This document shows, piece by piece, positions 1-64,000 of a DNA stretch of 64,000 nt. The notes under the pieces were generated by a model. The model had not been told where the DNA came from. It made no database searches and saw only the letters and a list, made by a program, of their open reading frames with translations. Both the position numbers and the translations under genes were made by a program. Numbering within the stretch: position 1 is the stretch's first letter; every line of letters starts with the position of its first letter. The stretch is taken from contig LJUY01000001.1 of the NCBI GenBank assembly GCA_001304015.1, positions 124,001 through 188,000 on the forward strand, in the 5' to 3' direction. This DNA is from a candidate division Zixibacteria bacterium SM23_81 (GTDB lineage: Bacteria > SM23-81).

Positions 1-2057
1 GTATTATTCCCCCCGGCACCGGCGCCAACGAACACGTTCTGTGAGCCCTCGGTGGAAAGCACAGTACTGCCGCCGATCTTATAGAGAGAATCGGTGTTGA
101 CATCTCCGTCGACATCGAGCATGGCAGAAGGACTGGTGGTCCCGATGCCCACCTGGCCGGTTGAAAAATCGCCGTAGATTAAAACGTCGCTTGCTCCTGA
201 ACCATTGGCGATATAAAGCTTGTCTGAATCCGTCTCATTGTATCCAGCCTGAAAGCCGAGAAAGACATTGCCCTGGCCGGTGGTGTTTTCATGGCCGGCC
301 TTATACCCGACGAATGTGTTTTCATCGCCTGTTTCGTTCCGGTAGCCGGCATCACTTCCAACGAATGTGTTGTAATACCCTTCGGCGTTGTAGATGCCTG
401 CGGCGGTTCCCAGGAACGTGTTGCTGTTGCCTGTCTCGTTATTGTGGCCAGCGGACATTCCTACAAATGTGTTCGAATGAGCCGTGGTATTGTTGCAGCC
501 AGCTTTATTTCCCAGAAATGTATTGTATTGTCCTGTCGTGTTGGCGAAACCTGTGTACAATCCTACGAATGTATTGAAACTGGCCCCGATGTTGTTGTAG
601 CCTGCATACCCTCCAACGAACGTGTTTTCATTGCCTGTTTCATTCGAGTATCCCGAATATGGTCCTAAAAGGGTATTGTCGTTTCCGACAGTATTGGAGT
701 ATCCTGCCTTATACCCTACGAAGGCGTTTTCATCACCTGTTTCATTCGAGTAGCCGGCATCACTTCCAACGAATGTGTTGTAATACCCTTCGGTGTTATA
801 GAGACCTGCAGCGGTTCCCAAGAATGTATTGCTGTAACCGGTCTCATTACTGTGTCCAGCAGACATTCCTATAAATGTGTTGGAATGGGCTGTGGTATTG
901 TCATGACCGGCGTTATTGCCCACAAATGTGTTGTATTCACCTGTGGTATTATCGAAGCCGGTATATGATCCAACGAATGTGTTGGAACTGGCCCCGATGT
1001 TGTGCAAGCCGGCAGCCCTTCCCACGAATGTGTTGTAATCGCCTTCGGTATTGTCTGAGCCGGCGGCACATCCTATGAAAACGTTGTTGCTACCCTGGTT
1101 GGTTTTTCCAGTCTGATATCCTATGAAGGTTCCATAGCTTCCAGTATTATTTAGCCCAGCGTCAACACCTGCAAAGACATTCTGTGTGCCCGGGGCGGAG
1201 AGCACCGGATTTCCACCTATTGTATAAAGGGAATCCGTATTGACATCTCCATTGACATCGAGCCTGGCCGAGGGGCTGGAGGTTCCAATGCCCACATTGC
1301 CATCTTGCTGAACGACAAAATCTGCCTCCCAGGAGCTGCCCCCATTCTCACTGGTAGCAACCGTAAAGATATTGTTGGAACCGGCACCGTCGGTGAACAT
1401 CAACATCTGCCGTTGAGTGCCGTCGTTACTGCCGATACCAATACCACCATAATCGATGTAATCTTTCCAACCCCCGCCACTATATGGAGTCACCTCCTGA
1501 ATCTCATATTTGGCCGCTCCGCTACCCATCCTCAAGGCCCCCTTGACTTGCAGTTTCGCCTGCGGGCTGGCCGTCCCGATGCCCACATTACCGGAAACGG
1601 CCGAATACATGTTGCTTCCCGCAATCGTCCAGTCCCCGTCGCTGGCGGCAGTAGCACTTCGGGCATACTCGGCCGTATCGGCCCCTGTGGCTCGAAAGGC
1701 ATAGCCCGCAGCAACAATGCGCTGTCTTGGCTCTAGCTCGGGATCGCTCTCTACCTGAACTCCCAACCAACGTGACACCCCGTTAAACACCGTGTCCGAA
1801 ATGGCGTTCACCCGACCCAGAAGGACGTTGAACAGTCCGTGGTCCACCTCAACTGCAGGCTGAGTCTCAGACCATACCTGAGTACCTCCGGTTGAGTCAG
1901 TATAGATGGTAAAGGTCATGTCAACGGTGGTGTCCAACGCCACGCCGTACTCGTCTGTGAGTATGCCCTGGTAGTTAATCATACCAGGCACATCTGCCAG
2001 AACTGCCGTAGACAGCAGCAGCAACGCTAGCACTACCATAAAAGCGATCGCCTTCAT
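1..2057 (-). CDS. Secreted tail-fibre-like protein with 17-residue repeats; 3' end lies beyond the left edge
   Basis: The frame starts at ATG 2057 and stays open for 685 codons to the left edge. AAGGAGGTG lies just upstream of the ATG. Residues 1-20 form a signal peptide ending LLLSTAVLADVP. A conserved N-terminal segment (INYQGILTDEYG) follows, then three copies of the motif VGIGTxSPxAxLxV (near residues 156, 252 and 636). Between about 290 and 600 lie roughly 18 repeats of 17 residues with the pattern NTFVGxxAGxxNxTGxx. Such motifs are typical of bacterial surface or phage-tail-like fibres that often end in an S74 chaperone domain, but the C-terminus is not visible here. The repeats have a higher-order period of 408 bp (8 units), indicating block duplication. 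Function unknown; probably an exported fibrous adhesin-like protein. Confidence 0.85.
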   Translation of the reverse strand, partial: MKAIAFMVVLALLLLSTAVLADVPGMINYQGILTDEYGVALDTTVDMTFTIYTDSTGGTQVWSETQPAVEVDHGLFNVLLGRVNAISDTVFNGVSRWLGVQVESDPELEPRQRIVAAGYAFRATGADTAEYARSATAASDGDWTIAGSNMYSAVSGNVGIGTASPQAKLQVKGALRMGSGAAKYEIQEVTPYSGGGWKDYIDYGGIGIGSNDGTQRQMLMFTDGAGSNNIFTVATSENGGSSWEADFVVQQDGNVGIGTSSPSARLDVNGDVNTDSLYTIGGNPVLSAPGTQNVFAGVDAGLNNTGSYGTFIGYQTGKTNQGSNNVFIGCAAGSDNTEGDYNTFVGRAAGLHNIGASSNTFVGSYTGFDNTTGEYNTFVGNNAGHDNTTAHSNTFIGMSAGHSNETGYSNTFLGTAAGLYNTEGYYNTFVGSDAGYSNETGDENAFVGYKAGYSNTVGNDNTLLGPYSGYSNETGNENTFVGGYAGYNNIGASFNTFVGLYTGFANTTGQYNTFLGNKAGCNNTTAHSNTFVGMSAGHNNETGNSNTFLGTAAGIYNAEGYYNTFVGSDAGYRNETGDENTFVGYKAGHENTTGQGNVFLGFQAGYNETDSDKLYIANGSGASDVLIYGDFSTGQVGIGTTSPSAMLDVDGDVNTDSLYKIGGSTVLSTEGSQNVFVGAGAGGNN

Positions 2058-2153
2058 TGTACACCTCCTTAAATCTGAGGGTTTCTAAGAAAAGAATATG
2101 TGAATAAACCTTTATCGTATATTTCTATATATTCCTTTAGCTTTTGTGAGACC

Positions 2154-2182
2154 ATTTTATCATAAGCAGTATTTTTTGTCAA
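2154..2182 (-). promoter_or_regulatory. Sigma-70-type promoter of the fibre gene
   Basis: On the minus strand the -35 box is TTGACA (2182-2177) and the -10 box TAAAAT (2159-2154), with a 17-bp spacer. It lies about 100 bp upstream of ATG 2057. Promoters of almost the same sequence stand before the genes starting at 5957, 14001, 15120 and 22268. Confidence 0.75.
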
Positions 2183-2216
2183 GAAAAATCTCAATTAAGC
2201 TCTGTCTCTTTAAAAA

Positions 2217-2452
2217 TCAAAACTATTCAAACAGGGTATAATCATAATGACATAACTACCCCCTGGTACCCCTACCGGGGAGGCATTTTCTGTGACGAAA
2301 TTGAATCGCAAACCCTCCGTGCTACGAATCTGCTATGGTTTTATGTCCAAATATGTCCATTTTTGTCCATCTATGTCCCTGATCACGATCTCAATAAAGT
2401 CAAATAAAAAGGGGAGTTGTGTAAGTTCCAAGAACTTCACAACTCCCCTTTA
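2217..2452 (-). repeat. Dispersed repeat unit A: 10-bp direct repeats plus terminator-like hairpin
   Basis: Read on the minus strand, the unit begins with a hairpin (about 2452-2410; stem GGGGAGTTGTG, followed by TTTTTATT, so it looks like a rho-independent terminator). Next come four 10-bp direct repeats of the type TGGACATAAA (2379-2340), a short GC-rich block around CCCCGGTAGGGGTACC, and the block TTATACCCTGTTTGAATAGT just before the fibre-gene promoter. The same order recurs in unit B (6057-6308). The four helically phased repeats resemble recombinase arm-type sites or regulator sites; that reading is inference. Confidence 0.7.
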
Positions 2453-2458
2453 TAGGAT

Positions 2459-2483
2459 TGTCGGCTTCAACGACCTGTTAGGT
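2459..2483 (-). other. Left half of an integron attC site (relic)
   Basis: On the minus strand, ACCTAAC (2483-2477) fits the R'' box RYYYAAC, and the following TCGTTGAAGCCGAC is very close to the R''-to-L'' stretch of well-known attC sites such as that of aadA (TCGTTCAAGCCGAC). The matching L'/R' half is absent: the sequence runs directly into the hairpin of repeat unit A. Confidence 0.45.
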
Positions 2484-2534
2484 TATATCAAGCGGTTAAG
2501 GATGAACACCTGCAAGGATTGGTTGCTCTGGGAT

Positions 2535-2596
2535 CGGCTGGTAAGCATAGTCATGGACCGTAAGCGTGCCATGCCAGCTAAAGCGACTTGTTAGTC
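2535..2596 (-). other. Possible degenerate attC behind the lipoprotein gene
   Basis: Seven bases after the stop of the lipoprotein gene the minus strand reads GACTAAC (2595-2589, an R''-type box) followed by AAGTCGCTTTAGCTGGC. A partly complementary GCTGG/CCAGC pair encloses a CATGG/CCATG stem. No good GTTRRRY box closes the site, so this is at best a decayed attC. Confidence 0.3.
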
Positions 2597-2602
2597 CAGT
2601 TA

Positions 2603-2944
2603 TTATGTGCTTTGTAGCCCCTTGGGTAGTTTTTGCTTTGCGATGCCCTTCCATTTTTTGTTAATGTCTTTACTTGATTCCCATTGATTTTTGCCCTTGC
2701 GGTAGTATTTTCCATCCCAGTAATAATGCTTTGGATAATTGAGGATGATATATACTCCCAAATGTGCATCGTATCTCATTTCTAGCCCGTGTTGATTTTT
2801 TAGTCGATATCCATGGGCTGGTGCATGCGGTGGGGGGCCTTTAGGTATTTGTTGGTTAACAATCACTGCCCTTGAAGAGCACCCAGACAACAGAAGAACT
2901 ATGCAGGCAAAGCCAAAACAATAGATAAAATTAAGCCTATTCAT
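2603..2944 (-). CDS. Small lipoprotein of unknown function
   Basis: 113 residues. ATG 2944 is preceded by AAAGGAT at good spacing. The N-terminus is a lipoprotein signal with lipobox LLLSGC (Cys about 22). The mature part carries PPHAPAHGYR, a tyrosine-rich stretch around YYWDGKYYR, and a lysine-rich C-terminus. Similar small lipoproteins with an APAHGYR block and Tyr/Trp-rich tail are known as uncharacterised proteins in other Gram-negatives (recollection, not a search). Its 80-bp leader is nearly identical to that of the lipoprotein gene at 13165-14001, and attC-like sequence follows its stop, so it may have been an integron cassette. No function is assigned. Confidence 0.75.
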   Translation of the reverse strand: MNRLNFIYCFGFACIVLLLSGCSSRAVIVNQQIPKGPPPHAPAHGYRLKNQHGLEMRYDAHLGVYIILNYPKHYYWDGKYYRKGKNQWESSKDINKKWKGIAKQKLPKGLQST

Positions 2945-3023
2945 AACACTTATCCTTTCTGGTCTAACTTATAAATAGATGGTTGTCCTTGCTAAGACTT
3001 CTGACTGCCAATTGTCCAGATAA
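2945..3023 (-). repeat. Shared lipoprotein leader, copy 1
   Basis: This stretch matches 14002-14081 closely over its whole length, including TTATCTGGACAATTGGC at its upstream end and the ribosome binding site region. Both copies begin abruptly at TTATCTGG; in copy 2 the preceding base is G, which would fit the G/TT crossover point of integron recombination. Confidence 0.7.
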
Positions 3024-3047
3024 TGCGCACTGAGAGGTGTTTTTTTC

Positions 3048-3239
3048 TCACAAGGAGTCAATGGGATTTCTTACTCCCCTGCCGCCCCGGTTTAGCACAT
3101 GAGTCCAGACCAGCACTGTTCGCACGTCTTCGTGGCTCGCCATCTCCTGTACGGTTCGGATGTCGTATTCGTCCTCAAGCAGATGGGTCACATAGGAGTA
3201 GGAGGAGCGAAATATGTGCCAACTGGCTCTTAGACCCAC
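3048..3239 (-). pseudogene. intI (fragment): C-terminal relic of an integron integrase (IntI)
   Basis: The frame encodes [15 protein letters not shown], then a degenerate SHEDVRT, then [14 protein letters not shown] and ends IDSL-stop. This is the hallmark C-terminus of integron-type tyrosine recombinases ([32 protein letters not shown]). Only about 60 residues remain of a roughly 320-residue enzyme. The conserved HxLRHSFAT box is decayed to [11 protein letters not shown] (the Arg kept, the second His lost), and the nucleophilic Tyr before THV is Trp. It cannot be active. It is co-directional with the neighbouring cassettes, unlike the divergent class 1 layout but as reported for some reverse-oriented chromosomal integrons. 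About 25 bp beyond its stop begins the shared lipoprotein leader. Confidence 0.8.
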
Positions 3240-3302
3240 TAATCAGACAGAACGATCTATCTACCCAGGCACTGTGAATTCCGAAGTCTAACTCCTCTCC
3301 CC

Positions 3303-3392
3303 ATTTAAAACAATCAAAACTATTTAAACAGGGTATAATCATAAAGACGCCACCACCCCCAGGTACCCCTGCCGGGGGGTCATTTTCTGTGG
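3303..3392 (-). repeat. Partial copy of the dispersed promoter-upstream repeat
   Basis: Carries the GC-rich block around CCCCGGCAGGGGTACC and the TTATACCCTGTTTAAATAGT block found in units A and B, but neither the 10-bp repeats nor the hairpin, and no promoter follows. On the minus strand it leads directly into the intI fragment. Confidence 0.6.
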
Positions 3393-3492
3393 TCAGAACA
3401 GATTTTATCCGTTCTTCCCACCACAGCTGCGCTATGTGTGGCGAAATTGGATCGAAGACCAGATATGATTCACTCCTAAAGAGAAAAAAGCA

Positions 3493-3561
3493 CAGAACCT
3501 AAAAATTGCCCTTGTAAATCATTGATAAATAAGGGCGAAAAGAGGCGATTTTTAGGTTCTG
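3493..3561. repeat. Inverted repeat in the gap between 3.4 and 3.86 kb
   Basis: The arms 3493-3510 (CAGAACCTAAAAATTGCC) and 3544-3561 (GGCGATTTTTAGGTTCTG) are complementary at 17 of 18 positions, with a 33-nt loop. There is no T-run at either end, so it is not a classical terminator. The rest of 3393-3863 holds nothing I recognise. Confidence 0.6.
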
Positions 3562-3863
3562 CATACTTTACCATGGAGAACTGAAAAATAAATTGTAAAG
3601 ATCGCACAACACCATGATTTCAAAGATAATAGCAATATTCTAGAAAACACACAAAATCAAATAAAATGGCCTCAGAATCCATCTCAGAGGGTCACGCGAG
3701 TAAATTGAAATAAAAAAGAGGCTATGAGAAACATAACCCCTAGAAGAGGCCGGATGTCAAAGGTTGGGTTCCAGAGGTGAACATAACACTTCTTCAGCTA
3801 TCTGAGCAGAGAAAGCCACCTCAAAGATTCGGCACCCGCCCTGATCAAACGGTCTTTGCTCGA

Positions 3864-5957
3864 TTATTCCCCATTGGCCAAGTTTATGTCGAATTCACCC
3901 ACTTTGTTGGATTCCGAGGACTTGTTGCCGGCTTCGTCCACAGCCTTGACGGAATAGAAGTAGTTGAAGAGCGTATCTCCAGCAGCGCCCACATCGGTGT
4001 ATGTGGTGTCCGTAATGCTGACAAGAGAATCTCCCAAAGAGATAGGTGCAGTGCTCCGATAGAGCACATATCTGTTTACACCCACTTTGTCGTAGGGCTC
4101 TGTCCACGAGAGGCATATATCACCCATAGTTCTCTTTGCTCCACTCACCAGAGCAACAGCCAAATCGTCGATGGCCTCCGGCGGCGTTGCGTCGGCGGCG
4201 ACGTGGAAGTTGAAGTTGGGCATGAAGGGTGGTCCCGGAGGCACCGAGTCCGCAGGTACTTTCTGATACTTGACCGGGTTCTCGGTCCAGGTCCCCTCCT
4301 GGGGAGAAGTCATGACCGCAGCACCAGCGTCTTTGTCCTCCACATAGATGATGTGCAGAGTGTCGTTGACTTCAGCGGCTAAGGAGGGATAGTCCTCATT
4401 CATGCAGCTACCCGGGGTCGCATTGGGGCTAGGGGTGTTGGTCAGGTTAGTGCCCTCAGACCAGTTCAGCCCCCCATCAGTGGACACCGAGCAGTAGATC
4501 TCTCCGTTAGCCCAGCCATGACTGGGGGTGACCCCCCCAGAGGTGTCGCCCTCGACGCATCTTTTATAGAGGCAGTATAGATAGCCGGTTGTTGGATCCT
4601 GTCCTAGGGAGGGCCTATCCACTGTGCTTCTACGGCGTCCTGCTCCCCTGTATGGGTCAGTATCCGGATCCCCCACATCGTACCAACCGTCGGCCACCAC
4701 GGTGAGGGTGTCGTGCTCCTCGCTCCAGTGCCAGATCACCGATGCGTCTAAGGTCTGTCTCACAACGGCATAGCTATCAGGACAGGCAGCTAGGCGGGCG
4801 TCGAACCAGAGACCGCGAGCGGTAAAAGCAATGTGTGCATAGTCGGTCTTATCGTACAGGAGACTCACATCGCAGTAAGCCCGAAGAGTGTCACCGTTGG
4901 CAAAAGTTGAGTCAGGCCAACGGGTCGTATCCGGCTCGATAAGATTAGTGATGTTTCGCTTGGCTGAGAAATCCCATGTGACTCCATTCTCCGACTCTAT
5001 CAGGAACACGTTGTTGTTCATCTCGGAGACCAGCTGGCCATTATAGGGTCCCAGGTTCGTGACGTCGAAGGCCGACTTGGCATACGCTATGCCCACTTTA
5101 TTTGAAACGGGCGAGGCTGCCACGTCCTGGGTGGCTGGCATGATGGTATCCACTTCCACAAAGGTAGTGTAATTAGATCCACCATCTTCTGATCGGGTAT
5201 AAAAGATGCGACAGGAATCTATAGCTACTGGCTCGCAGGAAACTACGTGTATATAATCCTGGGAGCAAACCGTCACCTTTGGCCAGATCAGCTCCCGATC
5301 AGGGGGGTTGGCGAGAGCGGTAGCATCAAAAATATTCATGCCCTCTATTTGTCCATAAGCCACCTGTGTATACGCGAAGTCTTCAACTGGACTCACGTTG
5401 TAGGCAACCACAGAATTACCTGTGCTGAAGTGGGAAAGGGTCGAATACCCGGAGCGATCAAGACACAAACAGATGCCACTCCCCAATGTGATACCATAAG
5501 AAGGATGGTAGTAATTATACCAAGCGTATCGGGGGTTAGTCTGGGCCTGAGGGCAGTTCATCCAACAAAAGTGCACCCCTCGGCTAGGGGTCAAAGATAC
5601 CATCTTGCCGATAGTGCCGTTATGCTGATAATCGTACCACGTGGTTCCCAAGGTATAGACCTGTCCTATCTGATTACCCTTAGTTGGCTGTCTTTCCTGA
5701 AAATAAGCTAGGCCACCACTGGGCCCAGGAAGTTTTGAAGGAGTTTTAATATAAACAGGAGGATGCGCTTCAAAATCGTATAAGATTGTTTGACCTATCG
5801 AAGGTGTGTCTTCGGAGTCATCTGTAGCGATGCTGTGGCCATGGTCGTAATTGCCTACTTCCAGGAATGTGATCCACACCAAATCAGCCTGATTCGCTAA
5901 CAGCGACGTCGATAGCTGAAACGTCAACAGCACCACTACAAAAGCGGTCGCTCTCAT
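3864..5957 (-). CDS. Secreted beta-propeller-like protein with a C-terminal fibronectin-type domain
   Basis: 697 residues from ATG 5957, chosen because GAGGT sits just upstream; an in-frame ATG 15 bases earlier lacks a good site. The signal peptide (MRATAFVVVLLTF...LLANQ) resembles that of the fibre gene at 2057. Residues about 30-570 contain recurring stretches such as TRSEDGGSNYTTF and CSVSTDGGLNWSEG, which look like BNR/sialidase-type blades (SxDGGxxW). Residues about 590-690 form a fibronectin type III-like domain (PPEAIDDLAV, LSWTEP, YVLYRS, VKAVDEAGN) ending GEFDINLANGE. The same terminal domain is found in the gene at the right edge. No sorting domain of FlgD type is present. Catalytic activity cannot be inferred. 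Confidence 0.8.
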   Translation of the reverse strand: MRATAFVVVLLTFQLSTSLLANQADLVWITFLEVGNYDHGHSIATDDSEDTPSIGQTILYDFEAHPPVYIKTPSKLPGPSGGLAYFQERQPTKGNQIGQVYTLGTTWYDYQHNGTIGKMVSLTPSRGVHFCWMNCPQAQTNPRYAWYNYYHPSYGITLGSGICLCLDRSGYSTLSHFSTGNSVVAYNVSPVEDFAYTQVAYGQIEGMNIFDATALANPPDRELIWPKVTVCSQDYIHVVSCEPVAIDSCRIFYTRSEDGGSNYTTFVEVDTIMPATQDVAASPVSNKVGIAYAKSAFDVTNLGPYNGQLVSEMNNNVFLIESENGVTWDFSAKRNITNLIEPDTTRWPDSTFANGDTLRAYCDVSLLYDKTDYAHIAFTARGLWFDARLAACPDSYAVVRQTLDASVIWHWSEEHDTLTVVADGWYDVGDPDTDPYRGAGRRRSTVDRPSLGQDPTTGYLYCLYKRCVEGDTSGGVTPSHGWANGEIYCSVSTDGGLNWSEGTNLTNTPSPNATPGSCMNEDYPSLAAEVNDTLHIIYVEDKDAGAAVMTSPQEGTWTENPVKYQKVPADSVPPGPPFMPNFNFHVAADATPPEAIDDLAVALVSGAKRTMGDICLSWTEPYDKVGVNRYVLYRSTAPISLGDSLVSITDTTYTDVGAAGDTLFNYFYSVKAVDEAGNKSSESNKVGEFDINLANGE

Positions 5958-6009
5958 GGTGTACCTCTTCAAATAGATTTAGTGCAAAGTTTTCTTAACC
6001 TACGTCTCC

Positions 6010-6038
6010 ATTTTACCATAACTGCTGTATCTTGTCAA
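6010..6038 (-). promoter_or_regulatory. Promoter of the secreted propeller gene
   Basis: Minus strand: TTGACA (6038-6033), 17-bp spacer, TAAAAT (6015-6010). The spacer and flanks resemble those of the promoter at 2154-2182. Confidence 0.75.
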
Positions 6039-6056
6039 GAAAAATCTCAATTATCA

Positions 6057-6308
6057 TCGCACTCTAAAAATCAAGACTATTCAAACAGGGTAAAGTCATA
6101 AAAACATCCTCCCCCACATCCTGGTACCCCTGCGGGGAGGGCAATTTTATGGTCAAACTGAATCCCAAAAAATCCGTGCTACGAATCTGCTATGGTTTTA
6201 TGTCCAAATATGACCATTTTTGTCCATTTATGTCCCTGGTGACAATCTCATTAAAGCCAAATAAAAAAGGGAGTTGCCTAATTTTCAATAACTTAGGCAA
6301 CCCCCTTT
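6057..6308 (-). repeat. Dispersed repeat unit B
   Basis: Has the same parts in the same order as unit A: hairpin (6305-6269, GGGGGTTGCCTAAG with complementary TTAGGCAACTCCC then a T-rich tract), 10-bp direct repeats (6237-6197), a CAGCAGGGGTACC-like GC block and the TTACCCTGTTTGAATAGT block, then promoter. Its upstream end abuts a truncated tRNA-Arg. Confidence 0.75.
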
Positions 6309-6312
6309 TAAG

Positions 6313-6354
6313 GGATTCGAAGTCCGACGCTCTATCCATCTGAACTACTGACCC
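6313..6354 (-). pseudogene. 5' half of a tRNA-Arg (UCG anticodon), cut in the anticodon stem
   Basis: From 6354 the minus strand reads an acceptor-like 5' strand (GGGTCAG), a D-arm (GTTCAGATGGATAGAGC) and the anticodon arm TCGGA-CTTCGAA-TCC with anticodon TCG. The remaining stem base, variable loop, T-arm and acceptor 3' strand are missing; the hairpin of repeat unit B begins a few bases later. It cannot give a functional tRNA. Confidence 0.7.
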
Positions 6355-6454
6355 TTCAGCGTTTCAGGACTTAGAACAATGTGCATGAGCTATCATAATC
6401 AAGACCACTACCCCCCTGCTGCCTTCCTAGGTGATCAACTTTCCGTTGTGAAAT

Positions 6455-6609
6455 CTAATCAAAATTTGCTTCCATTTTATGCCCAAATATGTCCCTTTTT
6501 GTCCATTTATGCCCCTCAATAGAATTTTGAGAACTCATAATAAAAAAGGGAGTTGCGCAAATCACAAAGACTTACACAACTCCCTTCTGGGCGATTAGGA
6601 ATCCCTTTC
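6455..6609 (-). repeat. Dispersed repeat unit C with tRNA anticodon-arm remnant
   Basis: Contains the terminator-like hairpin (6584-6548, GGGAGTTGTGTAAG type) and the 10-bp direct repeats (6515-6477), but no promoter block. Its upstream end, 6609-6593, reads GAAAGGGATTCCTAATC, the anticodon arm of tRNA-Arg (CCT) as in the longer remnant at 18389-18429. Confidence 0.65.
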
Positions 6610-6623
6610 TTTAAAAAAACGTT

Positions 6624-6666
6624 GGCCTAGGAACGATCGGTATCCAGTTTACCGATCCAATAGGTC
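6624..6666. repeat. Hairpin 3' of the 6698-7534 gene
   Basis: Outer arms GGCCTA (6624-6629) and TAGGTC (6661-6666) flank a perfect inner inverted repeat GATCGGTA (6635-6642) / TACCGATC (6650-6657). There is no T-run. By position it could be the decayed attC of the adjacent cassette, but it lacks the R boxes. Confidence 0.45.
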
Positions 6667-6697
6667 TTCAAGCGCTAATGAAATCCTTTCTTCACTA

Positions 6698-7534
6698 TTA
6701 TTTTTTGTAAACTGCGCTTTTAATTGTGTACCCATTTTTCCCAGCCAAGTTTAGTACGTAGATCTCCACCATGCGTGACATAAGGGCTTCAGTTCCTCGC
6801 TCCCCAATTTGAAAGATCATTGTCTCAGGACTAATACTGTTATTTGCGAAAGCCTCTATGGATATTAGCTCTCTCACAATCGGGGGGCGTCCCTCCAAAC
6901 TTACTCTCACACAGCTATGTGATTTGGGAGGAAGGGTTAGGGAGCAGCTTTTTTTGTTCAGGTAAGCAGTCGCAGAGACACTCATCGTAGAATCCGATGC
7001 GTTGTCGATTACAACAATGGATTCGATATTGCCCCCAAAGAAATCGCTGAATGTGATTTTAGCTTTCTCAAAAAAAGTTGTTTGAGTTGATGGATATAGA
7101 ATACCCTTTCGAATGGAGTTCTGATAGTATTCCGGAAGCAGTGGAGTGTTGAACGTTCTGTATCCAGAAGGTAGTGATGCATGAAAAGGCGTTGAGTTTG
7201 CATCAAGCAGGAAATGAGTGCTTTTCAAATGAAAGAGTGTATCACGCAATTCGTGGGTATGATTCAGATCAATGGATCTTGGAAGGATGAGGCCGTGTTC
7301 CTGAACATCAGAAATGAAGTGTGTAATTACGGTGGAATGTGTGTTCTCCGGATATGTTTCGGCAAATGACTTGTATGCCGGTATTGTGTGTTCTCTAAGT
7401 GCTGCGGCTAGGGCGTCTCTTTGCTCAATTTCCTTGGCTGTGGGGCCGAAGATTTCGATCAGAAGGAAAAACGTTCCAACGGCGAAAACGCCAACAAGCC
7501 AGAAGATAAGTTTCCTTATATTTCTGGAATTCAT
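6698..7534 (-). CDS. Membrane-anchored protein of unknown function
   Basis: 278 residues from ATG 7534, supported by GGAGAG six bases upstream; an earlier in-frame ATG (7738) lies inside the attC site and is unlikely. Residues about 6-28 (IRKLIFWLVGVFAVGTFFLLIEIFG, given here only as one membrane segment) suggest an N-terminal anchor with the rest outside the cytoplasm. The remainder has no motif I recognise: a charged segment near 35-60, and a beta-rich half with DNASDSTMSVSATAYLN and SHSCVRVSLEG. It lies between two attC-related elements, and is probably the last gene of the cassette array. No function assigned. Confidence 0.65.
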   Translation of the reverse strand: MNSRNIRKLIFWLVGVFAVGTFFLLIEIFGPTAKEIEQRDALAAALREHTIPAYKSFAETYPENTHSTVITHFISDVQEHGLILPRSIDLNHTHELRDTLFHLKSTHFLLDANSTPFHASLPSGYRTFNTPLLPEYYQNSIRKGILYPSTQTTFFEKAKITFSDFFGGNIESIVVIDNASDSTMSVSATAYLNKKSCSLTLPPKSHSCVRVSLEGRPPIVRELISIEAFANNSISPETMIFQIGERGTEALMSRMVEIYVLNLAGKNGYTIKSAVYKK

Positions 7535-7659
7535 ATTTCTCTCCTGCATTATTGAGTCAAAGTTTAGTAATTCCTGACATCGAGTACGAGTGTGATTCCC
7601 CATGTTAGCTAACAAGTCGGGAGAACTTCGTAACAAGCGAGATCCATGAACTCGGCTTT

Positions 7660-7757
7660 GCCTAACGGTTGGGACATCAGTTGTGGCGAGTTGGAGCATG
7701 TTTTGACTTGTATTAAGACCTTTTTTAAACGCCGTCAACTGAATGCGCTTGTTATAC
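7660..7757 (-). other. attC: Integron attC site a
   Basis: 98 bp, in cassette orientation on the minus strand. It opens with GTATAAC (7757-7751, R''), followed by GCATTCAGTTGACGGCG (L''), a long non-conserved centre, a complementary CAACTGATG stretch (L') and closes with GTTAGGC (7666-7660), a perfect GTTRRRY R' box. It lies 20 bp after the stop of the HEAT-repeat gene. Confidence 0.85.
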
Positions 7758-7776
7758 GCTTGTGGTCATTCTTTAA

Positions 7777-8301
7777 TTATTTTTTTCTAGAGTTCTTTAT
7801 TGCCTTTATTGCTGATTGTATATGATAGATATCATCATCAGTAGAGATATAACCAGCAATAGATTTTGTTTGCACGTATTTGTATACTATACCTTGTTTC
7901 ACCAATTTATTCTTTACTTTTGCAAGTATTTTTTCTAAGACAGGTAGAGCTATTGGATCACCTATCGCCTTCAGAGTATTTATTGCGAGAGTAACGTACT
8001 TGCTATAACTATGAACGCCTCTAGATACTTTTGCACCTTCAACTATATTTATCAAACATTCAGTTGCTGGTTTGAGTAATGTTAGCAATTTTTCTTTGTC
8101 GATGTCTTCGCTCTCGTTCATGAGCACAATTATTCCTGTAGTAGCCTCCTCATAAACTTCCTTCCTATCATCCTTTAATGCCTTCGATAGGATTGGCACT
8201 GCTTGAATACCCAAGCCAGCTAACTCTAGAGCGGCTAAATATCTTTCATTAGCAGAGTTGCTTCTTAGCTTTCTCTCAAGCTCTATGATTTTTTTCGCCA
8301 T
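7777..8301 (-). CDS. Small HEAT-repeat protein (integron cassette gene)
   Basis: 174 residues; ATG 8301 follows AAAGGAGAAAAACA. Contains HEAT-like helical repeats (RYLAALELAGLGIQAVPILSKAL; KEVYEEATTGIIVLM; a later LKAIGDPIALPVLEKILAKV). There is no signal peptide, so it is probably cytoplasmic and a protein-binding scaffold. The gene is much more A+T-rich than its neighbours, as expected of a cassette of foreign origin. attC site a follows directly, attC site b lies upstream. Partner unknown. Confidence 0.75.
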   Translation of the reverse strand: MAKKIIELERKLRSNSANERYLAALELAGLGIQAVPILSKALKDDRKEVYEEATTGIIVLMNESEDIDKEKLLTLLKPATECLINIVEGAKVSRGVHSYSKYVTLAINTLKAIGDPIALPVLEKILAKVKNKLVKQGIVYKYVQTKSIAGYISTDDDIYHIQSAIKAIKNSRKK

Positions 8302-8676
8302 TGTTTTTCTCCTTTCGTTTTAATACCAAATTATTGTCTATTTATATTTTTGCTGGTATAAGAAAAAGATTGGGGGAGGACGTAAAAAATATTCTCTTAA
8401 GCTATATATATTGAAAAGTTATATAGATTTCCCAACAGATCTATGTCATAACACATCTCTATTGATCTCGTGCAAAAAAAACTGGTTATTTGAAATCTGC
8501 TTACTTTGTGCAAATTTTGAATTAACCTATAATATATTACTAGAAATGAGATTCATGTTTGTAACATTCTGTGAGCTTTTCTAAAAACCTTCTTCTGTAT
8601 ACTAGATCTTTTTTGAATTACTTTTAAGAAAATTCTAAATATTCAAATCTTCACTTTGAGTTATACTAAGAATTAC
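8302..8676. other. A+T-rich cassette leader without a recognisable gene
   Basis: 375 bp between attC b and the HEAT-repeat gene. It is strongly A+T-rich and contains poly-A/T stretches but no open frame of note. It may carry the promoter of the HEAT gene; I see no clear -35/-10 pair. Confidence 0.5.
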
Positions 8677-8776
8677 GTATAACGGCTGGGGCATCAGTTG
8701 CGGCGGGGCGGAGCTTGTTTTGACTTGATAAAAAACCTTGTTTTAAACCGCCGTCAACTGAATGCCCTTGATATTC
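8677..8776 (-). other. attC: Integron attC site b
   Basis: About 100 bp. Minus strand: degenerate R'' (GAATATC), GGGCATTCAGTTGACGGCGG (L''), centre with AAAACAAGGTTTTTTATC, CCGCCGCAACTGATGC (L') and GTTATAC (8683-8677, R'). Its L'' and L' arms are complementary and nearly the same as in sites a and d. It begins just after the stop of the 8778-9506 gene. Confidence 0.82.
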
Positions 8777-8777
8777 A

Positions 8778-9506
8778 TTAACCGCCTGCTCCGTGTCGCC
8801 TTAAGCTACACACGAATGCCTCCGCCACCCGAGCAGCAACTATCCCACTGATCAACGCTACGTGCTCCAAGTGAATGAACGGACCGGTTGAATCGAGGCC
8901 ACCTGTGTGATACAGGAACGCTACAGCAACCACCGATACGCCAGCGAGGTATACCAGACGACTAATACCCAAAGGGCTTGTAGGCCAAAGCAGCAGGAAA
9001 TGGACTACGTAGAATATCAAGACAACATGTAGTCCTCCAGGAACTGCCCAGTAAATTCTGTCGAGGCTTGTGAACACTGAACGCAGAGCGTAGGTTGGGG
9101 GAAGACAGGCCTCGCATATGTACGTATTGATAAGCGGACCTAATTGCAGTGCAAGATAGTGGTGGAAGATGTAGTATAGTGGCCATGTGAGATACGCAAT
9201 GGCCAAAGCCCATGCTGACCGGCGATAGAGCCCAATTGCGATGGCCATCCACAAGCAGGAAAATAGTATGATACGAAGAAGAGTACCGCTATCCGCGGTT
9301 AATCTGCTTGCGAAGAGCCAAACGTAATAAACAGTCCAGCCAAGATAGGAAAGGGCTGCTGCCAAGGGGGTACACCAGACATCTCTCGCTCGCGGAAGCC
9401 TATGTGGGCTTTGAGCTGGGGGCTGGGGAGTCTCCTTCGTGTCATTGACCACTGGCACTAGTGGTCGCGATTCAAACGGTGTATCAGCAGGCTTCACATC
9501 CTGCAT
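8778..9506 (-). CDS. Polytopic membrane protein (integron cassette gene)
   Basis: 242 residues; ATG 9506 is preceded by AGGAGG at eight bases. A proline-rich N-terminal tail of about 45 residues is followed by several hydrophobic segments (about 48-68, 75-95, 100-118, 152-175, 180-200 and 212-232), so roughly six membrane spans. No motif identifies a transporter or enzyme. Flanked by attC b (downstream) and attC c (upstream). Integral membrane protein of unknown role. Confidence 0.7.
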   Translation of the reverse strand: MQDVKPADTPFESRPLVPVVNDTKETPQPPAQSPHRLPRARDVWCTPLAAALSYLGWTVYYVWLFASRLTADSGTLLRIILFSCLWMAIAIGLYRRSAWALAIAYLTWPLYYIFHHYLALQLGPLINTYICEACLPPTYALRSVFTSLDRIYWAVPGGLHVVLIFYVVHFLLLWPTSPLGISRLVYLAGVSVVAVAFLYHTGGLDSTGPFIHLEHVALISGIVAARVAEAFVCSLRRHGAGG

Positions 9507-9799
9507 TGCTGAGCCTCCTATACTCTAGCTACAGAATCGTAGCGCAGCGGCTGTTAAAAAAAGGAAGCACTGCATCATTTAAGCTTGAACCTCGATATCC
9601 TAGCGACCACTGACGTGGATTCTGGCGACGAAGCCATTGATGACCTCAGCGAAATGATTATTGAGATCATTTGCTAGAAGCTCCAATTTAATAATACTGA
9701 TATATGTACTATGTTTCCTAACGCTTCGACCGCTATTAGACGGACATAAGGTTGACTGACTGTGCTGGGTGTTATTCGTCGCTAGCGATCCACACAAGC
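9507..9799. other. Cassette leader, no convincing gene
   Basis: 293 bp between attC c and the membrane-protein gene. A 65-codon minus-strand frame (9797-9600) opens two bases from attC c, but it has no hydrophobic core, known motif or good ribosome site, so I do not call it a gene. TCCTAAC at 9716-9722 resembles an R box, but no complementary L arms accompany it. Confidence 0.5.
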
Positions 9800-9898
9800 G
9801 CCTAACGGCAGGCGCATCAGTTGCGGCGGGGCGGACGGTGTCTTGACCTGAATGAATCCCTTCGTATGACCACTTTCAGCTGAATGACCTTGTGTGGG
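9800..9898 (-). other. attC: Integron attC site c
   Basis: About 99 bp. Minus strand: decayed R'' (CCACACA), AAGGTCATTCAGCTGAAAG (L'' side), a central stretch, CCGCCCCGCCGCAACTGATGC (L', one base longer than quoted limits avoided elsewhere) and GTTAGGC (9806-9800), a perfect R' box. The L' arm is the same as in site b; the L'' side has drifted. About 200 bp separate it from the stop of the 10099-11022 gene. Confidence 0.75.
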
Positions 9899-10098
9899 AC
9901 AGCAACACCTCACACCAACCAGTGAGAAACTAAGTCAGGCTGTGTAGTCTTGATAGAAACCAAAGTCTACTACCCCACCGGCTTGATGGTGAACTATTTT
10001 CTCTTGACTTAGAGGGCTTCATAAGGCTTAGGCGGCCAGGATCAATAGAATCACTAGAATCACTAGATCGCCATTGCCGTGCTTTTTGAAGCATTACT

Positions 10099-11022
10099 TC
10101 AATCTTTCTTGGTCTCGATCCACTTTGCATCTTTGAACACATAGTATGTGTCATCGCGCATTGCGCGAGCGCCCGTGCTAAACACCACACGGAATTGGTC
10201 CTTGTCCTTCGACAGAGACGTACAGAACCCCTTAAACTGAATCTCAGGGAATTTGCCCGTCTCTTTGATCCCAGCTAATTTCATTGGGTCAACCCAAACA
10301 TCCAGAAACTCGGGAACGAGCAGTTTCGTCTCCTTATCCACTTTCCCTCTGCATTCATTTCTTGGAAAGTGGAAGAAGGGATTCTCCAGCTTCTCCCTTA
10401 CAGGTATGCCATATGTGTCCGCAATTTGCTGTGCGTGCCGTTCTAGGTCCGCTCGCACCTCTGGTGCTGCATATAATCCACCGGTGCCTGCTGGAAGATA
10501 CTCGACGGCTAGGTTGTCTGATCTTTGCGCATTTGGACCTAAATATCCGGTCGTGCCAGAGTTGTAGACGCTAACCGCGAAAAGGAGATAGTCGTTGAGA
10601 AGCTGGTGGATATCGACAGGCTGCACGCTTGATGTTTTCGAGTCGATCCGTTGAGCGGTATCTCCAGTCGATGGTAGCCTCTTGAACGACTCCACCTCAG
10701 TGTGCCCTTCTAGGTACACAATCTCCACGAGGTCGCCTTTCTGGAATTCGTCAAAATTCTTAAGACGCGCTGCGAAATCTGCACTAGATATTGAAATCTC
10801 CAAGTATTCACTGACGACACTGAAATAATGGTACACGTCACAGATCTTGAGAGTATCTCCTCCGTCCAGCTTAACGACAATGTCCCCTACTTCAGGCGCT
10901 ATCGACTCAATAACTCCGGTAACCGTTTTGCGAGCCGCTCTGTCCTCGGCGATCGGAGTTGACGGTCTCAGGCAGACCATCGCACACGTCAAAAGAACGA
11001 GTAGCGTCGCTTTTGTTCTCAT
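10099..11022 (-). CDS. Secreted protein of unknown function (integron cassette gene)
   Basis: 307 residues; ATG 11022 follows GAGAGGAGGCCAGA. Signal peptide of about 25 residues (TKATLLVLLTCAMVCLRPS). Residues about 33-110 form a beta-rich segment (TVTGVIESIAPEVGDIVVKL; GDLVEIVYLEGHTEVESF) like small barrel domains that bind nothing specific. The rest includes an FPRNECRGKVDKETKLLVPEF stretch whose two halves I cannot match to a family, and a C-terminal strand ending DTYYVFKDAKWIETKKD. Probably periplasmic. It lies between attC d and attC c. Confidence 0.65.
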   Translation of the reverse strand: MRTKATLLVLLTCAMVCLRPSTPIAEDRAARKTVTGVIESIAPEVGDIVVKLDGGDTLKICDVYHYFSVVSEYLEISISSADFAARLKNFDEFQKGDLVEIVYLEGHTEVESFKRLPSTGDTAQRIDSKTSSVQPVDIHQLLNDYLLFAVSVYNSGTTGYLGPNAQRSDNLAVEYLPAGTGGLYAAPEVRADLERHAQQIADTYGIPVREKLENPFFHFPRNECRGKVDKETKLLVPEFLDVWVDPMKLAGIKETGKFPEIQFKGFCTSLSKDKDQFRVVFSTGARAMRDDTYYVFKDAKWIETKKD

Positions 11023-11088
11023 TCTGGCCTCCTCTCCCAGTGAGTTCAGTTCTCGATTGCGATTGTCGTGAATGGAGGTGCATCTGCC

Positions 11089-11185
11089 ACCTAACGGCTG
11101 GGCATCAGTTGAGGCGAGGTGGCGTTTGTATTGACCTGTAGTAAAACCTTGTTTTGATCGACGTCAACTGAATGCGCGGATTAGC
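11089..11185 (-). other. attC: Integron attC site d
   Basis: 97 bp. Minus strand: GCTAATC (11185-11179, decayed R''), GCGCATTCAGTTGACGTCG (L''), centre AAAACAAGGTTTTACTAC, CGCCTCAACTGATGCCC (L') and GTTAGGT (11095-11089), a perfect R' box. It starts 16 bp after the stop of the 11202-11951 gene. Confidence 0.85.
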
Positions 11186-11201
11186 TGGCCCAGCGCACTA
11201 T

Positions 11202-11951
11202 TCAGCGCTTTCCATACCAGCCATCAATCCTTCTCTCAAGCGAAACACCGTGAAGAAGCACCCTAGCTCCAGCATAGTGTGCAGTCAGGACATTCACGTA
11301 TTCGCCCTCAGTTTGGTCGCACCGTCCGTAGATCTGAGCTGAGTGAATAGCCTTGGTCGCAGTACCAAACCATCGCCGGCCGTCATCGAAGTAACTTGAC
11401 CCAAGCATCAGACACAGTCTGTGGCCCTTTGCTGCATCAAGGTGAATAAGTGTCAGGGATTGCCCAAAGTCCACCGCTTCGAATGAATTCTCAACAAAAC
11501 GGTCTCTTGGAGGATGGCTCTCGCAAAGGGCGGAGACGATAACATCACCTTCAGTGAGACATGGCCCATAGCCCACCACCGTGCTACACGAGGAGTCAGT
11601 GTAGATATAGTCCCAAGAGCCAAACCGCGCTTTCTTCTCGACGATTCCAACTTTGGACACAAAACCCCCCCCAGATACATTGATACTGGACTGCGCTGGA
11701 ATAGGTGTTCTACCGTTGAGAGTAAGAAATCCTGAATATTGTACCGATTCGTTTTGCGAGATCGAATGGCTCAATGTGTCGGATTGAGTTAAAGTAGACG
11801 CTATCTGGTCGTTTTCTCCCGTGCGCGGTGGACATTCCATCTTTATGAGACCGCCCTTTGCCTGTTCTTCCGATGGTCCGCTTCCGCAGCCAACGTTTGC
11901 GACCGACCACGCAGCCAGGAGTATGACCAAAATCATTTTTTTGACTAACAT
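11202..11951 (-). CDS. Lipoprotein of unknown function (integron cassette gene)
   Basis: 249 residues from ATG 11951; GGGGG sits eight bases upstream, whereas the ATG six bases earlier would be too close to it. Lipoprotein signal with lipobox SVANVGC (Cys about 22). The mature protein has a serine/threonine-rich stretch near 45-85, three further cysteines around CSTVVGYGPC, and a C-terminal segment with RRIDGWYGKR. No family recognised. Flanked by attC d and attC e; its two flanks and own orientation fit a one-gene cassette. Confidence 0.7.
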   Translation of the reverse strand: MLVKKMILVILLAAWSVANVGCGSGPSEEQAKGGLIKMECPPRTGENDQIASTLTQSDTLSHSISQNESVQYSGFLTLNGRTPIPAQSSINVSGGGFVSKVGIVEKKARFGSWDYIYTDSSCSTVVGYGPCLTEGDVIVSALCESHPPRDRFVENSFEAVDFGQSLTLIHLDAAKGHRLCLMLGSSYFDDGRRWFGTATKAIHSAQIYGRCDQTEGEYVNVLTAHYAGARVLLHGVSLERRIDGWYGKR

Positions 11952-11986
11952 TTGCATTACCCCCTTTTTCGATGCATATCTTCGCT

Positions 11987-12079
11987 AGCTAACGCTTAGC
12001 GCATCAGCTACGGTGGTGCTGTGTGTATTTTTACGCGTAAAATCTCTCCTTCGCCCTCAGCGGTCTGCATAGGCTTGGA
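11987..12079 (-). other. attC: Integron attC site e (degenerate)
   Basis: About 93 bp between the stop of the ankyrin gene and the lipoprotein gene. Minus strand ends with CCGTAGCTGATGCGC then TAAGC and GTTAGCT (11993-11987), an R'-like box with one mismatch. The other arm (TATGCAGACCGCTGAGG) is only partly complementary. Confidence 0.55.
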
Positions 12080-12087
12080 GAACGATG

Positions 12088-13029
12088 CTACATCCCTGCC
12101 CCAGCCTTCTTCAACATTTCGATAATGTCTGGATCTGTACTTAGCTTAAGGGCGTCGTTCCCGCTCTTGTCCTTTAGATTAACGTCAGCTCCCTTCTCAA
12201 GCAGTAATCTAACGACCGGGGCGTGTCCATGATTTGCAGCTAACATTAGGGGTGTGATGCTGTCTTTAATTGTTCGCGGATCAATGTAAGCTCCCTTCTT
12301 AAGCAGTAGTCTAACGACCTGGGGGTGCCCACGACTTGCAGCTAACATTAGAGGTGTGACGCCATCTTCATATGTACCCAGATTCACATCTGCTCCTTTG
12401 TCAAGAAGAGATTCGACAGTTTTAACGTAGCCACCTACCGTAGCACCGAACAGCGCCGTTGCACCTTCACTCTTGGTTTTAGCGTCGACGTTAGCGCCGA
12501 TGGCCAGCAAATAGCGAGTAATTTCGACGTACCCAAAATCTGACGCTTGGTGGAGGGGGGTTGAGTTATCCTCGTTGCCAAGGTTGACTCTGGCGCCCTT
12601 CTCAACAAGGTACTGCACGAACTCAAGCTGTCCATCGTAGGGGGAAGAATCACTCTCAGACACTAGTGGAGGCGGTGTCTCCGCTTTCGCCGTGGTTGAG
12701 AAAGGTTGCATTAGCATAGTAATAGTGCCGGCTCTACAGGCATACATCAGCGGCGTGGCTCCGGTTTTGCCTGGCGCGTTCACATCAGCCCCTTTGTCAA
12801 CGAGGTACTTGGCTATTTCGAAATGACCACTCCATATAGCCGTGTGCAATGGTGTCTTTTGATCTGTATCCTTCGCATCTACATCTACGCCAGTAGCTAT
12901 GAGCTGTTTTACCTTGTCTAAGTCACCAGCCTTTGCAGCTTCGTGGAGAGACAACCCACGTGCTGTACTAATAGAGATAACAGATATAGTGACCACTAGC
13001 AAGATACTGAGACTGAGGGTGTATTTCAT
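12088..13029 (-). CDS. Secreted ankyrin-repeat protein
   Basis: 313 residues from ATG 13029, which follows AAAGGAGGTGGCAAT; the longer frame lacks a site. Signal peptide (MKYTLSLSILLVVTISVIS). About seven ankyrin repeats follow, each with the TPLH/TPLM..A...GH...V..LL.KGADVN pattern (for example GQLEFVQYLVEKGARVN, GHPQVVRLLLKKGAYID). One repeat is interrupted by a Pro/Thr-rich insert near residues 100-135. Exported ankyrin proteins usually bind proteins in the periplasm or outside; no partner is seen. It is followed by attC e, so it may be a cassette gene. No clear attC was found upstream of it. Confidence 0.85.
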   Translation of the reverse strand: MKYTLSLSILLVVTISVISISTARGLSLHEAAKAGDLDKVKQLIATGVDVDAKDTDQKTPLHTAIWSGHFEIAKYLVDKGADVNAPGKTGATPLMYACRAGTITMLMQPFSTTAKAETPPPLVSESDSSPYDGQLEFVQYLVEKGARVNLGNEDNSTPLHQASDFGYVEITRYLLAIGANVDAKTKSEGATALFGATVGGYVKTVESLLDKGADVNLGTYEDGVTPLMLAASRGHPQVVRLLLKKGAYIDPRTIKDSITPLMLAANHGHAPVVRLLLEKGADVNLKDKSGNDALKLSTDPDIIEMLKKAGAGM

Positions 13030-13164
13030 ATTGCCACCTCCTTTTGGTTTCTGGAATCGCGCTAGTGTGCGAAGTTCTGGGTGAAGCCGACAAAAAGATG
13101 CCATAGAACAGGTGGATTCCCTTCACACTCTCCTGCAAACCGTTGTTCTTAGCTTGTTAAAGAG

Positions 13165-14001
13165 TCAATCCTGCTTGCTAATACTTTCCAAGGCTTTGGT
13201 CGCTTCCTGACTTATGTCTTCGTCTGTATCCTTAGCACCCTCGCGTAATGCTATCACGGCAGGATTTCCGATTTCACCGAGGGCCTCCCACAGGTTACCG
13301 GCTTGGTGAAAGCGCACGGGTGTCTCACTCCCAAACATGCTGATCCAGGAACTCGTGTATGGATTCTTAGGAAGCAACTGTTCATTAATTAAAGTTTTGA
13401 TGATTCTTTCCGTAGCAATGCCATTCTTGGCAAATTCCTTAAGAAGATGAGCGATTCCCATGTCACATACTCTGGACACGCCTTGCCAGTCGGAACCCCC
13501 GAAATTCAGACCACCTTCAAAGGCAAACGCAGGCACTACTTCTTTTCCATCGGCTAACAATTTTCCATCAAGCTTTAGAACGGGCACGGAAAGTACTATT
13601 GCGCCGCTGGTAACTTCTATCGATGTTCTCGGGTCAGTAAGAATCTTCCTTTCGAGTCCAAATCGAAGCGACATGTTCACGCTCAATGCATACTCCCGAG
13701 CGTCGGCTGATGGTGGAAATCCCACCTGCCTCAGCAACGATGCAAGCCTATCGCGGGTATAAGACTCTATTTTTGCATTGGTTACCGTGCTGTCATTTTG
13801 TGCAATCTTCAGAAGTGTCTCGTCGGCAGGCCGATTGGCGAGAGAAACGGTGATAGCGATATTCTTTGTGCGTGAAACTGCTGATTCCTCTTGAATTGCC
13901 GATTCCTCTTGAACTGATGAGTCATTTTGCTTACTGCATCCAACCAAGATCAAAACCGCGATGACCATTAGGACGGGGATAGTGATTCTACACCTTTTCA
14001 T
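13165..14001 (-). CDS. Lipoprotein with a C-terminal HEAT-like repeat
   Basis: 278 residues; ATG 14001 follows AAAGGAGACATCACT. Lipobox LILVGC (Cys about 22), then two direct repeats of EESAIQ/EESAVS. The middle contains beta-strand-rich sequence with two lipoprotein-type GG segments (FEGGLNFGGSDWQG), and the last 45 residues form a HEAT-like helix pair (LWEALGEIGNPAVIALREGAKDTDE...). No family recognised. The 80-bp leader is shared with the small lipoprotein gene at 2603-2944, and the gene has its own promoter at 14114-14142. Confidence 0.7.
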   Translation of the reverse strand: MKRCRITIPVLMVIAVLILVGCSKQNDSSVQEESAIQEESAVSRTKNIAITVSLANRPADETLLKIAQNDSTVTNAKIESYTRDRLASLLRQVGFPPSADAREYALSVNMSLRFGLERKILTDPRTSIEVTSGAIVLSVPVLKLDGKLLADGKEVVPAFAFEGGLNFGGSDWQGVSRVCDMGIAHLLKEFAKNGIATERIIKTLINEQLLPKNPYTSSWISMFGSETPVRFHQAGNLWEALGEIGNPAVIALREGAKDTDEDISQEATKALESISKQD

Positions 14002-14081
14002 AGTGATGTCTCCTTTCTGTCGAGCTTATAACTAGATGGTTTTCTTCGCTAAAACTTCTGACTGCCAATTGTCCAGATAAC
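14002..14081 (-). repeat. Shared lipoprotein leader, copy 2
   Basis: Near-identical to 2945-3023. Immediately upstream on the minus strand comes GCATAACAATTTGCGTG then TTATCTGG, so the shared part starts exactly after a G that precedes TT. This fits a cassette junction, though no full attC stands here. Confidence 0.7.
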
Positions 14082-14113
14082 ACGCAAATTGTTATGCGTT
14101 AATTTTCAAATCC

Positions 14114-14142
14114 ATTTTGACATAAGCGCTCTTTCATGTCAA
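14114..14142 (-). promoter_or_regulatory. Promoter of the 13165-14001 lipoprotein gene
   Basis: Minus strand: TTGACA (14142-14137), 17-bp spacer, CAAAAT (14119-14114). The spacer contains GCTTATG as in the promoter at 2154-2182. Confidence 0.65.
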
Positions 14143-14159
14143 GATAAATCTGAATTTTG

Positions 14160-14250
14160 CACCCCCAACTGTTAAAACAATCCAGACTATGCAAAGAGAG
14201 CATGATTTAAAAAAGCATTCCCCCGCTTAGTATCCTTGCCAGGGAGTTAA
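14160..14250 (-). repeat. Diverged partial copy of the promoter-upstream repeat
   Basis: Shows a decayed form of the block TTTGCATAGTCTGGATTGTT and a GC-rich CCTGGCAAGG stretch at the positions where units A and B have their blocks. No 10-bp repeats or hairpin. The rest of 14143-14334 holds nothing else I recognise. Confidence 0.45.
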
Positions 14251-14334
14251 AGTTTTTTAGTTAAACTTGTATCTACTAAATAATATGTTCCTATACCTCT
14301 CAGATCGGGAACGGCTTCCGAAACAAAGGATTTC

Positions 14335-15120
14335 TCAAAATGAACGCACCAGTGCTATTTTACTGTGACCTGCTGGATTAATATCGAAGCGAATTCCCAG
14401 TTTATTTTGTTGTTCAAGCATATACCCCTTACGAGCCATTTCTTCAGGAGTCTTGTGTAAAAAACTGTAGATTGCGAGTGCTCCATATGCGAGCCCATAA
14501 TAATCATTCCATGCACTATCAACTTCCTTTGGTACAGGTAGCCTCCATACATTACCCCAATGATCAACAATAACGTCAATATCAACTATCATTTCTTTCA
14601 TAGGCCGAAGAGTTAAATACAACAATGACGTCGCACCAAAAATAGTCCCGATTATTAACCTCTGTTTACGAGCTTTCTGAGCAAGAGAAAGCAAAGCTCC
14701 CTTGCTAACACGATCCCTCTCTTCCTGATCTGTTATAGTACGTACCTTTTCAAGCTCTTTTTCTGCAGGACATGGTATGAGCATTGTCAATGCTGCAACA
14801 CCACCCAAAAGCCCTCCTGCTAGTATAGCTCCCGCAGAGCCTTCTCCATCACCTCCTGCTTCATCACTTGAAGTGGTGCCCCAAATAATCATTCCTGCTC
14901 CTATCATCAATCCCGAAGTCCCAGCAATTATTTTATTCCTATGAGACTTTTGGGCAGCTTGTTCAAGATACCTCTCTGCCACAGAAACGGTAGTGTCTGG
15001 AGCCATACTTCTCTCATTGTTCAGCGTACCCTGATAGCCATTCTGATTAGGTACATCGGCTAGAACTTCCACCGATAGTAGAACCAGCGATAGCATCACC
15101 ACAAAAGTGGTCTCTCGCAT
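14335..15120 (-). CDS. Secreted or membrane protein with a glycine-rich membrane hairpin
   Basis: 261 residues; ATG 15120 follows AGGAGGCGCGAT. The first 45 residues (signal peptide ending VEVLADVP, then GYQGTLNNE and DTTVS) closely resemble the N-terminus of the fibre protein at 2057, but everything after is unrelated: a Lys/Arg-rich stretch, a glycine-rich hydrophobic segment (IIAGTSGLMIGAGMIIWG, about 65-82), a second (AGAILAGGLLGGVAALTML, about 96-114), a third near 155-170, and a C-terminal LGIRFDINPAGHSKIALVRSF typical of a DUF5683-like tail. It looks like a promoter plus signal-peptide module joined to another gene body. Function unknown. Confidence 0.7.
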   Translation of the reverse strand: MRETTFVVMLSLVLLSVEVLADVPNQNGYQGTLNNERSMAPDTTVSVAERYLEQAAQKSHRNKIIAGTSGLMIGAGMIIWGTTSSDEAGGDGEGSAGAILAGGLLGGVAALTMLIPCPAEKELEKVRTITDQEERDRVSKGALLSLAQKARKQRLIIGTIFGATSLLYLTLRPMKEMIVDIDVIVDHWGNVWRLPVPKEVDSAWNDYYGLAYGALAIYSFLHKTPEEMARKGYMLEQQNKLGIRFDINPAGHSKIALVRSF

Positions 15121-15222
15121 ATCGCGCCTCCTGAAAGATGGCGAATTAACAAGGAAAAGAAAAGTGACTGCATGATCCTTTACCTACTTATGATTATAAA
15201 TACATGCTTAATTTTCAAAATC

Positions 15223-15251
15223 ATCTTATCATAACTGCTATTCTTTGTCAA
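15223..15251 (-). promoter_or_regulatory. Promoter of the 14335-15120 gene
   Basis: Minus strand: TTGACA (15251-15246), 17-bp spacer with GCAGTTATGA, TAAGAT (15228-15223). Same family as the promoters at 2154 and 6010. Confidence 0.7.
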
Positions 15252-15593
15252 GGATAATCTGAATTAACATCCAAATTTCGATATCTCACTTATCTTCGTT
15301 TCGTTCGCTCCTCTTTCCCATTACATCAGTCGATGAAAGAAGTCATTAGTTCCCGAAAGTTTTCAATGAGATGTTTTTATAGGTATAAAAAAGCCCACGT
15401 CCGAAATAGGATCTTGGACCTCAAACGCGCTGATCTGCATTACGAGCTTTTGTTAAGAACCTCAATAAAAACGAACAATTGACCCTCTGCTCAATTTTGT
15501 ATTTGATGAGGACCTTCTCTCATACATGCAATAGATACAAAAAAAACCTCACTCACTCGCAGCGAGGGTTGATGAGTGCCTTTGATACGACCT

Positions 15594-15767
15594 CAAAATT
15601 TGTTTCGAATTTGTTTCAATTTTATGGTCAAATATGGTCAATTTTGGTAATTTATGGTGCGATGCTTAATCTGTTGAACAGACAATAAAAAGAGGGAGTT
15701 GCAGGAACTTCAAGAACTTACACAACCCCCTCATTTTGGATTTCAAGGTCTGACCCTCCGACCCTGA
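15594..15767 (-). repeat. Dispersed repeat unit D
   Basis: Contains the terminator-like hairpin (15732-15693) and four 10-bp repeats (TTGACCATAA type, 15660-15624), with the linker GTCTGTTCAACAGATTAAGC identical to that of unit E. The upstream edge on the minus strand (15767-15740) reads GGGTCAGACCTTGAAATCC, which might be a decayed anticodon arm. The rest of 15252-16122 has no gene: two weak hairpins near 15370 and 15545 and the inverted repeat listed separately. Confidence 0.65.
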
Positions 15768-15904
15768 AAATAGTTATGCTTCTTATTACAATTACTTACC
15801 GGTCACCCTAAAACTTCCCAACACCCAAACTTCATATTTGTTTTTGCCAGATTTCAAAATCTTTGTTTGTTCCCAATGTCTGCGCAACCGCCAAGAATGC
15901 TCTA

Positions 15905-16061
15905 GGCTGGCGGCGAGTGGATATGGCATTGGGATTATTCATTTTACCCCTAGTTATAATTGATGTTTATCCGGAAAAATATATTAAGCTAAATATAACT
16001 TCCCTTTTATTTTTAAGTCTATTTTAGAGCTGGAACAGGAGATTGATATTTGCCGCCAGCC
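15905..16061. repeat. Long-distance inverted repeat
   Basis: GGCTGGCGGC (15905-15914) and GCCGCCAGCC (16052-16061) are a perfect 10-bp inverted pair 137 bp apart. The A+T-rich centre is unlike the arms. It might be a large attC-type hairpin, but I find no matching R boxes. Confidence 0.5.
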
Positions 16062-16122
16062 CGAATTTGGATATTCTTTTTGCAGGATAACAAGAACCTT
16101 TTGATGAAACCAGGCCACTCGC

Positions 16123-17961
16123 TTAGGTTTTAAGTTGACCTTCGCGGCACTCCCTCATGACACACGGAACACCAAGTATAGATAGAACTGTATGGATATT
16201 AGCAGCGGCGATGTATTGAGAATACTGTACTAAATTCTTTCTTTCTAAATCACCGTGAAAGAATTTGATTTCATAACTTGCTCCAGTATTGCGATGTAAC
16301 TGAAGTTTGATTTCTGTCACATAGTCTACCATGCTAGTTACCGTTCGGTCTACCGTACGAGACGACCTTGCAGAATCAATCGCTGCACCTATCACAGCCC
16401 CTGCTACTCCCCCAACCATCGCACCTCCCAACGTGTATTTGCCCTTGTCTCGAGGATTTGCTCGCTGTCGTACAATCCGTTCTTCCCTCACTCCTTTTGT
16501 AGATAAAAGCAAGGCACATTCTGTGATTTCTTGACAGGGAACTATGACGCCTTCGAGTCGATCCGAAGTTTCGCCTTGCTCGAGGATGATAACGTTCCTT
16601 TTACTTGTATTAACGCCGAGAGCATGACGCGAGTTGGCGGCATAGGCGTATGAGGGATCAGCTCCGAATTGCGATCGAAGCACTGCTATTAGTTCGCGTT
16701 TACCTCTCTTACGCGCAAGATAAAAAAGGATTAGACTCATTAAGTAGGAAAGGAACGCAACTCCAGCGGCGACGACGTAAGGTATCTCGGTACCAAGGTA
16801 CAGAAGGCCTAGAAACATTGCTAAGGCTGCTAAACCGAAAAACAGAAATTTTTTTGCGAGTTTCTTTATCACATCGCTCTTTCGGATTAATCGACCGTCA
16901 GATCTCTCCACAGGTTGGACACTTGCGAGTTTTTGTAACTGTTTGATACGTTTGCTTGCAGCGGAGCGGACGGGGTTGCGGATATCGCCCTTCGCAGTGC
17001 GACCAAGGAAAGTCTCATCTAGCAGTTTTTCCACAGCGAGTATTCGAACATTTTCGTCTGAACTCGTTAAAACAATGTCACGCAGGGCGTCTTGGTCAAA
17101 GATCCTCGCGATTGCAGTAAGTCTAACATTTATATCGGCGTCGGTCTTAGCAACCTCGGCCAGTGTTGATTCTTCCAACAGCTTCTCGACCACCATCTTG
17201 CGTATAGTGATGCACTTCTCTGACTTGGCGAGGCGCGCGAGGACCGCCTGATCCTGTAGGTTCCGGACCGCCGTGGTACGAATACCTTCGTGACTATCGG
17301 TCTCGGCAATGGTGGCAAGTGCGGATTGGATTGACAACCGATTGACAGCGGCTTGGCGGACACTATTGTCGTTATCACGCATCGCGATCTCAGCCAGGGC
17401 TGCTTGGTCCGTGAGCCTCTCAACAGCAGCTCTTCGAATGCTCGGTATGTGATCGGTCTGCGCAACCTTGTAAAGCGCCATCGGATCTGACAGCTTCTCC
17501 GTTGCGGTTCTTCGCACAGAATGATCCCCGTCGGTCGTTGCGACTCTAGCGAGCGTCGCCTGGTCACGAATCTTAGCCACAGCAGCTGCCCGGACGGATT
17601 CACTGCGGTCCGTTAATACGACTTGGATCAGGACGGCGTTGTCTGTCAGTCTCTCGACGGCAGAAATGCGAACAGCATCATTGTCGTCGGTTGTGGCAGC
17701 AAAAGCCAGGATAGCCTGGTCATTAACTCTCCGGATAGCCGCCAGTCGCACTTCAGAATCGCTGTCGGTCTTAGCGATTGCCGATAACAGGCTCTCGCGC
17801 GTTAGCTTTTTCACGGCGATTCTGCGGATGATCCAATTGGTATCCGTGGTGGCAATTTGCTCTAGTATATTTTGGTCAGAGAGGTCCTCCACTGCGGGTT
17901 TGCGGACCTCCAAATCAGCGCTCTGCCATTTCGGGTTAGACGAATCTTTTCTCGCACGCAT
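16123..17961 (-). CDS. Protein of 13 HEAT-like 26-residue repeats, two membrane spans and a glycine-zipper domain
   Basis: 612 residues from ATG 17961, since GGAGGT lies seven bases upstream; the ATG 15 bases earlier overlaps that site. Residues about 10-345 are 13 tandem repeats of 26 residues with the pattern DxxxxVRxAAVxxLxDQAxLAxIAxT. Two hydrophobic segments follow (about 372-392 and 397-417), then a soluble domain with GVIVPCQEITECALLL, and near residue 520 a glycine zipper (LGGAMVGGVAGAVIGAAID). There is no signal peptide, so the repeats probably face the cytoplasm. The combination is unusual; I know no named family with it. The repeats most likely bind protein. It has its own promoter at 18093-18121. 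Confidence 0.75.
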   Translation of the reverse strand: MRARKDSSNPKWQSADLEVRKPAVEDLSDQNILEQIATTDTNWIIRRIAVKKLTRESLLSAIAKTDSDSEVRLAAIRRVNDQAILAFAATTDDNDAVRISAVERLTDNAVLIQVVLTDRSESVRAAAVAKIRDQATLARVATTDGDHSVRRTATEKLSDPMALYKVAQTDHIPSIRRAAVERLTDQAALAEIAMRDNDNSVRQAAVNRLSIQSALATIAETDSHEGIRTTAVRNLQDQAVLARLAKSEKCITIRKMVVEKLLEESTLAEVAKTDADINVRLTAIARIFDQDALRDIVLTSSDENVRILAVEKLLDETFLGRTAKGDIRNPVRSAASKRIKQLQKLASVQPVERSDGRLIRKSDVIKKLAKKFLFFGLAALAMFLGLLYLGTEIPYVVAAGVAFLSYLMSLILFYLARKRGKRELIAVLRSQFGADPSYAYAANSRHALGVNTSKRNVIILEQGETSDRLEGVIVPCQEITECALLLSTKGVREERIVRQRANPRDKGKYTLGGAMVGGVAGAVIGAAIDSARSSRTVDRTVTSMVDYVTEIKLQLHRNTGASYEIKFFHGDLERKNLVQYSQYIAAANIHTVLSILGVPCVMRECREGQLKT

Positions 17962-18092
17962 AGATTTGACCTCCATCTTTCACTAATAGCGTTTAGTTGC
18001 TGCCGTGAGTATATGCCATGACGGCACGCGACCGTCTTGTAGTCGACGACTTGACAATTAAGATTGCGACAGAGTCGCCACATTACGAAGTC

Positions 18093-18121
18093 ATGATATC
18101 ATAAATCTAAGAAATTGTCAA
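18093..18121 (-). promoter_or_regulatory. Promoter of the HEAT/glycine-zipper gene
   Basis: Minus strand: TTGACA (18121-18116), 17-bp spacer, TATCAT (18098-18093). It lies about 130 bp upstream of ATG 17961. Confidence 0.65.
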
Positions 18122-18240
18122 CAAGAAATGCGCTTAGAAAAACCAAAGAATACAAAAACGCTCATTACTTCAAAAGGAGGGCACTTAATAACATAACATT
18201 TTGTCTTAATGTTGATTATGTTTATAGCAACGGACTAAAA

Positions 18241-18386
18241 ATCCGTTTTTTGCTTCCAATTTGTTTCCAAATCATGGTCAAATATGGTCAATTTTGGTAA
18301 TTTATCGTGCGATGCTTAATCTGTTGAACAGACAATAAAAAGAGGGAGTTGCATAAATCACAAAGACTTACGTAACTCCCCTTTAG
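18241..18386 (-). repeat. Dispersed repeat unit E
   Basis: Minus strand order: hairpin GGGGAGTTACGTAAG ... TTATGCAACTCCC (18380-18344) followed by TCTTTTTATTG, then the linker GTCTGTTCAACAGATTAAGC, then 10-bp direct repeats (18303-18268, TTGACCATAT type) and TTTGGAAACAAATTGG. Nearly identical to unit D. Its upstream end abuts a truncated tRNA-Arg. Confidence 0.75.
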
Positions 18387-18388
18387 AC

Positions 18389-18429
18389 GATTAGGAATCC
18401 CTTGCTCTATCCGCCTGAGCTACGGGGGC
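18389..18429 (-). pseudogene. 5' half of a tRNA-Arg (CCU anticodon), cut in the anticodon stem
   Basis: From 18429 the minus strand reads acceptor strand GCCCCCG, TA, D-arm GCTCAGGCGGATAGAGC, A, and anticodon arm AGGGA-TTCCTAA-TC with anticodon CCT. Pairing then fails (expected TCCCT, found TCGTC), and repeat unit E begins. The 3' half is absent. The well-conserved 41 nt suggest a recent break. Confidence 0.8.
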
Positions 18430-18601
18430 ACAAAGAGTTATAGGGTTTTGTTATTAATTTGTCAGTTAAATATTGCCAAAAACATGGGTAAAATCAAGTC
18501 TTTTTTTCCTCCTCTCCCCCATTGTGTTGAAGAGGCAATATATCGAGAGGACTTCGCGGAGTAGGTTCCTTTTGCTCTATGTATTCAGGTCACCATCGAA
18601 C

Positions 18602-19144
18602 TCAAAAGTGGAACACACCAGATGCAGTCCAGAGCGTGGCCTTGTCGACATCCACGTTGGCTTGATCATATTCAAGCTGAACGGAGAACTTAGCTGAGGC
18701 ATTGAAGGCTGCTCCGAGTCCCCAGGCAAAATCGTTGCCATTTGCGGACCACGATGACGGTGCGAAGCCAAAGAGGGTCCGGGTCGCATCGAGTTTCCAG
18801 TGTACCAGCCCTGCCTTGGCAAAGAGCCCAAACTGAGGGTGAACCGGCAGGATGCCTTTGGCCCACGCGCCTAACTCCCAGAGGTCATACTCGCCCCTGA
18901 TCCCAAAGAAATCCTCTTCGAGCTTGCCGAAGTTCATGTATGCCGCTTCGACAGCAAAGTGCTTATGCATACGGACTCCCCCAAAGAACTTGAATGCGCC
19001 GCCTATTGAGTCAAAGCCGCTATCCTCGATCTCCGATATTCCTAAGCCGACCCCAATGTACTTATCTGCAGCAAATACGGCAGGAGAGACAAGAAGGCCG
19101 GCTAGGAAACTTGCTGAAAGCACTACAGTGCTTAATACTCTCAT
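18602..19144 (-). CDS. Outer-membrane beta-barrel protein (OmpA/Opa-like)
   Basis: 180 residues from ATG 19144, preceded by GGAGGAAAACC. Signal peptide ending SPAVFAAD. The mature protein is a series of amphipathic strands alternating with loops (YIGVGLGISEIEDSG, FKFFGGVRM, FAVEAAYMNFG, YDLWELGAWAKG, FGLFAKAGLVHWKLD, FAWGLGAAFNASAKFSVQLEYDQ split across loops) and ends in Phe (GVFHF), the classical signal for insertion by BamA. Size fits an eight-stranded barrel. It is probably an outer-membrane porin-like or adhesion protein. Confidence 0.85.
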   Translation of the reverse strand: MRVLSTVVLSASFLAGLLVSPAVFAADKYIGVGLGISEIEDSGFDSIGGAFKFFGGVRMHKHFAVEAAYMNFGKLEEDFFGIRGEYDLWELGAWAKGILPVHPQFGLFAKAGLVHWKLDATRTLFGFAPSSWSANGNDFAWGLGAAFNASAKFSVQLEYDQANVDVDKATLWTASGVFHF

Positions 19145-19294
19145 GGTTTTCCTCCATAATATAACGGTGGCGTGATGCTGCTCGCAAAAATCTAAAGCCT
19201 CACATCCCATATTTCCTTAAAAACAACTTCGGTCTTAGGCTTTTCCTCCTCTCATTTGATCAGCAACATCCTGAAGGTCTTATCATGGTGGGGC

Positions 19295-20701
19295 TCATTT
19301 AAGTTTCTTTTGATCAATGAGCCGCTTGGCCAGCTCGATGCCCTCCTCGAGGGTGAAAAACTGCCCCTCGATCTGCGCCTGGTAGCAAGCCTCTAGGATT
19401 CTCCCAAAGTGAGGACCGGGCTTGAGTCCCAGCTTGATGAGATGTCTCCCCAGCACGATCGGCCTGGGCGCAGAATCTTCGACTTCTAGGGCGCGAGCCC
19501 GTTCGAGAAGCCATTGGCCGGCTGGAAAGCCATCGAAAGGCATCTGCGGACGTCCCAGCTGATCCGCCCGAGCCACGCGAACGAGGCGATCGATACGACC
19601 GACATGACGAGCAAGGCGGCGGATGGCAGTGTCGCCCGCCTGCGCATCGAAAAGCTCCTTGGGCCGAAGGTGTGCAGAAACGAGTGGCACAATAGCCTCG
19701 ATGAGATCCTGCTGATTGGTCATGCGATCGAGGAACGATCTGGTAAGCTCCTCCCCCGCTTTCTCATGCCCTTTCGAACGAGTCTTGCCCTCTTTAAACT
19801 CTGTCTTCACCGGCTTGCCAAAGTCGTGGCAGAGAACGGCGAGCCCAACGACCAGGTCTTCCAGATCGTCCCCGGTGCGTTCCTGAGCGAAGGCGTCCAT
19901 GCAGTGCAATGTATGTATCCAAACATCACCCTCAGGATGCCAACCGGGATCTTGAGGGCAGCCAACTAGCGACTCCAGTTCAGGGTAATAGCGGATCCAC
20001 CCGCAATCGAGCAGAAAAGAGAGCCCACGCGACGGCCGAATGCCTTTGAGGATCAGTTTCCGCCACTCATCGAAGATCCGCTCGCGGGCCAGTCCCTCGG
20101 ATTCAATAGTTCGACTTAGAGCTATCGTCTCAGGTGCTACTTCCAGGTCAAACCTGGCTACGAACTGCATGCCTCGTAGCACCCGAAGAGGGTCCTCCAC
20201 GAATTTCTCTCCGGTGTGTCTCAGCACCCCCTCCTTGAGATCCCTGAGACCACCGAAAGGATCGATAATCTCACCGGTGAGAAGATCGAGGACCATCGCG
20301 TTGATTGTGAAGTCGCGACGCGATGCGGCTTCCTTGAAAGCCATTTCAGGATCAGAGAGAATCGTAAAGCCCTTGTGTCCCAGACCGGCTTTTGACTCCC
20401 GCCTGGGAATTGAAACGTCAATGGGCAAACCGTAAATCTTGATGACGCCAAAGGCCTTCCCGACGAGATCAATCCTGAAGTGCTGGGAGAGAATCTCAAT
20501 AAGAGCATCCGGTTTTACCCCATAAACCTCGATATCGAGATCCTTGGCGGGGATGCCGAGCGCAGCGTCCCGGACGCATCCCCCTACCAGATAGGCACGT
20601 CCGTCCGCAGCCGCGATGGCCTTGGAGATCGCTTCTTGCGCCTTCCGAAGCGCCACATCCTCTATGCGCAGCTTTATTTTCTCTGGTGCACTCATCTCCA
20701 C
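19295..20701 (-). CDS. cca: CCA-adding or poly(A) nucleotidyltransferase with HD domain
   Basis: 468 residues. Class II nucleotidyltransferase fold: residues about 38-62 carry YLVGGCVRDAALG and the metal-binding DLDIEVYG; then RRDFTINAMVLD near 127-138 and the RNA-binding ERIFDEWRKLI. An HD phosphohydrolase domain follows with LCHDFGKP near 289. Such enzymes complete or repair the tRNA 3' CCA end; some relatives add only A or only CC, and sequence alone does not settle which. The tRNA genes in this window do not encode CCA, so a CCA-adding activity is needed. GTG 20701 or ATG 20695 could be the start; both lie within a GTGGAGATG. Confidence 0.88.
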   Translation of the reverse strand: MEMSAPEKIKLRIEDVALRKAQEAISKAIAAADGRAYLVGGCVRDAALGIPAKDLDIEVYGVKPDALIEILSQHFRIDLVGKAFGVIKIYGLPIDVSIPRRESKAGLGHKGFTILSDPEMAFKEAASRRDFTINAMVLDLLTGEIIDPFGGLRDLKEGVLRHTGEKFVEDPLRVLRGMQFVARFDLEVAPETIALSRTIESEGLARERIFDEWRKLILKGIRPSRGLSFLLDCGWIRYYPELESLVGCPQDPGWHPEGDVWIHTLHCMDAFAQERTGDDLEDLVVGLAVLCHDFGKPVKTEFKEGKTRSKGHEKAGEELTRSFLDRMTNQQDLIEAIVPLVSAHLRPKELFDAQAGDTAIRRLARHVGRIDRLVRVARADQLGRPQMPFDGFPAGQWLLERARALEVEDSAPRPIVLGRHLIKLGLKPGPHFGRILEACYQAQIEGQFFTLEEGIELAKRLIDQKKLK

Positions 20702-20828
20702 GGTTCTTTTCTTATCGGCCTTAAATAAGAGAACGAGACAACATGTCCAGAACTATCCCCTTTAAACGGGAGATAGAACAATCTCCTCCTATTGCTTCGA
20801 TCGCCTTTCAAAAATTGTTACCTCGTTC

Positions 20829-22268
20829 TCACTTCAAAAAAACACATTTTCTAATTTCTTTGTAATCACCAGCGATGATCTGGTAAAGATAAATACCTGA
20901 ACTTAGTTTGGTCGCATCCCAATCTACAATGTGATACCCAGCACTCTTCTGCCCGTTGACAAGTGTCTCAACCATCTGACCTTGCACATTGTAAACTCGT
21001 ATCTCAACATGACTCGATTTTGGCAAACTGTATCGAATGGTCGTTGTGGCATTAAAGGGATTGGGGCAGTTCTGATGAAGCGCATGGGCTGATGGTATCC
21101 CTTCTGATAAGGTCTCTTCGACCACCCCCGTTTCGTTCCTCAGGAACGTGACCTCCATGAGAAAAACATTGTAAGGCCCAAACTGAGACATGAGGAAATA
21201 GACGATTTCACCACTGTTTGCTATGTAGTTGTCATGCATAAAAGCCCCGTATAAAGCGGGATAGTCGTTTGCGCTAGCCACCTGCCATGGCGCGCTCCAG
21301 GGCCCGATGGGCTCATGAGCTTCACGCACCTCTATGCTTGCCGTGCTCTCGTTCAGGTACATCATGATCCAACGTTGAAGATAAGGGTTCCACAGGACGG
21401 AAAGTTCACCCACCGGCGGGTCCACGATGAAGATGGCATCCGCTTCATCAGTGCTCCAACCTGTTCCCATATAGTACTGATAAGCTGCTCTATCCAGGAC
21501 ATCCGCTGGCAAAACCCTGGCGAGCTTTACCCCGCCGAATCGGCCTGCCGGGATACCCCAGAAAAGCAGATATCCTGATTGCTCCGCGCTGGCCACCTGA
21601 ATGAAATTGCTGCTTCCCGACCACTGCGTTCCAGAGAGGAACCATGACTCTCCATCATCATCGGAATAGGCTATTTCAGAGTAGTTCACCTCCCACTGTC
21701 CCGGCGTTCCCCACTGTTTCACAGACATGAACCATAGAAATTGTCGCTCTCCAAAGCTCCAGCCCGCAGAAGGAATTTTAGTCACCTCTCCAGAACCATC
21801 GTTGGGATCGTGGTTACCCTCAACCACAGCCTTAGCCTGACCTGAAAGATCACAAATCCAGCCATCAAATGTAATGCCATCAGAAGCCACCATGTCGGTG
21901 GTGTAAGCCATAGTGTTGGAACGCCAGTCGCCTGAACCCGGCGTGCCCGGAGGACCGAACGTATCTCCGAAAAGGAAATAGATACGGCCATCGCTATGCA
22001 AAAGCATGCTTCCCAAATCGGTGCCATACACATTCACCTGACCGGTGTTGTTCATAGAAGGTTGACCAGTGAGCTGTCCAATCTGCCTGACCGATGCAAT
22101 AGCCCGGATACCCCCATCGTTCTCATTTCTAGCGGCAAGCGTGACGTTCTGCTCATAGCCAGCATGAGCATGAGCTATAATGAGAGCGTAGCTGTATGTC
22201 GTCTTGATTATCATTTGAGCACACAATGGCCCTGTAAGAAGGAGGAGAATTATGATAGTCTGCTTCAT
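20829..22268 (-). CDS. DUF4185 protein with an FlgD-like C-terminal sorting domain
   Basis: 479 residues from ATG 22268 (an in-frame ATG lies 18 bases further up; neither has a strong site). Signal peptide MKQTIIILLLLTGPLCAQ. The body matches DUF4185: VYGTDLGSMLLHSDGRIYFLFGDTFG, FDGWICDLSG, ERQFLWFMSV, YSDDDGESW, all features of five-bladed-propeller proteins related to glycoside hydrolase clans. The last 85 residues (NCPNPFNATTTIRYSLP, VEIRVYNVQGQMVETLV, SGIYLYQIIAG) are the type A/FlgD-like sorting domain known from FCB bacteria that secrete through type IX systems. It is therefore exported to the cell surface or medium. No type IX secretion gene is in the window. Confidence 0.85.
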   Translation of the reverse strand: MKQTIIILLLLTGPLCAQMIIKTTYSYALIIAHAHAGYEQNVTLAARNENDGGIRAIASVRQIGQLTGQPSMNNTGQVNVYGTDLGSMLLHSDGRIYFLFGDTFGPPGTPGSGDWRSNTMAYTTDMVASDGITFDGWICDLSGQAKAVVEGNHDPNDGSGEVTKIPSAGWSFGERQFLWFMSVKQWGTPGQWEVNYSEIAYSDDDGESWFLSGTQWSGSSNFIQVASAEQSGYLLFWGIPAGRFGGVKLARVLPADVLDRAAYQYYMGTGWSTDEADAIFIVDPPVGELSVLWNPYLQRWIMMYLNESTASIEVREAHEPIGPWSAPWQVASANDYPALYGAFMHDNYIANSGEIVYFLMSQFGPYNVFLMEVTFLRNETGVVEETLSEGIPSAHALHQNCPNPFNATTTIRYSLPKSSHVEIRVYNVQGQMVETLVNGQKSAGYHIVDWDATKLSSGIYLYQIIAGDYKEIRKCVFLK

Positions 22269-22340
22269 TTTTAAGTTGTAGAACATTGTCAGGTGGCGTG
22301 GATGTTATGCTTTATCCAAATTGAGAGATGAACTGCCTCT

Positions 22341-22369
22341 ATTTTACCAAAGATGTTACCTCTTGTCAA
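22341..22369 (-). promoter_or_regulatory. Promoter of the DUF4185 gene
   Basis: Minus strand: TTGACA (22369-22364), 17-bp spacer, TAAAAT (22346-22341). The rest of 22370-22550 holds nothing I recognise. Confidence 0.7.
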
Positions 22370-22550
22370 GAATAATTCAAATGGAGCCCCTTCAGTTCAA
22401 ATAATAAAACCGAATTGATCCAAGAGCGCATAAGGATGCGTATGAATGCTTCTGGTTTACCGCACAGGGTCTGGTCTGAAGGCAGCACGATCCTCTTTCG
22501 GAGCCAGCATTGGAAAATCATAAGAAATCATAGAAATCATAAAATAAGAG

Positions 22551-22579
22551 TTGACAAGAGAATTGTATGACACTATATT
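22551..22579 (+). promoter_or_regulatory. Promoter of the OmpA-family gene
   Basis: Plus strand: TTGACA (22551-22556), 17-bp spacer, TATATT (22574-22579). Just upstream are three copies of an AGAAATCAT-like sequence (22519-22540), A+T-rich and able to act as an UP element. Confidence 0.75.
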
Positions 22580-22698
22580 TGCGAAGTTTCTCTGAAACTG
22601 CTGAAAGATGTCCTAGGATAGAGGTCCACCGAGAACTTATTTTGTCCATTTAGAGAGTTCTAAAAATCTAAGCGGGTAGCTGAGAGGAGGGATCTATC

Positions 22699-24081
22699 GT
22701 GAAGAGAGTGGCATTGATTTTGGTGGTAATGGCTTTAATTGGTTTACTGGCTGCACCTGCAGTGGCTTACAACGTGGCTCATAAAGCTGGCGTGGGGTTC
22801 AATGTCGGAGTTGCACGATATCGTGGAGAAAAGAGCTATACTGAGAATTCAAAGTTCGGATTTGCCAGGGAGCTGTCCATTGGCTATGGATTGACGTCTA
22901 ACATCTCCACAATTTTTAATTATGGCTTTCTTGATTTAGGTGCCGACGACCATTTCGATACGGAAATCAGCCCCGCTCTGTCCTTCAAGCTGCAATTCTC
23001 CGCGTTTCCCGAAAAGAGGATTCATCCCTTTGTATTTACAGGCGCAGGTCTCATTGCTTTTACTCCCAAGGATCCTCAAGGCCGTAAGATAGATATAGAA
23101 GACGAGGAGGACCGGATGACGATGGTCCTCCTGGGCACTGGAGCTGAGATCTTTTTTAATGAGCATGTGGCCTTGAATGCGTTTGTTGATGCCCATGCAC
23201 CTTTTACCGATCAGCTGGATGGCCTAGTGGCCGGAGATTGGGATGATTGGTATTGGGGGGTTAAAGCTGGGTTGACTTTCTATGTCGGCGATACAGACAC
23301 AGATGGTGACGGGATACCGGACAAACAGGACCTCAGCTTGAAATATGCCGAGGATTTTGATAGTTTTCAGGACGGAGATGGAGCACCTGATTACGATAAC
23401 GACCAGGACGCCATCCCCGATATCTACGACCGCGCTCCCAATGCTCCCGAGGATGAGGACGGTTTTCAGGACTGGGACGGGGCGCCCGACGAGGACAACG
23501 ACGGCGATGGCATCCCCGATGTATGGGATAAAGCTCCCAATCAGCCGGAGGACTTTGACGGCTATGAGGACAGTGATGGCGAGCCGGATTATGACAACGA
23601 CGGCGATGGTGTGCCCGACATCTATGATGGAGCTCCCAACGAGCCTGAGACGGTGAACGGTTATATGGATTGGGACGGAATTCCCGATGGAGAAAAGAAA
23701 CCCGAACCCGTTAAAACCGACATCATGCCCCAAAAAGTAGGAGAAAAGGTCATTCTACGTGGTGTGAATTTCAAAACAGCTTCGGCTCAGCTGTCACTCA
23801 ACTCATACGTTATTCTCGACGATGTGGTGGAGATTCTCAAGGAACACACGGAGATCCAGCTTAAAATTGAAGGACATTGCGACAGCAGAGGAGAAGACGC
23901 CTATAATCTGGATCTCTCCCAGAGACGGGCCGATTCCGTTAGAAACTATTTGCTACAGCAAGGCATTGAGGGGCATCGTCTGGAGGCCATCGGTTATGGT
24001 GAAAAGCATCCCATAGCTTCCAATGAGACGGTAGATGGCCGAGCACAAAACCGGAGGGTTGTGTTTCTAAGGACGCAATAG
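22699..24081 (+). CDS. OmpA-family outer-membrane protein with thrombospondin type 3 repeats
   Basis: 460 residues; GTG start at 22699, eight bases after GGAGG. Signal peptide ending APAVAY. Residues about 25-190 form a beta-barrel. Residues about 195-335 contain calcium-binding type 3 repeats (DTDTDGDGIPD, DNDGDGVPDIYD) in four or five alternating units. The C-terminal 110 residues are an OmpA peptidoglycan-binding domain (NFKTASAQL, IEGHCDSRGEDAYN, LSQRRADSVRNYL, GRAQNRRV), which ties the outer membrane to the cell wall. Convergent with nothing; the only plus-strand pair of the window begins here. Confidence 0.93.
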   Translation: MKRVALILVVMALIGLLAAPAVAYNVAHKAGVGFNVGVARYRGEKSYTENSKFGFARELSIGYGLTSNISTIFNYGFLDLGADDHFDTEISPALSFKLQFSAFPEKRIHPFVFTGAGLIAFTPKDPQGRKIDIEDEEDRMTMVLLGTGAEIFFNEHVALNAFVDAHAPFTDQLDGLVAGDWDDWYWGVKAGLTFYVGDTDTDGDGIPDKQDLSLKYAEDFDSFQDGDGAPDYDNDQDAIPDIYDRAPNAPEDEDGFQDWDGAPDEDNDGDGIPDVWDKAPNQPEDFDGYEDSDGEPDYDNDGDGVPDIYDGAPNEPETVNGYMDWDGIPDGEKKPEPVKTDIMPQKVGEKVILRGVNFKTASAQLSLNSYVILDDVVEILKEHTEIQLKIEGHCDSRGEDAYNLDLSQRRADSVRNYLLQQGIEGHRLEAIGYGEKHPIASNETVDGRAQNRRVVFLRTQ

Positions 24082-24196
24082 CAGAATTGGCATAGGACGT
24101 TGTAAAATTATTTGACAAAGCTTCTGCGACTTAAAAAAGACATATTATTTCTCTATGGGAAATGAGATTTCCCAATTCTTGTGGTAGTTAATCTCG

Positions 24197-24239
24197 AAGG
24201 GATCCGCACTCTGCACAGGCTGGGCGACGGGTCCCTTTT
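24197..24239 (+). terminator. Possible terminator after the OmpA gene
   Basis: AAGGGATCC pairs imperfectly with GGGTCCCTT, followed by TTTT. A smaller hairpin GGGAAAT/ATTTCCC lies at 24157-24173 just upstream. Confidence 0.45.
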
Positions 24240-24275
24240 CCCGTTTCAACCAAGTTTCTTGCGGCCAGTCCGGAT

Positions 24276-24950
24276 ATGTCAGGACCTATGGGTCATATAA
24301 TTGATATTGATACGAATGAAAAATTGCTGGTTCCCAAAGTCATTTGTGTGGGCCGCAACTACGCTGCTCACGCACGGGAAATGAACGCAGAAGTCCAGGA
24401 GGTACCTGTCCTGTTTTTCAAGCCCTCCACCTCGATCCTGCATCAGGGCGCAAACATCCCGTATCCCCCTTATACTTCGAATCTTCAACATGAAGTCGAA
24501 TTGGGAGTCGTCATGGCTAAGGGGGGTAAAAAGATCCAACCGGAAGAAGTTCAGGGCAAGATGTACGGCTATCTTCTCGCTTTGGATATGACTTTACGAG
24601 ACAGGCAAAACGAGGCTAAAAGGGAAGGAAAACCGTGGGCTGTTTGCAAGGGATTCGATGGCTCTCTGCCCATTTCCATGGTTGTGGGTACGAATAACCT
24701 AGCAGATATTCAGAATTTGGATATCAAACTCTGGGTCAATCAGCAATTGCGCCAGAGCGCGAGTACCAGTGATATGATTTTTTCAGTTGAGAGGCTGGTG
24801 AGTTACATTTCGGATTTCTTCACCTTGGAGAGAGGTGATCTTATTTTGACGGGCACTCCAGCGGGAGTCTCCGCCATTGAGCCAGGCGATCTCGTGGAGG
24901 CTCAGTTGGGTTCCAGATTGAAAATAAGTTTTCTGGTCGAAAAAAAATAA
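24276..24950 (+). CDS. Fumarylacetoacetate hydrolase-family enzyme
   Basis: 224 residues. The FAH/2-hydroxyhepta-2,4-diene-dioate isomerase fold is seen in VICVGRNYAAHAREM (30 or so), PVLFFKPSTSILH, the metal-binding EVELGVVMAKGG, YLLALDMTLRDRQNEAKREGKPW split over two turns, FDGSLPIS, and ILTGTPAGVSAIEPGD. The glutamates and aspartate of the metal site (E/E/D) are present. Family members hydrolyse or decarboxylate beta-keto acids such as oxaloacetate or acylpyruvates; the substrate cannot be told. Start at 24276 is uncertain; ATG 24288 has AGGA nearer to it. Confidence 0.88.
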   Translation: MSGPMGHIIDIDTNEKLLVPKVICVGRNYAAHAREMNAEVQEVPVLFFKPSTSILHQGANIPYPPYTSNLQHEVELGVVMAKGGKKIQPEEVQGKMYGYLLALDMTLRDRQNEAKREGKPWAVCKGFDGSLPISMVVGTNNLADIQNLDIKLWVNQQLRQSASTSDMIFSVERLVSYISDFFTLERGDLILTGTPAGVSAIEPGDLVEAQLGSRLKISFLVEKK

Positions 24951-24978
24951 AGCCCTTGTGAGTTCCAAGGGCTTTATT
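24949..24978. terminator. Bidirectional terminator between the FAH gene and apt
   Basis: AAAGCCCTTG and CAAGGGCTTT form a 10-bp stem with a 5-nt loop, with T-runs on both strands. It serves the converging FAH gene (+) and apt (-). Confidence 0.85.
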
Positions 24979-25016
24979 TGGATAGCTTTTCCATTTTTTA
25001 AGAAATTGTGTTTCCT

Positions 25017-25541
25017 TTATTCGCTGTCATAATGAATCAGTGACAATAGTTCATAGCCGTTGAGCTTTTTTCTTCCCCTTAAGAAATCCAGCTCGATGAG
25101 AAAGGCGATGCCCACAATCTCCCCCCCCACTTTCTCCACCATCTGACAGGTCGCCGCCACCGTTCCACCGGTAGCCAGAAGATCATCGACGATCAAAACT
25201 TTTTGCCCTTTTTCAATGGCGTCCCGATGGATTTCCAAGGCATCTGTGCCATACTCCAATTCATACTCCACCCGCAGAGTTTCCGCTGGCAACTTTCCGG
25301 GCTTGCGCACTGGCACCACGCCGACTCCGAGTTTATAGGCCAGGCTCGATGCGAGCAGAAATCCCCTGGCTTCTATGCCCACCACCACATCAACGGAACG
25401 ATTTTTATAGTGGTCATAGAGGGTCTCGATCACTTGACGGTAGGCGACCTTGTCCTTCAGCAGGGTCGTGATGTCTCGGAAAACAATTCCCTTCTTGGGG
25501 AAATCGGGCACGTTTCGGATAAACTTTTTAAAGTCCTTCAT
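25017..25541 (-). CDS. apt: Adenine phosphoribosyltransferase
   Basis: 174 residues from ATG 25541, as GAGG sits eight bases upstream and the N-terminus (MKDFKKFIRNVPDFPKKGI) then matches known Apt proteins. Converts adenine and PRPP to AMP in purine salvage, in the cytoplasm. The signature PRPP motif VLIVDDLLATGGT lies near residue 117, with the RKPGKLP loop near 78 and GIEARGF near 57. Next in a minus-strand run after acylphosphatase, with a 20-bp gap; shares a terminator with the FAH gene. Confidence 0.95.
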   Translation of the reverse strand: MKDFKKFIRNVPDFPKKGIVFRDITTLLKDKVAYRQVIETLYDHYKNRSVDVVVGIEARGFLLASSLAYKLGVGVVPVRKPGKLPAETLRVEYELEYGTDALEIHRDAIEKGQKVLIVDDLLATGGTVAATCQMVEKVGGEIVGIAFLIELDFLRGRKKLNGYELLSLIHYDSE

Positions 25542-25561
25542 GAGTAGTTTCCTCATCTGTG

Positions 25562-25837
25562 CTAAAAATGGACTTGAAAATCGACGAATTTACCCTGGGG
25601 TTCATGCCACTTCACTTGAATGTCAGTGACATGAGCCGAGGGTGGACCCACGCGAATTTCCTTGACAAACTCCAAGATCAAGGCTTTCTCCCCCTCCACT
25701 TCCAACTCCACCTCACCTCGGTACAGGTTGCGAACGTAGCCTCTCAGTCCCATTTTCCGTCCACGCATGAGGACGAAGTAGCGGTATCCTACGCCCTGTA
25801 CCACCCCGGAGACCAGGATATGAGCGGCAGACTCCAT
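25562..25837 (-). CDS. acyP: Acylphosphatase
   Basis: 91 residues. Hydrolyses the carboxyl-phosphate bond of acylphosphates in the cytoplasm. The catalytic VQGVGYRYF loop holds Arg19, and Asn37 lies in GYVRNLYRG, both conserved in the family. Its ATG overlaps the stop codon of the upstream gene by one base (TAATG), a sign of translational coupling. Confidence 0.93.
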   Translation of the reverse strand: MESAAHILVSGVVQGVGYRYFVLMRGRKMGLRGYVRNLYRGEVELEVEGEKALILEFVKEIRVGPPSAHVTDIQVKWHEPQGKFVDFQVHF

Positions 25838-26313
25838 TAGATCCTACCGATAAGTTCCAGGGCTCTATCGACGGCTTCCTTAGCGGTTTTGGCGGAGACC
25901 AAACCCGATATGTCCCAGGTCTTTAGGCCTACCACCGGGATACCTATAGCCAGTCCCAGGGCGATTTCAGAAAGAGTGCCGTATTGACCGTTTATGGCGA
26001 TGATGGCATCTGCGGAGCGGACAACGATGGCGTTACGAGCATGGTTTAGGCCTGTAACGATCGGGATACTCACGTACTCATTGGCATCTCCAGCGTTGAA
26101 GCCCGGAAGAATACCCACAGTCAGCCCGTTCGCAGACTTAGCCCCCTTGCAAGCAGCCTCCATGACGCCGCCCAGGCCTCCAGTGACCACGACACAGCCC
26201 TGCCCAGCCAACTCCCGGCCCACTTTCTCCGCCAAGGCGGCTATCTGACTTGAACATTGGCCACCGCCGACAACAGCAACACGCAATATTTTTCTCGATT
26301 GTGAGGATGTCAT
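25837..26313 (-). CDS. TIGR00725 / LOG-like nucleotide-binding protein
   Basis: 158 residues from ATG 26313; the longer frame runs through the tRNA-Pro gene. Rossmann fold of the lysine-decarboxylase-like family: VAVVGGG near 12, VVTGGLGGVMEAACKGAK near 46-63, and the signature QYGTLSEIALGLAIGIPVVGL near 117. Related LOG proteins release cytokinin bases from nucleotides, but this short TIGR00725 branch is uncharacterised. Lies just after tRNA-Pro (CGG) and is translationally coupled to acyP. Confidence 0.85.
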   Translation of the reverse strand: MTSSQSRKILRVAVVGGGQCSSQIAALAEKVGRELAGQGCVVVTGGLGGVMEAACKGAKSANGLTVGILPGFNAGDANEYVSIPIVTGLNHARNAIVVRSADAIIAINGQYGTLSEIALGLAIGIPVVGLKTWDISGLVSAKTAKEAVDRALELIGRI

Positions 26314-26346
26314 CTTATGGCTGGAGGTTGAGGGAGAAAAAATTTG

Positions 26347-26424
<78 letters not shown>

Positions 26425-26432
26425 ATGAAGTG

Positions 26433-26912
26433 CTAAAGCGTCCACAGGGTGATCACGCCCAGAGAGGCCAGGGTGACCACGGTGCCGGCCAGCAAAATGC
26501 CAAGAATAATGGCTGGAAGTGCATACTTGAAGCGAACTCCGAACAGAAAAGTGGCCACTGTTCCGGTCCATGCTCCTGTTACCGGCAATGGAATAGCTAC
26601 GAAAAGAATCAATCCTAACGCTTCATATCGCTCCACCAACCGGCCCCGCCTTCGTGTTCTGGCGAATAACCAGCCAAAAAAGCGCTGACAGTGGGGATAC
26701 CTACGGCTCAGAAGGTTTGAAACAGGCTCTAAAAATAACAGCAGGGGAATGACTGGTACGGAATTGCCCACCACGGAAAAGAAATAGGCTTGCTGCCAGC
26801 TCATCCCGCGCCCCAAGGCGTAAGGAATGGCTCCTCGGAGCTCAAAGATAGGCAGCATGGCGATGAGTACGGTGCACAGCTCACGGGGTATATGGCTCAG
26901 GTTGAGCGCCAT
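26433..26912 (-). CDS. Small multidrug-export-like membrane protein (PF06695 type)
   Basis: 159 residues; AGGAG precedes ATG 26912. Four or five hydrophobic segments with the family hallmark LPIFELRGAIPYALGRGMSW near residue 20 and LFVAIPLPVTGAWTGTVATFLFG near 105. Family members are called small multidrug export proteins, but transport has little direct support. Lies 3 bp from pcm, probably one transcript. Confidence 0.85.
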   Translation of the reverse strand: MALNLSHIPRELCTVLIAMLPIFELRGAIPYALGRGMSWQQAYFFSVVGNSVPVIPLLLFLEPVSNLLSRRYPHCQRFFGWLFARTRRRGRLVERYEALGLILFVAIPLPVTGAWTGTVATFLFGVRFKYALPAIILGILLAGTVVTLASLGVITLWTL

Positions 26913-26915
26913 GAT

Positions 26916-27560
26916 CTACTCCTGTTTCCAACCATGATTACCGATGAGGGGCACAAAGGTACAACCGCAGACCTCCTGGCTCTTGAGTTTAGAGCCTTTT
27001 CTTTCGATGCACATCAGGTTCTGAAAGGATGAACTACCTACAGGTACTACTAATCGGCCACCGTCCCGGAGTTGTTCCTGCAGGGGTTGAGGTACGACAG
27101 GAGAACCCGCGGTAACGATAATGCCATCAAATGGAGCGAATTCTCTCCATCCTAAGGTTCCGTCACCCACCTTGATGATAACATTCACATAATTGAGCTC
27201 GTTAAGTAGCTCGCAAGCCGCTCGAGCCAAATGTGGGTCTCGCTCGATGGAGTAAACTTTGTCGGCAATTTCCGCCAGAATAGCAGCCTGATAGCCCGAG
27301 CCAGTGCCCACTTCGAGAACCTTCTCACCACCTTTCAGCTGCAGGCATTCAGTCATCAGAGCCACCATGTAAGGCTGAGAGATCGTCTGTCCACCGAAGA
27401 TAGGAAGAGGGTAATCATTATAGGCTTGCTCCTGGAGAGACTCCTCAACGAATCGATGCCTGGGTACCTTACTCATGGCCGCCAACACAAATTCGTCTTT
27501 AATCCCTTTGCCTCGAATTTGTTCCTCCAGCATTTTATTTTTCATGTCAGCGAAATCCAT
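26916..27560 (-). CDS. pcm: Protein-L-isoaspartate O-methyltransferase
   Basis: 214 residues; ATG 27560 follows AGAAGAGAG. Repairs isoaspartyl residues by methyl transfer from S-adenosylmethionine. Motifs: QTISQPYMVALMTE near 57, the SAM-binding VLEVGTGSGYQAAILAEI near 80, and GDGTLGW near 131. Lies 8 bp after surE, a pairing (surE-pcm) common in Gram-negatives and usually linked to stationary-phase survival. Confidence 0.95.
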   Translation of the reverse strand: MDFADMKNKMLEEQIRGKGIKDEFVLAAMSKVPRHRFVEESLQEQAYNDYPLPIFGGQTISQPYMVALMTECLQLKGGEKVLEVGTGSGYQAAILAEIADKVYSIERDPHLARAACELLNELNYVNVIIKVGDGTLGWREFAPFDGIIVTAGSPVVPQPLQEQLRDGGRLVVPVGSSSFQNLMCIERKGSKLKSQEVCGCTFVPLIGNHGWKQE

Positions 27561-27567
27561 CTCTCTT

Positions 27568-28329
27568 CTAGATCCCCTTTAAAACTGGAAAATCCCAACC
27601 AGACAGCACCTTTATGGCCCGATAATTCGTCGCATCCAAATGCAGGGGGGTGATGGAGATTTTGTTAGCCTCGATGGCACTGAAGTCAGTCTTGTCTCCC
27701 CCTTCCCAGGAGGGAGGAGGCCCACCTATCCAGAAAAAAGCATTGCCCTTCTCATCGGTCTTCTTCTCCACTGCGTCGCGGTAAATCCGCTTCCCCAGAC
27801 GGGTGATCTCCACCCCACGGATATCCCTCGTATCTACATAAGGAATATTGATGTTGAGGTACGTATCCTCAGGCAATCCTTGTTGTAATACCACTTGACA
27901 GATCCCCGCCGCCGTCTCTGCGGCCTGAGAAAAATCTATGGGCTTCCAATCTGCTAGGGAAACAGCCATGGAGAGAATTCCTAGCATGGTTCCCTCGATA
28001 GCAGCAGCCACCGTGCCAGAGTAACTGACATCGTCACCGAGATTAGGACCATGATTGATTCCCGACAAGACAATATTCGGCTTTCGTTTCATCAGAGAAC
28101 GGATGGCCAGCATGACACAATCGGTGGGGGTTCCCTGAACGGAGAAGACCTTTTCCTCAAGTTGATTTACTCGCAACGGTTGAGAGAGGGTCAGGGAATG
28201 GCTGGTGGCACTCTGATCTCTGTCGGGTGCCACCACATAAACCTCCCCTCCCAACTTGGTGAGTTTGGTCTTCAAGGCTTGAAGTCCCTTGGCGCCGATG
28301 CCATCATCATTGGTGAGCAAAATACGCAT
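27568..28329 (-). CDS. surE: 5'-nucleotidase SurE
   Basis: 253 residues from ATG 28329, six bases after AAGGA. A nucleoside monophosphatase with a divalent metal at the N-terminal DD. Motifs: ILLTNDDGIGAKG, DRDQSATSHSLTL, SGINHGPNLGDDVSYSGTVAAA. The pcm gene follows. Confidence 0.95.
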   Translation of the reverse strand: MRILLTNDDGIGAKGLQALKTKLTKLGGEVYVVAPDRDQSATSHSLTLSQPLRVNQLEEKVFSVQGTPTDCVMLAIRSLMKRKPNIVLSGINHGPNLGDDVSYSGTVAAAIEGTMLGILSMAVSLADWKPIDFSQAAETAAGICQVVLQQGLPEDTYLNINIPYVDTRDIRGVEITRLGKRIYRDAVEKKTDEKGNAFFWIGGPPPSWEGGDKTDFSAIEANKISITPLHLDATNYRAIKVLSGWDFPVLKGI

Positions 28330-28353
28330 AAACAATCCTTCTCTGGAGTGCTT

Positions 28354-29127
28354 TTAAAAGTTAAAGAGGTTTCTCATGACCAGCAGGATGAACCTCAGGG
28401 TATCCCTCATGGGCCGGATGGCGCTTTTTTCCTCCCCGTAAATGGAGCTGATGGGAACAGAATCGATTCGATATCCTTTCCGTCCAGCCTGCATCAATAT
28501 CTCCGACTCGGTTTCATAATGGGAAGTTCTTAAGCGAAGCACTTTGAGCACATCTGTTCGGATATATCGATAGCCCGACTGGCTGTCCGGAATTTTCTGC
28601 CCAACCAATGCGGAAATGCAGGCCGAGGTGATCCTATTGGTCAGCACTCGGATCCAGGGCATCTGGCCCACCAGGTCCATCCTCGACCCAATCAGAATAT
28701 CCGCTTTCTTCTGGAGGGCAATTTGAAGAAAAAGGGGGATAAAACGCTCATCGTGCTGTCCGTCGGCGTCAAGTGAAATGACTCCGTGATAACAGCCGTC
28801 CATAACGTGTCGAAAACCAGTTTTAAGCGCTTCCCCCTTGCCCCTATTCTCCCGGTGACAAAGCACCACCGCACCAGCCTCTCGGGCCAAGCAGCTGGTG
28901 TTATCGCTGGACCCATCGTCAACGACGATGATATTCTGAAGCTCGATAAGTTTTGCTATCCGCCGAACGAGTTCGAAAATGGTCCGGGAGGCGTTGAAGG
29001 CGGGAATCAATACGGCCACTTTCAAAGGAGCGATCAGGTTCTCCCCCACCTTAGGCCAGTAGTTGACATCTTGAGAAGGATTGAAAGATGAACCATTGAT
29101 CTGGATACATAGCGACGTATCATTCAA
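28354..29127 (-). CDS. Family 2 glycosyltransferase (dolichol/polyprenyl-phosphate mannosyltransferase-like)
   Basis: 257 residues. GT-A fold: VAVLIPAFNASRTIFELV near 36, IIVVDDGSSDNTS near 67, SLDADGQHD (the DxD-type metal site) near 118, and QSGYRYIRTDV near 182. Such enzymes move a sugar from a nucleotide donor onto a lipid carrier or polymer. No C-terminal membrane domain, so probably cytoplasmic or membrane-associated. The start is a TTG at 29127 with AAAGG close upstream, and is uncertain. Confidence 0.88.
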   Translation of the reverse strand: MNDTSLCIQINGSSFNPSQDVNYWPKVGENLIAPLKVAVLIPAFNASRTIFELVRRIAKLIELQNIIVVDDGSSDNTSCLAREAGAVVLCHRENRGKGEALKTGFRHVMDGCYHGVISLDADGQHDERFIPLFLQIALQKKADILIGSRMDLVGQMPWIRVLTNRITSACISALVGQKIPDSQSGYRYIRTDVLKVLRLRTSHYETESEILMQAGRKGYRIDSVPISSIYGEEKSAIRPMRDTLRFILLVMRNLFNF

Positions 29128-29421
29128 TGACCTTTAGCAATCAGGAGGTGTACTCTCAAAGATCTTGGCCCAAATTGCTACTGGATTTTAAAAAGAAAAT
29201 CTTCAAGAACCATTTTATAATCGTATTGACCATCTTGGATGACAAGGCCTGGGACGAAAAAGGCACCTCTTTTAAGGCCAAATTCGCCAGCCTGGTGAAA
29301 AACAAGCTGATTTCCCGAAAAGAGGCATGTGTTGGAGACAGCAAGTTCCTAGACGATAGTGACACAAGCCTCTCATGATGGTCTTCATGAGATTCACTGA
29401 TCGGGCTATAATGAAAATGGT
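29128..29421. other. Non-coding gap between the glycosyltransferase gene and tRNA-Pro
   Basis: About 290 bp. A 114-codon minus frame crosses this gap, but its start reads through the tRNA-Pro gene (the typical [14 protein letters not shown] artefact), so I do not call it. Confidence 0.6.
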
Positions 29422-29494
29422 CGGGGCGACTGGATTTGAACCAGCGACCACTAGCCCCCCATGCTAGTGCGCTACCAGGCTGCGCCACGCCCCG
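29422..29494 (-). tRNA. tRNA-Pro (GGG anticodon)
   Basis: 73 nt. Acceptor CGGGGCG/CGCCCCG, D-arm GCGCAGCCTGGTAGCGC, anticodon arm CTAGC-ATGGGGG-GCTAG with anticodon GGG, T-arm GCTGGTTCAAATCCAGT. CCA not encoded. Confidence 0.95.
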
Positions 29495-29595
29495 ACCCAT
29501 CTCAGATTATGGCAACATCTCGGGAGTATCACCTTAGAGATTGTCACGTTAATTTATGGAATCATGAAAGAGAAATCAAGCAAAAAATCCCCGTG

Positions 29596-29961
29596 CTACG
29601 AAGCTGTCCGTAGTAAAACGAGCAGTTCTTTAAGATCCTGTCTTATGGAGGTCAAGAGGTCTCTTAGGAGAGCTTCTTCAAAATTCATCTCCAGCTGGCT
29701 CGAGAAGGGATTCCGACGAATTTGCTGAAGCTTCCTCTTAGCACCAGCTATGGTATAGCCCTCCTCGTGAAGGAGACGCTTAATTGTCAAAATCGACCTA
29801 ATGTCCTTGACCCGATAGGCTCTATTGCCGGCGCGATTCTTAGGAGGAGCTAACGTGGGAAACTCATCCTCCCAATACCGCAGCACATGGGGTTTGAGAT
29901 TGGTCAATTCGCAAACCTCACTGATGCTGTAGTACATCTTCGTTGGAGAAAGTTTGACCAA
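29596..29961 (-). CDS. MerR-family transcription regulator
   Basis: 121 residues from TTG 29961, eight bases after AGGAGG; ATG 29937 has no site. Winged-helix DNA-binding head: YYSISEVCELTNLKPHVLRYWEDEFPTL split over helix-turn-helix and wing, NRAGNRAYRVKDIRSILTIKRLLHEEGYTI as a second half of the domain. The C-terminal 40 residues form a short coiled coil for dimerisation, with no effector cysteines. Members of this short group often sit near ribosomal or metabolic genes. It is last in the gpsA-plsY-der run. Confidence 0.88.
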   Translation of the reverse strand: MVKLSPTKMYYSISEVCELTNLKPHVLRYWEDEFPTLAPPKNRAGNRAYRVKDIRSILTIKRLLHEEGYTIAGAKRKLQQIRRNPFSSQLEMNFEEALLRDLLTSIRQDLKELLVLLRTAS

Positions 29962-30048
29962 TAGAACCACCTCCTGATTAGGTAAGCCAAGTGGTTAAAG
30001 GATCATCGTCTCTATTTGCAAACAGCCACAAGGATCCGCCAGATTCAG

Positions 30049-31050
30049 CTACCACCAGATCTCAGCCTTGGCCACTCGATTCATGAGATCGTTGACAGCC
30101 TGGCGAGGATTTTTATCTTCAAACAGCACCAGATATACCTGTTCGGTTATGGGCATTTCGACTTTTTTCACATTGGCCAATGACCGGGCGGAAACGGTGG
30201 TGTTGACCCCCTCAGCGACCATCTCCATAGAGTCCAATACCTGCTTCAATTTCATACCCCTTCCCGCCTGTTCTCCCACATATCGATTGCGGCTATGTTT
30301 GCTCACGCAGGTAGTGATCAAATCACCCATTCCGGAAAGGCCGGCAAAAGTCTGAGCGCGGGCGCCCATAGCAATACCCAGACGACTGATCTCGGCCAAT
30401 CCTCTAGTGAGCAAAGCCCCTTTAGTATTGTCTCCATAATTCAAACCATCGCAGATTCCGGCGGCAATGGCGATGACATTTTTGAGCGAGCCAGCGAGCT
30501 CAGTGCCGATGAGGTCGTCGTTGGTGTATACTCGAAAATAGGAGGTCATAAAGGTCATCTGAATCTGAAGATTCATGTTTTCATCGGGAGAGGCAACCAC
30601 GACGGCCGTGGGGATGCCTCTGCTTACTTCTTCGGCGTGACTTGGTCCAGAAAGTGTGGCAATTCTGATACCTCGGGGCAATTCCTCTTGGAGTACCTGC
30701 GACATCCTTTTTAATGTCCTTCTCTCTAATCCCTTGGCCACATTCACCGAGATTATCTGGTCCGTGAGATGTGGGGCCGCCAACTTTGCTACATTCCTCA
30801 TGGTGTGTGATGGCAGGGCAAAGACGATGATACTGACATCCTCTAGGGCCTTACATATATCATCAGTGATGTCGATCTCTCTGGGCACGGCCACTCCTGG
30901 AAGAAAAAGAACGTTTTCGCGGGTCCGTTGAAGTTCATGAGCCCTTTCGCCGAAAAACTCCCACAGGGATACTGTATGGCCGTTACCATGCAGAAGTATG
31001 GCCAAAGCGGTGCCCCAGCCACCAGCCCCTAAAACGGCGATTTTCCTCAT
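30049..31050 (-). CDS. gpsA: Glycerol-3-phosphate dehydrogenase [NAD(P)+]
   Basis: 333 residues. Makes sn-glycerol 3-phosphate from dihydroxyacetone phosphate for phospholipid synthesis. Dinucleotide fold GAGGWGTALAILLHGNGH near 8, SGPSHAEEVSRGIPTA near 140, and the catalytic lysine in GSLKNVIAIAAGI near 188, plus GLSGMGDLITTC near 233. The start overlaps the stop of plsY by four bases, matching its shared pathway. Confidence 0.95.
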   Translation of the reverse strand: MRKIAVLGAGGWGTALAILLHGNGHTVSLWEFFGERAHELQRTRENVLFLPGVAVPREIDITDDICKALEDVSIIVFALPSHTMRNVAKLAAPHLTDQIISVNVAKGLERRTLKRMSQVLQEELPRGIRIATLSGPSHAEEVSRGIPTAVVVASPDENMNLQIQMTFMTSYFRVYTNDDLIGTELAGSLKNVIAIAAGICDGLNYGDNTKGALLTRGLAEISRLGIAMGARAQTFAGLSGMGDLITTCVSKHSRNRYVGEQAGRGMKLKQVLDSMEMVAEGVNTTVSARSLANVKKVEMPITEQVYLVLFEDKNPRQAVNDLMNRVAKAEIWW

Positions 31051-31697
31051 GACGATTTCCTCGGTGAGCCCGAGCGCCTAAGGGTGAATTTGTTTTCCGT
31101 TCCCGCCAACAGCCTTCTGATGTTAGCATGATGGCTGATCAGAACGACGATAGCAAGTACCGCACCAAAGGATATCAGCGCTCTCCCAGGGTCACTTCCC
31201 AAAGCCAATTTCTCAAAAGCCATTAGCACAGGCACACAAACGGCCGCTGCCATGGAGGCCAAAGAAATATATCGCGTAATGACCACGATAATGATCCACA
31301 AAATCAGGACACAAAGGGTTATTATAGGTGCCAGAGCGAATAGCACACCAGCTCCGGTGCCTACTCCTTTTCCCCCGCGAAAGCTCAGAAAGATGGAAAA
31401 GATATGACCCACTATAGCACAACCTCCAGTCAGAACACGGATCATATTTATGTCAGTGGTGCAGCTCGGCTCTGCGATCTTAGAGACCAACAGAACGGCC
31501 AGTAGCCCTTTGGCCATGTCCAATACCAGGACCAAGAGACCGGCTTTGAGGCCCAGTACTCTGAAAGCATTTGTAGCGCCGGCGTTTCCGCTGCCATGTT
31601 CTCTGATATCGATACCACGAGTGGCTTTCCCCAACCATACGGATATTGGAATGGAACCCAGAAGGTAACTGACCACCAAGGCCAAAGCCAGCCACAT
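31047..31697 (-). CDS. plsY: Glycerol-3-phosphate acyltransferase PlsY
   Basis: 216 residues with five hydrophobic segments. Moves an acyl group from acyl-phosphate to glycerol 3-phosphate in the inner membrane. Motifs GSIPISVWLGK near 14, HGSGNAGATNAFRVLG near 34, GHIFSIFLSFRGGKGVGTGAG near 105 (glycerol phosphate and acyl-phosphate loops). Directly upstream of gpsA, which supplies its substrate; upstream neighbour is der, 7 bp away. A few basic residues follow the last span. Confidence 0.95.
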   Translation of the reverse strand: MWLALALVVSYLLGSIPISVWLGKATRGIDIREHGSGNAGATNAFRVLGLKAGLLVLVLDMAKGLLAVLLVSKIAEPSCTTDINMIRVLTGGCAIVGHIFSIFLSFRGGKGVGTGAGVLFALAPIITLCVLILWIIIVVITRYISLASMAAAVCVPVLMAFEKLALGSDPGRALISFGAVLAIVVLISHHANIRRLLAGTENKFTLRRSGSPRKSS

Positions 31698-31704
31698 TCT
31701 CCGA

Positions 31705-33027
31705 TTATCCTCCTCTCTTGCGGACTAAAAGCTTTATGGGGGTACCTCTGAAGCCAAAAGCACCTCTGAGTTGGTTGGTTAAATATCTAAGATAAGAGGC
31801 GGATAGTCCTCTAGGATGGTTGGTGAAGAAGATAAAAGTAGGCGGATGAACTTTTTGTTGGGTAACGTAATAGATTTTCGTTTGCTTGCCAGCGATAGAT
31901 GGAGGCTGTTTTCGAGCCACAGTTGAGACCACAAATTTGTTGAGGCGTCCCGTCGATATCCTTTTGCTTCTCTCTCGAAAAACCATCAGGACTTGTTCCA
32001 AGATAAGAGGAACGTGCAGCCCAGTGAGCGCCGAAGCAGCAACTATGGGAACATACGACAAAGAGGGATATCGTTTTTTCACTTGCCTCTCATACTCCTC
32101 TGCCTGGGCTTCTTCTCTTTCGACAAGATCCCACTTGTTGAGAACCAGGATGATGCTCTTATACGCCTCCTGAACCTGCCTGGCGATTTTAAGGTCCTGA
32201 CCCGTTGGCCCAATGACCGCATCGACCAATATAAGAGCCACATGGCATCGATCAAGACTCCTCAACGTTCGCAAAGTGCTGTAGAAATCCACCCCTCCCT
32301 TTACCTTGCTTCTCTTTCTAAGACCAGCTGTGTCAATGAGCACGAAAGTGTGACGGCCAAGGTGAAAAACGGTGTCCACAGCATCTCGGGTTGTTCCCGG
32401 AACCGCATCGACGATAACTCTTTTTTCTCCCACGATGGCGTTAACTAAGGAAGACTTGCCTACATTGGGCCGACCCAGGATGGCCACCTGTATCCCATCA
32501 ACCTCAAGTTCATGAGGAGCTGTTTTGGGAAGCCGCTGAACGATCTGGTCGAGAAGCTCCCCAATGTTATGTCCGTGAAGGGAGGACAAGGCAATGCCCT
32601 CACCTAGGCCCAGATCCAAGAAGTGGGGGATGTTTTCTTTAGAATCTCTCAGGTCCGCCTTGTTCAGAACCAAGATCACTTTCTTTTTGGCCCTGTGGAG
32701 AACGTGGGCGATGTCGATATCACCAATGGTGGGCGGCACCTGCAAATCCACCATAAAAAGGACCACATCTGCTTCGCTAATGGCCAGCTTAGCCTGGTCG
32801 GCGATGGCCACAGGAAGATCGGCCTTTTCCGAAAACTGCAATCCTCCTGTGTCCACTAAAAAGAAATGGCAACCAGACCAATCCGTCTCGGCATAGAGTC
32901 GATCCCTGGTGATTCCGGGCTCGTCATCCACGATGGCCATTCTCTTTCGGATGATTCGATTAAACAAAGTAGACTTTCCCACATTTGGTCGTCCTATAAT
33001 GGCTACCACTGGTTTTGCGGCGGTCAC
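31705..33027 (-). CDS. der: Ribosome-assembly GTPase Der (EngA)
   Basis: 440 residues from GTG 33027, which overlaps the upstream stop as GTGA and follows GAGGTG; a GTG six bases earlier is less likely. Two tandem GTPase domains: AIIGRPNVGKSTLFNRI with DTGGL and NKADL; then AILGRPNVGKSSLVNAIVG, DTAGL and NKWDL; and a C-terminal KH-like domain ending RKRGG. Needed for 50S maturation. Lies after a radical-SAM/PDZ gene, a frequent partner in Firmicutes and others. Confidence 0.96.
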   Translation of the reverse strand: MTAAKPVVAIIGRPNVGKSTLFNRIIRKRMAIVDDEPGITRDRLYAETDWSGCHFFLVDTGGLQFSEKADLPVAIADQAKLAISEADVVLFMVDLQVPPTIGDIDIAHVLHRAKKKVILVLNKADLRDSKENIPHFLDLGLGEGIALSSLHGHNIGELLDQIVQRLPKTAPHELEVDGIQVAILGRPNVGKSSLVNAIVGEKRVIVDAVPGTTRDAVDTVFHLGRHTFVLIDTAGLRKRSKVKGGVDFYSTLRTLRSLDRCHVALILVDAVIGPTGQDLKIARQVQEAYKSIILVLNKWDLVEREEAQAEEYERQVKKRYPSLSYVPIVAASALTGLHVPLILEQVLMVFRERSKRISTGRLNKFVVSTVARKQPPSIAGKQTKIYYVTQQKVHPPTFIFFTNHPRGLSASYLRYLTNQLRGAFGFRGTPIKLLVRKRGG

Positions 33028-34319
33028 GACCACACCTCTTCGAGAGATTGGAACGGCTGCTCTCTTGGGGTGCTTTTTACTTCAACGCCCAGCTCGCGCT
33101 CCAGATCGGCCGGGCTGAGGTCATCTAAGAATAAACCTTCATCATTTAGACAGCTAGGAGGCAAGATGACGGTACCCTGTGGTGAATTATCCTGGAAGCT
33201 CTCTAAAATATCTGATCCCGTCAATAAACCGCTCACGGAGATGGCGCCACCCAAATATCTATTGGGCACGACAGCCAGATGAACTATTAGGTTCTCAATT
33301 TCCTCGAGTCGTTTTACGACCACCTCTCGAAGGAAGGGAGCCGAGCCCAATCCGGTAATCAATGTGATCACCTTTGGGCTTTTCAATCGAACGGGATAAC
33401 TCTCCTGTCTGGACGCAAATTGGTTTAAAAAATGCCGCACCATACCCACACCATTTTCGATCTGGGCATAATCATCGTAGTAGTCCTCTGGCGGCAACTC
33501 TTTTCCAGCCATCAAGAAGATCTCGTCAGCAAGGTAAACGAAACCGCGTCCGAAACGCTCGCGAAAGATCCGGTGCCAGATTCCCACCGTTTGGACTAAA
33601 TCTCTGGCTTGGTGCGAATCCATAGGCTGAATCCCAGGAAGTCCCTGGCGATGACCGGTAAGACCCACAGGCACAATGGCCACCGTTTGGACGGCGGGGA
33701 AAAACTCTTGCAAATCCTCTATCGATCTCCTCAGAATTTGATCATCGTTGATGCCAGGACAAACCACCAGCTGACAGTGGAGCTGGATGCCCCCCAGAGC
33801 TAACCGGGAGATCAGCTTGATGATACTGGGAAGCTTCTGTCTGCCCAAAAGCCGCTTTCTGACACTCTGATTGGTGCTGTGTACGGAGATGAACAGGGGA
33901 CTCAATCGCTGTCCAAGAATTCGCTCAATATCCCTCTCGCCCAGGTCCGTTAAGGTGATGTAATTGCCATGGAGAAAGGAGAATCGGTAATCCTCGTCCT
34001 TAAAATACAAACCTCTCCGCATACCCGGAGGAAGCTGGTCTACGAAGCAGAAGATGCATCTGTTGTGGCATCGTCGAGGGTGCATTTCCGGTAACTCAAG
34101 GCCCAGGTCATCATCGACGGCCTTCTTGAAAGAGATGGTTCTCTTTTTTCCCGCTTTCCCGTGGACAACAACCTGTATAGATTCATCGTGGAGATAAAAT
34201 TGGTAATCGATAATGTCTTCCAACGGCTGTCCGTTTATCTCAACCAGATACTCCCCTGGTCGAATACGAGCTCTTTCTGCCAGACTGCCAGGTAGGACAT
34301 CTCTGATTCTCAGCGCCAT
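33024..34319 (-). CDS. DUF512 radical-SAM/PDZ protein
   Basis: 431 residues. An N-terminal PDZ-like domain (LRIRDVLPGSLAERARIRPGEYLVEINGQ, seen as two parts) is followed near residue 84 by the iron-sulphur motif CHNRCIFCFVDQLPPGMRRG (CxxxCxxC), typical of radical SAM enzymes, and a C-terminal DUF512 domain. Reaction unknown; the family (often called putative Fe-S oxidoreductase) is usually next to der, as here, so a role in ribosome or tRNA maintenance is plausible but unproven. Translationally coupled to der by a 4-bp overlap. Confidence 0.9.
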   Translation of the reverse strand: MALRIRDVLPGSLAERARIRPGEYLVEINGQPLEDIIDYQFYLHDESIQVVVHGKAGKKRTISFKKAVDDDLGLELPEMHPRRCHNRCIFCFVDQLPPGMRRGLYFKDEDYRFSFLHGNYITLTDLGERDIERILGQRLSPLFISVHSTNQSVRKRLLGRQKLPSIIKLISRLALGGIQLHCQLVVCPGINDDQILRRSIEDLQEFFPAVQTVAIVPVGLTGHRQGLPGIQPMDSHQARDLVQTVGIWHRIFRERFGRGFVYLADEIFLMAGKELPPEDYYDDYAQIENGVGMVRHFLNQFASRQESYPVRLKSPKVITLITGLGSAPFLREVVVKRLEEIENLIVHLAVVPNRYLGGAISVSGLLTGSDILESFQDNSPQGTVILPPSCLNDEGLFLDDLSPADLERELGVEVKSTPREQPFQSLEEVWS

Positions 34320-34418
34320 TTTTCCAGGCTTTCTGTGGTTCGGCTTCGGCCACGAAAGGGGCCTATGCGGCCGCTCCTAATTTGCTCATCTCTATCCGAG
34401 AGTAAATCAGCCCGGGGA

Positions 34419-35480
34419 TCATAGCTGATCCTTGAGAGCACGGACCATTTTCATGGCCATGTATCCAGTGACAACCTCATCGGGATGGAATGATCCGTCT
34501 GCGGTGGCCTCCATGATTCCTCTTGTGGTGGCCAACATGATGGCCCTAAAAGCCCAATGATTCTGGGGCACATCCGAATAGGGAGATCTCTGGGCGGCAA
34601 ACCGCTCGGTCAGCCCTGGATCTCCGGTGGCCCTGATAAGTACCTCCTCGATCGCCAGAGCACAGTGAAGTCGGGTCATCTTCTGACTAGGTCCGAAATC
34701 GCCCTCGGAGCTCACCTGCATCAGCCCGCAGGCAACGACCTGTTGAATCTCCGAACGAGCCCAAATATCCTCTATATCTGATATGGGTACCCCTTGTGGC
34801 TCCGGACCACAAAGATCCTGGAGAGGAAGCTGATAGGCCAGAAGAGCGGCGAAATCGGCACGCGTGATCATCGGTTTTTTAACGATGATCACATATTCCT
34901 GGGGCGGTTCCCCGGGGGGTTTTCTCAGACGGACGAGACGAGCCCAGTCTTCACTTGCCTTGCTGTGCGATGGATTTCTATCCAAGGCCTTTTTAAAAGA
35001 CTCCTCGGCCTGACTGTATTGACCAAGGTTCACGTAGGTCTTGCCCATATAATAGAAAGCATCGGCATTATGAGCATCTAACTCTATGGCACGCTGAAAG
35101 TATCCAATAGCCCCTTGGTCGTCCCCCTGCGCGGACAGGACACGCCCCAGCCCAATGTAGAGAGGGGCATAGGTATCGTCCTTATGACGCCCCTCCTCAA
35201 AGTATTGGCCTGCCTTCTTGAGATCACCTCGCTCCAGCTCAACGAGGCCCATACCCTCGTAGGCAGGAACGTAGAGAGGATTCAGAGAACGAGCCAATAG
35301 GAACTGGCGAGCAGCCTCCTGGATGTCTCCCTGGCTCAACAATTGTCTCCCCTCAAGATAATGGACCTCGGGCGTATCTAATTTCTGCTCTTCCCGTTGA
35401 CGCGAACCTGTGGCGCAGTTTATTGAAACAGCCAGAAATGCGAGCAACAGAGCCTGTTGGAGAAATTTCCCTTTCTTCAT
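34419..35480 (-). CDS. TPR lipoprotein with an S-layer-homology-like C-terminal domain
   Basis: 353 residues; ATG 35480 follows AGGAGATAGAGG. Lipobox AVSINC (Cys about 22). Four or five tetratricopeptide repeats (residues 37-175; for example AFYYMGKTYVNLGQYSQAEESFKKAL). Then about 175 residues with the SLH hallmark YSDVPQNHWAFRAIMLATTRGI and ADGSFHPDEVVTGYMAMKM. Anchored to a membrane and probably binding cell-wall polysaccharide. Role unknown. Confidence 0.85.
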   Translation of the reverse strand: MKKGKFLQQALLLAFLAVSINCATGSRQREEQKLDTPEVHYLEGRQLLSQGDIQEAARQFLLARSLNPLYVPAYEGMGLVELERGDLKKAGQYFEEGRHKDDTYAPLYIGLGRVLSAQGDDQGAIGYFQRAIELDAHNADAFYYMGKTYVNLGQYSQAEESFKKALDRNPSHSKASEDWARLVRLRKPPGEPPQEYVIIVKKPMITRADFAALLAYQLPLQDLCGPEPQGVPISDIEDIWARSEIQQVVACGLMQVSSEGDFGPSQKMTRLHCALAIEEVLIRATGDPGLTERFAAQRSPYSDVPQNHWAFRAIMLATTRGIMEATADGSFHPDEVVTGYMAMKMVRALKDQL

Positions 35481-35527
35481 CCTCTATCTCCTAAAAAGGT
35501 TTCGAGATTTCTCAGGAGTCATCACCC

Positions 35528-36430
35528 TCAGTCAAGCACGATGATCACTCGGCACTGCTCCATAAAGCGGAGGTGTTCTGGCATGCTGTGCAACGTGGCC
35601 GCATTGGCATTGTCGATGACCACATCCGTTCTGTTGGGTCCCTGAACTCTGAGACCTTTTATCACAAGCGGATTGGAGCCCACTCGTTCCCTGTTTTGAG
35701 TTGGATTTGGATCTCGCACATAGCCCACGATTCCTTCCTTTAAGGACTGTGACCTTTTGGCGAACTCGACACCATAAACTGTTTTACCTCTTTGGTTCAC
35801 TATCTTGGGAGCTAAGGCGGATTTCAATCCTAAGCCTCTTGCATCAACCAGCAGGCCGCTGAATGGCTTCGGAAGGTCACCCTCAGGCCTGATCAACTTT
35901 AGTTCTCGAGGTACCTCCTTGCTCGCGGGCCACGGCTGTCCGCAGAGGGGACAAAGCAAACCGTCAGGGATCCTCTTACCCCCGCCCGAGGAGGGCAACA
36001 GAAGTTCCAACAGCTCACCGTACAGTGGAAGTTCCGCGTCCATCTCCACAGAGCCATCCGTCATGTAATGAATCCCGATCTCTCGGAACTTTTTTACCAA
36101 CTCTCTGGCTTGACCTTGAAGAGTGCCATTATCCTTCATGATGTGATTCACTGTAATCTGAGAGGTTATGGCGATGCCCTTGAGAGTCTCCATGAGTTTT
36201 TCAATGGCATCTGCTCGAGCCGACTCTACCACGAAAGCGCGCTGGTATGCAGCGGGAACCAAGGTGTCTGAAGTCCCAACTCCGGTGCAACTGATGAGCA
36301 ACTGCTCCCAATCGATGGCTCCGGCATTCTCCACCATCTGTATCGAGCCCTCAGGATGACAAGGCTTGGCGATCATACCAAGGCAACAGAATAAAAAGAT
36401 GCCGGTGGCACGAAGAGCTTTTGCAAACAT
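35528..36430 (-). CDS. LPP20-type exported protein
   Basis: 300 residues from ATG 36430 (GGGGGTG upstream). A signal peptide (RATGIFLFCCLGMIAKPCHPEG) may be a lipoprotein signal, though the lipobox is poor. The segment AIDWEQLLISCTGVGTSDT then AYQRAFVVESARADAIEKLMETLKG is the LPP20/DUF style domain. Two CxxC pairs of the type LLCPLCGQPW are present once. A C-terminal strand-rich domain ends NAATLHSMPEHLRFMEQCRVIIVLD. Function unknown; probably periplasmic or outer-membrane. Confidence 0.75.
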   Translation of the reverse strand: MFAKALRATGIFLFCCLGMIAKPCHPEGSIQMVENAGAIDWEQLLISCTGVGTSDTLVPAAYQRAFVVESARADAIEKLMETLKGIAITSQITVNHIMKDNGTLQGQARELVKKFREIGIHYMTDGSVEMDAELPLYGELLELLLPSSGGGKRIPDGLLCPLCGQPWPASKEVPRELKLIRPEGDLPKPFSGLLVDARGLGLKSALAPKIVNQRGKTVYGVEFAKRSQSLKEGIVGYVRDPNPTQNRERVGSNPLVIKGLRVQGPNRTDVVIDNANAATLHSMPEHLRFMEQCRVIIVLD

Positions 36431-36598
36431 GGAACACCCCCAAAAAGAATTTAGGCAGGCCAACGGTGAATTTTCCATGGAAGAACCAAGGCAAGGGGAA
36501 AATGAGAAATATTCACGTCATTCACGCAGCGATTTTAACCGAAGGGTTTGACCACAAACCAGAAGAACGCCTCAGATTCCTCCTCTAAAAACCTTAGC

Positions 36599-37594
36599 TC
36601 ACGCCTCAAAAGGCTGTGGAGACCAAGAGCGGCGCAATAATTCTTGACGTTTTTCCAACTCGTTCGCTTCTGGAAACTGACCAGCCCAGAGTTTCCGGAT
36701 GGCAAATAGAAACTGCTCCTGTTCATTTTTGGCATGGAACCAGAAGATGTCGCCCTCTTTGCTAAACCAGGTCATCTGCCGTTTGGCGTACTGCCTGGTG
36801 TTTCTTTTCAGCTGAGAGACGGCCTCCTTAAAATCGATCTGGCCTCTTATGTGAACGAGCATTTCCCGATATCCGATGCTGTCCAGTGCTCTCAGATCCG
36901 GAGAATACCCCCTGTAAAGCAAGGCTCGAACCTCTTCCAGAAGACCATTTGCCAGCATACTATCGATCCTCTCCCCGATGCGACGGTAAAGTCGCTCCCG
37001 TTCGAGATACAAACCCAGTTTACACCAACAAAACTGGGACTGGCAATAGGAACCCTTCTCTTGCCACCGAGACAGAGGAATACCCGTCAGCTCGAGCACC
37101 TCAAGGGCGCGAATCGTCCTCATCCGATCATGAGGGTGAATTCGCCTGGCACTCCTGGGATCTCGTTCTGTTAAACAATGATATAGGCTTCCAGGCCCCT
37201 GGCGTGATTCTTCCTCGAGCAGACTTCGCCGAATTTCCGGATCAGCACCAGGACCCTGAAAAAACCCTTCCAAAAGGGCTCGAAGATACAGGCCGCTTCC
37301 CCCCAGCACTAATGGCAGTTTTTCAGCAGCGAGAAGACGGGAGATGATGTCGCTGGCCATTCGACCATATTGAGCGGCATTGAATTCCTCCTTCGGATCG
37401 ATGCAGTCCACAAGATGATGAGGAACCCTTTGGCGTTGCTCGAGGGTCGGTTTCGCCGTGCCGATGTCCATGTAGCGGTAAATCTGTCTTGAGTCTGCGG
37501 AAATGATCTCCGCGCCCATTTGTTCCGCCACTGGAAGCACGATTTCGGTCTTTCCCACGCCCGTAGGGCCGACCACTATGGGAACAATGACCAT
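36599..37594 (-). CDS. miaA: tRNA dimethylallyltransferase
   Basis: 331 residues from ATG 37594 (AAGGG upstream, 26 bp after the mutL stop). Adds dimethylallyl to A37 of tRNAs reading UNN codons, supplying the substrate of MiaB (encoded at 44925-46310). P-loop VVGPTGVGKTEIVLPVAE near 8, DSRQIYRYMDIGTAKP near 33, and YAKRQMTWFSKE near 273. Placed after mutS-mutL, a common order. Confidence 0.95.
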   Translation of the reverse strand: MVIVPIVVGPTGVGKTEIVLPVAEQMGAEIISADSRQIYRYMDIGTAKPTLEQRQRVPHHLVDCIDPKEEFNAAQYGRMASDIISRLLAAEKLPLVLGGSGLYLRALLEGFFQGPGADPEIRRSLLEEESRQGPGSLYHCLTERDPRSARRIHPHDRMRTIRALEVLELTGIPLSRWQEKGSYCQSQFCWCKLGLYLERERLYRRIGERIDSMLANGLLEEVRALLYRGYSPDLRALDSIGYREMLVHIRGQIDFKEAVSQLKRNTRQYAKRQMTWFSKEGDIFWFHAKNEQEQFLFAIRKLWAGQFPEANELEKRQELLRRSWSPQPFEA

Positions 37595-37619
37595 GCTATT
37601 ACCCTTTGACGAATGGGTC

Positions 37620-39344
37620 CTAGCGGCCAAACTTTCTGGCCAATTCATCCAGACTCATACGTATTACGGTCGGCCTGCCGTGGGGACATGTATAAGGAGC
37701 TGAGGTGGCAAATAGCATGTTCAGAAGAGCATTCATCTCTTCCTGTGTCAGAGGATCGCCGCCCTTGATGGCTCCTTTACAGGCGAAGGAGCGAGCCAGT
37801 TTTTCCTCAGCATCCAGCTCCGTTGTCTGCTGGGTGGACAGATCATCCAGAATTTCTCGCAGAACTCTCCCATGACCTGATGACTTAAGCGCCGCTGGCT
37901 CCGCCTCCACCAAGACCGTCTTCTCGCCGAAAGGCCGCACGGAGAATCCCAACTTAGACAATAGGTCTGTATGCTGGTCCAGGACCTGAAGCTCGCTCTG
38001 AGAGAGCTCAACCACCTGAGGAAAAAGAAGCTGCTGAGAGGTGGCCGCCGTTGCTTTAAAACTCTTTTTGGCCTGTTCATAAAGCACACGCTCGTGGGCG
38101 GCATGCTGATCAACGATCACCAAACCGCTTTTAATTGCGGCGAAGACATAGAGATTGTGCAGCTGCCAAAGGGAAATGAGTTCTCTTTCTGCGGTAGCCT
38201 CTAATGATGGGCCTGGAGATGAAAAGGCCTTTTCCAACGGAAAAAGTTTACCCTGAGACGACCATCCATAAGAAGCGGGCGTTTCCCTAAGATGCCCCTT
38301 ACGCTTGATTTTTTCGGTGGGACTCAATTCTGCCCTCAGCCGAGGCAACTCCACTGACTTGTGGAGGACTTTGTTGATGGAGAAGGCCACCAAATCATGT
38401 ATTGTTCGGGGATCCTGAAATCTGACCTCTTTTTTGGTGGGATGAACGTTGATGTCCACCAAACTGGGATCTAGACTCAGCAGAATGACGGAGTTGGGGT
38501 GCCGATCTTTGGGGAAAATGGGCTGATAGCCCTGAAAGAGAGCGTGGCTGAGGGTTCTGTCCATCACGGGACGTCTGTTGACGATGAAAATCTGGTGTCG
38601 ACGGTTGGCGCGGGAGAACTTAGGACTGCCGACGCAGCCCTCTATGTTCATATGCGGGCTTGGCTCGGTGAAGAAGACCAGATCCTCAACGACATCCTTT
38701 GCCCATAAGTAAAAAAGGCGCTCTTTAAATCCTTGCACCGCAGGCAGGTTGAAAATGTCTCGACCGTTGTGAACCAAGTGAAATGCAATGTTCCAATGGG
38801 ACAAAGCCATGTTTGAAATCAGATCCACAATTTGGCGAAGCTCCGTTCTGGGGCTCTTTAAAAATTTCCTCCTAGCCGGAGTGTTAAAAAACAGCTTTTT
38901 GACTGTCACGGTGGTTCCCACTGGCCTACCTACCTCTGCCACTTTCTTCAGCTTCCCGCCAACCAGCTCCACGGAAGTTCCGGAGGGAGAGGTGTTATCC
39001 TTGGAGGACAACTCCATAATGGAGACGGCGGCGATGCTGGGAAGCGCTTCGCCCCGAAATCCCAGAGAGGTGATGGCTTCAAGGTCCTGTTCCGTTGCTA
39101 TTTTGCTGGTGGCGTGTCGCTCGAAGGCCAAAGCGGCGTCTTCTCGGCCCATGCCGTGTCCATCGTCGGAAACCCGCATGAGGTCTTCTCCCCCGCCCAT
39201 AATCTCCACGTGAATTTTGGTGCATTGCGCGTCAATGGCGTTTTCCACCAACTCCTTTACTACAGAAGAGGGCCTTTCCACTACTTCGCCGGCGGCTATT
39301 TTATCGACCAGAGGTCGAGGAAGGATTTTAATTTTTTGGGACAT
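37620..39344 (-). CDS. mutL: DNA mismatch-repair protein MutL
   Basis: 574 residues; CTGAGGTGCAGCT precedes ATG 39344. GHKL ATPase head: ENAIDA (36), DDGHGM (60), GFRGEAL (95). The C-terminal domain has DQHAAHERVLYE, the DQHAx2Ex4E endonuclease motif, and ACKGAIKGGDPL and CPHGRP, so this MutL should nick DNA itself, as in bacteria without MutH. It is 63 bp downstream of mutS. Confidence 0.97.
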   Translation of the reverse strand: MSQKIKILPRPLVDKIAAGEVVERPSSVVKELVENAIDAQCTKIHVEIMGGGEDLMRVSDDGHGMGREDAALAFERHATSKIATEQDLEAITSLGFRGEALPSIAAVSIMELSSKDNTSPSGTSVELVGGKLKKVAEVGRPVGTTVTVKKLFFNTPARRKFLKSPRTELRQIVDLISNMALSHWNIAFHLVHNGRDIFNLPAVQGFKERLFYLWAKDVVEDLVFFTEPSPHMNIEGCVGSPKFSRANRRHQIFIVNRRPVMDRTLSHALFQGYQPIFPKDRHPNSVILLSLDPSLVDINVHPTKKEVRFQDPRTIHDLVAFSINKVLHKSVELPRLRAELSPTEKIKRKGHLRETPASYGWSSQGKLFPLEKAFSSPGPSLEATAERELISLWQLHNLYVFAAIKSGLVIVDQHAAHERVLYEQAKKSFKATAATSQQLLFPQVVELSQSELQVLDQHTDLLSKLGFSVRPFGEKTVLVEAEPAALKSSGHGRVLREILDDLSTQQTTELDAEEKLARSFACKGAIKGGDPLTQEEMNALLNMLFATSAPYTCPHGRPTVIRMSLDELARKFGR

Positions 39345-39407
39345 AGCTGCACCTCAGGGAGGGCGTTATCCCGCCCAGTCAGAGAAAAAGATGAAAGGGC
39401 ATGTCCT

Positions 39408-42023
39408 TCAGCTTGAGTTCATTTTGTCCATCAATTGGTGCAAGATATTCAAGGCTTCCAGCGGCGTGATTTTGTTAATCTCCAGCTTCTTGATTTCTCT
39501 TATGACCGGATGTTCCTGGTGAACAAACAGGCTCAGCTGAGGAGATGAGGCCATAGGGGGAGCGTGAGGACCTATGGCCAGCTTGGGAATCTTGTTGGGG
39601 GTCAGCTCTTCGTCTTCCAGATTGGCAAGTACCTCTTGGGCCCTTTCGATGACCTCATTGGGCAAGCCCGCCAACCGCGCCACCTGGATACCATAGCTGT
39701 GATCGCAACTCCCCTCGACGATCTTTCTTAAAAAGACGATATGATCTTGCCATTCTCGCACGGCCACGTTGTAGTTCTTCACTCGAGGCAAAATCAGGGC
39801 TAACTCTGTGAGCTCATGATAGTGTGTGGCGAATAAAGTTTTGGCTGAAACAGAGGGAGTGTTATGGATATACTCAGCAACAGCCCAGGCAATGGATAGC
39901 CCATCAAAAGTGCTGGTGCCACGGCCAATCTCGTCCAATAACAAAAGACTTCTGGGAGTGGCGTTATTGAGGATGTTGGTCGTTTCGTTCATCTCCACCA
40001 GGAAGGTGCTTTCACCTGTGGCCAGGCTGTCCATAGCCCCGACTCGGGTGAAAATACGATCCACAATTCCGATTTTTGCTTCCTTGGCAGGCACGAAAGA
40101 ACCCATTTGAGCCAGAAGGACGATGAGCCCCACTTGACGTAAATAGGTAGATTTTCCAGCCATATTGGGGCCGGTAATAATCAGGATCTGATCGCTGTGA
40201 TGGTCCATTTGGGTATCGTTGGAGATGAACTCCTCACCCTGCATAAGCTTTTCTACCACAGGATGACGGCCATCGCGAATGCTGATCTGGTCTTCATCGT
40301 TCACAGTGGGGCGCCTATAGTCATTCTCCACGGCCACTGTGGCAAGAGAAGCCAAAACATCCAACCGCGCTAACAGACGGGCATTCTGTTGAATTTTGTC
40401 AGCAGCTTCTGCGATTTGAGATCTTACCTGAACGAAAAGATCATACTCCATGCTTTTTATGCGGTCTTCAGCCCCTAGGACTTTCGCCTCCTGCTCCTTG
40501 AGCTCCGGAGTGATAAATCGCTCGGCATTGGCCATGGTCTGCTTGCGAAAATAATCGTCGGGCACTAGAGAAAGATTCGGTTTCGTGACCTCGATATAGT
40601 AGCCGAAGACCCGGTTATATCCAACCTTCAAGGACTTAATGCCGGTCCTGCCCCTTTCGCGTCTCTGCAATTGAGCAATCCAATTCTTGCCATCTTTACT
40701 GATCTGTCGCAATTGATCAAGCTCCAAGTGGTATCCTGCCCTAATCAAGCCCCCTTCGTTCATCGCCAAAGGCGGCTCATCTACAATGGCCTGCTCGATC
40801 TTTTTGACCACAGCAGTCACAGCATCTAACTCCTGGCCAATCTCTTTCAGAATCTGGGACGAGCAGACCTTTAAAAGAGTTTTCATCTCAGGTATAATCT
40901 TAAGAGAGCATTTTAACGCATTTAAATCACGTGCATTAGCTCTTCCGCAACCTACACGAGCAACGAGCCTCTCCATATCAACGACTCGTTTCAAAGACTG
41001 CGCTATATCCAGCCTCAAAGAAACGCTTTTGGCCAGCTCTTCAACTCCCTCCAGACGGGAGTTAATCTGAATTCCGTTCAAAAGAGGCTTTCGAAGCCAT
41101 TTGCTAAGAAGGCGTGTCCCCATGGGAGTTTTCGTGCGGTTCAATACTGAGAAAAGAGTCGCTTCCTTTAACTCTTCCCGAAGTGGCGCAAGAACTTCCA
41201 GGTTCCTGAGGGTAGTCGCATCCAGCATCATGTAGTCCGATGGATGTACCGTTGCCAGGCCTCTAATGTGAGATAAAGCTGCTTTCTGGTTTTCCTTCAG
41301 GTAATTCAAAGCGGCTCCAGCCGCCCCAACAGCCATTTTAAGATTCTCGCAGCCAAAGCCCTTCAGCGAGATGGTCTGGAAGTGACTGATGAGCGACTCG
41401 TAAGCGTCGTCGTAAGAAAAACGCCAATCGTCCATTGTAGTCACTGTCACTGCGGGCAAAAGACGCCGGAGTTTAGGCACCAGATCTCGTTCCCTGCTGG
41501 AGGGAAGCAGTATTTCCGCCGGGAACAGGCGCTGCAGTTCGTCCGTCAATCCCCGATCGTTCATCTCTTCCAGCTCGAACTCTCCAGTGGACAAATCCAC
41601 GATGGCTAAACCCACAGTCCCGTCCTCTTGATTGATGGCCAGCAAGTAGTTGTTTTGGTCATGAGAAAGGATGCGCTCAGACACCGTCGTTCCGGGTGTA
41701 ACCACCTGCACCACTTCCCTTTTTACGATGCCCTTGGCTCGAGCAGAATCCTCCACCTGTTCACAGATGGCCACTTTATAACCGGCCTTGATAAGACGAG
41801 CCAAGTAGCCCTCAGCGGCATGCCATGGAACACCGGCAAGAGGAATTTTTTTAGCTTTGCCATGGGAGCGAGAGGTGAGAGTAATTCCCAGAATTCGAGA
41901 TGCAATCTTAGCGTCCTCATTGAACATCTCGTAGAAATCGCCCATGCGGAAAAAGAAAATGCAATCCTTATATTTGCGTTTCAATCTGTTATATTGCGCC
42001 ATCATGGGCGTTAAATCGGCCAT
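39408..42023 (-). CDS. mutS: DNA mismatch-recognition protein MutS
   Basis: 871 residues from ATG 42023 (GGGAGGTCAAG upstream). The Phe-x-Glu mismatch reader is in FRMGDFYEMF near residue 23. Walker A is ITGPNMAGKSTYLRQVG near 604 and Walker B LLLDEIGRGTSTFDGLSIAW near 679. Operates with MutL encoded next. Promoter at 42070-42098. Confidence 0.97.
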   Translation of the reverse strand: MADLTPMMAQYNRLKRKYKDCIFFFRMGDFYEMFNEDAKIASRILGITLTSRSHGKAKKIPLAGVPWHAAEGYLARLIKAGYKVAICEQVEDSARAKGIVKREVVQVVTPGTTVSERILSHDQNNYLLAINQEDGTVGLAIVDLSTGEFELEEMNDRGLTDELQRLFPAEILLPSSRERDLVPKLRRLLPAVTVTTMDDWRFSYDDAYESLISHFQTISLKGFGCENLKMAVGAAGAALNYLKENQKAALSHIRGLATVHPSDYMMLDATTLRNLEVLAPLREELKEATLFSVLNRTKTPMGTRLLSKWLRKPLLNGIQINSRLEGVEELAKSVSLRLDIAQSLKRVVDMERLVARVGCGRANARDLNALKCSLKIIPEMKTLLKVCSSQILKEIGQELDAVTAVVKKIEQAIVDEPPLAMNEGGLIRAGYHLELDQLRQISKDGKNWIAQLQRRERGRTGIKSLKVGYNRVFGYYIEVTKPNLSLVPDDYFRKQTMANAERFITPELKEQEAKVLGAEDRIKSMEYDLFVQVRSQIAEAADKIQQNARLLARLDVLASLATVAVENDYRRPTVNDEDQISIRDGRHPVVEKLMQGEEFISNDTQMDHHSDQILIITGPNMAGKSTYLRQVGLIVLLAQMGSFVPAKEAKIGIVDRIFTRVGAMDSLATGESTFLVEMNETTNILNNATPRSLLLLDEIGRGTSTFDGLSIAWAVAEYIHNTPSVSAKTLFATHYHELTELALILPRVKNYNVAVREWQDHIVFLRKIVEGSCDHSYGIQVARLAGLPNEVIERAQEVLANLEDEELTPNKIPKLAIGPHAPPMASSPQLSLFVHQEHPVIREIKKLEINKITPLEALNILHQLMDKMNSS

Positions 42024-42069
42024 CTTGACCTCCCACGACCTTCTGAGGTGGTACCATTGGAGTGTCCCC

Positions 42070-42098
42070 AAAATATCACAATTCCCCCTTTAAGTCAA
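42070..42098 (-). promoter_or_regulatory. Promoter of mutS-mutL-miaA
   Basis: Minus strand: TTGACT (42098-42093), 17-bp spacer, TATTTT (42075-42070), about 45 bp upstream of ATG 42023 and downstream of a terminator, so a new transcript starts here. Confidence 0.7.
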
Positions 42099-42174
42099 GA
42101 CAAAATTTGGGATTTAATGGCCTCTTTTAAACAAAAATCACACGTGCGAGCGCTCACATTTCGCGGATAGGCAG

Positions 42175-42208
42175 TAAAAAAGCCCTTTAGCGGACGCTAA
42201 GGGGCTTT
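42175..42208 (-). terminator. Rho-independent terminator of the lapA-lapB-SPOR unit
   Basis: Minus strand: AAAGCCCCTTAGCG, tight loop, CGCTAAAGGGCTTT followed by TTTT. It lies 27 bp after the SPOR gene stop. Confidence 0.88.
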
Positions 42209-42234
42209 GCAACATCAGATTTAACTTGAGCCAT

Positions 42235-43287
42235 TTATTTCCTGATGATATGGTACGGCAATTCCCTTTGTCTTTCGAGTATTTTGGCCTCTCTCAAGGC
42301 CTCCTCTCGGCTCTGGTAGCTTCCCACCCACACCAGATAGAGAACGCGGTGACGGTCCTCTTTCTTGACTACCTCTGCTTGATAGCCCAGCGTGATGAGC
42401 TCGGCCTGCAAGTTCAGGGCGTTGAGCCTGTTGCTGAAGGCCCCCACCTGCACCGCAAAAGTGTTCTCTTGCTTCCCTCGATTCGCCTCCCGTCGATCAC
42501 CAGTCCAACCCCACTCCGTGAGTTGGCGTCGCGCCTGTTCGTTTTGAAAGGTGGTCGGTTCACTCTGCAACAACCGTTGTAAGATCTCTTTCGCTTTTTC
42601 CCTCTCCCCCAAAGCCTCATGTATTTCGGCTAGTCGGTATAAGGCTATAGGTAGCAAAACACTATCAACATGATATTCCATAAAAGCTTGACATTGAATC
42701 CGGGCTTGATGAAAATCTTGGCCGATGAAATAAGCATCCACCAGACCCAACTTGGCCCAGGGCACCATAAGAGACTGACCATGTTCCTCCAAGATACGAC
42801 GGAAGTAGATACTGGCAGAATCGGCGGCTCCAATGGCCAACTTGGAACTGGCCAGCCAATAAAGTGCATCCGGTACCAGAGACGAGTTTGGGTAAGTCCT
42901 TATAAGCCTTTGATAATCTTTTGCTGCCGTCAGGTAATATCCGAGAGCAAAGTTGTACTGTGCCACAGCGTAAAGGACCTCATCGGCTTTGGGATGATGA
43001 GCATGGAGGGACAGGAATCTCCGCTGGTACTCTAAGGATTTGTCTGCGTTGGGCTCCAGTTTCCCCAGATAATAAAGAACATCTGCTGCACTGTTATCTT
43101 TTCTGTAGAGTTCCTGAAATTTCTGCCGAGCTTCTCCATAATGGCCCCGCTGGTATAATTGAATAGCCTCATCCGTCGGTGTCTGGCCTACCAGAGAGAT
43201 GGGAGAAAGAAGAACCCAAAGAACACACAGAAGCAGGAGCGCATCTCTCTGGAACCCGAATGGGCATCTCAGCTCTCTTGATTTCAT
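42235..43287 (-). CDS. TPR protein with C-terminal SPOR domain
   Basis: 350 residues from ATG 43287, which overlaps the lapB stop by four bases (ATGA). Signal peptide (LLLLCVLWVLLSPISLVGQ). About six TPR units (residues 30-235) and a C-terminal SPOR domain (FAVQVGAFSNRLNALNLQAEL; LYLVWVGSYQSREEALREAK) that binds denuded peptidoglycan at the division septum. Likely periplasmic envelope or division factor; partner with LapA/LapB in one transcript is suggestive only. Confidence 0.85.
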   Translation of the reverse strand: MKSRELRCPFGFQRDALLLLCVLWVLLSPISLVGQTPTDEAIQLYQRGHYGEARQKFQELYRKDNSAADVLYYLGKLEPNADKSLEYQRRFLSLHAHHPKADEVLYAVAQYNFALGYYLTAAKDYQRLIRTYPNSSLVPDALYWLASSKLAIGAADSASIYFRRILEEHGQSLMVPWAKLGLVDAYFIGQDFHQARIQCQAFMEYHVDSVLLPIALYRLAEIHEALGEREKAKEILQRLLQSEPTTFQNEQARRQLTEWGWTGDRREANRGKQENTFAVQVGAFSNRLNALNLQAELITLGYQAEVVKKEDRHRVLYLVWVGSYQSREEALREAKILERQRELPYHIIRK

Positions 43288-44444
43288 GGGATATAAGTTC
43301 TCCACTGGTCACAGTGAGGACAACGCCACAATGGCTCCTGGGATTCATGCCCGCAGTTCCGGCAGAGAAAACGATTGGGAGTCACCTGGGCAGAGTTAAT
43401 CAGGGTCTCTAAATTCTCCATAACCTTCGCCTGATCTCCCCTCTGCTGGTAAAATTTGACCAGCAACTGACGGGCAACATGGGAGGTCGCATCGACCTGC
43501 AAGGCCCTCTGACAGGTTCGAATAGCCTCATCCAAGTTGCCCTTTTTATCATAGAGGGTGGCCAAAGCCAGAAGAGCACGGAGATTATCGGGATCTCGCT
43601 CCAGGAGATCGCGGTAAATTTTGGCTACCTCACCGAACTGCCCCTTTTCGTAAAGGACTCTTTCCAGCCGCTCGAAGGCCAAGTAGGCTTTTTCAGGAAC
43701 CTTTTGCAATAGCTCCTTCCAGCTTTCAAGAGCCTCGTCCAGACGTCCTTCCTGCTGGAAGGCATCTCCCAAGTCCAGGTAAGCGGGAACGCAGAGACGA
43801 TCACGTCGCAGAGCGTCTTTGTACTTCAGGCGTGCCTTGTGAAATTCCTTCTGGTCTGCCCATTTGTGTCCTATTTGAACCTCATAGAGGGCCAAGAGAG
43901 AATCGTCCTTCTGGCCGGTGATCTTGAAAATTGTTTCTTGAGCTGAGAGAGCTTGAGACCAATCTTTTTGTCTCTCAAACTGACGAAGGAGCTGTTGATG
44001 ACCCCAGAGGTCCTTCTTGTCCAGGGAGATGAGCTCCTTCAGCTTGGCGATGGCTTGCTCATTCTTGTTGCTTTCCATGTAATCTAAAGCCAGACTCTTG
44101 AGCAACTCCATCCTGGTGCGCGTGTTTAAATCGTTTCGGACCGTGAGCTGCCGGTGAATTTGTAAGGCCCTGACGACCTCTCCCCTTCGTCGGAAGATAT
44201 CGCCCAATTTCAGGTAGGCGTCGGTGTTGGCTGTGTCCTCCTTCACGACCCGTTTCAGATGGCGAAAGGCGCTCTCTTCATCTCCTCTTATCAGATCCTT
44301 CAAAGCTTCCACGTAAGAACCAGCGGACCTGAGACGCTGAGATCGTCTGTACCGCACGATCAAAAGGATGGCCACAATGAGAATTGCGGCCACACAGATC
44401 AAGGTCAGCACCAAGAGCGGAAACTCCTCGATATAAAATTTCAT
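43284..44444 (-). CDS. lapB: LPS-assembly regulator LapB (YciM-like)
   Basis: 386 residues. One N-terminal membrane span (LLVLTLICVAAILIVAILLIV) anchors it, followed by nine or so TPRs and a C-terminal rubredoxin-like zinc ribbon (CRNCGHES ... WRCPHCDQW). In Escherichia coli LapB adjusts LpxC turnover and LPS assembly. All parts needed for that are visible. It follows lapA, as in Gram-negatives. Confidence 0.92.
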   Translation of the reverse strand: MKFYIEEFPLLVLTLICVAAILIVAILLIVRYRRSQRLRSAGSYVEALKDLIRGDEESAFRHLKRVVKEDTANTDAYLKLGDIFRRRGEVVRALQIHRQLTVRNDLNTRTRMELLKSLALDYMESNKNEQAIAKLKELISLDKKDLWGHQQLLRQFERQKDWSQALSAQETIFKITGQKDDSLLALYEVQIGHKWADQKEFHKARLKYKDALRRDRLCVPAYLDLGDAFQQEGRLDEALESWKELLQKVPEKAYLAFERLERVLYEKGQFGEVAKIYRDLLERDPDNLRALLALATLYDKKGNLDEAIRTCQRALQVDATSHVARQLLVKFYQQRGDQAKVMENLETLINSAQVTPNRFLCRNCGHESQEPLWRCPHCDQWRTYIP

Positions 44445-44492
44445 TGCTCATGTCCTCTCAGCGAAAATCTCAGATTTGGAGCTAAGTTCCTA

Positions 44493-44804
44493 TCAGCTCT
44501 CCTGCGTGTTTTCCTCCTCTTCCAGAGGCAGATTTCTCAGAGCTGTGAGTTCAGATCGCAATTTTTTGTTTTCTTTCCGGATGCGGCGAATTTCAGAGCG
44601 TAATTGAAGGTCGTGAAAGATAGCTACTAAAAACCATACAATCAGTCCCACCACGAAGGCCTCGAAGAGGAATAGAATCAGAGGCAATTCGACGGACTCC
44701 CAGGTGTAGAAACGAACCACCGTCCTCTGTTCCAAATTCTGGAGGGCAAAGGCAAGGACTAAGATCATCACTATGGCGATAAAAAGCCAACGTAAAATCC
44801 ACAT
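44493..44804 (-). CDS. lapA: LapA-domain membrane protein
   Basis: 103 residues from ATG 44804 (GGGAGGTGCCCC upstream). Two membrane spans (about 5-22 and 38-60) with LAFALQNLEQRTVVRF between, then a charged coiled-coil tail (SEIRRIRKENKKLRSEL). The DUF1049/LapA profile fits. First gene of a lapA-lapB-SPOR unit with its own promoter at 44858-44886. Confidence 0.88.
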   Translation of the reverse strand: MWILRWLFIAIVMILVLAFALQNLEQRTVVRFYTWESVELPLILFLFEAFVVGLIVWFLVAIFHDLQLRSEIRRIRKENKKLRSELTALRNLPLEEEENTQES

Positions 44805-44857
44805 GGGGCACCTCCCACAGCTCAGGGTTGAGCAATTGTCGTTTCCCAAACTGGCAT

Positions 44858-44886
44858 AGGATAAAAAACTTTTAGACCAAAGTCAA
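44858..44886 (-). promoter_or_regulatory. Promoter of lapA
   Basis: Minus strand: TTGACT (44886-44881), 17-bp spacer, TATCCT (44863-44858); about 55 bp upstream of ATG 44804. Confidence 0.6.
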
Positions 44887-44924
44887 GCCAAAAGGCGAAT
44901 GAAGCTTACAGACTCTGAAAGGCT

Positions 44925-46310
44925 TCACTTTCTTGAGGGGAGCGAGATGGTATTCCGCTTCACCTCTGCCCGTCTGGTCGCTTCGAACTTATTCCCGGAT
45001 GCTTGCTGTCCCCATGCCGTTCCGCTCTGGGCTCTTTTTACACGGACCTTAACCAGTGTGCCTATCAGCTCCTGACCTCCAGGAAAGTTCACCACTTTGT
45101 TGGTCCGGGTCCTGCCTGTGAGCTCTTGGATATTTCTTTTGCTTCGGCTCTCCACCAAAACCTCTTCGGTGTGACCGACGAGACCCTGATTGAGTTTATG
45201 AGTGATCTCTCGTTGAAGGGAAATGAGTCGCTCCAGCCTCCCCTGGCGCACACCTAAAGGCACTTGGTTTTTCTTCTCACCGGCGGCCGTTCCTGGCCGG
45301 TGAGAATACGCAAAGGTGAAGGCGTCGTCAAACTCCACATCTCGCATCAATCGAAGCGTCTCACGAAAGTCTTTCTCCGATTCCCCAGGAAAACCGGCGA
45401 TGAGATCTGTTGTGATGCTCACACCGGGCAATATCTCCCGAGCTCGCTGTACCAAGGATCGATACTCCTCAGCTGTATACCCGCGGCGCATGGCCCGCAA
45501 GATCTTATCGGAGCCCGATTGGAGGGGTAAATGTAGGTGTTCGCATACATTTTGACAGTCGGCCATAGCCAGGAGAATCTCCTGGTCCATGTCTCGTGGA
45601 TGAGAGGTGATAAACCGAATCCGATAGAGCCCGGATAGCTGATCGGCCTTTCTGAGCAAATCCTGAAGACCGCGGTGACCGTCTCTATAGGCATTGACAT
45701 TTTGGCCCAGAAAAGTCACCTCCCGGCAGCCCTTGACCACAAATCCCTTCACCTCCTGCAGAATCTGCTTTAGGGGACGACTCCGAGCCGGTCCGCGAAG
45801 GGCAGGAACAACACAGTAGGTACAGCGGTTATCGCAGCCCCTCATCACCGCCACGAAGGCGGAGACTCCGCCCCTGTATCTGGGGATTATTTGAGAATAT
45901 GACTGCTGGGCGCAGACAGACGTTTCCACGGTACGCAGGCCATCCGCTTGAGCTAAGAGCTTGGGCAGGTTCTTGTAGCTGTCAGTGCCCACCACCAGAT
46001 CAATTCCGGGGATGAGTCCAAGAATTTCCTGCCCCATTCTTTGAGCCATGCATCCGCAGACCGCCAGCCGAGCACCAGGGCGATTCCTTTTCAATCCGGC
46101 TAATTCCCGAATGCGTCCCATGGCTCGTTGCTCGGCATGCTCCCGAACGCTGCACGTGTTTACCAGAATCACATCTGCTTCCTCCAACGCTCTTGAAGGC
46201 CGGTAACCGGAACGCTCCAGGATGCTGGCCATGATATCTGCGTCGTAGAGATTCATCTGACAACCGTAGGATTCTATATAATAGGACTTTATCTCTGTTG
46301 CTTGGGTCAT
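44925..46310 (-). CDS. miaB: tRNA-2-methylthio-N6-dimethylallyladenosine synthase
   Basis: 461 residues from ATG 46310, which overlaps the mtaB stop by one base (TGATG). Adds a methylthio group to the product of MiaA. N-terminal cluster cysteines in YGCQMN, NTCSVREHAEQ and CGCMAQR; radical SAM CxxxCxxC in RGCDNRCTYCVVPALRG near 155; C-terminal TRAM domain. Confidence 0.96.
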   Translation of the reverse strand: MTQATEIKSYYIESYGCQMNLYDADIMASILERSGYRPSRALEEADVILVNTCSVREHAEQRAMGRIRELAGLKRNRPGARLAVCGCMAQRMGQEILGLIPGIDLVVGTDSYKNLPKLLAQADGLRTVETSVCAQQSYSQIIPRYRGGVSAFVAVMRGCDNRCTYCVVPALRGPARSRPLKQILQEVKGFVVKGCREVTFLGQNVNAYRDGHRGLQDLLRKADQLSGLYRIRFITSHPRDMDQEILLAMADCQNVCEHLHLPLQSGSDKILRAMRRGYTAEEYRSLVQRAREILPGVSITTDLIAGFPGESEKDFRETLRLMRDVEFDDAFTFAYSHRPGTAAGEKKNQVPLGVRQGRLERLISLQREITHKLNQGLVGHTEEVLVESRSKRNIQELTGRTRTNKVVNFPGGQELIGTLVKVRVKRAQSGTAWGQQASGNKFEATRRAEVKRNTISLPSRK

Positions 46311-47620
46311 CAGCTCTCTCCTGCCCAGATCGGTCGACCCCAAGTACCCTCTTTAGCAACCCGTTGGATCTTTATGGGCACCAAACAGTTCATCATCTGA
46401 TCAGATCCTTTGGTCAGAACCTTGATGTAATTATCTGAAAGGCCGGTCAGCAGTCCTGTGGCCATATCCCTACGCTGCTCCATAAGAACCGTCAGCTGGG
46501 TACCCAGGAAAGAACGTCGAAAGGCTAGGGATTTCGAACGCGTTAAGCTACGCAGCACGTGACTCCTGTGCCTACGTACCTCCGGAGACACCTGATGAGA
46601 CATGGTGGAGGCCGGGGTTCCCTCTCGTCCGGAGAAGCTAAAGACGTGAAATCGGCAAATGGGAAGATTCTGAAGCATGGTACGGGTTGCTCCAAACTGC
46701 TTCTCCGTCTCGCCCGGAAAGCCCACGATGACATCTGTACCGATGGCCACTCCGGGTATTTCTCGGGCTATTCTCTCGATGAGATGGGCATACTCAACTG
46801 CCCGGTAGGGCCGGTTCATGGCTTGAAGGATCTGATCGTCTGCGCTTTGCATGGGAATATGTAGGTGTCGGCAGACCTTCTTGGAGTAACCCAGAAAGTC
46901 GATCAGCCGGTCGGTAAGATCTGTGGGCTCGATGGAACTCAATCGCACCCGTCCCAGATCCGATTGTCCCTCAAGCCACTGTAGAAGGTACAGAAGGTCT
47001 ACCTCGGGCCGTTGGGGGTCACGATAGCGGCCCAAGTTAACACCCGTGAGCACCAGTTCCCTGTATCCGGCCTGGATGAATCCCTTCACCTGTTGAGCCA
47101 CGACAGAAAACTTGCGACTTCGGCTTCGTCCTCTGGCCATGGGAACCACGCAGTAGGTACAGTGACCATCGCAGCCATCTTGAATTTTAAGAAAGGCTCT
47201 TGTGTGTCGCGCAAAACCGGTGACTTCCATCTCGGGAAAATCTCGTTGCCCTTCGATCCGCGAGACGAAAACTCCTTGCCCTCTTTGCCTGTCCACATAT
47301 TCCAGCAACCTGGCCTTCTCCGCGTTTCCCAGCACCAAGTCCACTCCGGGAATTTTGAGGAGTTGTTGAGGAGCTCGCTGAGCGTAACAACCCGTGACCA
47401 CCACCAGGCGTTTCCCGGCACGCCGAGCTGCACGTCGAATCATCTGTCGAGACCGGACGTCACTTCGATGGGTCACCGTACACGTGTTGATCACGTAAAC
47501 ATCCGCTTCCTGATGAAAATCGACGCTGTGGAAGCCCTTCTCCTCCAATTGTCCGCGCATCGCCTCAGTCTCATATTGATTGAGCTTGCAGCCCAGGGTG
47601 TAAAATGCAACCATCGGCAT
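46310..47620 (-). CDS. mtaB: tRNA t6A37 methylthiotransferase MtaB
   Basis: 436 residues from ATG 47620, six bases after GAGGTG. Makes ms2t6A at tRNA position 37. Cluster cysteines in LGCKLNQYETE, NTCTVTHRSD and GCYAQRAP; radical SAM CxxxCxxC in DGCDGHCTYCVVPMARG; TRAM-like tail. Its longer reading frame overlaps the M16 gene and is not used. Two methylthiotransferases therefore lie side by side. Confidence 0.94.
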   Translation of the reverse strand: MPMVAFYTLGCKLNQYETEAMRGQLEEKGFHSVDFHQEADVYVINTCTVTHRSDVRSRQMIRRAARRAGKRLVVVTGCYAQRAPQQLLKIPGVDLVLGNAEKARLLEYVDRQRGQGVFVSRIEGQRDFPEMEVTGFARHTRAFLKIQDGCDGHCTYCVVPMARGRSRSRKFSVVAQQVKGFIQAGYRELVLTGVNLGRYRDPQRPEVDLLYLLQWLEGQSDLGRVRLSSIEPTDLTDRLIDFLGYSKKVCRHLHIPMQSADDQILQAMNRPYRAVEYAHLIERIAREIPGVAIGTDVIVGFPGETEKQFGATRTMLQNLPICRFHVFSFSGREGTPASTMSHQVSPEVRRHRSHVLRSLTRSKSLAFRRSFLGTQLTVLMEQRRDMATGLLTGLSDNYIKVLTKGSDQMMNCLVPIKIQRVAKEGTWGRPIWAGES

Positions 47621-47648
47621 GGATTTCACCTCAGCAAAAACATGTTCA

Positions 47649-48923
47649 CTAAGAATCGTCGCACAGATCCTCGACCGTGTAAAAGTCCTTTTCGATTGGT
47701 CCGATGGCCACCAAGGAAAGCCGTTGACGTTGGAAGAGTTCTTGGGCCACCTTCTTGACCTCCCGTGCGGAGACAGCATCGATACGCGCCTCTGTTTCGT
47801 CCAGACTCAGGGGCATGCCAAGCAGCAACTCCTGTTGGGCCAGCCGCATCATCCTGGATCCCATGCTCTCCAGACCGAGCATCAACCTCCCCTTCAGCTG
47901 AGCCTTGGCGTGTTTCAGCTCGTCTCCCTGCAGCCCATCCTCCCTGAGCAGGTCCAGTTCCCTAAGAACGGCTTTCAGGACCTCCCTTGATTTGCTGGGA
48001 TCGGTAGCCATATAGATGTTGAAAAATCCGGTGTCACTGGCCAGACCTAAACATGAGTAAACGGCATAGGCTAGTCCTTTTCTTTCCCTTACGTTCTGAA
48101 ACAGCCGAGAGCTCATACCATCGCCTAGGACGGTGTTCAGGACGAGAAGAGCATATTTCCCATCATGTGCATAGGGATAAGCCAATCCTCCCAGGCAGAC
48201 GTGAAGCTGTTTGATTTTTTTCGGCAGAATGGAGAGCTGCCCAGAGGATTGAAACAGGCCGCTGCGCCTTTTTATGGGATCCGAAGATCTTGGTAAGCGA
48301 AACAGTCTCTGGACTTCCTTTACCAGCCCTCGGTGGTCCAAGTTTCCAGCGGCTGCCACCACGGTGTTATCGGGTCGATAGAAGGCCACGACTTGGTCTC
48401 GTAGTCCTCTCTGGCTAAACTGAGCCACCGTCTGGGGGATTCCAATAATGGGAAGTCCCAGAGTGTTGCCACGCCATACGTTGGCTATAATGCGTTCGTC
48501 GATGTATTCTGCGGGGGAATCCTCTAAATCCCTGATCTCATCCTGCACCACCCGCTTCTCCTTCTCTATCTCCTGTTCGTCAAAGCGGGGATGAAGAATG
48601 AGGTCTGAAAGAACGTCTATGGCTAAGGGAAGATGTTCATCGAGAATTCTTGCTTGATAGCAGGTTCTCTCCCGGCTGGTGAAGCCGTTCAGACCCCCAC
48701 CCACCGACTCCAGGGATTCGGCAATCTGGCGGGCATCCCGGCGCCTGCTACCCTTGAACAGCATGTGCTCGATGAAGTGGAAGATACCATTGATCTCGGG
48801 AGTCTCGTCCCTCGATCCCGCCTCCACCCATACACCCATGGAGACAGACCGTACGTGAGGGACATGTTCGGTGACAACCCGCAGACCGTTGGGAAGGATG
48901 GATTTCTGATAGGAAGAATCCAT
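47649..48923 (-). CDS. M16-family zinc peptidase (mitochondrial-processing-peptidase-like)
   Basis: 424 residues. The inverted zinc motif HFIEH is in IFHFIEHMLFKG near 46, and the distal Glu in EKRVVQDEIRDLED near 122; the pair HxxEH...E is complete, so it should be active. Similar proteins (YmxG/PepR type) follow pnp in many bacteria, as here. Substrate unknown; no signal peptide. Confidence 0.92.
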   Translation of the reverse strand: MDSSYQKSILPNGLRVVTEHVPHVRSVSMGVWVEAGSRDETPEINGIFHFIEHMLFKGSRRRDARQIAESLESVGGGLNGFTSRERTCYQARILDEHLPLAIDVLSDLILHPRFDEQEIEKEKRVVQDEIRDLEDSPAEYIDERIIANVWRGNTLGLPIIGIPQTVAQFSQRGLRDQVVAFYRPDNTVVAAAGNLDHRGLVKEVQRLFRLPRSSDPIKRRSGLFQSSGQLSILPKKIKQLHVCLGGLAYPYAHDGKYALLVLNTVLGDGMSSRLFQNVRERKGLAYAVYSCLGLASDTGFFNIYMATDPSKSREVLKAVLRELDLLREDGLQGDELKHAKAQLKGRLMLGLESMGSRMMRLAQQELLLGMPLSLDETEARIDAVSAREVKKVAQELFQRQRLSLVAIGPIEKDFYTVEDLCDDS

Positions 48924-48932
48924 AAAGATGGG

Positions 48933-51077
48933 TCAGCGATTTATTTTCGGCCTGTGCTTCGATGGCGGCCGACGGCGTTGGTGGGATTTTGTCCTCTCCG
49001 GACCTCCACCTAACAGCACCTTTCTGCTCAGCCTGATTTTGCCCTGATCGTCGATATCCAGGACCTTCACCTGAATTTCATCGTTGAGATTAACCACATC
49101 CTCGACGCGTGCCACACGATGGTGCTCCAGCTGAGAGATGTGCACCAATCCCTCCTTGCCTGGTAAAATTTCCACGAATGCACCAAAGCCTGTGATCTTT
49201 TTGACCTTACCAGTATAGACCTGACCTACCTCCACATCTGCAGTCAGATTCTTGATGATCTCCAGAGCCTTGGGGCCACCTTCGGGATCAGAGGAAGCGA
49301 TGGTGATGGTGCCATCATCGTCGATATCGATTTGAGCCCCCGTCTCCTCCGTGATCTTTCTAATAACCTTTCCTCCGGGACCGATGACGTCGCCGATCTT
49401 CTCGGGATCGATCACAAGGGTGAGAATCCTGGGCGCATAGACTGAGAGCTCAGCGCGGGGAGCTGAGATAGTCTTGTTCATAGCATCCAGGATGGCTATT
49501 CTTGCCTGTCGGGCTCGCTCAAAGGCCTGGCCCAATACTTCCAGTGAAATTCCTGAGATCTTCAAATCCATCTGGACGGCTGTGATGCCATTCTTCGTTC
49601 CCGTGGCTTTCAAGTCCATATCCCCAAGATGATCCTCTATTCCGAGGATATCGGTCAACAGCGCCACCCGATCGTCCTCCTTGACTAGACCGACGGCCAC
49701 TCCCGCCACTGCCTCTTTCATCGGCACGCCGGCATCCATGAGGGATAAGGAGCCTGCGCACACGGTGGCCATGGAGGAAGAGCCATTCGATTCCAAAATG
49801 TCAGAGACGATGCGAATGGTGTAAGGAAAGACCTCATCAGAGGGAATGACGGGCTCAATGGCTCTCTCGGCCAGAGCCCCATGTCCTATCTCACGCCGGC
49901 CCGGGCCACGGATGGGGCGTACTTCCCCGACACTAAAAGGAGGAAAGTTATAGTGAAGCATATAGCTCTTCCAAGATTCGCCCTCAAGAGCGTCGATTTT
50001 CTGTTCATCCATCTTGGTTCCCAAGGTTGTCACAGCCAGGCTCTGGGTCTGTCCTCTGGTGAACAGAGCTGATCCATGAGTACGGGGCAAAAAAGCCACA
50101 TCACAGCTGATAGGGCGAATTTCATCAAGCTTACGGCCGTCAATGCGTTGACCTCTCTCGATGATTTTGCGGCGCATGTCCGCTTTCTCTAGATCCTGAA
50201 GAGCCGTTTTCATCTCTCCCTCGCGTTCGGGAAATTCCTCGCCGAGAGCCTCTAAGGTGCTTTCCACCAGAGCTGTAAGAGCTTTCTGACGTGCCTCCTT
50301 GTCCGCTATGGTGTTGATCCGGGAAATTTCCTCAGAAGCTCGCTCCTTCACCGCTGCGACCAGCTTATCGTCCACGGGCTTGGCCTCAAATTTCTCTTTG
50401 GGCCTGCCACACACGGCAACCAGGTCCTCTTGGAGCTGAATGACTCGGTCGAGCGTTGGGCGAGCGGCCTCGATGGCTCCCAGGAGGACCTCTTCGGAGA
50501 TCTCTTTAGCTCTGCCCTCTATCATGCTGAGGGATTCGCTTGTTCCAGAGATGACGATGTCCAAGTCGCTCTCTTCCAACTGAGAAAAGGTGGGATTGAC
50601 CACGTATTCATCGCCCAGTCTTCCCATGCGCACCGCGCCGATAGGTCCCTGGAAGGGACAACCAGATAAACATAGAGCCGCCGATGCGCCGATCATCCCC
50701 AGTACGTCGGCGTCATTTTCCTGATCTGCCGACAAGACCGAGACGATGATCTGAACTTCATTCATATAACCCTCAGGAAACAGAGGGCGGATTGGGCGAT
50801 CTACCAGTCTGGCGCTGAGGACCTCTTTCTCCCCCGGTCGCCCCTCCCGTTTAAAGAATCCGCCGGGAATTTTCCCGGCAGCATAGGCTTTTTGACGGTA
50901 TTCCACAAACAAGGGAAACCAGTCTTGCTCCCTGGGCTCATCAGAAACTACCACTGTGGCCAATATCATAGTGTCTCCGTATTGAACAGAAACTGCTCCC
51001 AGGGCCTGTTTGGCCACTCGACCGCTCTCAAGGGTAAGATTCCTGCCGCCTACCTCGGCCTCTACTTTATGAATCAT
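48933..51077 (-). CDS. pnp: Polyribonucleotide nucleotidyltransferase
   Basis: 714 residues from ATG 51077 (GAGG upstream); the longer frame is unlikely. Phosphorolytic 3'-to-5' exoribonuclease. Two RNase PH domains (ESGRVAKQALGAV near 14; SDILESNGSSSMATVCAG near 404), KH domain (IGDVIGPGGKVIRKI) and S1 domain (VGQVYTGKVKKITGFGAFVEI as two parts). A basic tail ends SKHRPKINR. Follows rpsO. Confidence 0.97.
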   Translation of the reverse strand: MIHKVEAEVGGRNLTLESGRVAKQALGAVSVQYGDTMILATVVVSDEPREQDWFPLFVEYRQKAYAAGKIPGGFFKREGRPGEKEVLSARLVDRPIRPLFPEGYMNEVQIIVSVLSADQENDADVLGMIGASAALCLSGCPFQGPIGAVRMGRLGDEYVVNPTFSQLEESDLDIVISGTSESLSMIEGRAKEISEEVLLGAIEAARPTLDRVIQLQEDLVAVCGRPKEKFEAKPVDDKLVAAVKERASEEISRINTIADKEARQKALTALVESTLEALGEEFPEREGEMKTALQDLEKADMRRKIIERGQRIDGRKLDEIRPISCDVAFLPRTHGSALFTRGQTQSLAVTTLGTKMDEQKIDALEGESWKSYMLHYNFPPFSVGEVRPIRGPGRREIGHGALAERAIEPVIPSDEVFPYTIRIVSDILESNGSSSMATVCAGSLSLMDAGVPMKEAVAGVAVGLVKEDDRVALLTDILGIEDHLGDMDLKATGTKNGITAVQMDLKISGISLEVLGQAFERARQARIAILDAMNKTISAPRAELSVYAPRILTLVIDPEKIGDVIGPGGKVIRKITEETGAQIDIDDDGTITIASSDPEGGPKALEIIKNLTADVEVGQVYTGKVKKITGFGAFVEILPGKEGLVHISQLEHHRVARVEDVVNLNDEIQVKVLDIDDQGKIRLSRKVLLGGGPERTKSHQRRRPPSKHRPKINR

Positions 51078-51165
51078 GAGTCTTTTTACCTCGATTTCTT
51101 GACCTAATGACTTAGTTCTGGCAATTACTCCTTGATAAACCACCAGCTAGCCCCATAACGAGGAG

Positions 51166-51435
51166 CTAACGCCTGAGACGAAGGGTCTTGACCAAGTTTC
51201 TATATCGCTCCATGTCCTGAGACATCAAGTAATTAAGAAGTCTTCGTCGCTTGCCTACCAGCATCAATAGACCCCGACGGGAGTGATGATCCTTTGGGTG
51301 CTCCTTGAAGTGTTGGGTTAAGTCGTTGATCCGTTTGGTGAGCAGAGCAACCTGAACTTCAGTCGAGCCGGTGTCCTTGTCGTGTCGTCGATGCTTCCCG
51401 ATAAGCTGCTTTTTTCCGGTCGTGCTCAATGGCAT
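51166..51435 (-). CDS. rpsO: 30S ribosomal protein S15
   Basis: 89 residues. Conserved [41 protein letters not shown] and [13 protein letters not shown]. Binds 16S rRNA early in 30S assembly. The rpsO-pnp order is widespread. Confidence 0.97.
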
Positions 51436-51470
51436 AACTACGACACCTCCATAAAGTGAAAACCCAGCAG

Positions 51471-52400
51471 TTAATCTGGCGCCAACAGGCGTCGAGCGAC
51501 CTCCTCGTCTTTCCTGATTTGCTCGCTCAGCCTAGCGCCGTCTTCGAATCTCTCCTCGTCCCTAATTTTCTCTATTAACTTGATACTAAGCTCTTGACCA
51601 TAAAGCGATTGTTGAAAATCAAAGAAATGAATTTCAAGCCTTCGGGTTGTGCCTCCGAATGTGGGACTCACGCCCACATTGAGCAGTCCTCGCAATGCAG
51701 AAACTGTGAAATCCGAGACCACAGCGTATACTCCATTGCCCGGGATTAACTTCTCAGAATGTACTTCCATGTTCGCCGTGGGATAGTTTAAAAATCTGCC
51801 GCGTCCATCTCCAGGGACAACCCGGCCCGCAAGGCTGTAGGGTCGCCCCAACATCTCCGCAGCTTCTCTTACTTTGCCTGCCAAGAGCTTACTGCGAATC
51901 CCGGTGCTGCTGATGGGCACGCCACGGCACAGGATAGATTCCACGGCTTCTACCTGGAAACCCAAACTGGGGCCCATTTCCTCCAGCGTCTCCAAACGTC
52001 CCTGGCGATCCCGACCAAAGGTATGGTCATGACCGATGATCACTCGCCAAGCTTTAAGCTTCTGGTGAAGGATCTTTTCTACAAATTCACGAGCCTTCAT
52101 TTGGGCCAGCTGTCTTGTGAAGGGCAGAATGACAACCACATCAAGCCCCAGACCAGTGAACATCTCTATTTTTTCTCTTTCAGTGGTCAATAGAGGAGGA
52201 GCCGTCTGGGGGTCAAGCAGGCTCTGGGGATGGGGCTTAAAGGTGACCACTAAGCTAGTTCCTGCCTCCGACCGTGCCCTTTCGACGACTTTCTCAAGAA
52301 TGGCGATATGAGCCAGGTGAACCCCGTCGAAGGTGCCCACAGTCAACACTGGGCGCTCTAATTCCTTGAGCTTATCAGAGGTGAGCGAAAGGACATACAT
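51471..52400 (-). CDS. ribF: Bifunctional riboflavin kinase / FAD synthetase
   Basis: 309 residues. The N-terminal nucleotidyltransferase half has [15 protein letters not shown] near 22 and [12 protein letters not shown] near 124; the kinase half has [24 protein letters not shown] (in two parts), and [13 protein letters not shown]. Makes FMN and FAD in the cytoplasm. Between truB and rpsO as in many genomes. Confidence 0.96.
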
Positions 52401-52410
52401 CGTTATATTC

Positions 52411-53391
52411 TCAGCTCAGAATTTGCAGCGACCGGCAGATACGATCCGAAAATGTGAGGCTAGTGAGTTGGTCGGTATGAACCAAGAGTTCAGCCATGGC
52501 CAAAAGCTTTCCCTCCGTATCCTCTATCCTAATTGCATCGCCCTTTTTAGCCCCTATGTCCACCTCCCGGAAGATCTCCCTGGTCATTGGCTGTCCATGG
52601 ATGACTCTGGATACTTCTCGGGGTCGCACAACGAACCGAGGATACGTTATCAACCCCTGGCCGACGGGCAATAGAAACTGCTCAAGCTGCTCGAGTTGGG
52701 CCAATTCCACGACCCGAGCCAATGGCAAAGCATCGCCATCCCGAAAGGGGCCAAGACGCGTCCTTTTTAGCTCTAGGAGGTAAGCCCCACAACCCAGCTC
52801 CTTGCCGATGTCTGCCGCTAAAACCCGAATATAGGTTCCCGAAGAACAGCTAATCTGGAGGATAACTTGCGGCAAATCAATATGACAAATTTCCAAAGAT
52901 CGGATGAAAACGGGACGCGGATGACGTGCAACCGTTTTGCCTTGTCGAGCAAGTCGATACAGGGGTTGGCCTCGATGCTTCACAGCCGAGAACATGGGCG
53001 GTATCTGCTCCTGCGTTCCTAAAAAACGATCGCAAACCTTGCGCATCTCCGCCATTGAGACCTTGGGAGATTCGTTTGAGAGTGATATTTGACCCTGAGC
53101 ATCCAGTGTGTCACTCTCCCCCCCCAACATTATGGTCGCTCGGTATTCCTTTTCCAGACCTACCAAAAAGCGAGCCATCTTTGTGGCTCTGCCAACACAG
53201 AGCAGCAACACCCCTGTGGCTATGGGATCGAGCGTGCCGGTGTGCCCGATCTTCTGAATCCTCAAGGCCCGGCGCACTTTGGCCACCACGTCGTGCGAGG
53301 TCCACCCGGATGGCTTGTCGATGTTTAAGAGACCGCTAAGCTCTGATCGTTGCTGAATTCCCGAATTCCGGCGAGTTTCCCCTATAGCCAT
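52411..53391 (-). CDS. truB: tRNA pseudouridine-55 synthase
   Basis: 326 residues. LNIDKPSGWTSHDVVAKVRR near 22, catalytic aspartate in GHTGTLDPIATGVL near 51, YRATI and GSCSSGTYIR-like loop, and a C-terminal PUA domain (GDAIRIEDTEGKLLAMAE). Its start overlaps the nrnA end by 10 bp. Confidence 0.95.
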   Translation of the reverse strand: MAIGETRRNSGIQQRSELSGLLNIDKPSGWTSHDVVAKVRRALRIQKIGHTGTLDPIATGVLLLCVGRATKMARFLVGLEKEYRATIMLGGESDTLDAQGQISLSNESPKVSMAEMRKVCDRFLGTQEQIPPMFSAVKHRGQPLYRLARQGKTVARHPRPVFIRSLEICHIDLPQVILQISCSSGTYIRVLAADIGKELGCGAYLLELKRTRLGPFRDGDALPLARVVELAQLEQLEQFLLPVGQGLITYPRFVVRPREVSRVIHGQPMTREIFREVDIGAKKGDAIRIEDTEGKLLAMAELLVHTDQLTSLTFSDRICRSLQILS

Positions 53392-54341
53392 TTCTTGATT
53401 TCCATAAGAGCCCGATCCCGGACCATAGACAGAGAGCCTTTCGCTCGATAGCCCGCAGCGTTTGGATGACCACCACCACCCAGAGCCTCAGCGATTTTAT
53501 TGGATTTGATGGCACCACGAGACCGAAGGCTCACCTTCACGGTATCCGAAGACTCTTCTCGTATCAAAACGCCCACCAGGCAGCCTTTCAGGGAAAGAAG
53601 ATGGTCCGCGATACCCGCCGCTCCATCGGGGTGCGCTTGGCATTCCTCCATGTCCCTCCGATCCAGGCAGACCAGTCCGACGCGATTGTTTTCTAATGTT
53701 TCTATCTTGCCCAAGGCGCGGCCCAGGAGTTTTAGGCTGGAAGCAGAGCGCTGCTCGTAGACCTGGGCGGCTATAGAGTCAGGCTTAGCCCCTTCAGCGG
53801 CCAACTCAGCGGCCACAGCGAGGCATTTGGCTGAGGTGTTGGGAAAACGAAATCCACCAGTATCAGCTATGATAGCCGTGTAGAGCTGAATGGCTCGTTC
53901 CCGTCCTATGGGTATCTCCAGATCTTTGAGAAGGTCGACGATTAATTCTCCCGTAGAAGATGCCTTGGGTTCTAGGTAGGTTGGATCTTCAGGTTTCGAT
54001 AAGTAAGGATGATGATCGATAGTGATGACCGTCGCATCGGGCGCGATAAAATCTCTCACTGTGCCAAGCCGATCCAAAGTGGAGCAATCCAGCATAGCCA
54101 CAGTGTCGGGTCGAAAACCAGCGGGCAATTGATCCCGAATGAGTCCACAGGAGTCCAGAAATTTATATCTGGCAGGAACGGGATCCTGATTCACGATGGC
54201 CACTCCCTTTCCCAGATCTCTCAGGATGCTGGCCATGGCCAGCTGAGATCCAACGGAGTCTCCATCTGGCTCAACATGAGAGCAAACCATCACATGGTGG
54301 CTTTCCCTAATCGCCTGTACGACCCCCCTCAGATTCTTCAT
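53382..54341 (-). CDS. nrnA: DHH-family oligoribonuclease / pAp phosphatase
   Basis: 319 residues. VCSHVEPDGDSVGSQLAMA near 19, LDCSTLDRLG near 85, the DHH motif in TIDHHPYLS near 108 and GGGGHPNAAGYRAKG near 284. Degrades nanoRNA and pAp in the cytoplasm with Mn2+. In an infB-rbfA-nrnA-truB-ribF order common in Firmicutes and others. The gene start overlaps rbfA's end by 35 bp. Confidence 0.94.
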   Translation of the reverse strand: MKNLRGVVQAIRESHHVMVCSHVEPDGDSVGSQLAMASILRDLGKGVAIVNQDPVPARYKFLDSCGLIRDQLPAGFRPDTVAMLDCSTLDRLGTVRDFIAPDATVITIDHHPYLSKPEDPTYLEPKASSTGELIVDLLKDLEIPIGRERAIQLYTAIIADTGGFRFPNTSAKCLAVAAELAAEGAKPDSIAAQVYEQRSASSLKLLGRALGKIETLENNRVGLVCLDRRDMEECQAHPDGAAGIADHLLSLKGCLVGVLIREESSDTVKVSLRSRGAIKSNKIAEALGGGGHPNAAGYRAKGSLSMVRDRALMEIKKWL

Positions 54342-54687
54342 CCCGTCCTTCTTGTAACGTTTTTATGATCTTACTGATTCGGAGTCCACGCTCAAGGGAT
54401 CGATCCCTCTGGAAAGAAAGCTCCGGCGTGTATTTTAACCGCAAGCGACGGCCAATCTCTCCCTGTATGAAGAACTTGGCACTGTTCAAGCCCCGTTCGG
54501 TCTCTTCCTGGATGCTTCGATCGCCGAAAATGCTGATAAAAACCCTCGCATGCCGCAAATCATCGCTCATCTCCACAGCGGTAACCGTGGCAAGTCCTAT
54601 GCGAGGGTCTTTCAGCTCCCTTTCGATGATCTCACCGATTTCCCTTTTAATGAGGTCCCCAACCCTTTCAGATCTTTTCACACCCAT
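54307..54687 (-). CDS. rbfA: 30S ribosome-binding factor A
   Basis: 126 residues. KRSERVGDLIKREIGEIIERELKDPRIGLATVTAVEM (split), SDDLRHARVFISIFGD. Helps late 16S rRNA processing. Acidic tail EGRDEESEGG overlaps the start of nrnA. Confidence 0.95.
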   Translation of the reverse strand: MGVKRSERVGDLIKREIGEIIERELKDPRIGLATVTAVEMSDDLRHARVFISIFGDRSIQEETERGLNSAKFFIQGEIGRRLRLKYTPELSFQRDRSLERGLRISKIIKTLQEGRDEESEGGRTGD

Positions 54688-54706
54688 GGCCTCGAGCTCT
54701 CACCGC

Positions 54707-54988
54707 CTATCTTATCTCAAGCGCCCATTGGAGAATTTCCGCCCTGGGTTCCTTTCCAACGAGGTCCACCACTTTGTTCAAAACCCGATTGGCAAAACGG
54801 ACGTCAGTGCTGACGATGGCCACTCCCAAGGTAGCCCTCTGCCACAGGTCATGATGGTCGATCTCAGAGACAGAGACGTTGAAGTCGCTCTGAATTCTGT
54901 CCTTGATGGCTCGGAGGATCTGTCTTTTAGACTTCAAAGAGCCACTTTCAGCCAGATACAGATCGATGGTACAGACGCCGATGATCAT
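54707..54988 (-). CDS. DUF503 / YlxP-like protein
   Basis: 93 residues. IGVCTIDLYLAESGSLKSKRQ and RAIKDRIQSDFNVSVSEID are typical of DUF503. The fold resembles a ferredoxin-like RNA-binding unit. Always near infB and rbfA; function unproven. Confidence 0.93.
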   Translation of the reverse strand: MIIGVCTIDLYLAESGSLKSKRQILRAIKDRIQSDFNVSVSEIDHHDLWQRATLGVAIVSTDVRFANRVLNKVVDLVGKEPRAEILQWALEIR

Positions 54989-55007
54989 CTGCAGCTCGTG
55001 CTTCCGA

Positions 55008-57203
55008 CTATTTAGGTACCTCTTTCAGCTGATAGGTCTCCAGGACATCTTTCTCTTGCAGGTCATTGAACTCTTCCAGCCCAATCCCGCACTCAAAGCC
55101 CGATTGAACTTCTGCGACGTCGTTTTTGAAGCGCTTCAGGGAGGAAATTTTACCATCGTGCACCACAGTTCCGTCTCGTATAACCCGCACTCTGGCGTTT
55201 CTCTTTATCTGGCCCGATTGAACGAAAGATCCGGCGATGACTCCCACCTTAGAGACTTGAAACAGCTCCCGAATCTCCGCTGTACCCAAAATTTCCTCTT
55301 CGTACTCGGGTTCCAGAAGGCCCTTCAGAGCAGATTCGATGTCGGAAACAGCCTCATAGATGACATTGTAGCGACGAATGTCCACTCTTTCCCGAGAGGC
55401 GAGCTCTTGGGCTCGAAGGTCGGGTCCGACGTAGAAACCGATGACGATGGCGTTAGAGGCGGCAGCCAAGAGAATATCGGAGACGTTGATGGTCCCCACA
55501 CCCTTGTGAATGACCACCACCCGGATTCCCTCCACATCAAGCTTTTCCAGAGAGTCGCTCATGGCCTCCACGGAACCGTCTACGTCTCCTTTAATGATAA
55601 GACGAAGCTCTTTTTCCTCTCCAGATTTGATCTGCTCGTATATGTCCTTCAATGTTAATCGCTTGGTGGCGCGGCGAAATTCCTCCTCTCGCTTGAGCTG
55701 CTGTCTTTTAAGGCATATTTCCCGAGCCTCTCGCTCGCTATCCACAACATAAAAGGGGTCACCCGCTTGAGGTACGCCGGTAATTCCAGTAACCTGAACG
55801 GGAGCAGAAGGTCCCACCTCCTGTACAGCAGTTCCCCATTCGTTTGTCAGCGTACGCACCTTTCCATAACAGAGACCGGTAACGAAGGGCATGCCAACTC
55901 TCAGAACTCCTCGCTGTATGAGTACTGTGGCTATGGATCCCCGCCCCTTATCGAGGCGAGATTCGATGATGACGCCCTGAGCTTTTCCCCTAACGTTCCC
56001 CTTTAGCTCTAAGAGCTCTGCTTGGAGAAGTATCAACTCCAGTAACTTATCGATACCTTCCCCAGTCTTGGCAGAAATCTCACAGGCGATGGTGCGACCA
56101 CCCCATTCTTCAACAGTAAGTGCATGTTTTTGTAGCTGTTGCTTGATGGCCTCGGCGTTTGCATTGGGCAGATCGATTTTATTGATGGCCACGATGATGG
56201 GAACGCCCGCCGCCCGAGCGTGGTCAATGGCCTCGATGGTCTGAGGCATGATGTTGTCATCGGCGGCAATGACCAACACAACGATATCAGTAACTTGGGC
56301 TCCCCGGGCTCGCATGGCGGTGAAAGCCTCATGGCCCGGCGTATCCAGAAAGGTAATTTCACCCCCGGGCTGATGGACCTCATAAGCCCCGATATGCTGA
56401 GTAATGCCACCAGATTCTCCAGCAATGACGTCGCTTTGGCGGATGTAGTCCAACAGGGAGGTTTTTCCATGATCTACGTGACCCATAACCGTCACAACGG
56501 GGGCTCGCGGTTGAAGATCCTCTTCTACCTTCTTCTCTTCAACCATCTCCTCGAGACCGTAGCCCTCAAGCTGCTCAACCTCGTATCCGAACTCATCTGC
56601 CACCATTGTGATGGTGTCCATATCCAATCGCTGATTGATGGTCACCATAAGGCCAAGTTCCATGCACTTAGAAATCACCGCGGCAGGAGTGGCCTCCATC
56701 TGTTCGGCCAGTTCTGCTACTGAAATGAACTCGCTAACCCGAACCACTTTACCCTCTTCTACCTCCACCTCACCCCCCTTATCGACCTTCTTTCGGCGGC
56801 GACGACCTGGTTTCCTTCCCTCCATACTGGCCAAGGTCCTCTTCACACTCTCGGCTACCTCTTGTTTGTCTATGGTGGGCTTAGGCTGACGCCGCTTCCT
56901 TCTCTTTTGGGATGTCCTGGGGAGCCTTTTCTTGGCCTTTTCACGCCTGCGCCTCTTCTTGATATCCTTCTCTTTTTCCTCTTTGCGGGCGATCTCTTCG
57001 TGTTTTTCCCGTTTACGCTCGTCTCTCTTCTTAACCTCCTCTTTCTGTTGCTCGAATTTCTTGCGAATATCGGCCACCATCTTGTCGTCTACGACGCTCA
57101 TATGGCTACGAACGTCATAATTGAGGCTTTTGAGCAACGAGACGAGCGCTTCGCTGGATACTTTAAATTGCTTGGCAACCTCGTAGATTCTTCGCTTTTC
57201 CAA
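55008..57203 (-). CDS. infB: Translation initiation factor IF-2
   Basis: 731 residues from TTG 57203, seven bases after GGGGGTG; GTG 57212 and TTG 57209 are alternatives. N-terminal [18 protein letters not shown] module, a lysine/arginine-rich region (about 75-150), a second IF2N module ([18 protein letters not shown]), the G domain ([33 protein letters not shown]) and two beta-barrel domains. Delivers initiator tRNA to the 30S subunit. Confidence 0.96.
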
Positions 57204-57237
57204 TCTCAACACCCCCCCATTGGGTGAGGGTCCCCGT

Positions 57238-58884
57238 TCAATTTGAGATCTCGTCCTGACCTTGCAGCTCGGGCTGCTCCTCTCCCTGAGCCTCGCCCCT
57301 CTCCACATCTTCTTTATGACTTCGATTGTCGCTCTCTTCAGCCTTAGTCTGGCGGGCTATCGAATGCTCCTCACGCTGCTGAAGTCTCTCTTGGGCTGCT
57401 TCCAGAAGCTTCTTGGCGGTGGCAGGACCAACTCCCGTCACTTGCAGGAGCTTCTCCTCCTTAAGCATGACCAGATCCTGAACGCTCTCCACGCCAATTT
57501 TCTCCAATTCCTGGACCAGTTTGGGACCAATACCTCTCAGCTCAGCGATGTCCAAAGATGAGGCAACCGCATCGATACTCGTCTCCACTTCCCGCAGCTC
57601 TTCAGCCTTGGCTTGGCGAATCCTCAAGCGCTCCTCCTGCTGCTGCTCAAGCCTCTGCTTGGCCGCCTTCAGAAGCTTCTTGGCGGTGGCAGGGCCAACT
57701 CCCGGCACTTGCAAGATTTTCTCCTCCTTGAGCATGACTAGATCCTGAACGCTCCCCACGCCAATTTTCTCCAATTCCTGGACCAATTTGGGCCCAATCC
57801 CACTCAGTTCTGAAACATCCAAGCGCATGGCAGCCATTTCCTCGGCGCGCCGCACATACTCTGTCTGTGAAAGTATGTCGATCTTCCAGCCGGATAATTT
57901 GGCCGCCAACCTGACGTTCTGACCAGCTCGACCGATGGCCAGAGAGAGCTGATCGTCCTCTACAACGAGTATCATTTTATGCTCTTCCTCATCGGTCTCT
58001 ATACGCGATACCTTTGCCGGCCCAATAGCCTTGGTGACGAAGGTGGCAGGATCAGGGCTCCAGGGGACAATATCTATACGCTCGTTGCTTAGCTCGCGCA
58101 CGATGTTCTGAACACGAGTCCCCTTTAAACCCACACATGCTCCCACGGGATCCACACGAGCGTCATGGGAGACGACGGCCACCTTAGATCGGTCTCCAGC
58201 CTCTCGAGCAATGGCTTTGATCTCCACGATCTTCTCGTAAATTTCCGGAACTTCCAACTCAAAGAGCTTCTCCAAAAATCCTGGATGAGTTCGGGACAGA
58301 AGAATCTGAGGTCCCTTAGTGGTTTTTTGTACGTCTAATAAATACGCTCTGATGGTGTCACCCTGCCGATAACGCTCCCTGCGAATCTGTTCCTGAACGG
58401 GCACGATGCCTTCTGGTCGGCCTAAATTGACGATGAGATTGCCCCGATCCACTTGCTGAACTGTACCGGTGATGATCTCTCCGATTCGATCCTGATAGTC
58501 CACGAAGATCTTCTCCCTTTCCGCCTCGCGAATTCGCTGGATGAGAATTTGTTTGGCGGCCTGGATAGCGTTGCGCCCAAAATCCTGAAAACTCAGCTGC
58601 TCCTGGATTTCCTTACCCACTCGTGCACTAGGATCGATGAGTTTGGCATCGGCTCGAGAAATTTCAAGGGCCTTATCTTCCACCTCTTTCACCACCTTCT
58701 TGGTGGCGAAGATGGAAATTTCCCCCGTATTTCGATCTATGGTCACCGTGATGTTGTCACAGGTGCCAAACTTCTTTTTGGCCGCAGACTTTAAGCCCGC
58801 TTCTAAGGTCTCTAGGACCAGATCTAACTCCACGTGTTTCTCTCTGGTTATCTGACCCAGGGCTTCAAGAACCTCGTAGTCCAT
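57238..58884 (-). CDS. nusA: Transcription termination/antitermination factor NusA with duplicated HhH domain
   Basis: 548 residues. NusA N-terminal domain, S1 domain (IGEIITGTVQQVDRGNLIV), two KH domains (GACVGLKGTRVQNIV; LAIGRAGQNVRLAAKL). Two copies of a helix-hairpin-helix domain follow (near 355-425 and 444-514; shared IGPKLVQELEKIGV and VQDLVMLKEEK) repeating with an 89-residue period, then an acidic tail. Binds RNA polymerase and RNA. Confidence 0.95.
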   Translation of the reverse strand: MDYEVLEALGQITREKHVELDLVLETLEAGLKSAAKKKFGTCDNITVTIDRNTGEISIFATKKVVKEVEDKALEISRADAKLIDPSARVGKEIQEQLSFQDFGRNAIQAAKQILIQRIREAEREKIFVDYQDRIGEIITGTVQQVDRGNLIVNLGRPEGIVPVQEQIRRERYRQGDTIRAYLLDVQKTTKGPQILLSRTHPGFLEKLFELEVPEIYEKIVEIKAIAREAGDRSKVAVVSHDARVDPVGACVGLKGTRVQNIVRELSNERIDIVPWSPDPATFVTKAIGPAKVSRIETDEEEHKMILVVEDDQLSLAIGRAGQNVRLAAKLSGWKIDILSQTEYVRRAEEMAAMRLDVSELSGIGPKLVQELEKIGVGSVQDLVMLKEEKILQVPGVGPATAKKLLKAAKQRLEQQQEERLRIRQAKAEELREVETSIDAVASSLDIAELRGIGPKLVQELEKIGVESVQDLVMLKEEKLLQVTGVGPATAKKLLEAAQERLQQREEHSIARQTKAEESDNRSHKEDVERGEAQGEEQPELQGQDEISN

Positions 58885-58903
58885 GGAAAGCCTCCAACAA
58901 AGG

Positions 58904-59365
58904 CTAAAATTTCGGCTTCAGCTTGGTCTTCACGATCTCGTTCTGCGGTATAAACACCCCTTTGCCTCCTACATCCAGAGTAATTCCCTCCTCCCTCCAG
59001 GAGGAAAGATTCCCCACAATCGTGCGCTTGCTGCCGGAGGATTTAAGAGCGGTCACTTGAACAAGACGGCCCAAATTTCTTCGAAAATCTGATGGCTCGC
59101 ATAGGGGACGATCAAGGCCCGGCGAGGAGACTTCCAAGGTATAGCGGTGAGGAATGAAATCGTTAACATCCAGCAGGTGAGACACCTCTTTGCTCACAAC
59201 GGAACAATCCTGCACGGTGACTCCACCTGGCTTGTCAATGTATAGACGCAAAATCCGTCGACCACGCTCAACCAAGAAGCGGATCTCCACGAGCTCAATG
59301 GCCGTGCCTTCCCACACGGGCTGAACGACCTTTCTGACCTGCTCTACAAGGTCGGCGGAAACCAC
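58904..59365 (-). CDS. rimP: Ribosome maturation factor RimP
   Basis: 153 residues; GTG start at 59365. VEIRFLVERGRRILRLYIDKPGGV, DCSVVSKEVSHLLD, YTLEVSSPGLDRPL. Needed for 30S assembly; usual head of the nusA-infB operon. Confidence 0.95.
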   Translation of the reverse strand: MVSADLVEQVRKVVQPVWEGTAIELVEIRFLVERGRRILRLYIDKPGGVTVQDCSVVSKEVSHLLDVNDFIPHRYTLEVSSPGLDRPLCEPSDFRRNLGRLVQVTALKSSGSKRTIVGNLSSWREEGITLDVGGKGVFIPQNEIVKTKLKPKF

Positions 59366-59405
59366 TTCCCAAACTCCCCTGACTCAGCGTAAGGGCTTGA
59401 TACAT

Positions 59406-59432
59406 AAAAGAGTGGGCTTAGACCCACTCTCA
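59406..59432 (-). terminator. Terminator-like hairpin after proS
   Basis: GAGAGTGGG and CCCACTCT form a stem with loop TCTAAG, followed by TTTTAT on the minus strand. It also sits just at the start of any transcript from the rimP promoter. Confidence 0.7.
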
Positions 59433-59438
59433 AATTTC

Positions 59439-59467
59439 AATATAGTGCATGTGAACCTCGAATGCAA
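59439..59467 (-). promoter_or_regulatory. Promoter of the rimP-nusA-infB operon
   Basis: Minus strand: TTGCAT (59467-59462), 17-bp spacer, TATATT (59444-59439). The proS terminator-like hairpin begins about 7 bp after the -10 box. Confidence 0.6.
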
Positions 59468-59476
59468 GCGAAAACT

Positions 59477-61213
59477 TTATTTTTTTGCCGATACGTTTTC
59501 GATGGCCGATCGTTCTTTATGAATCAATTTGACTACGTGAGCTACTGCTTTATCTTGATCAATTTTCAACACCTGATCATCTCGGCGAAGCTTCAGCTCC
59601 ACTTTACCCTCTTCTAGGGACTTCTCTCCCACCGTGAGCCTCAGCGGTATCCCAATCAGGTCGGCGTCTTTAAATTTGAATCCCGCTCGCTCGTCCCGAT
59701 CGTCCATCAATATCTCCAACCCAGCCTCACTTAAAGTCTCATAGAGCTGTTCCGCAGTGGCTATTGTTTTCTCGTCGTCCACATTAAGGGGGAGTATCAA
59801 CAGCTGGTACGGGGCAATGGTTATGGGCCAGATGATCCCGCCTTCATCGTGATATTGCTCTATGGCTGCAGCCACCGTCCTGGTGATGCCAATCCCGTAA
59901 CAGCCCATAATAAAAGGCAATTCCCGTCCGTCTTGATCTAAGAATGTGGCTCTCATTGAGGTGCTGTATTTGGTGCCTAGCTTGAAGATCTGGCCCACTT
60001 CGATCCCACGACGGGAGGTGAGGGGTTTTCCGCAGGCGGGACAAAGATCTCCAGCCTGAGCCATATGAAGGCTTTCAAAACTGTCGATGGCGAAATCCCT
60101 GGGGAAATTGGTGTTGATCAAGTGGGCCTGATCCTCATTGGCGCCCACGACCACATTGACCAAGCCTTGCAGGGACTTATCAGAGATCAACTCCACGCCT
60201 TTCAGGCCCACAGGCCCTGTGAATCCCACGGGAGCCCCGGAGACTTTGAGAATTTCTTCTGGCGTGGCCATCTCCAGTTTGGCACATTCACGCGAGCGGC
60301 GAACCTTGGCCTCGTTGATGTCCCGGTCGCCCCTGATGAGCACAGCCACGACTCTATCGTCACACCGGTACAGGATGGTTTTGATCAGCCGTTTGGCATC
60401 CACGTTGAGAAACTCGGTGACCTGCTCCACGGTGTGAGCCCCCGGTGTGTTCACTTTCTCTAGGGGCTTGGCTTTTTCCTCTATGCTGTACGGGGGAATG
60501 AGAGATCGGGCTCCCTCTCGGGTGGCTGCATATCCGCACTCGCAGCTGAGAATCTCTGATTCTCCGTTGTCGGCCAGGACCATAAATTCATGAGTTACAT
60601 CGCCTCCGATGACACCAGAATCCGCTTGCACCGGGGCAGTGGACAGCCCGCAGCGCTGAAAAATGCGAGCATAAGCCTCATACATACGCTGATAGGTCTT
60701 GTCCAGAGATGCCTCGTTTTCATGAAAGCTATAGGCGTCTTTCATGACGAACTCGCGGGCACGCATCACCCCGAAGCGCGGTCGAATTTCATCACGAAAC
60801 TTGGTCTGAATCTGGTAAAAAGTTAGTGGCAATCTTCTGTACGAGCGAATGTGGTTGCGGAGTAAGTCGGTGATCACCTCTTCGTGGGTGGGGCCCAGGG
60901 CGAAATTTCGCTGATGCCGATCTGTGACCTTCATGAGCTCTTTACCATAGAGATCCCATCGACCACTCTCTTGCCATAGCTCGCCCGGATGCAAAATGGG
61001 CATAAGTAATTCCAAAGCCCCGGCCCTGTTCATCTCCTCCCGAACAATCTGTTCCACCTTCTTTATGGCCCGAAGGCCCAAAGGCAGATAGGTGTAGACC
61101 CCGGAGGTCAGTTTTCGCATCAGCCCCGCGCGCACCATGAGTTTATGGCTGATGACCTCCGCCTCAGTGGGATCTTCTTTATGTGTGGGAATGAATGTCT
61201 CCGTCCAACGCAT
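59477..61213 (-). CDS. proS: Prolyl-tRNA synthetase (bacterial type)
   Basis: 578 residues from ATG 61213 (AGGAAAAGCG upstream); the longer frame runs through tRNA-Gly and is not used. Class II synthetase: LPLGLRAIKKVEQIVREEM near 43, FRDEIRPRFGVMRAREFVMKDAYSFH split at motif 2, the editing insertion (LIKTILYRCDDRVVAVLIRGD), and GCYGIGITRTVAAAIEQYHDEGG motif 3 in two parts. Charges tRNA-Pro; two tRNA-Pro genes lie in the same window. Confidence 0.96.
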   Translation of the reverse strand: MRWTETFIPTHKEDPTEAEVISHKLMVRAGLMRKLTSGVYTYLPLGLRAIKKVEQIVREEMNRAGALELLMPILHPGELWQESGRWDLYGKELMKVTDRHQRNFALGPTHEEVITDLLRNHIRSYRRLPLTFYQIQTKFRDEIRPRFGVMRAREFVMKDAYSFHENEASLDKTYQRMYEAYARIFQRCGLSTAPVQADSGVIGGDVTHEFMVLADNGESEILSCECGYAATREGARSLIPPYSIEEKAKPLEKVNTPGAHTVEQVTEFLNVDAKRLIKTILYRCDDRVVAVLIRGDRDINEAKVRRSRECAKLEMATPEEILKVSGAPVGFTGPVGLKGVELISDKSLQGLVNVVVGANEDQAHLINTNFPRDFAIDSFESLHMAQAGDLCPACGKPLTSRRGIEVGQIFKLGTKYSTSMRATFLDQDGRELPFIMGCYGIGITRTVAAAIEQYHDEGGIIWPITIAPYQLLILPLNVDDEKTIATAEQLYETLSEAGLEILMDDRDERAGFKFKDADLIGIPLRLTVGEKSLEEGKVELKLRRDDQVLKIDQDKAVAHVVKLIHKERSAIENVSAKK

Positions 61214-61254
61214 CGCTTTTCCTGCCCTAGTCGGGCTTCCATAAACAAAAATGG

Positions 61255-61326
61255 AGCGGGCGAAGGGAGTCGAACCCTCGACGTCAAGCTTGGGAAGCTT
61301 GCATTCTACCGCTGAATTACGCCCGC
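61255..61326 (-). tRNA. tRNA-Gly (CCC anticodon)
   Basis: 72 nt. Acceptor GCGGGCG/CGCCCGC, D-arm ATTCAGCGGTAGAAT, anticodon arm CAAGC-TTCCCAA-GCTTG with anticodon CCC, T-arm GAGGGTTCGACTCCCTT. CCA not encoded. Confidence 0.95.
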
Positions 61327-61353
61327 ACCACTTTTTTAGGTCCAACTTTGAGG

Positions 61354-61427
<74 letters not shown>

Positions 61428-61447
61428 GCAACCTTCTTGTGGCTTTT

Positions 61448-61476
61448 AATTTAATGTCCGGAAGGGAATTTGTCAA
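61448..61476 (-). promoter_or_regulatory. Promoter of the tRNA-Arg-tRNA-Gly-proS unit
   Basis: Minus strand: TTGACA (61476-61471), 17-bp spacer, TAAATT (61453-61448), about 20 bp upstream of tRNA-Arg. Confidence 0.75.
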
Positions 61477-61596
61477 CCTTTATTTGAATACTTGAAGGAT
61501 CGGACTAATAGAAACGTCGTATATCTTTGCTAACATATATATTATGATAACTACTTAATGTTTTACTTAAATCTGATTGAATCGAAGTACGATGAA

Positions 61597-64000
61597 TTAA
61601 TCTCGGGGGGATGTGGGGCTCTTCTTACTGCTTATTGCCTCCTGCCTCCTGCCGGCTGCCACTTGGGTGGATCCGGAAGGAAGGAAGCCACCCCGCTTCA
61701 CCCCGGTCAACTGCCGATCGAACTCTCCCACCTGATACGACCCTTCCGACCTGTTGCCCACGCCATCCACTGCCTTTAGGGTATAATAATGCTGAACGCC
61801 TGGATCGCCCACCGCTGCGCTGTCAACAAAGGCCGTCTCCATCGTTCCAGCCAGAGAATCACCCAGCAGTCCCGGGTAAAAGCTGCGGTAAATGATGTAG
61901 CGCTCGATCCCCTCGCTGTTCTCCGGCTCGGTCCAGCCGAGATGAATGTTCCCGGAGGACGACTTGGTCGATCCCTCGAATAGGATGGTCACATCATCCA
62001 CAGCCTTGGGCGGCATGGTGATGGCGATCTTTATGGCATCGGCCCTGAGAACATCTCCCTGAGTACTCTCTCCGGTATCCTCAACTCGCACCTCCACATT
62101 CTGTCCCGAGGCGAATGGGCGGTTCCAAAGATGAACCCAGGAACCGCTCCCGGTGTTCTGATTGACGAACACCGAATCGGCATCTATGCCCTCGACGCTC
62201 AGCATGTACAACGCGTGATTGGTGGCATTGGCGGTATTGGGGACTATCTCATAGATCCGGTAGATGCCCTGTTCTGAGAGGGTGCCTTGGAAACGAGCTT
62301 TGGCACCGGGAACCTGATTGAGGGGTGCCCACCGGCTGCTTGGTCCATAGGCCTGAGCCACGCTGGTGTGCCAGGTGCCCTCCTCCTGATAGTAGAGCGA
62401 GTCGTCATTATCGACGATGATGAAGTAAGGCTGCACATCTGCGGTGACCAAGATGGGAGCCATGGGCTCGATGGGGTCGTCGCTGTATAGGAACATCTCA
62501 TCGCTGACCGGACCAATTTCCTGGGCGTGAAAATGGACCGGCATCTCAATGGACCCCATCCCCGGGATGACCACCGGAAAGCTGACCGGGATGGTCACCT
62601 CAGGCAGCAGAGAGCCTATTCCCGTGATGGTCAAATCTCCGTAGCCGAGATTTCTCAACCGCAGGTCCAGGGATGCGCTGTCCTCCTTGGGTACGGCCCC
62701 GAAGTCCAGGACTTGGTCCACAACGAAAAGATCCCTCTCACGCACCAGGGCTGAGAACTTAGCCACATCTGCGCACAGGACCCTTCCTTCCTGGCCATCG
62801 CCGCTGGCCTGCAACTGAAGATAGGTCCCAGCGCCCGGCATCAAATACGAGGTGCTTAGATAGACCCACTCGGCGGCCGGCAGCGGGCTGGTGAACTGAA
62901 TAGTGTTCACGCAGGTGCCTTGCTTGAAAACCTTGTAGGTAATCTGCTCGGCGGGATTGGACATCTCCGGGATCTGAACGAAGATATTGAAGGTGGCGGA
63001 GTCCTCAAGGTCCGGATACCACCGGGCCATAGCCGTATCGCCAGCAGCCAGGGTGGTTACCCGAGAGTCCAGACCCCAGGAGGACTCCCAGGAGCTCGAC
63101 CAGCTCTTCTGGATTTCAACATATCCGGAGTCGACGTTGTCCACAAAGATATCACCGGGTAAAAACTCGATAAATTCCATCGCCTGATTGCCCAGCGTGT
63201 CGCAGACCACCACACCCACCTTGGCCAGCTGATCCCTGGACAGAGATTCGGTCGTCTCCCATTGATTCGCGCCCGTCGATTGGCAGGGAATCAGCAGATA
63301 CTCCTCGTAGACATTCTTTACAGCCACGAAGGGTACCGGTTGAAAGATCGGCTCGTCGCTGCTGATGCCGAAGGACACCTGGTCTCCTGAAGGAATCTCC
63401 CACAGAGCCAGATCTGGGGCCGTCGTATCGGGCGTTCCCCGCCAGCGCTGCATGGCCTCGATGGCCGTGCAGTAGCGGAAATTCACATCCGGATACATGG
63501 CCGCGGCCTCATGGGCCAGGCTATCGATCTTAGCGATGTCGGTGAGAAACGGCGTCTCCGGAAGATGAGACCATATACAGGCTACTTGGTCGATGCCGGC
63601 ATTCGCCTGGGCGAAGATGTTCTCCAAGTTATTACTGCTAATCACCGATCCAAAATAGCGGCAGCGGACATTCCAGCCGGGACCATCTCCGGGAAGTTGA
63701 TAGTTCACCGGCGAGGGGTGGTAGGGAACATACTCCAAAGTGGCCTGGGACCAGTCGTAGTTGTTATCAGTTGGCTCCGTCGTGTCGCTGTGAACGCTGG
63801 GCGAAGCATTGTGCATGCTATAGGGCAGGACGCTGTCCAGTACGGTCTGCCAACCGTTGTCCATGTAATGCCAGCCGCTGCGGAAGGAAACAGGAAAAAT
63901 CTGTTCTTCCAGCAGAAACTGGGCCAGGGTGAAGTTCCAGTCGTCATAGCACTCCATGAAGGTCTGGGATTGGTTCCAGTAGTAGAGCCCGTCGCCGTTG
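61597..64000 (-). CDS. 3' part of a secreted multidomain protein (golvesin-like, fibronectin-like)
   Basis: The frame is open from the right edge (codon 63999) for about 800 codons to the stop at 61597; the start lies outside. The visible N-terminal part (FLLEEQIFPVSFRSGWHYMDNGW, MYPDVNFRYCTAIEAMQRWRG split) resembles a polysaccharide-deacetylase-like or hydrolase region, but I cannot assign it. Then two golvesin-like domains (VDNVDSGYVEIQKSW...; VDNDDSLYYQEEGTWHTS) with a choice of ASH-type beta domain between (VLDFGAVPKEDSASLDLRLRN). A C-terminal fibronectin-like domain (VDDVTILFEGS, LGWTEP, YIIYRS, LKAVDGVGN, GEFD) matches that of the 3864-5957 protein. After GEFDRQL the frame runs into a low-complexity, repeat-coded tail. 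Secreted or cell-surface; function unknown. Confidence 0.85.
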   Translation of the reverse strand, partial: NGDGLYYWNQSQTFMECYDDWNFTLAQFLLEEQIFPVSFRSGWHYMDNGWQTVLDSVLPYSMHNASPSVHSDTTEPTDNNYDWSQATLEYVPYHPSPVNYQLPGDGPGWNVRCRYFGSVISSNNLENIFAQANAGIDQVACIWSHLPETPFLTDIAKIDSLAHEAAAMYPDVNFRYCTAIEAMQRWRGTPDTTAPDLALWEIPSGDQVSFGISSDEPIFQPVPFVAVKNVYEEYLLIPCQSTGANQWETTESLSRDQLAKVGVVVCDTLGNQAMEFIEFLPGDIFVDNVDSGYVEIQKSWSSSWESSWGLDSRVTTLAAGDTAMARWYPDLEDSATFNIFVQIPEMSNPAEQITYKVFKQGTCVNTIQFTSPLPAAEWVYLSTSYLMPGAGTYLQLQASGDGQEGRVLCADVAKFSALVRERDLFVVDQVLDFGAVPKEDSASLDLRLRNLGYGDLTITGIGSLLPEVTIPVSFPVVIPGMGSIEMPVHFHAQEIGPVSDEMFLYSDDPIEPMAPILVTADVQPYFIIVDNDDSLYYQEEGTWHTSVAQAYGPSSRWAPLNQVPGAKARFQGTLSEQGIYRIYEIVPNTANATNHALYMLSVEGIDADSVFVNQNTGSGSWVHLWNRPFASGQNVEVRVEDTGESTQGDVLRADAIKIAITMPPKAVDDVTILFEGSTKSSSGNIHLGWTEPENSEGIERYIIYRSFYPGLLGDSLAGTMETAFVDSAAVGDPGVQHYYTLKAVDGVGNRSEGSYQVGEFDRQLTGVKRGGFLPSGSTQVAAGRRQEAISSKKSPTSPRD
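61618..61655 (-). repeat. Heptanucleotide tandem repeat at the 3' end of the golvesin-like gene
   Basis: Minus strand: GGCAGGA, GGCAGGA, GGCAATA, AGCAGTA, AGAAGAG in tandem, with a 7-bp period. Seven is not a multiple of three, so a change in copy number would shift the reading frame of the C-terminal tail. Confidence 0.6.

Follow-up and report, generated by a model that had tools for sequence, protein, structure and literature searches.

What are the five repeated units of this DNA that share a hairpin and a block of direct repeats and stop inside partial tRNA-Arg genes, and what became of those tRNA genes? The window, which is the whole stretch analysed (64,000 nucleotides), covers positions 124001-188000 of contig C26 in a 3.07-Mb genome (G000; 99 contigs, 92.6% complete). 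From sequence comparison, we propose that the units are the tRNA-distal ends of integrative elements, whose tyrosine integrase would recombine in the anticodon arm and insert the element on the 5′ side of the tRNA gene. We give this reading a probability of roughly 0.87. It supports the original prediction that the units mark past site-specific integrations of one tRNA-targeting family with crossover in the anticodon arm, and gives a different account of the tRNA genes.

Five copies of one element end

The five units (A to E) had been correctly described, including their coordinates and repeats: one element end is present in five copies with identical orientation throughout the array, and the alignment of all copies extends from the hairpin across the repeat block. 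On the minus strand, where all the unit features below lie, the order is the recombination core, a hairpin with a T-run, about 30 nt, four 10-bp repeats, and a pair of 11-bp repeats directly past them, of which a single copy is visible in unit C. The 11-bp pair had not been described before. A strong TTGACA promoter lies behind units A, B, D, and E.

Unit E meets a displaced 41-nt 5′ half of tRNA-Arg(CCT) at 18389-18429, which stops within the 3′ side of the anticodon stem. The half tRNA is immediately followed by a terminator-like hairpin with its T-run (18344-18382; z = -4.6 for an 80-nt fold), and this by the four 10-bp direct repeats (18270-18309, from the alignment with the other units), the 2 × 11-bp repeat (18250-18269, a candidate integrase arm-type site), and a TTGACA-17-TATCAT promoter (18093-18121; 11/12 consensus). 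Unit D (15600-15731) is 87% identical to E, with the 11-bp pair at 15600-15619, the 10-bp repeats at 15620-15659, the hairpin at 15694-15731, and a TTGACA-17-TAAGAT promoter at 15223-15251 (10/12 consensus).

Unit B meets a 42-nt 5′ half of tRNA-Arg(TCG) at 6313-6354, recognised in the sequence. Its block (6174-6309) holds the 11-bp pair (6174-6194), the 10-bp repeats (6196-6235), and the hairpin (6265-6309), and a TTGACA-17-TAAAAT promoter follows at 6010-6038 (11/12 consensus). Unit C, separated from B by 279 bp, retains only a tRNA-Arg(CCT) anticodon arm of 15-17 nt (6591-6607; exact match over 15 nt); its block (6476-6588) comprises the 10-bp repeats (6476-6515) and a terminator hairpin (6544-6588) with a fold z of -6.4 and a terminator scan match with 20 pairs. 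Unit A (2327-2468) is 79% identical to B, with the 10-bp repeats at 2340-2379, the hairpin at about 2410-2451, and a TTGACA-17-TAAAAT promoter at 2154-2182 (11/12 consensus). Neither A nor D has a recognisable tRNA half.

The search for the repeat beyond the window, set in advance as a test, located it at two further places. At C79:102256, the unit adjoins a 36-nt tRNA-Lys(TTT) 5′ half identical to an intact gene on C24, and at C33:2806 it is found with a tRNA-Lys anticodon arm only. Hairpin-only relatives are present on C71 and C79 of the same genome. Among 145 relatives, no unit was found beyond G000, so relatives at the DNA level are lacking, and the four-fold 10-bp repeat was likewise seen in this genome only.

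The units could instead be mainly regulatory modules (terminator, operator repeats, and promoter) of a gene array, for example a decayed integron, the tRNA pieces being incidental. The consensus promoters behind A, B, D, and E and the integron traces within the same island would suit such modules. However, the unit also occurs beside a tRNA-Lys core on C79 and C33, the same order recurs at element ends in unrelated phyla, and the attC-like sites differ in sequence and lie elsewhere, and we consider this explanation improbable. A regulatory role of the units is in itself compatible with recombination of these ends.

An intact tRNA-Arg(CCT) and the island at its 5′ side

The half tRNA of unit E is 100% identical to an intact tRNA-Arg(CCT) on the same contig (C26:119502-119576; E = 3.5e-18), located outside the window (about 4.4 kb to its left), at a distance of 22.9 kb from the displaced half, and in the same orientation. 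A search for an intact tRNA-Arg(CCT) elsewhere had been proposed as a check, together with an intact tRNA-Arg(TCG); the latter, which would be the partner of the half at B, was not present among the tRNAs found in this 92.6%-complete genome. A further observation is that the promoter region preceding the half in unit E (102 bp, 18430-18531) is duplicated at the intact gene as well, with 87/102 identical positions (85%) and no gaps. In total, the gap-free similarity between E and the intact locus extends over 143 bp and ends at the anticodon stem.

On the minus strand, the order is the displaced promoter and 5′ half at E, the element end, the 22.9-kb island, a second promoter and 5′ half, the anticodon, and the host 3′ half. 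The window contains positions 1-18389 of this island, on the 5′ side of tRNA-Arg(CCT); its start is outside, at about C26:119536. As judged from this arrangement, the tRNA-Arg(CCT) gene is not broken: a 5′ half and promoter brought by the element are joined to the 3′ half of the host, whose own 5′ half is displaced to the far end of the island. Since the 3′ half is in place 22.9 kb away, in an intact gene with an element 5′ half, the element occupies the 5′ side of this tRNA.

A genome from the same family and a different genus (G001, contig C77) provides the uninterrupted site. There, tRNA-Arg(CCT) is found directly between a TPR gene and apt, in the order TPR gene, tRNA-Arg(CCT), apt, acylphosphatase, one further gene, and tRNA-Pro(CGG). 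In G000, the TPR gene lies behind the intact tRNA, and apt, acylphosphatase, and tRNA-Pro are at window positions 25020-26424. The interval between tRNA-Arg and apt is thus occupied by the 22.9-kb island plus a further 6.6 kb (genes at 18602-24950). Because these extra 6.6 kb have no marked end, they may represent an older insertion or a loss in G001.

A chance or homologous segmental duplication of the 143-bp piece of tRNA-Arg(CCT), with no site-specific recombination, could also place a half gene at E, and it would agree with a duplicated flank that is just 85% identical and with the lack of an intact integrase beside the tRNA. Against it, the duplication stops in the anticodon stem, the same end sequence joins three different tRNAs at that point, and integrase-linked elements elsewhere share both the geometry and the arm repeats; we regard such a duplication as very unlikely. 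The original prediction had instead assumed a usual 3′-side insertion followed by deletion of the tRNA 3′ halves, which would have left broken tRNA genes; although the units do show 5′ halves only, with no 3′ half behind them, the 3′ half persists in the intact gene 22.9 kb away beside conserved 3′-side neighbours, and five other genomes present the same 5′-half geometry with the integrase on the 5′ side, so that this account is refuted for unit E and has very little probability overall.

Reading the units as the far ends of 5′-side elements, the island has the features of a tRNA island with a 5′ fragment: an intact tRNA with a co-oriented upstream 5′ fragment, and an uninterrupted site in a relative, with the extra 6.6 kb as an additional difference. 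No integrase of the family described below was found in the island beside tRNA-Arg(CCT); the window part holds only a decayed integron integrase, which also explains a Pfam integrase match at 3093-3299 that we rejected as the element integrase. The island works like the 5′-fragment type described with Islander but is a decayed case of it, as it lacks an integrase of its own, unlike the five complete elements presented next, all with the integrase gene inside the island.

The integrase family in other genomes

A scan of one genome per species retrieved 80 related integrase loci, and a tree was made for 81 loci, including earlier ones. A co-oriented tRNA follows directly behind the integrase gene at 30 of them, 25 have a convergent tRNA, as in the classical 3′-side mode, and 26 have no tRNA; co-oriented loci are therefore 30/55 of the relatives with an adjacent tRNA. 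At the co-oriented loci, the gap between integrase and tRNA ranges from -98 to +128 nt (median about 12), meaning that the integrase frame enters the tRNA gene in eight cases, and the integrase open reading frames beside tRNAs stay whole. The convergent loci showed displaced 3′ halves, as expected. The 5′-side mode is clustered on the integrase tree without forming one clade (15 changes, at least five of them forced).

Complete elements, sought to corroborate the integration reading, were recovered with both ends in five other genomes from several phyla, each with an intact tRNA and a displaced 5′ half. They are located at tRNA-Ser in G045:C14 (12.7 kb) and G091:C8 (12.5 kb), tRNA-Gln in the Omnitrophota locus L130 (4.3 kb), tRNA-Arg(CCT) in the Elusimicrobia locus L176 (11.0 kb), and tRNA-Met in G191:C52, also Omnitrophota (23.5 kb). 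All share one plan: the tyrosine integrase gene adjoins or enters the 5′ end of the tRNA, and the displaced 5′ half is 4-23 kb upstream. The shared part of the tRNA always ends at tRNA position 38-44. For another locus at G045:C2, no second Arg(CCT) half was found within 50 kb.

Repeat pairs and hairpins at the two ends

In the genome of the window, P0001 is a whole tyrosine integrase (C26:21298-22368), with 8 nt between the end of its gene and a co-oriented tRNA-Arg(TCT). Its catalytic residues R200, K225, H286, R289, and Y321 are invariant in the integrase alignment (A1), and the further H/W position is W in P0001 and H in the other six sequences. The 3′ end of the gene carries TGTAGCAAATCTGAAGCAAA. 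The far ends D, E, C79, and C33 carry TGAAACAAATTCGAAACAAA or near variants, 15/20 identical to the P0001-side pair and 116-120 nt from the half tRNA; equally good scores were obtained by 0-3/500 shuffles overall (1/500 for D, 2/500 for E). Units B and C gave no significant match to the P0001-side pair. Since the first four ends match and units B and C show no such match, the best candidate by sequence for D, E, C79, and C33 is a P0001-like integrase; A to C could derive from a sister element. For the P0001 element itself, the search gave no second Arg(TCT) half; its contig begins 22 kb upstream, which accounts for the missing far end. A candidate for the uninterrupted site of this TCT element, G001:C124:14586, was rejected as a tRNA-Trp.

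Across the family, 11-bp repeat pairs were present at the integrase 3′ end in 17/25 co-oriented loci, compared to 5% of shuffles. A far-end match to the integrase-side pair was found at 116-130 nt from the half tRNA in 6/6 lineages, and it beat nearly all shuffles. The five complete elements have a repeat pair on both sides (assigned by manual check for G091), with a pair sequence that differs between elements. Because the pair recurs on both sides although its sequence is element-specific, we infer that the 2 × 11-bp pairs are candidate integrase arm-type sites. The four 10-bp repeats, proposed at first as arm sites, are probably not the main ones: it is the 11-bp pair that matches the integrase side (15/20 at D and E) and whose distance is conserved, and we downgraded the 10-bp repeats accordingly.

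A hairpin (fold z < -3) was detected directly behind the displaced 5′ half in L130, G045, G091, and the G000 units tested; L176 and G191 had no hairpin at that place. Counted by lineage, it is present at 4/6 displaced 5′ halves vs. 0/8 of the controls, which were the displaced 3′ halves at eight classical 3′-side ends from the same integrase family (Fisher p = 0.015, on a small sample).

A model for integration and expression

At the mechanistic level, the sequences show insertion in the anticodon arm, with an attachment site that brings a complete tRNA 5′ half. On integration, this half joins the host 3′ half into a whole tRNA, and the host 5′ half moves to the far end. Related elements have an integrase gene that ends beside or inside the tRNA 5′ end. 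Their element-specific 11-bp pair is placed at the 3′ end of this gene, with a second copy about 120 nt within the far end, and both copies may serve as arm-type sites. The hairpin probably acts as a transcription terminator, stopping the promoter of the displaced half tRNA before the cargo. As half tRNA and promoter would be followed by the hairpin in both the integrated and the circular form, transcription from the tRNA promoter should stop there in either case, and the cargo would be driven by its own promoter behind the arm sites.

The four 10-bp repeats may bind an accessory or excision factor, or be extra arm sites. Some structural relatives of winged-helix excision factors are arranged head to tail on DNA, one turn apart (PMC11963761), and by analogy such factors are a plausible partner of the repeats. 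A small HTH protein, a possible excision factor, is encoded beside the G091 integrase (L099:3425-3721). The island's own integrase is missing or acts in trans; P0001 has matching arm repeats. The presence of five far ends within a single island points to repeated integration at one tRNA with later decay, given the 279 bp between B and C, the lack of a tRNA half at A and D, and the absence of a remaining integrase of the family.

At loci where a few nucleotides separate the end of the integrase gene from the tRNA, transcription of this tRNA probably starts at the integrase promoter or at a promoter inside the gene. The pTN3-like archaeal integrases offer a parallel, as their integrase promoter drives the restored tRNA (PMC8371274), and the short gap seen here suggests the same by analogy. 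Those integrases are archaeal and suicidal, with a gene split on integration, whereas ours are bacterial and their gene stays whole.

Relation to known islands and significance

In most tRNA islands, it is the 3′ end of the tRNA that is restored, and its promoter is left untouched. Islands on the 5′ side are known but rare: a 5′ tDNA fragment was reported in 159/3919 islands by Islander, and like ours, these have the intact tRNA at one end, the displaced 5′ fragment upstream, and a tyrosine integrase (PMC4383910). The islands presented here are thus not a new kind. However, that type is a rare minority, and here it represents 30/55 tRNA-adjacent integrases in one family, with a terminator and an arm pair at the far end. 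What is new is a broad bacterial family with a common and recurrent 5′ mode, mixed modes, a hairpin on the 5′ side that would insulate the far end, and an array of five ends.

ICEKp1, a classical tRNA-targeting element, shares the chemistry and target class with our elements but uses the 3′ side: its insertion displaces the terminator of the tRNA, after which transcription from the tRNA promoter enters the integrase gene and is attenuated by stem-loops (PMC13023037). Here, it is the tRNA promoter that is displaced to the far end, and the hairpin lies directly behind the half tRNA. Some phages do not restore the tRNA but supply a spare one, a different solution from that of the 5′-side elements (PMC10865867). 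Tycheposons, as described in a paper that cites them (PMC10872708), are similar in carrying cargo, having a tyrosine recombinase, and bordering on a tRNA.

More tentatively, and with a probability that we place well below one half, the family may have repeatedly switched to the 5′ side of tRNAs, forming an operon of integrase and tRNA with a co-selected insulating terminator at the far end, and the half-tRNA unit could yield a stable small RNA. If so, each integration would create a short transcription unit made of a tRNA promoter, a tRNA 5′ half, and a hairpin.

Decayed arrays like the one in the window would escape island finders that demand an intact integrase within the island. Both modes occur side by side in one integrase family, making the switch and its accompanying features directly comparable. 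Finally, an element that takes over the promoter side of host tRNA genes raises the question of how tRNA expression is kept up and how the genes of the element are shielded.

Integron remains and neighbouring sequence

The island on the 5' side of tRNA-Arg(CCT) holds the remains of a decayed integron. A C-terminal piece of an integron integrase lies on the minus strand at window 3093-3299 (TIGR02249, E = 1.4e-13), and four attC-like sites on the same strand (window 7660-7760, 8677-8780, 9800-9905, and 11088-11190) are positioned between small genes and end in GTTAGGC or similar. The integrase piece and the cassettes share a common direction, and an attI-like repeat is present in two copies (window 2962-3029 and 14019-14086). 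At unit B of the same island, for the 5' half of tRNA-Arg(TCG) at window 6313-6354, we did not find an intact Arg(TCG) gene in the genome carrying it.

Unit E is separated from apt by 6.6 kb (window 18602-24950). This stretch, which contains a CCA tRNA nucleotidyltransferase-like gene, is missing at the corresponding place in G001, a relative with an uninterrupted tRNA-Arg(CCT) site.

Related elements in other genomes

At three loci with integrases of this family (L117:1141-4174, L123:1406-3157, and L127:1081-1394), a co-oriented integrase lies directly 5' of the tRNA, and a second copy of 3' tRNA sequence is found 0.2-3 kb downstream. They look as if a small integrase-less element were seated on the other side of the tRNA. 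The contig starts near the integrase in all three. At another locus (L128:961-1059), the integrase ORF continues across all of tRNA-Arg(ACG), with its stop 24 nt beyond the tRNA gene.

An Aminicenantes genome carries a 3'-side element (L221:4373-19214) with the same integrase family at its far end, where the integrase adjoins the displaced 3' half rather than the intact tRNA-Arg(CCT).

Finally, the complete 5'-side Ser element of G091 encodes, within L099:3425-5713, an AAA_25 (RepA-like) protein as well as an HTH_17 protein that adjoins the integrase; together, these two proteins suggest that the element may replicate as a circle.

Follow-up and report, generated by a model that had tools for sequence, protein, structure and literature searches.

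A very probable remnant of a chromosomal integron in the uncultured bacterium SM23_81 of candidate division Zixibacteria

Genes and attC sites at the locus

The window, meaning the whole stretch of 64,000 nucleotides analysed, lies on contig C26 (205 kb) and encodes PNPase, MutS and ProS, which places the array described here on the chromosome. The MutS protein is 76% identical to that of a genome of the same family and 59% identical both to those of other phylum members and to that of a KSB1 MAG. The array consists of five elements (a-e) of 93-100 nt on the minus strand, each with one co-oriented gene ahead of it (Table 1), and comprises four strong sites and one weak one. The preliminary description of this DNA reported five minus-strand elements of about 90-100 bp following gene stops, and their coordinates, orientation, length and R' boxes are as it gave them. 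The elements begin 19, 1, 200, 15 and 8 nt after the stop codon and are followed by the next start codon at distances of 29-375 nt, with 0.9-1.3 kb between neighbouring sites.

Table 1. Cassette genes, attC sites, integrase remnant and attI-like blocks in the window
Feature	Position	Strand	Characteristics
attI-like block W1	2962..3029	-	directly 3' of integrase pseudogene; ends AAG^TTAGAC
Integron-integrase pseudogene	3051..3239	-	last 63 codons; Tyr -> Trp; two-codon insertion
attC a	7660..7757	-	R'' GTATAAC, R' GTTAGGC; R2 78.4 bits
HEAT-repeat protein, 174 aa	7777..8301	-	Pfam HEAT_2 9.3e-8
attC b	8677..8776	-	R'' GAATATC, R' GTTATAC; R2 79.4 bits
Integral membrane protein, 242 aa, orphan	8778..9506	-	hydrophobic segments
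attC c	9800..9898	-	degenerate R'' CCCACAC, R' GTTAGGC; R2 48.5 bits
Probable secreted protein, 307 aa, orphan	10099..11022	-	signal-peptide-like N terminus by reading
attC d	11089..11186	-	R'' AGCTAAT, R' GTTAGGT; R2 60.9 bits
Lipoprotein, 251 aa, no family	11202..11957	-	lipobox VGC by reading
attC e, degraded	11987..12079	-	R'/L' half only, R' GTTAGCT; R2 25.0 bits
Secreted ankyrin-repeat protein, first recognisable cassette	12088..13029 (ORF open to 13104)	-	Pfam Ank_2 1.6e-72
Lipoprotein gene between W2 and array	13165..14001	-	
attI-like block W2	14019..14086	-	upstream of array; core decayed (GCTCGAC); 87% identical to W1

The cassette genes that were tested are orphans. The integral membrane protein has no Pfam or NCBIfam match, and neither it nor the probable secreted protein has a relative in 385 other genomes. 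The HEAT-repeat cassette is of foreign composition, with a GC content of 31.9% as against about 50%. Matches of the ankyrin protein to defence and effector models were rejected as functional evidence, being matches to the repeats only.

Canonical attC boxes form the inverted ends of the site, with R' of the form GTTRRRY and R'' of the form RYYYAAC. The R' box is good in all five sites, that of b departing from the consensus at one position, and R'' is nearly canonical in a and d and degenerate in b, c and e. Sites a-d are homologous from end to end, central part included, with a mean identity of about 71%, and pairwise identity among the attC sites of the array is 65-78%; for site e, homology to the others is confined to the R' half. 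The complementary arms noted in the preliminary description are present as the exact GCATTCAGTTGACG arm in a, b and d, with GTCATTCAGCTGAA as the arm of site c, but the sites are not all complete, as e is a half-site and the R'' boxes of b and c are non-canonical. The expected extrahelical base, unpaired in the R''-side arm of the hairpin, is carried by a-d and not clearly by e. Folding of the bottom strand, proposed as a check, sets b apart from its shuffles (z = -4.0), with d at z = -1.5 and a, c and e near 0. Single-strand folding energy alone was accordingly rejected as a site discriminator, separating only b from shuffles. In addition, the R''-side arm of c together with the flank upstream of it, a stretch of 133 nt (9876-10008), shares 80% identity with positions 2088-2220 of contig C163 in the same-family genome G001, which flank an attC site there; the upstream genes differ from those at site c.

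Covariance models and the cassette insertion signature

A covariance model built from sites a-d (R1) identified further sites in the same genome (C26:68, 1276 and 2080; C57:1768; C1:828; C28:7025) and also in other genomes. A second model, R2, was built solely from 12 attC sites outside the window. In the window it matches exactly a-e, with scores of 79.4 to 25.0 bits (E = 1e-22 to 5e-5 in 88 kb), and nothing else up to E = 5; the weakest match, site e, has E values of 5e-5 in 88 kb and 0.0018 in the whole genome. The attC reading of the preliminary description is supported, as R2 leaves none of the five sites, let alone three or more, unmatched. Equally good matches are absent from the rest of the window, and the other attC matches examined in the genome sit between genes, near contig ends. 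As R1 had led to the 12 sites of R2, the choice of sites makes the two models only partly independent of each other. Covariation and the cassette signature, on the other hand, are independent of how sites were chosen for the models. Among the 12 outside sites, 27 cells of the hairpin are changed on both sides versus 10.3 in shuffles, and 83% are paired versus 29-45% when slid.

Scans of unrelated control genomes, in which the best 150 candidates per genome were scored, gave no match at E <= 0.1 in any of eight genomes with R1 or any of five with R2. R2 also misses the attC sites of an E. coli class 1 integron, and is therefore specific to one attC group rather than to all, so that the tie to classical attC sites rests on layout and signature. 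No site was found with R1 near the intact integrases of genomes G028 and G054, and exact-pattern scans of viral and genome contigs for the attC type of the array found nothing. An Rfam search returned tRNAs only, the array has no match in a plasmid collection, and attC b has none in E. coli genomes.

Insertion of a circular cassette brings in the TTRRRY that stands after the G, and the R'' of a site should consequently complement the R' of the junction upstream, at the other end of the same cassette. This complementarity is complete at a (7/7, to the R' of b) and nearly so at d (6/7, to the R' of e), and amounts to 4/7 each at b and c, so that two of the four testable window sites carry the signature. 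Three other arrays show 7/7 complementarity, and over five arrays (window, C26, C28, G001 and G004) the match exceeds permutation with p = 0.0013. In the class 1 integron array of E. coli, used as a control, the signature is present at 19/20 variable bases.

Other arrays and repeats

Further attC arrays are found on other contigs of the genome. A second array on C26 lies 130 kb away at the start of the contig (68-2173) and runs the opposite way; its cassettes include RusA-like and AHJR-like nucleases. The array of the same-family genome G001 includes MazE-like/PIN toxin-antitoxin cassettes. Long attC sites of about 145-153 nt occur at C28 7025-7177 of this genome and at C163 2198-2347 and 3091-3235 of G001; their central sequence is common to the two genera and marks a second attC group in the family.

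The window also holds repeats of other kinds. A promoter-like minus-strand repeat (TTGACA ... TATGATAAAATGG) is present at 2152-2214, 6008-6070, 14112-14174, 15221-15283 and 22339-22401, in front of several genes whose secreted products have signal peptides that resemble each other. Another repeat, 142 nt long and containing hairpins like those of terminators, occurs at 2327-2468, 6184-6325 and 6463-6604. It is adjoined by a tRNA-like fragment (6313-6354), with a similar one at 18388-18429, and these are perhaps scars of tRNA-targeting elements. Tandem 51-nt repeats at 256-1094 are part of a longer duplicated segment and probably fall within the gene of a secreted protein with repeats.

Integrase remnants

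The integrase pseudogene in the window has lost about 80% of the gene from the 5' end as well as the catalytic tyrosine, and retains the HxxR motif, the later His and the typical tail. It scores 63.7 bits with the integron-integrase model TIGR02249 versus 36 for the best general Xer-type model, and is also matched by tblastn to intact IntI. A second remnant on contig C19 (about 30580-30770) keeps the tyrosine and is 5'-truncated and frameshifted. The two start from nearly the same residue, have a DNA identity of 75%, and are both best fitted by the integron-integrase model. Beyond these remnants the genome yields no integron-integrase-like match apart from Xer and phage-type recombinases, and no match anywhere in it exceeds the TIGR02249 cut-off. 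With the pseudogene and the attI-like blocks at 2962-3029 and 14019-14086, the earlier characterisation of the array as decayed and without an active integrase is no longer an assumption.

Neither this genome nor three phylum mates yielded an intact intI. As the draft of this genome is 92.6% complete, an intact integrase could sit in the missing part and serve the cassettes in trans, in which case the array would not be dead. In favour of this, the majority of the remaining attC sites are found at the ends of contigs, where an assembly interrupted by an array would leave them, and in the phylum mate G003 long integrase fragments also sit at the ends of contigs. A living array is nevertheless unlikely, given that none of the four phylum genomes yielded an intact integrase, that the integrase fragments in this genome have 5' truncations or frameshifts in the interior of contigs, and that the degradation of e, b and c suggests long inactivity.

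attI-like blocks and the ancestral layout

The attI-like block is about 65-110 nt long and has five copies in the genome (W1, W2, C71:4852, C43:18467 and the end of C19). Complete copies read ...TTATAAG and then diverge into TTAGAC, CTCGAC, TTAGGT or TTAGCC. In G003, about 190 conserved nt come after the integrase 3' ends on contigs C201 and C75 and stop at AG^TTA; the two are 87% identical over the whole 351-nt match and continue as TTAGCT or TTATAC past the core. Judged from sequence, this is how an attI site with different first cassettes should look. Since the blocks behind the G003 integrase 3' ends stop precisely at the G^TT core, the ancestral order would have been integrase, attI and cassettes, all read in one direction. 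An integrase 3' end followed by the block is also seen at 3239-2962 in the window and on C19.

Block W2 has the right orientation for the head of the array, with the gene at 13165-14001 intervening. As its core is decayed and R2 recognises no attC behind that gene, we infer the link between W2 and the array from position. The integrase remnant at 3051-3239 was considered as the array's own head and dropped, as it sits 3' of the array and W2 makes a better head; at 4.4 kb from site a on that side, it need not have belonged to the array. This non-canonical position, together with the several dispersed attC groups in the genome, would fit an array that never had its own integrase and arose when an integrase encoded elsewhere placed cassettes off target, in a secondary site. 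Such insertion is one of the listed origins (PMC8618304) of CALINs, clusters of attC sites lacking an integron-integrase in the IntegronFinder definition (PMC9024848). An origin of this kind seems improbable here, since the attI-like block W2, correctly oriented, is found on the upstream side of the array.

Copies of the block number five in this genome, four in G003 and two in G002, and their left ends differ, several lying near G^TT. It is conceivable, if quite doubtful, that the attI block itself was copied about, alone or together with an integrase 3' end, perhaps when the integrase acted on a pair of G^TT cores. In that case genomes would offer many prepared docking sites for cassettes.

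Discussion

The features assembled here are very probably what is left of a chromosomal integron in this uncultured organism. Ordinary palindromic intergenic repeats or terminators would likewise follow stop codons and resemble each other, but a chance likeness to attC is extremely improbable in view of the two R boxes with one conserved unpaired base, the hairpin covariation, the R''/R' cassette signature, and the integrase remnants and attI-like blocks in the same genome.

In the proposed history of the integron, its integrase would once have put circular cassettes in at attI; the enzyme would have recognised the bottom strand of attC in its folded form (the plus strand of the window), with the cut falling between G and TT. 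The gene for the integrase, which was read toward attI in the same direction as the cassettes, would then have been lost from its 5' end inward, leaving the cassettes immobile. The array is likely immobile in cis. Cassettes with an intact attC could still move by means of an integrase supplied in trans, and mobilisation of this array in trans is possible, as has been put forward for CALINs (PMC9668308).

An integron is a known kind of element, and the limited literature search made here found no earlier report for this lineage, nor any relevant paper on integrons in KSB1. The data add an uncultured phylum close to KSB1 to those with integrons, which here appear to be dead by now and have the reversed layout known from Treponema. 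As four related genomes stand at different stages of loss, the decay of a chromosomal integron can be followed, its course being loss of the integrase from the 5' end with attI and attC kept.

Among known systems, a degraded chromosomal integron of this kind is a CALIN by the usual definition, with traces of integrase and attI still readable: at least two attC sites lie less than 4 kb apart, the spacing applied to such clusters (PMC9668308), and no integron integrase gene adjoins them. An intact intI with catalytic residues, the mark of a complete integron, is missing. The five attC sites at 0.9-1.3 kb with co-oriented genes and no adjoining intact integrase are typical of CALINs, whereas the integrase pseudogene and attI-like blocks recognisable nearby set this one apart and allow its history to be read. 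Vibrio-type sedentary chromosomal integrons resemble it in having attC sites of similar sequence within one array and toxin-antitoxin cassettes, found here in G001, but differ in that only small fragments and no functional integrase are found in the present case. The chromosomal integrons of Treponema, in which integrase and cassettes are read in one direction and of which that of T. phagedenis has decayed (PMC3607928), are alike in layout: here too the integrase gene is read toward attI and the cassettes, as in the reverse-oriented type, and attC sites outlast the integrase. The present integron differs from those of Treponema in belonging to another phylum, in having several attI-like blocks per genome, and in that the 3' ends of the integrase gene remain.
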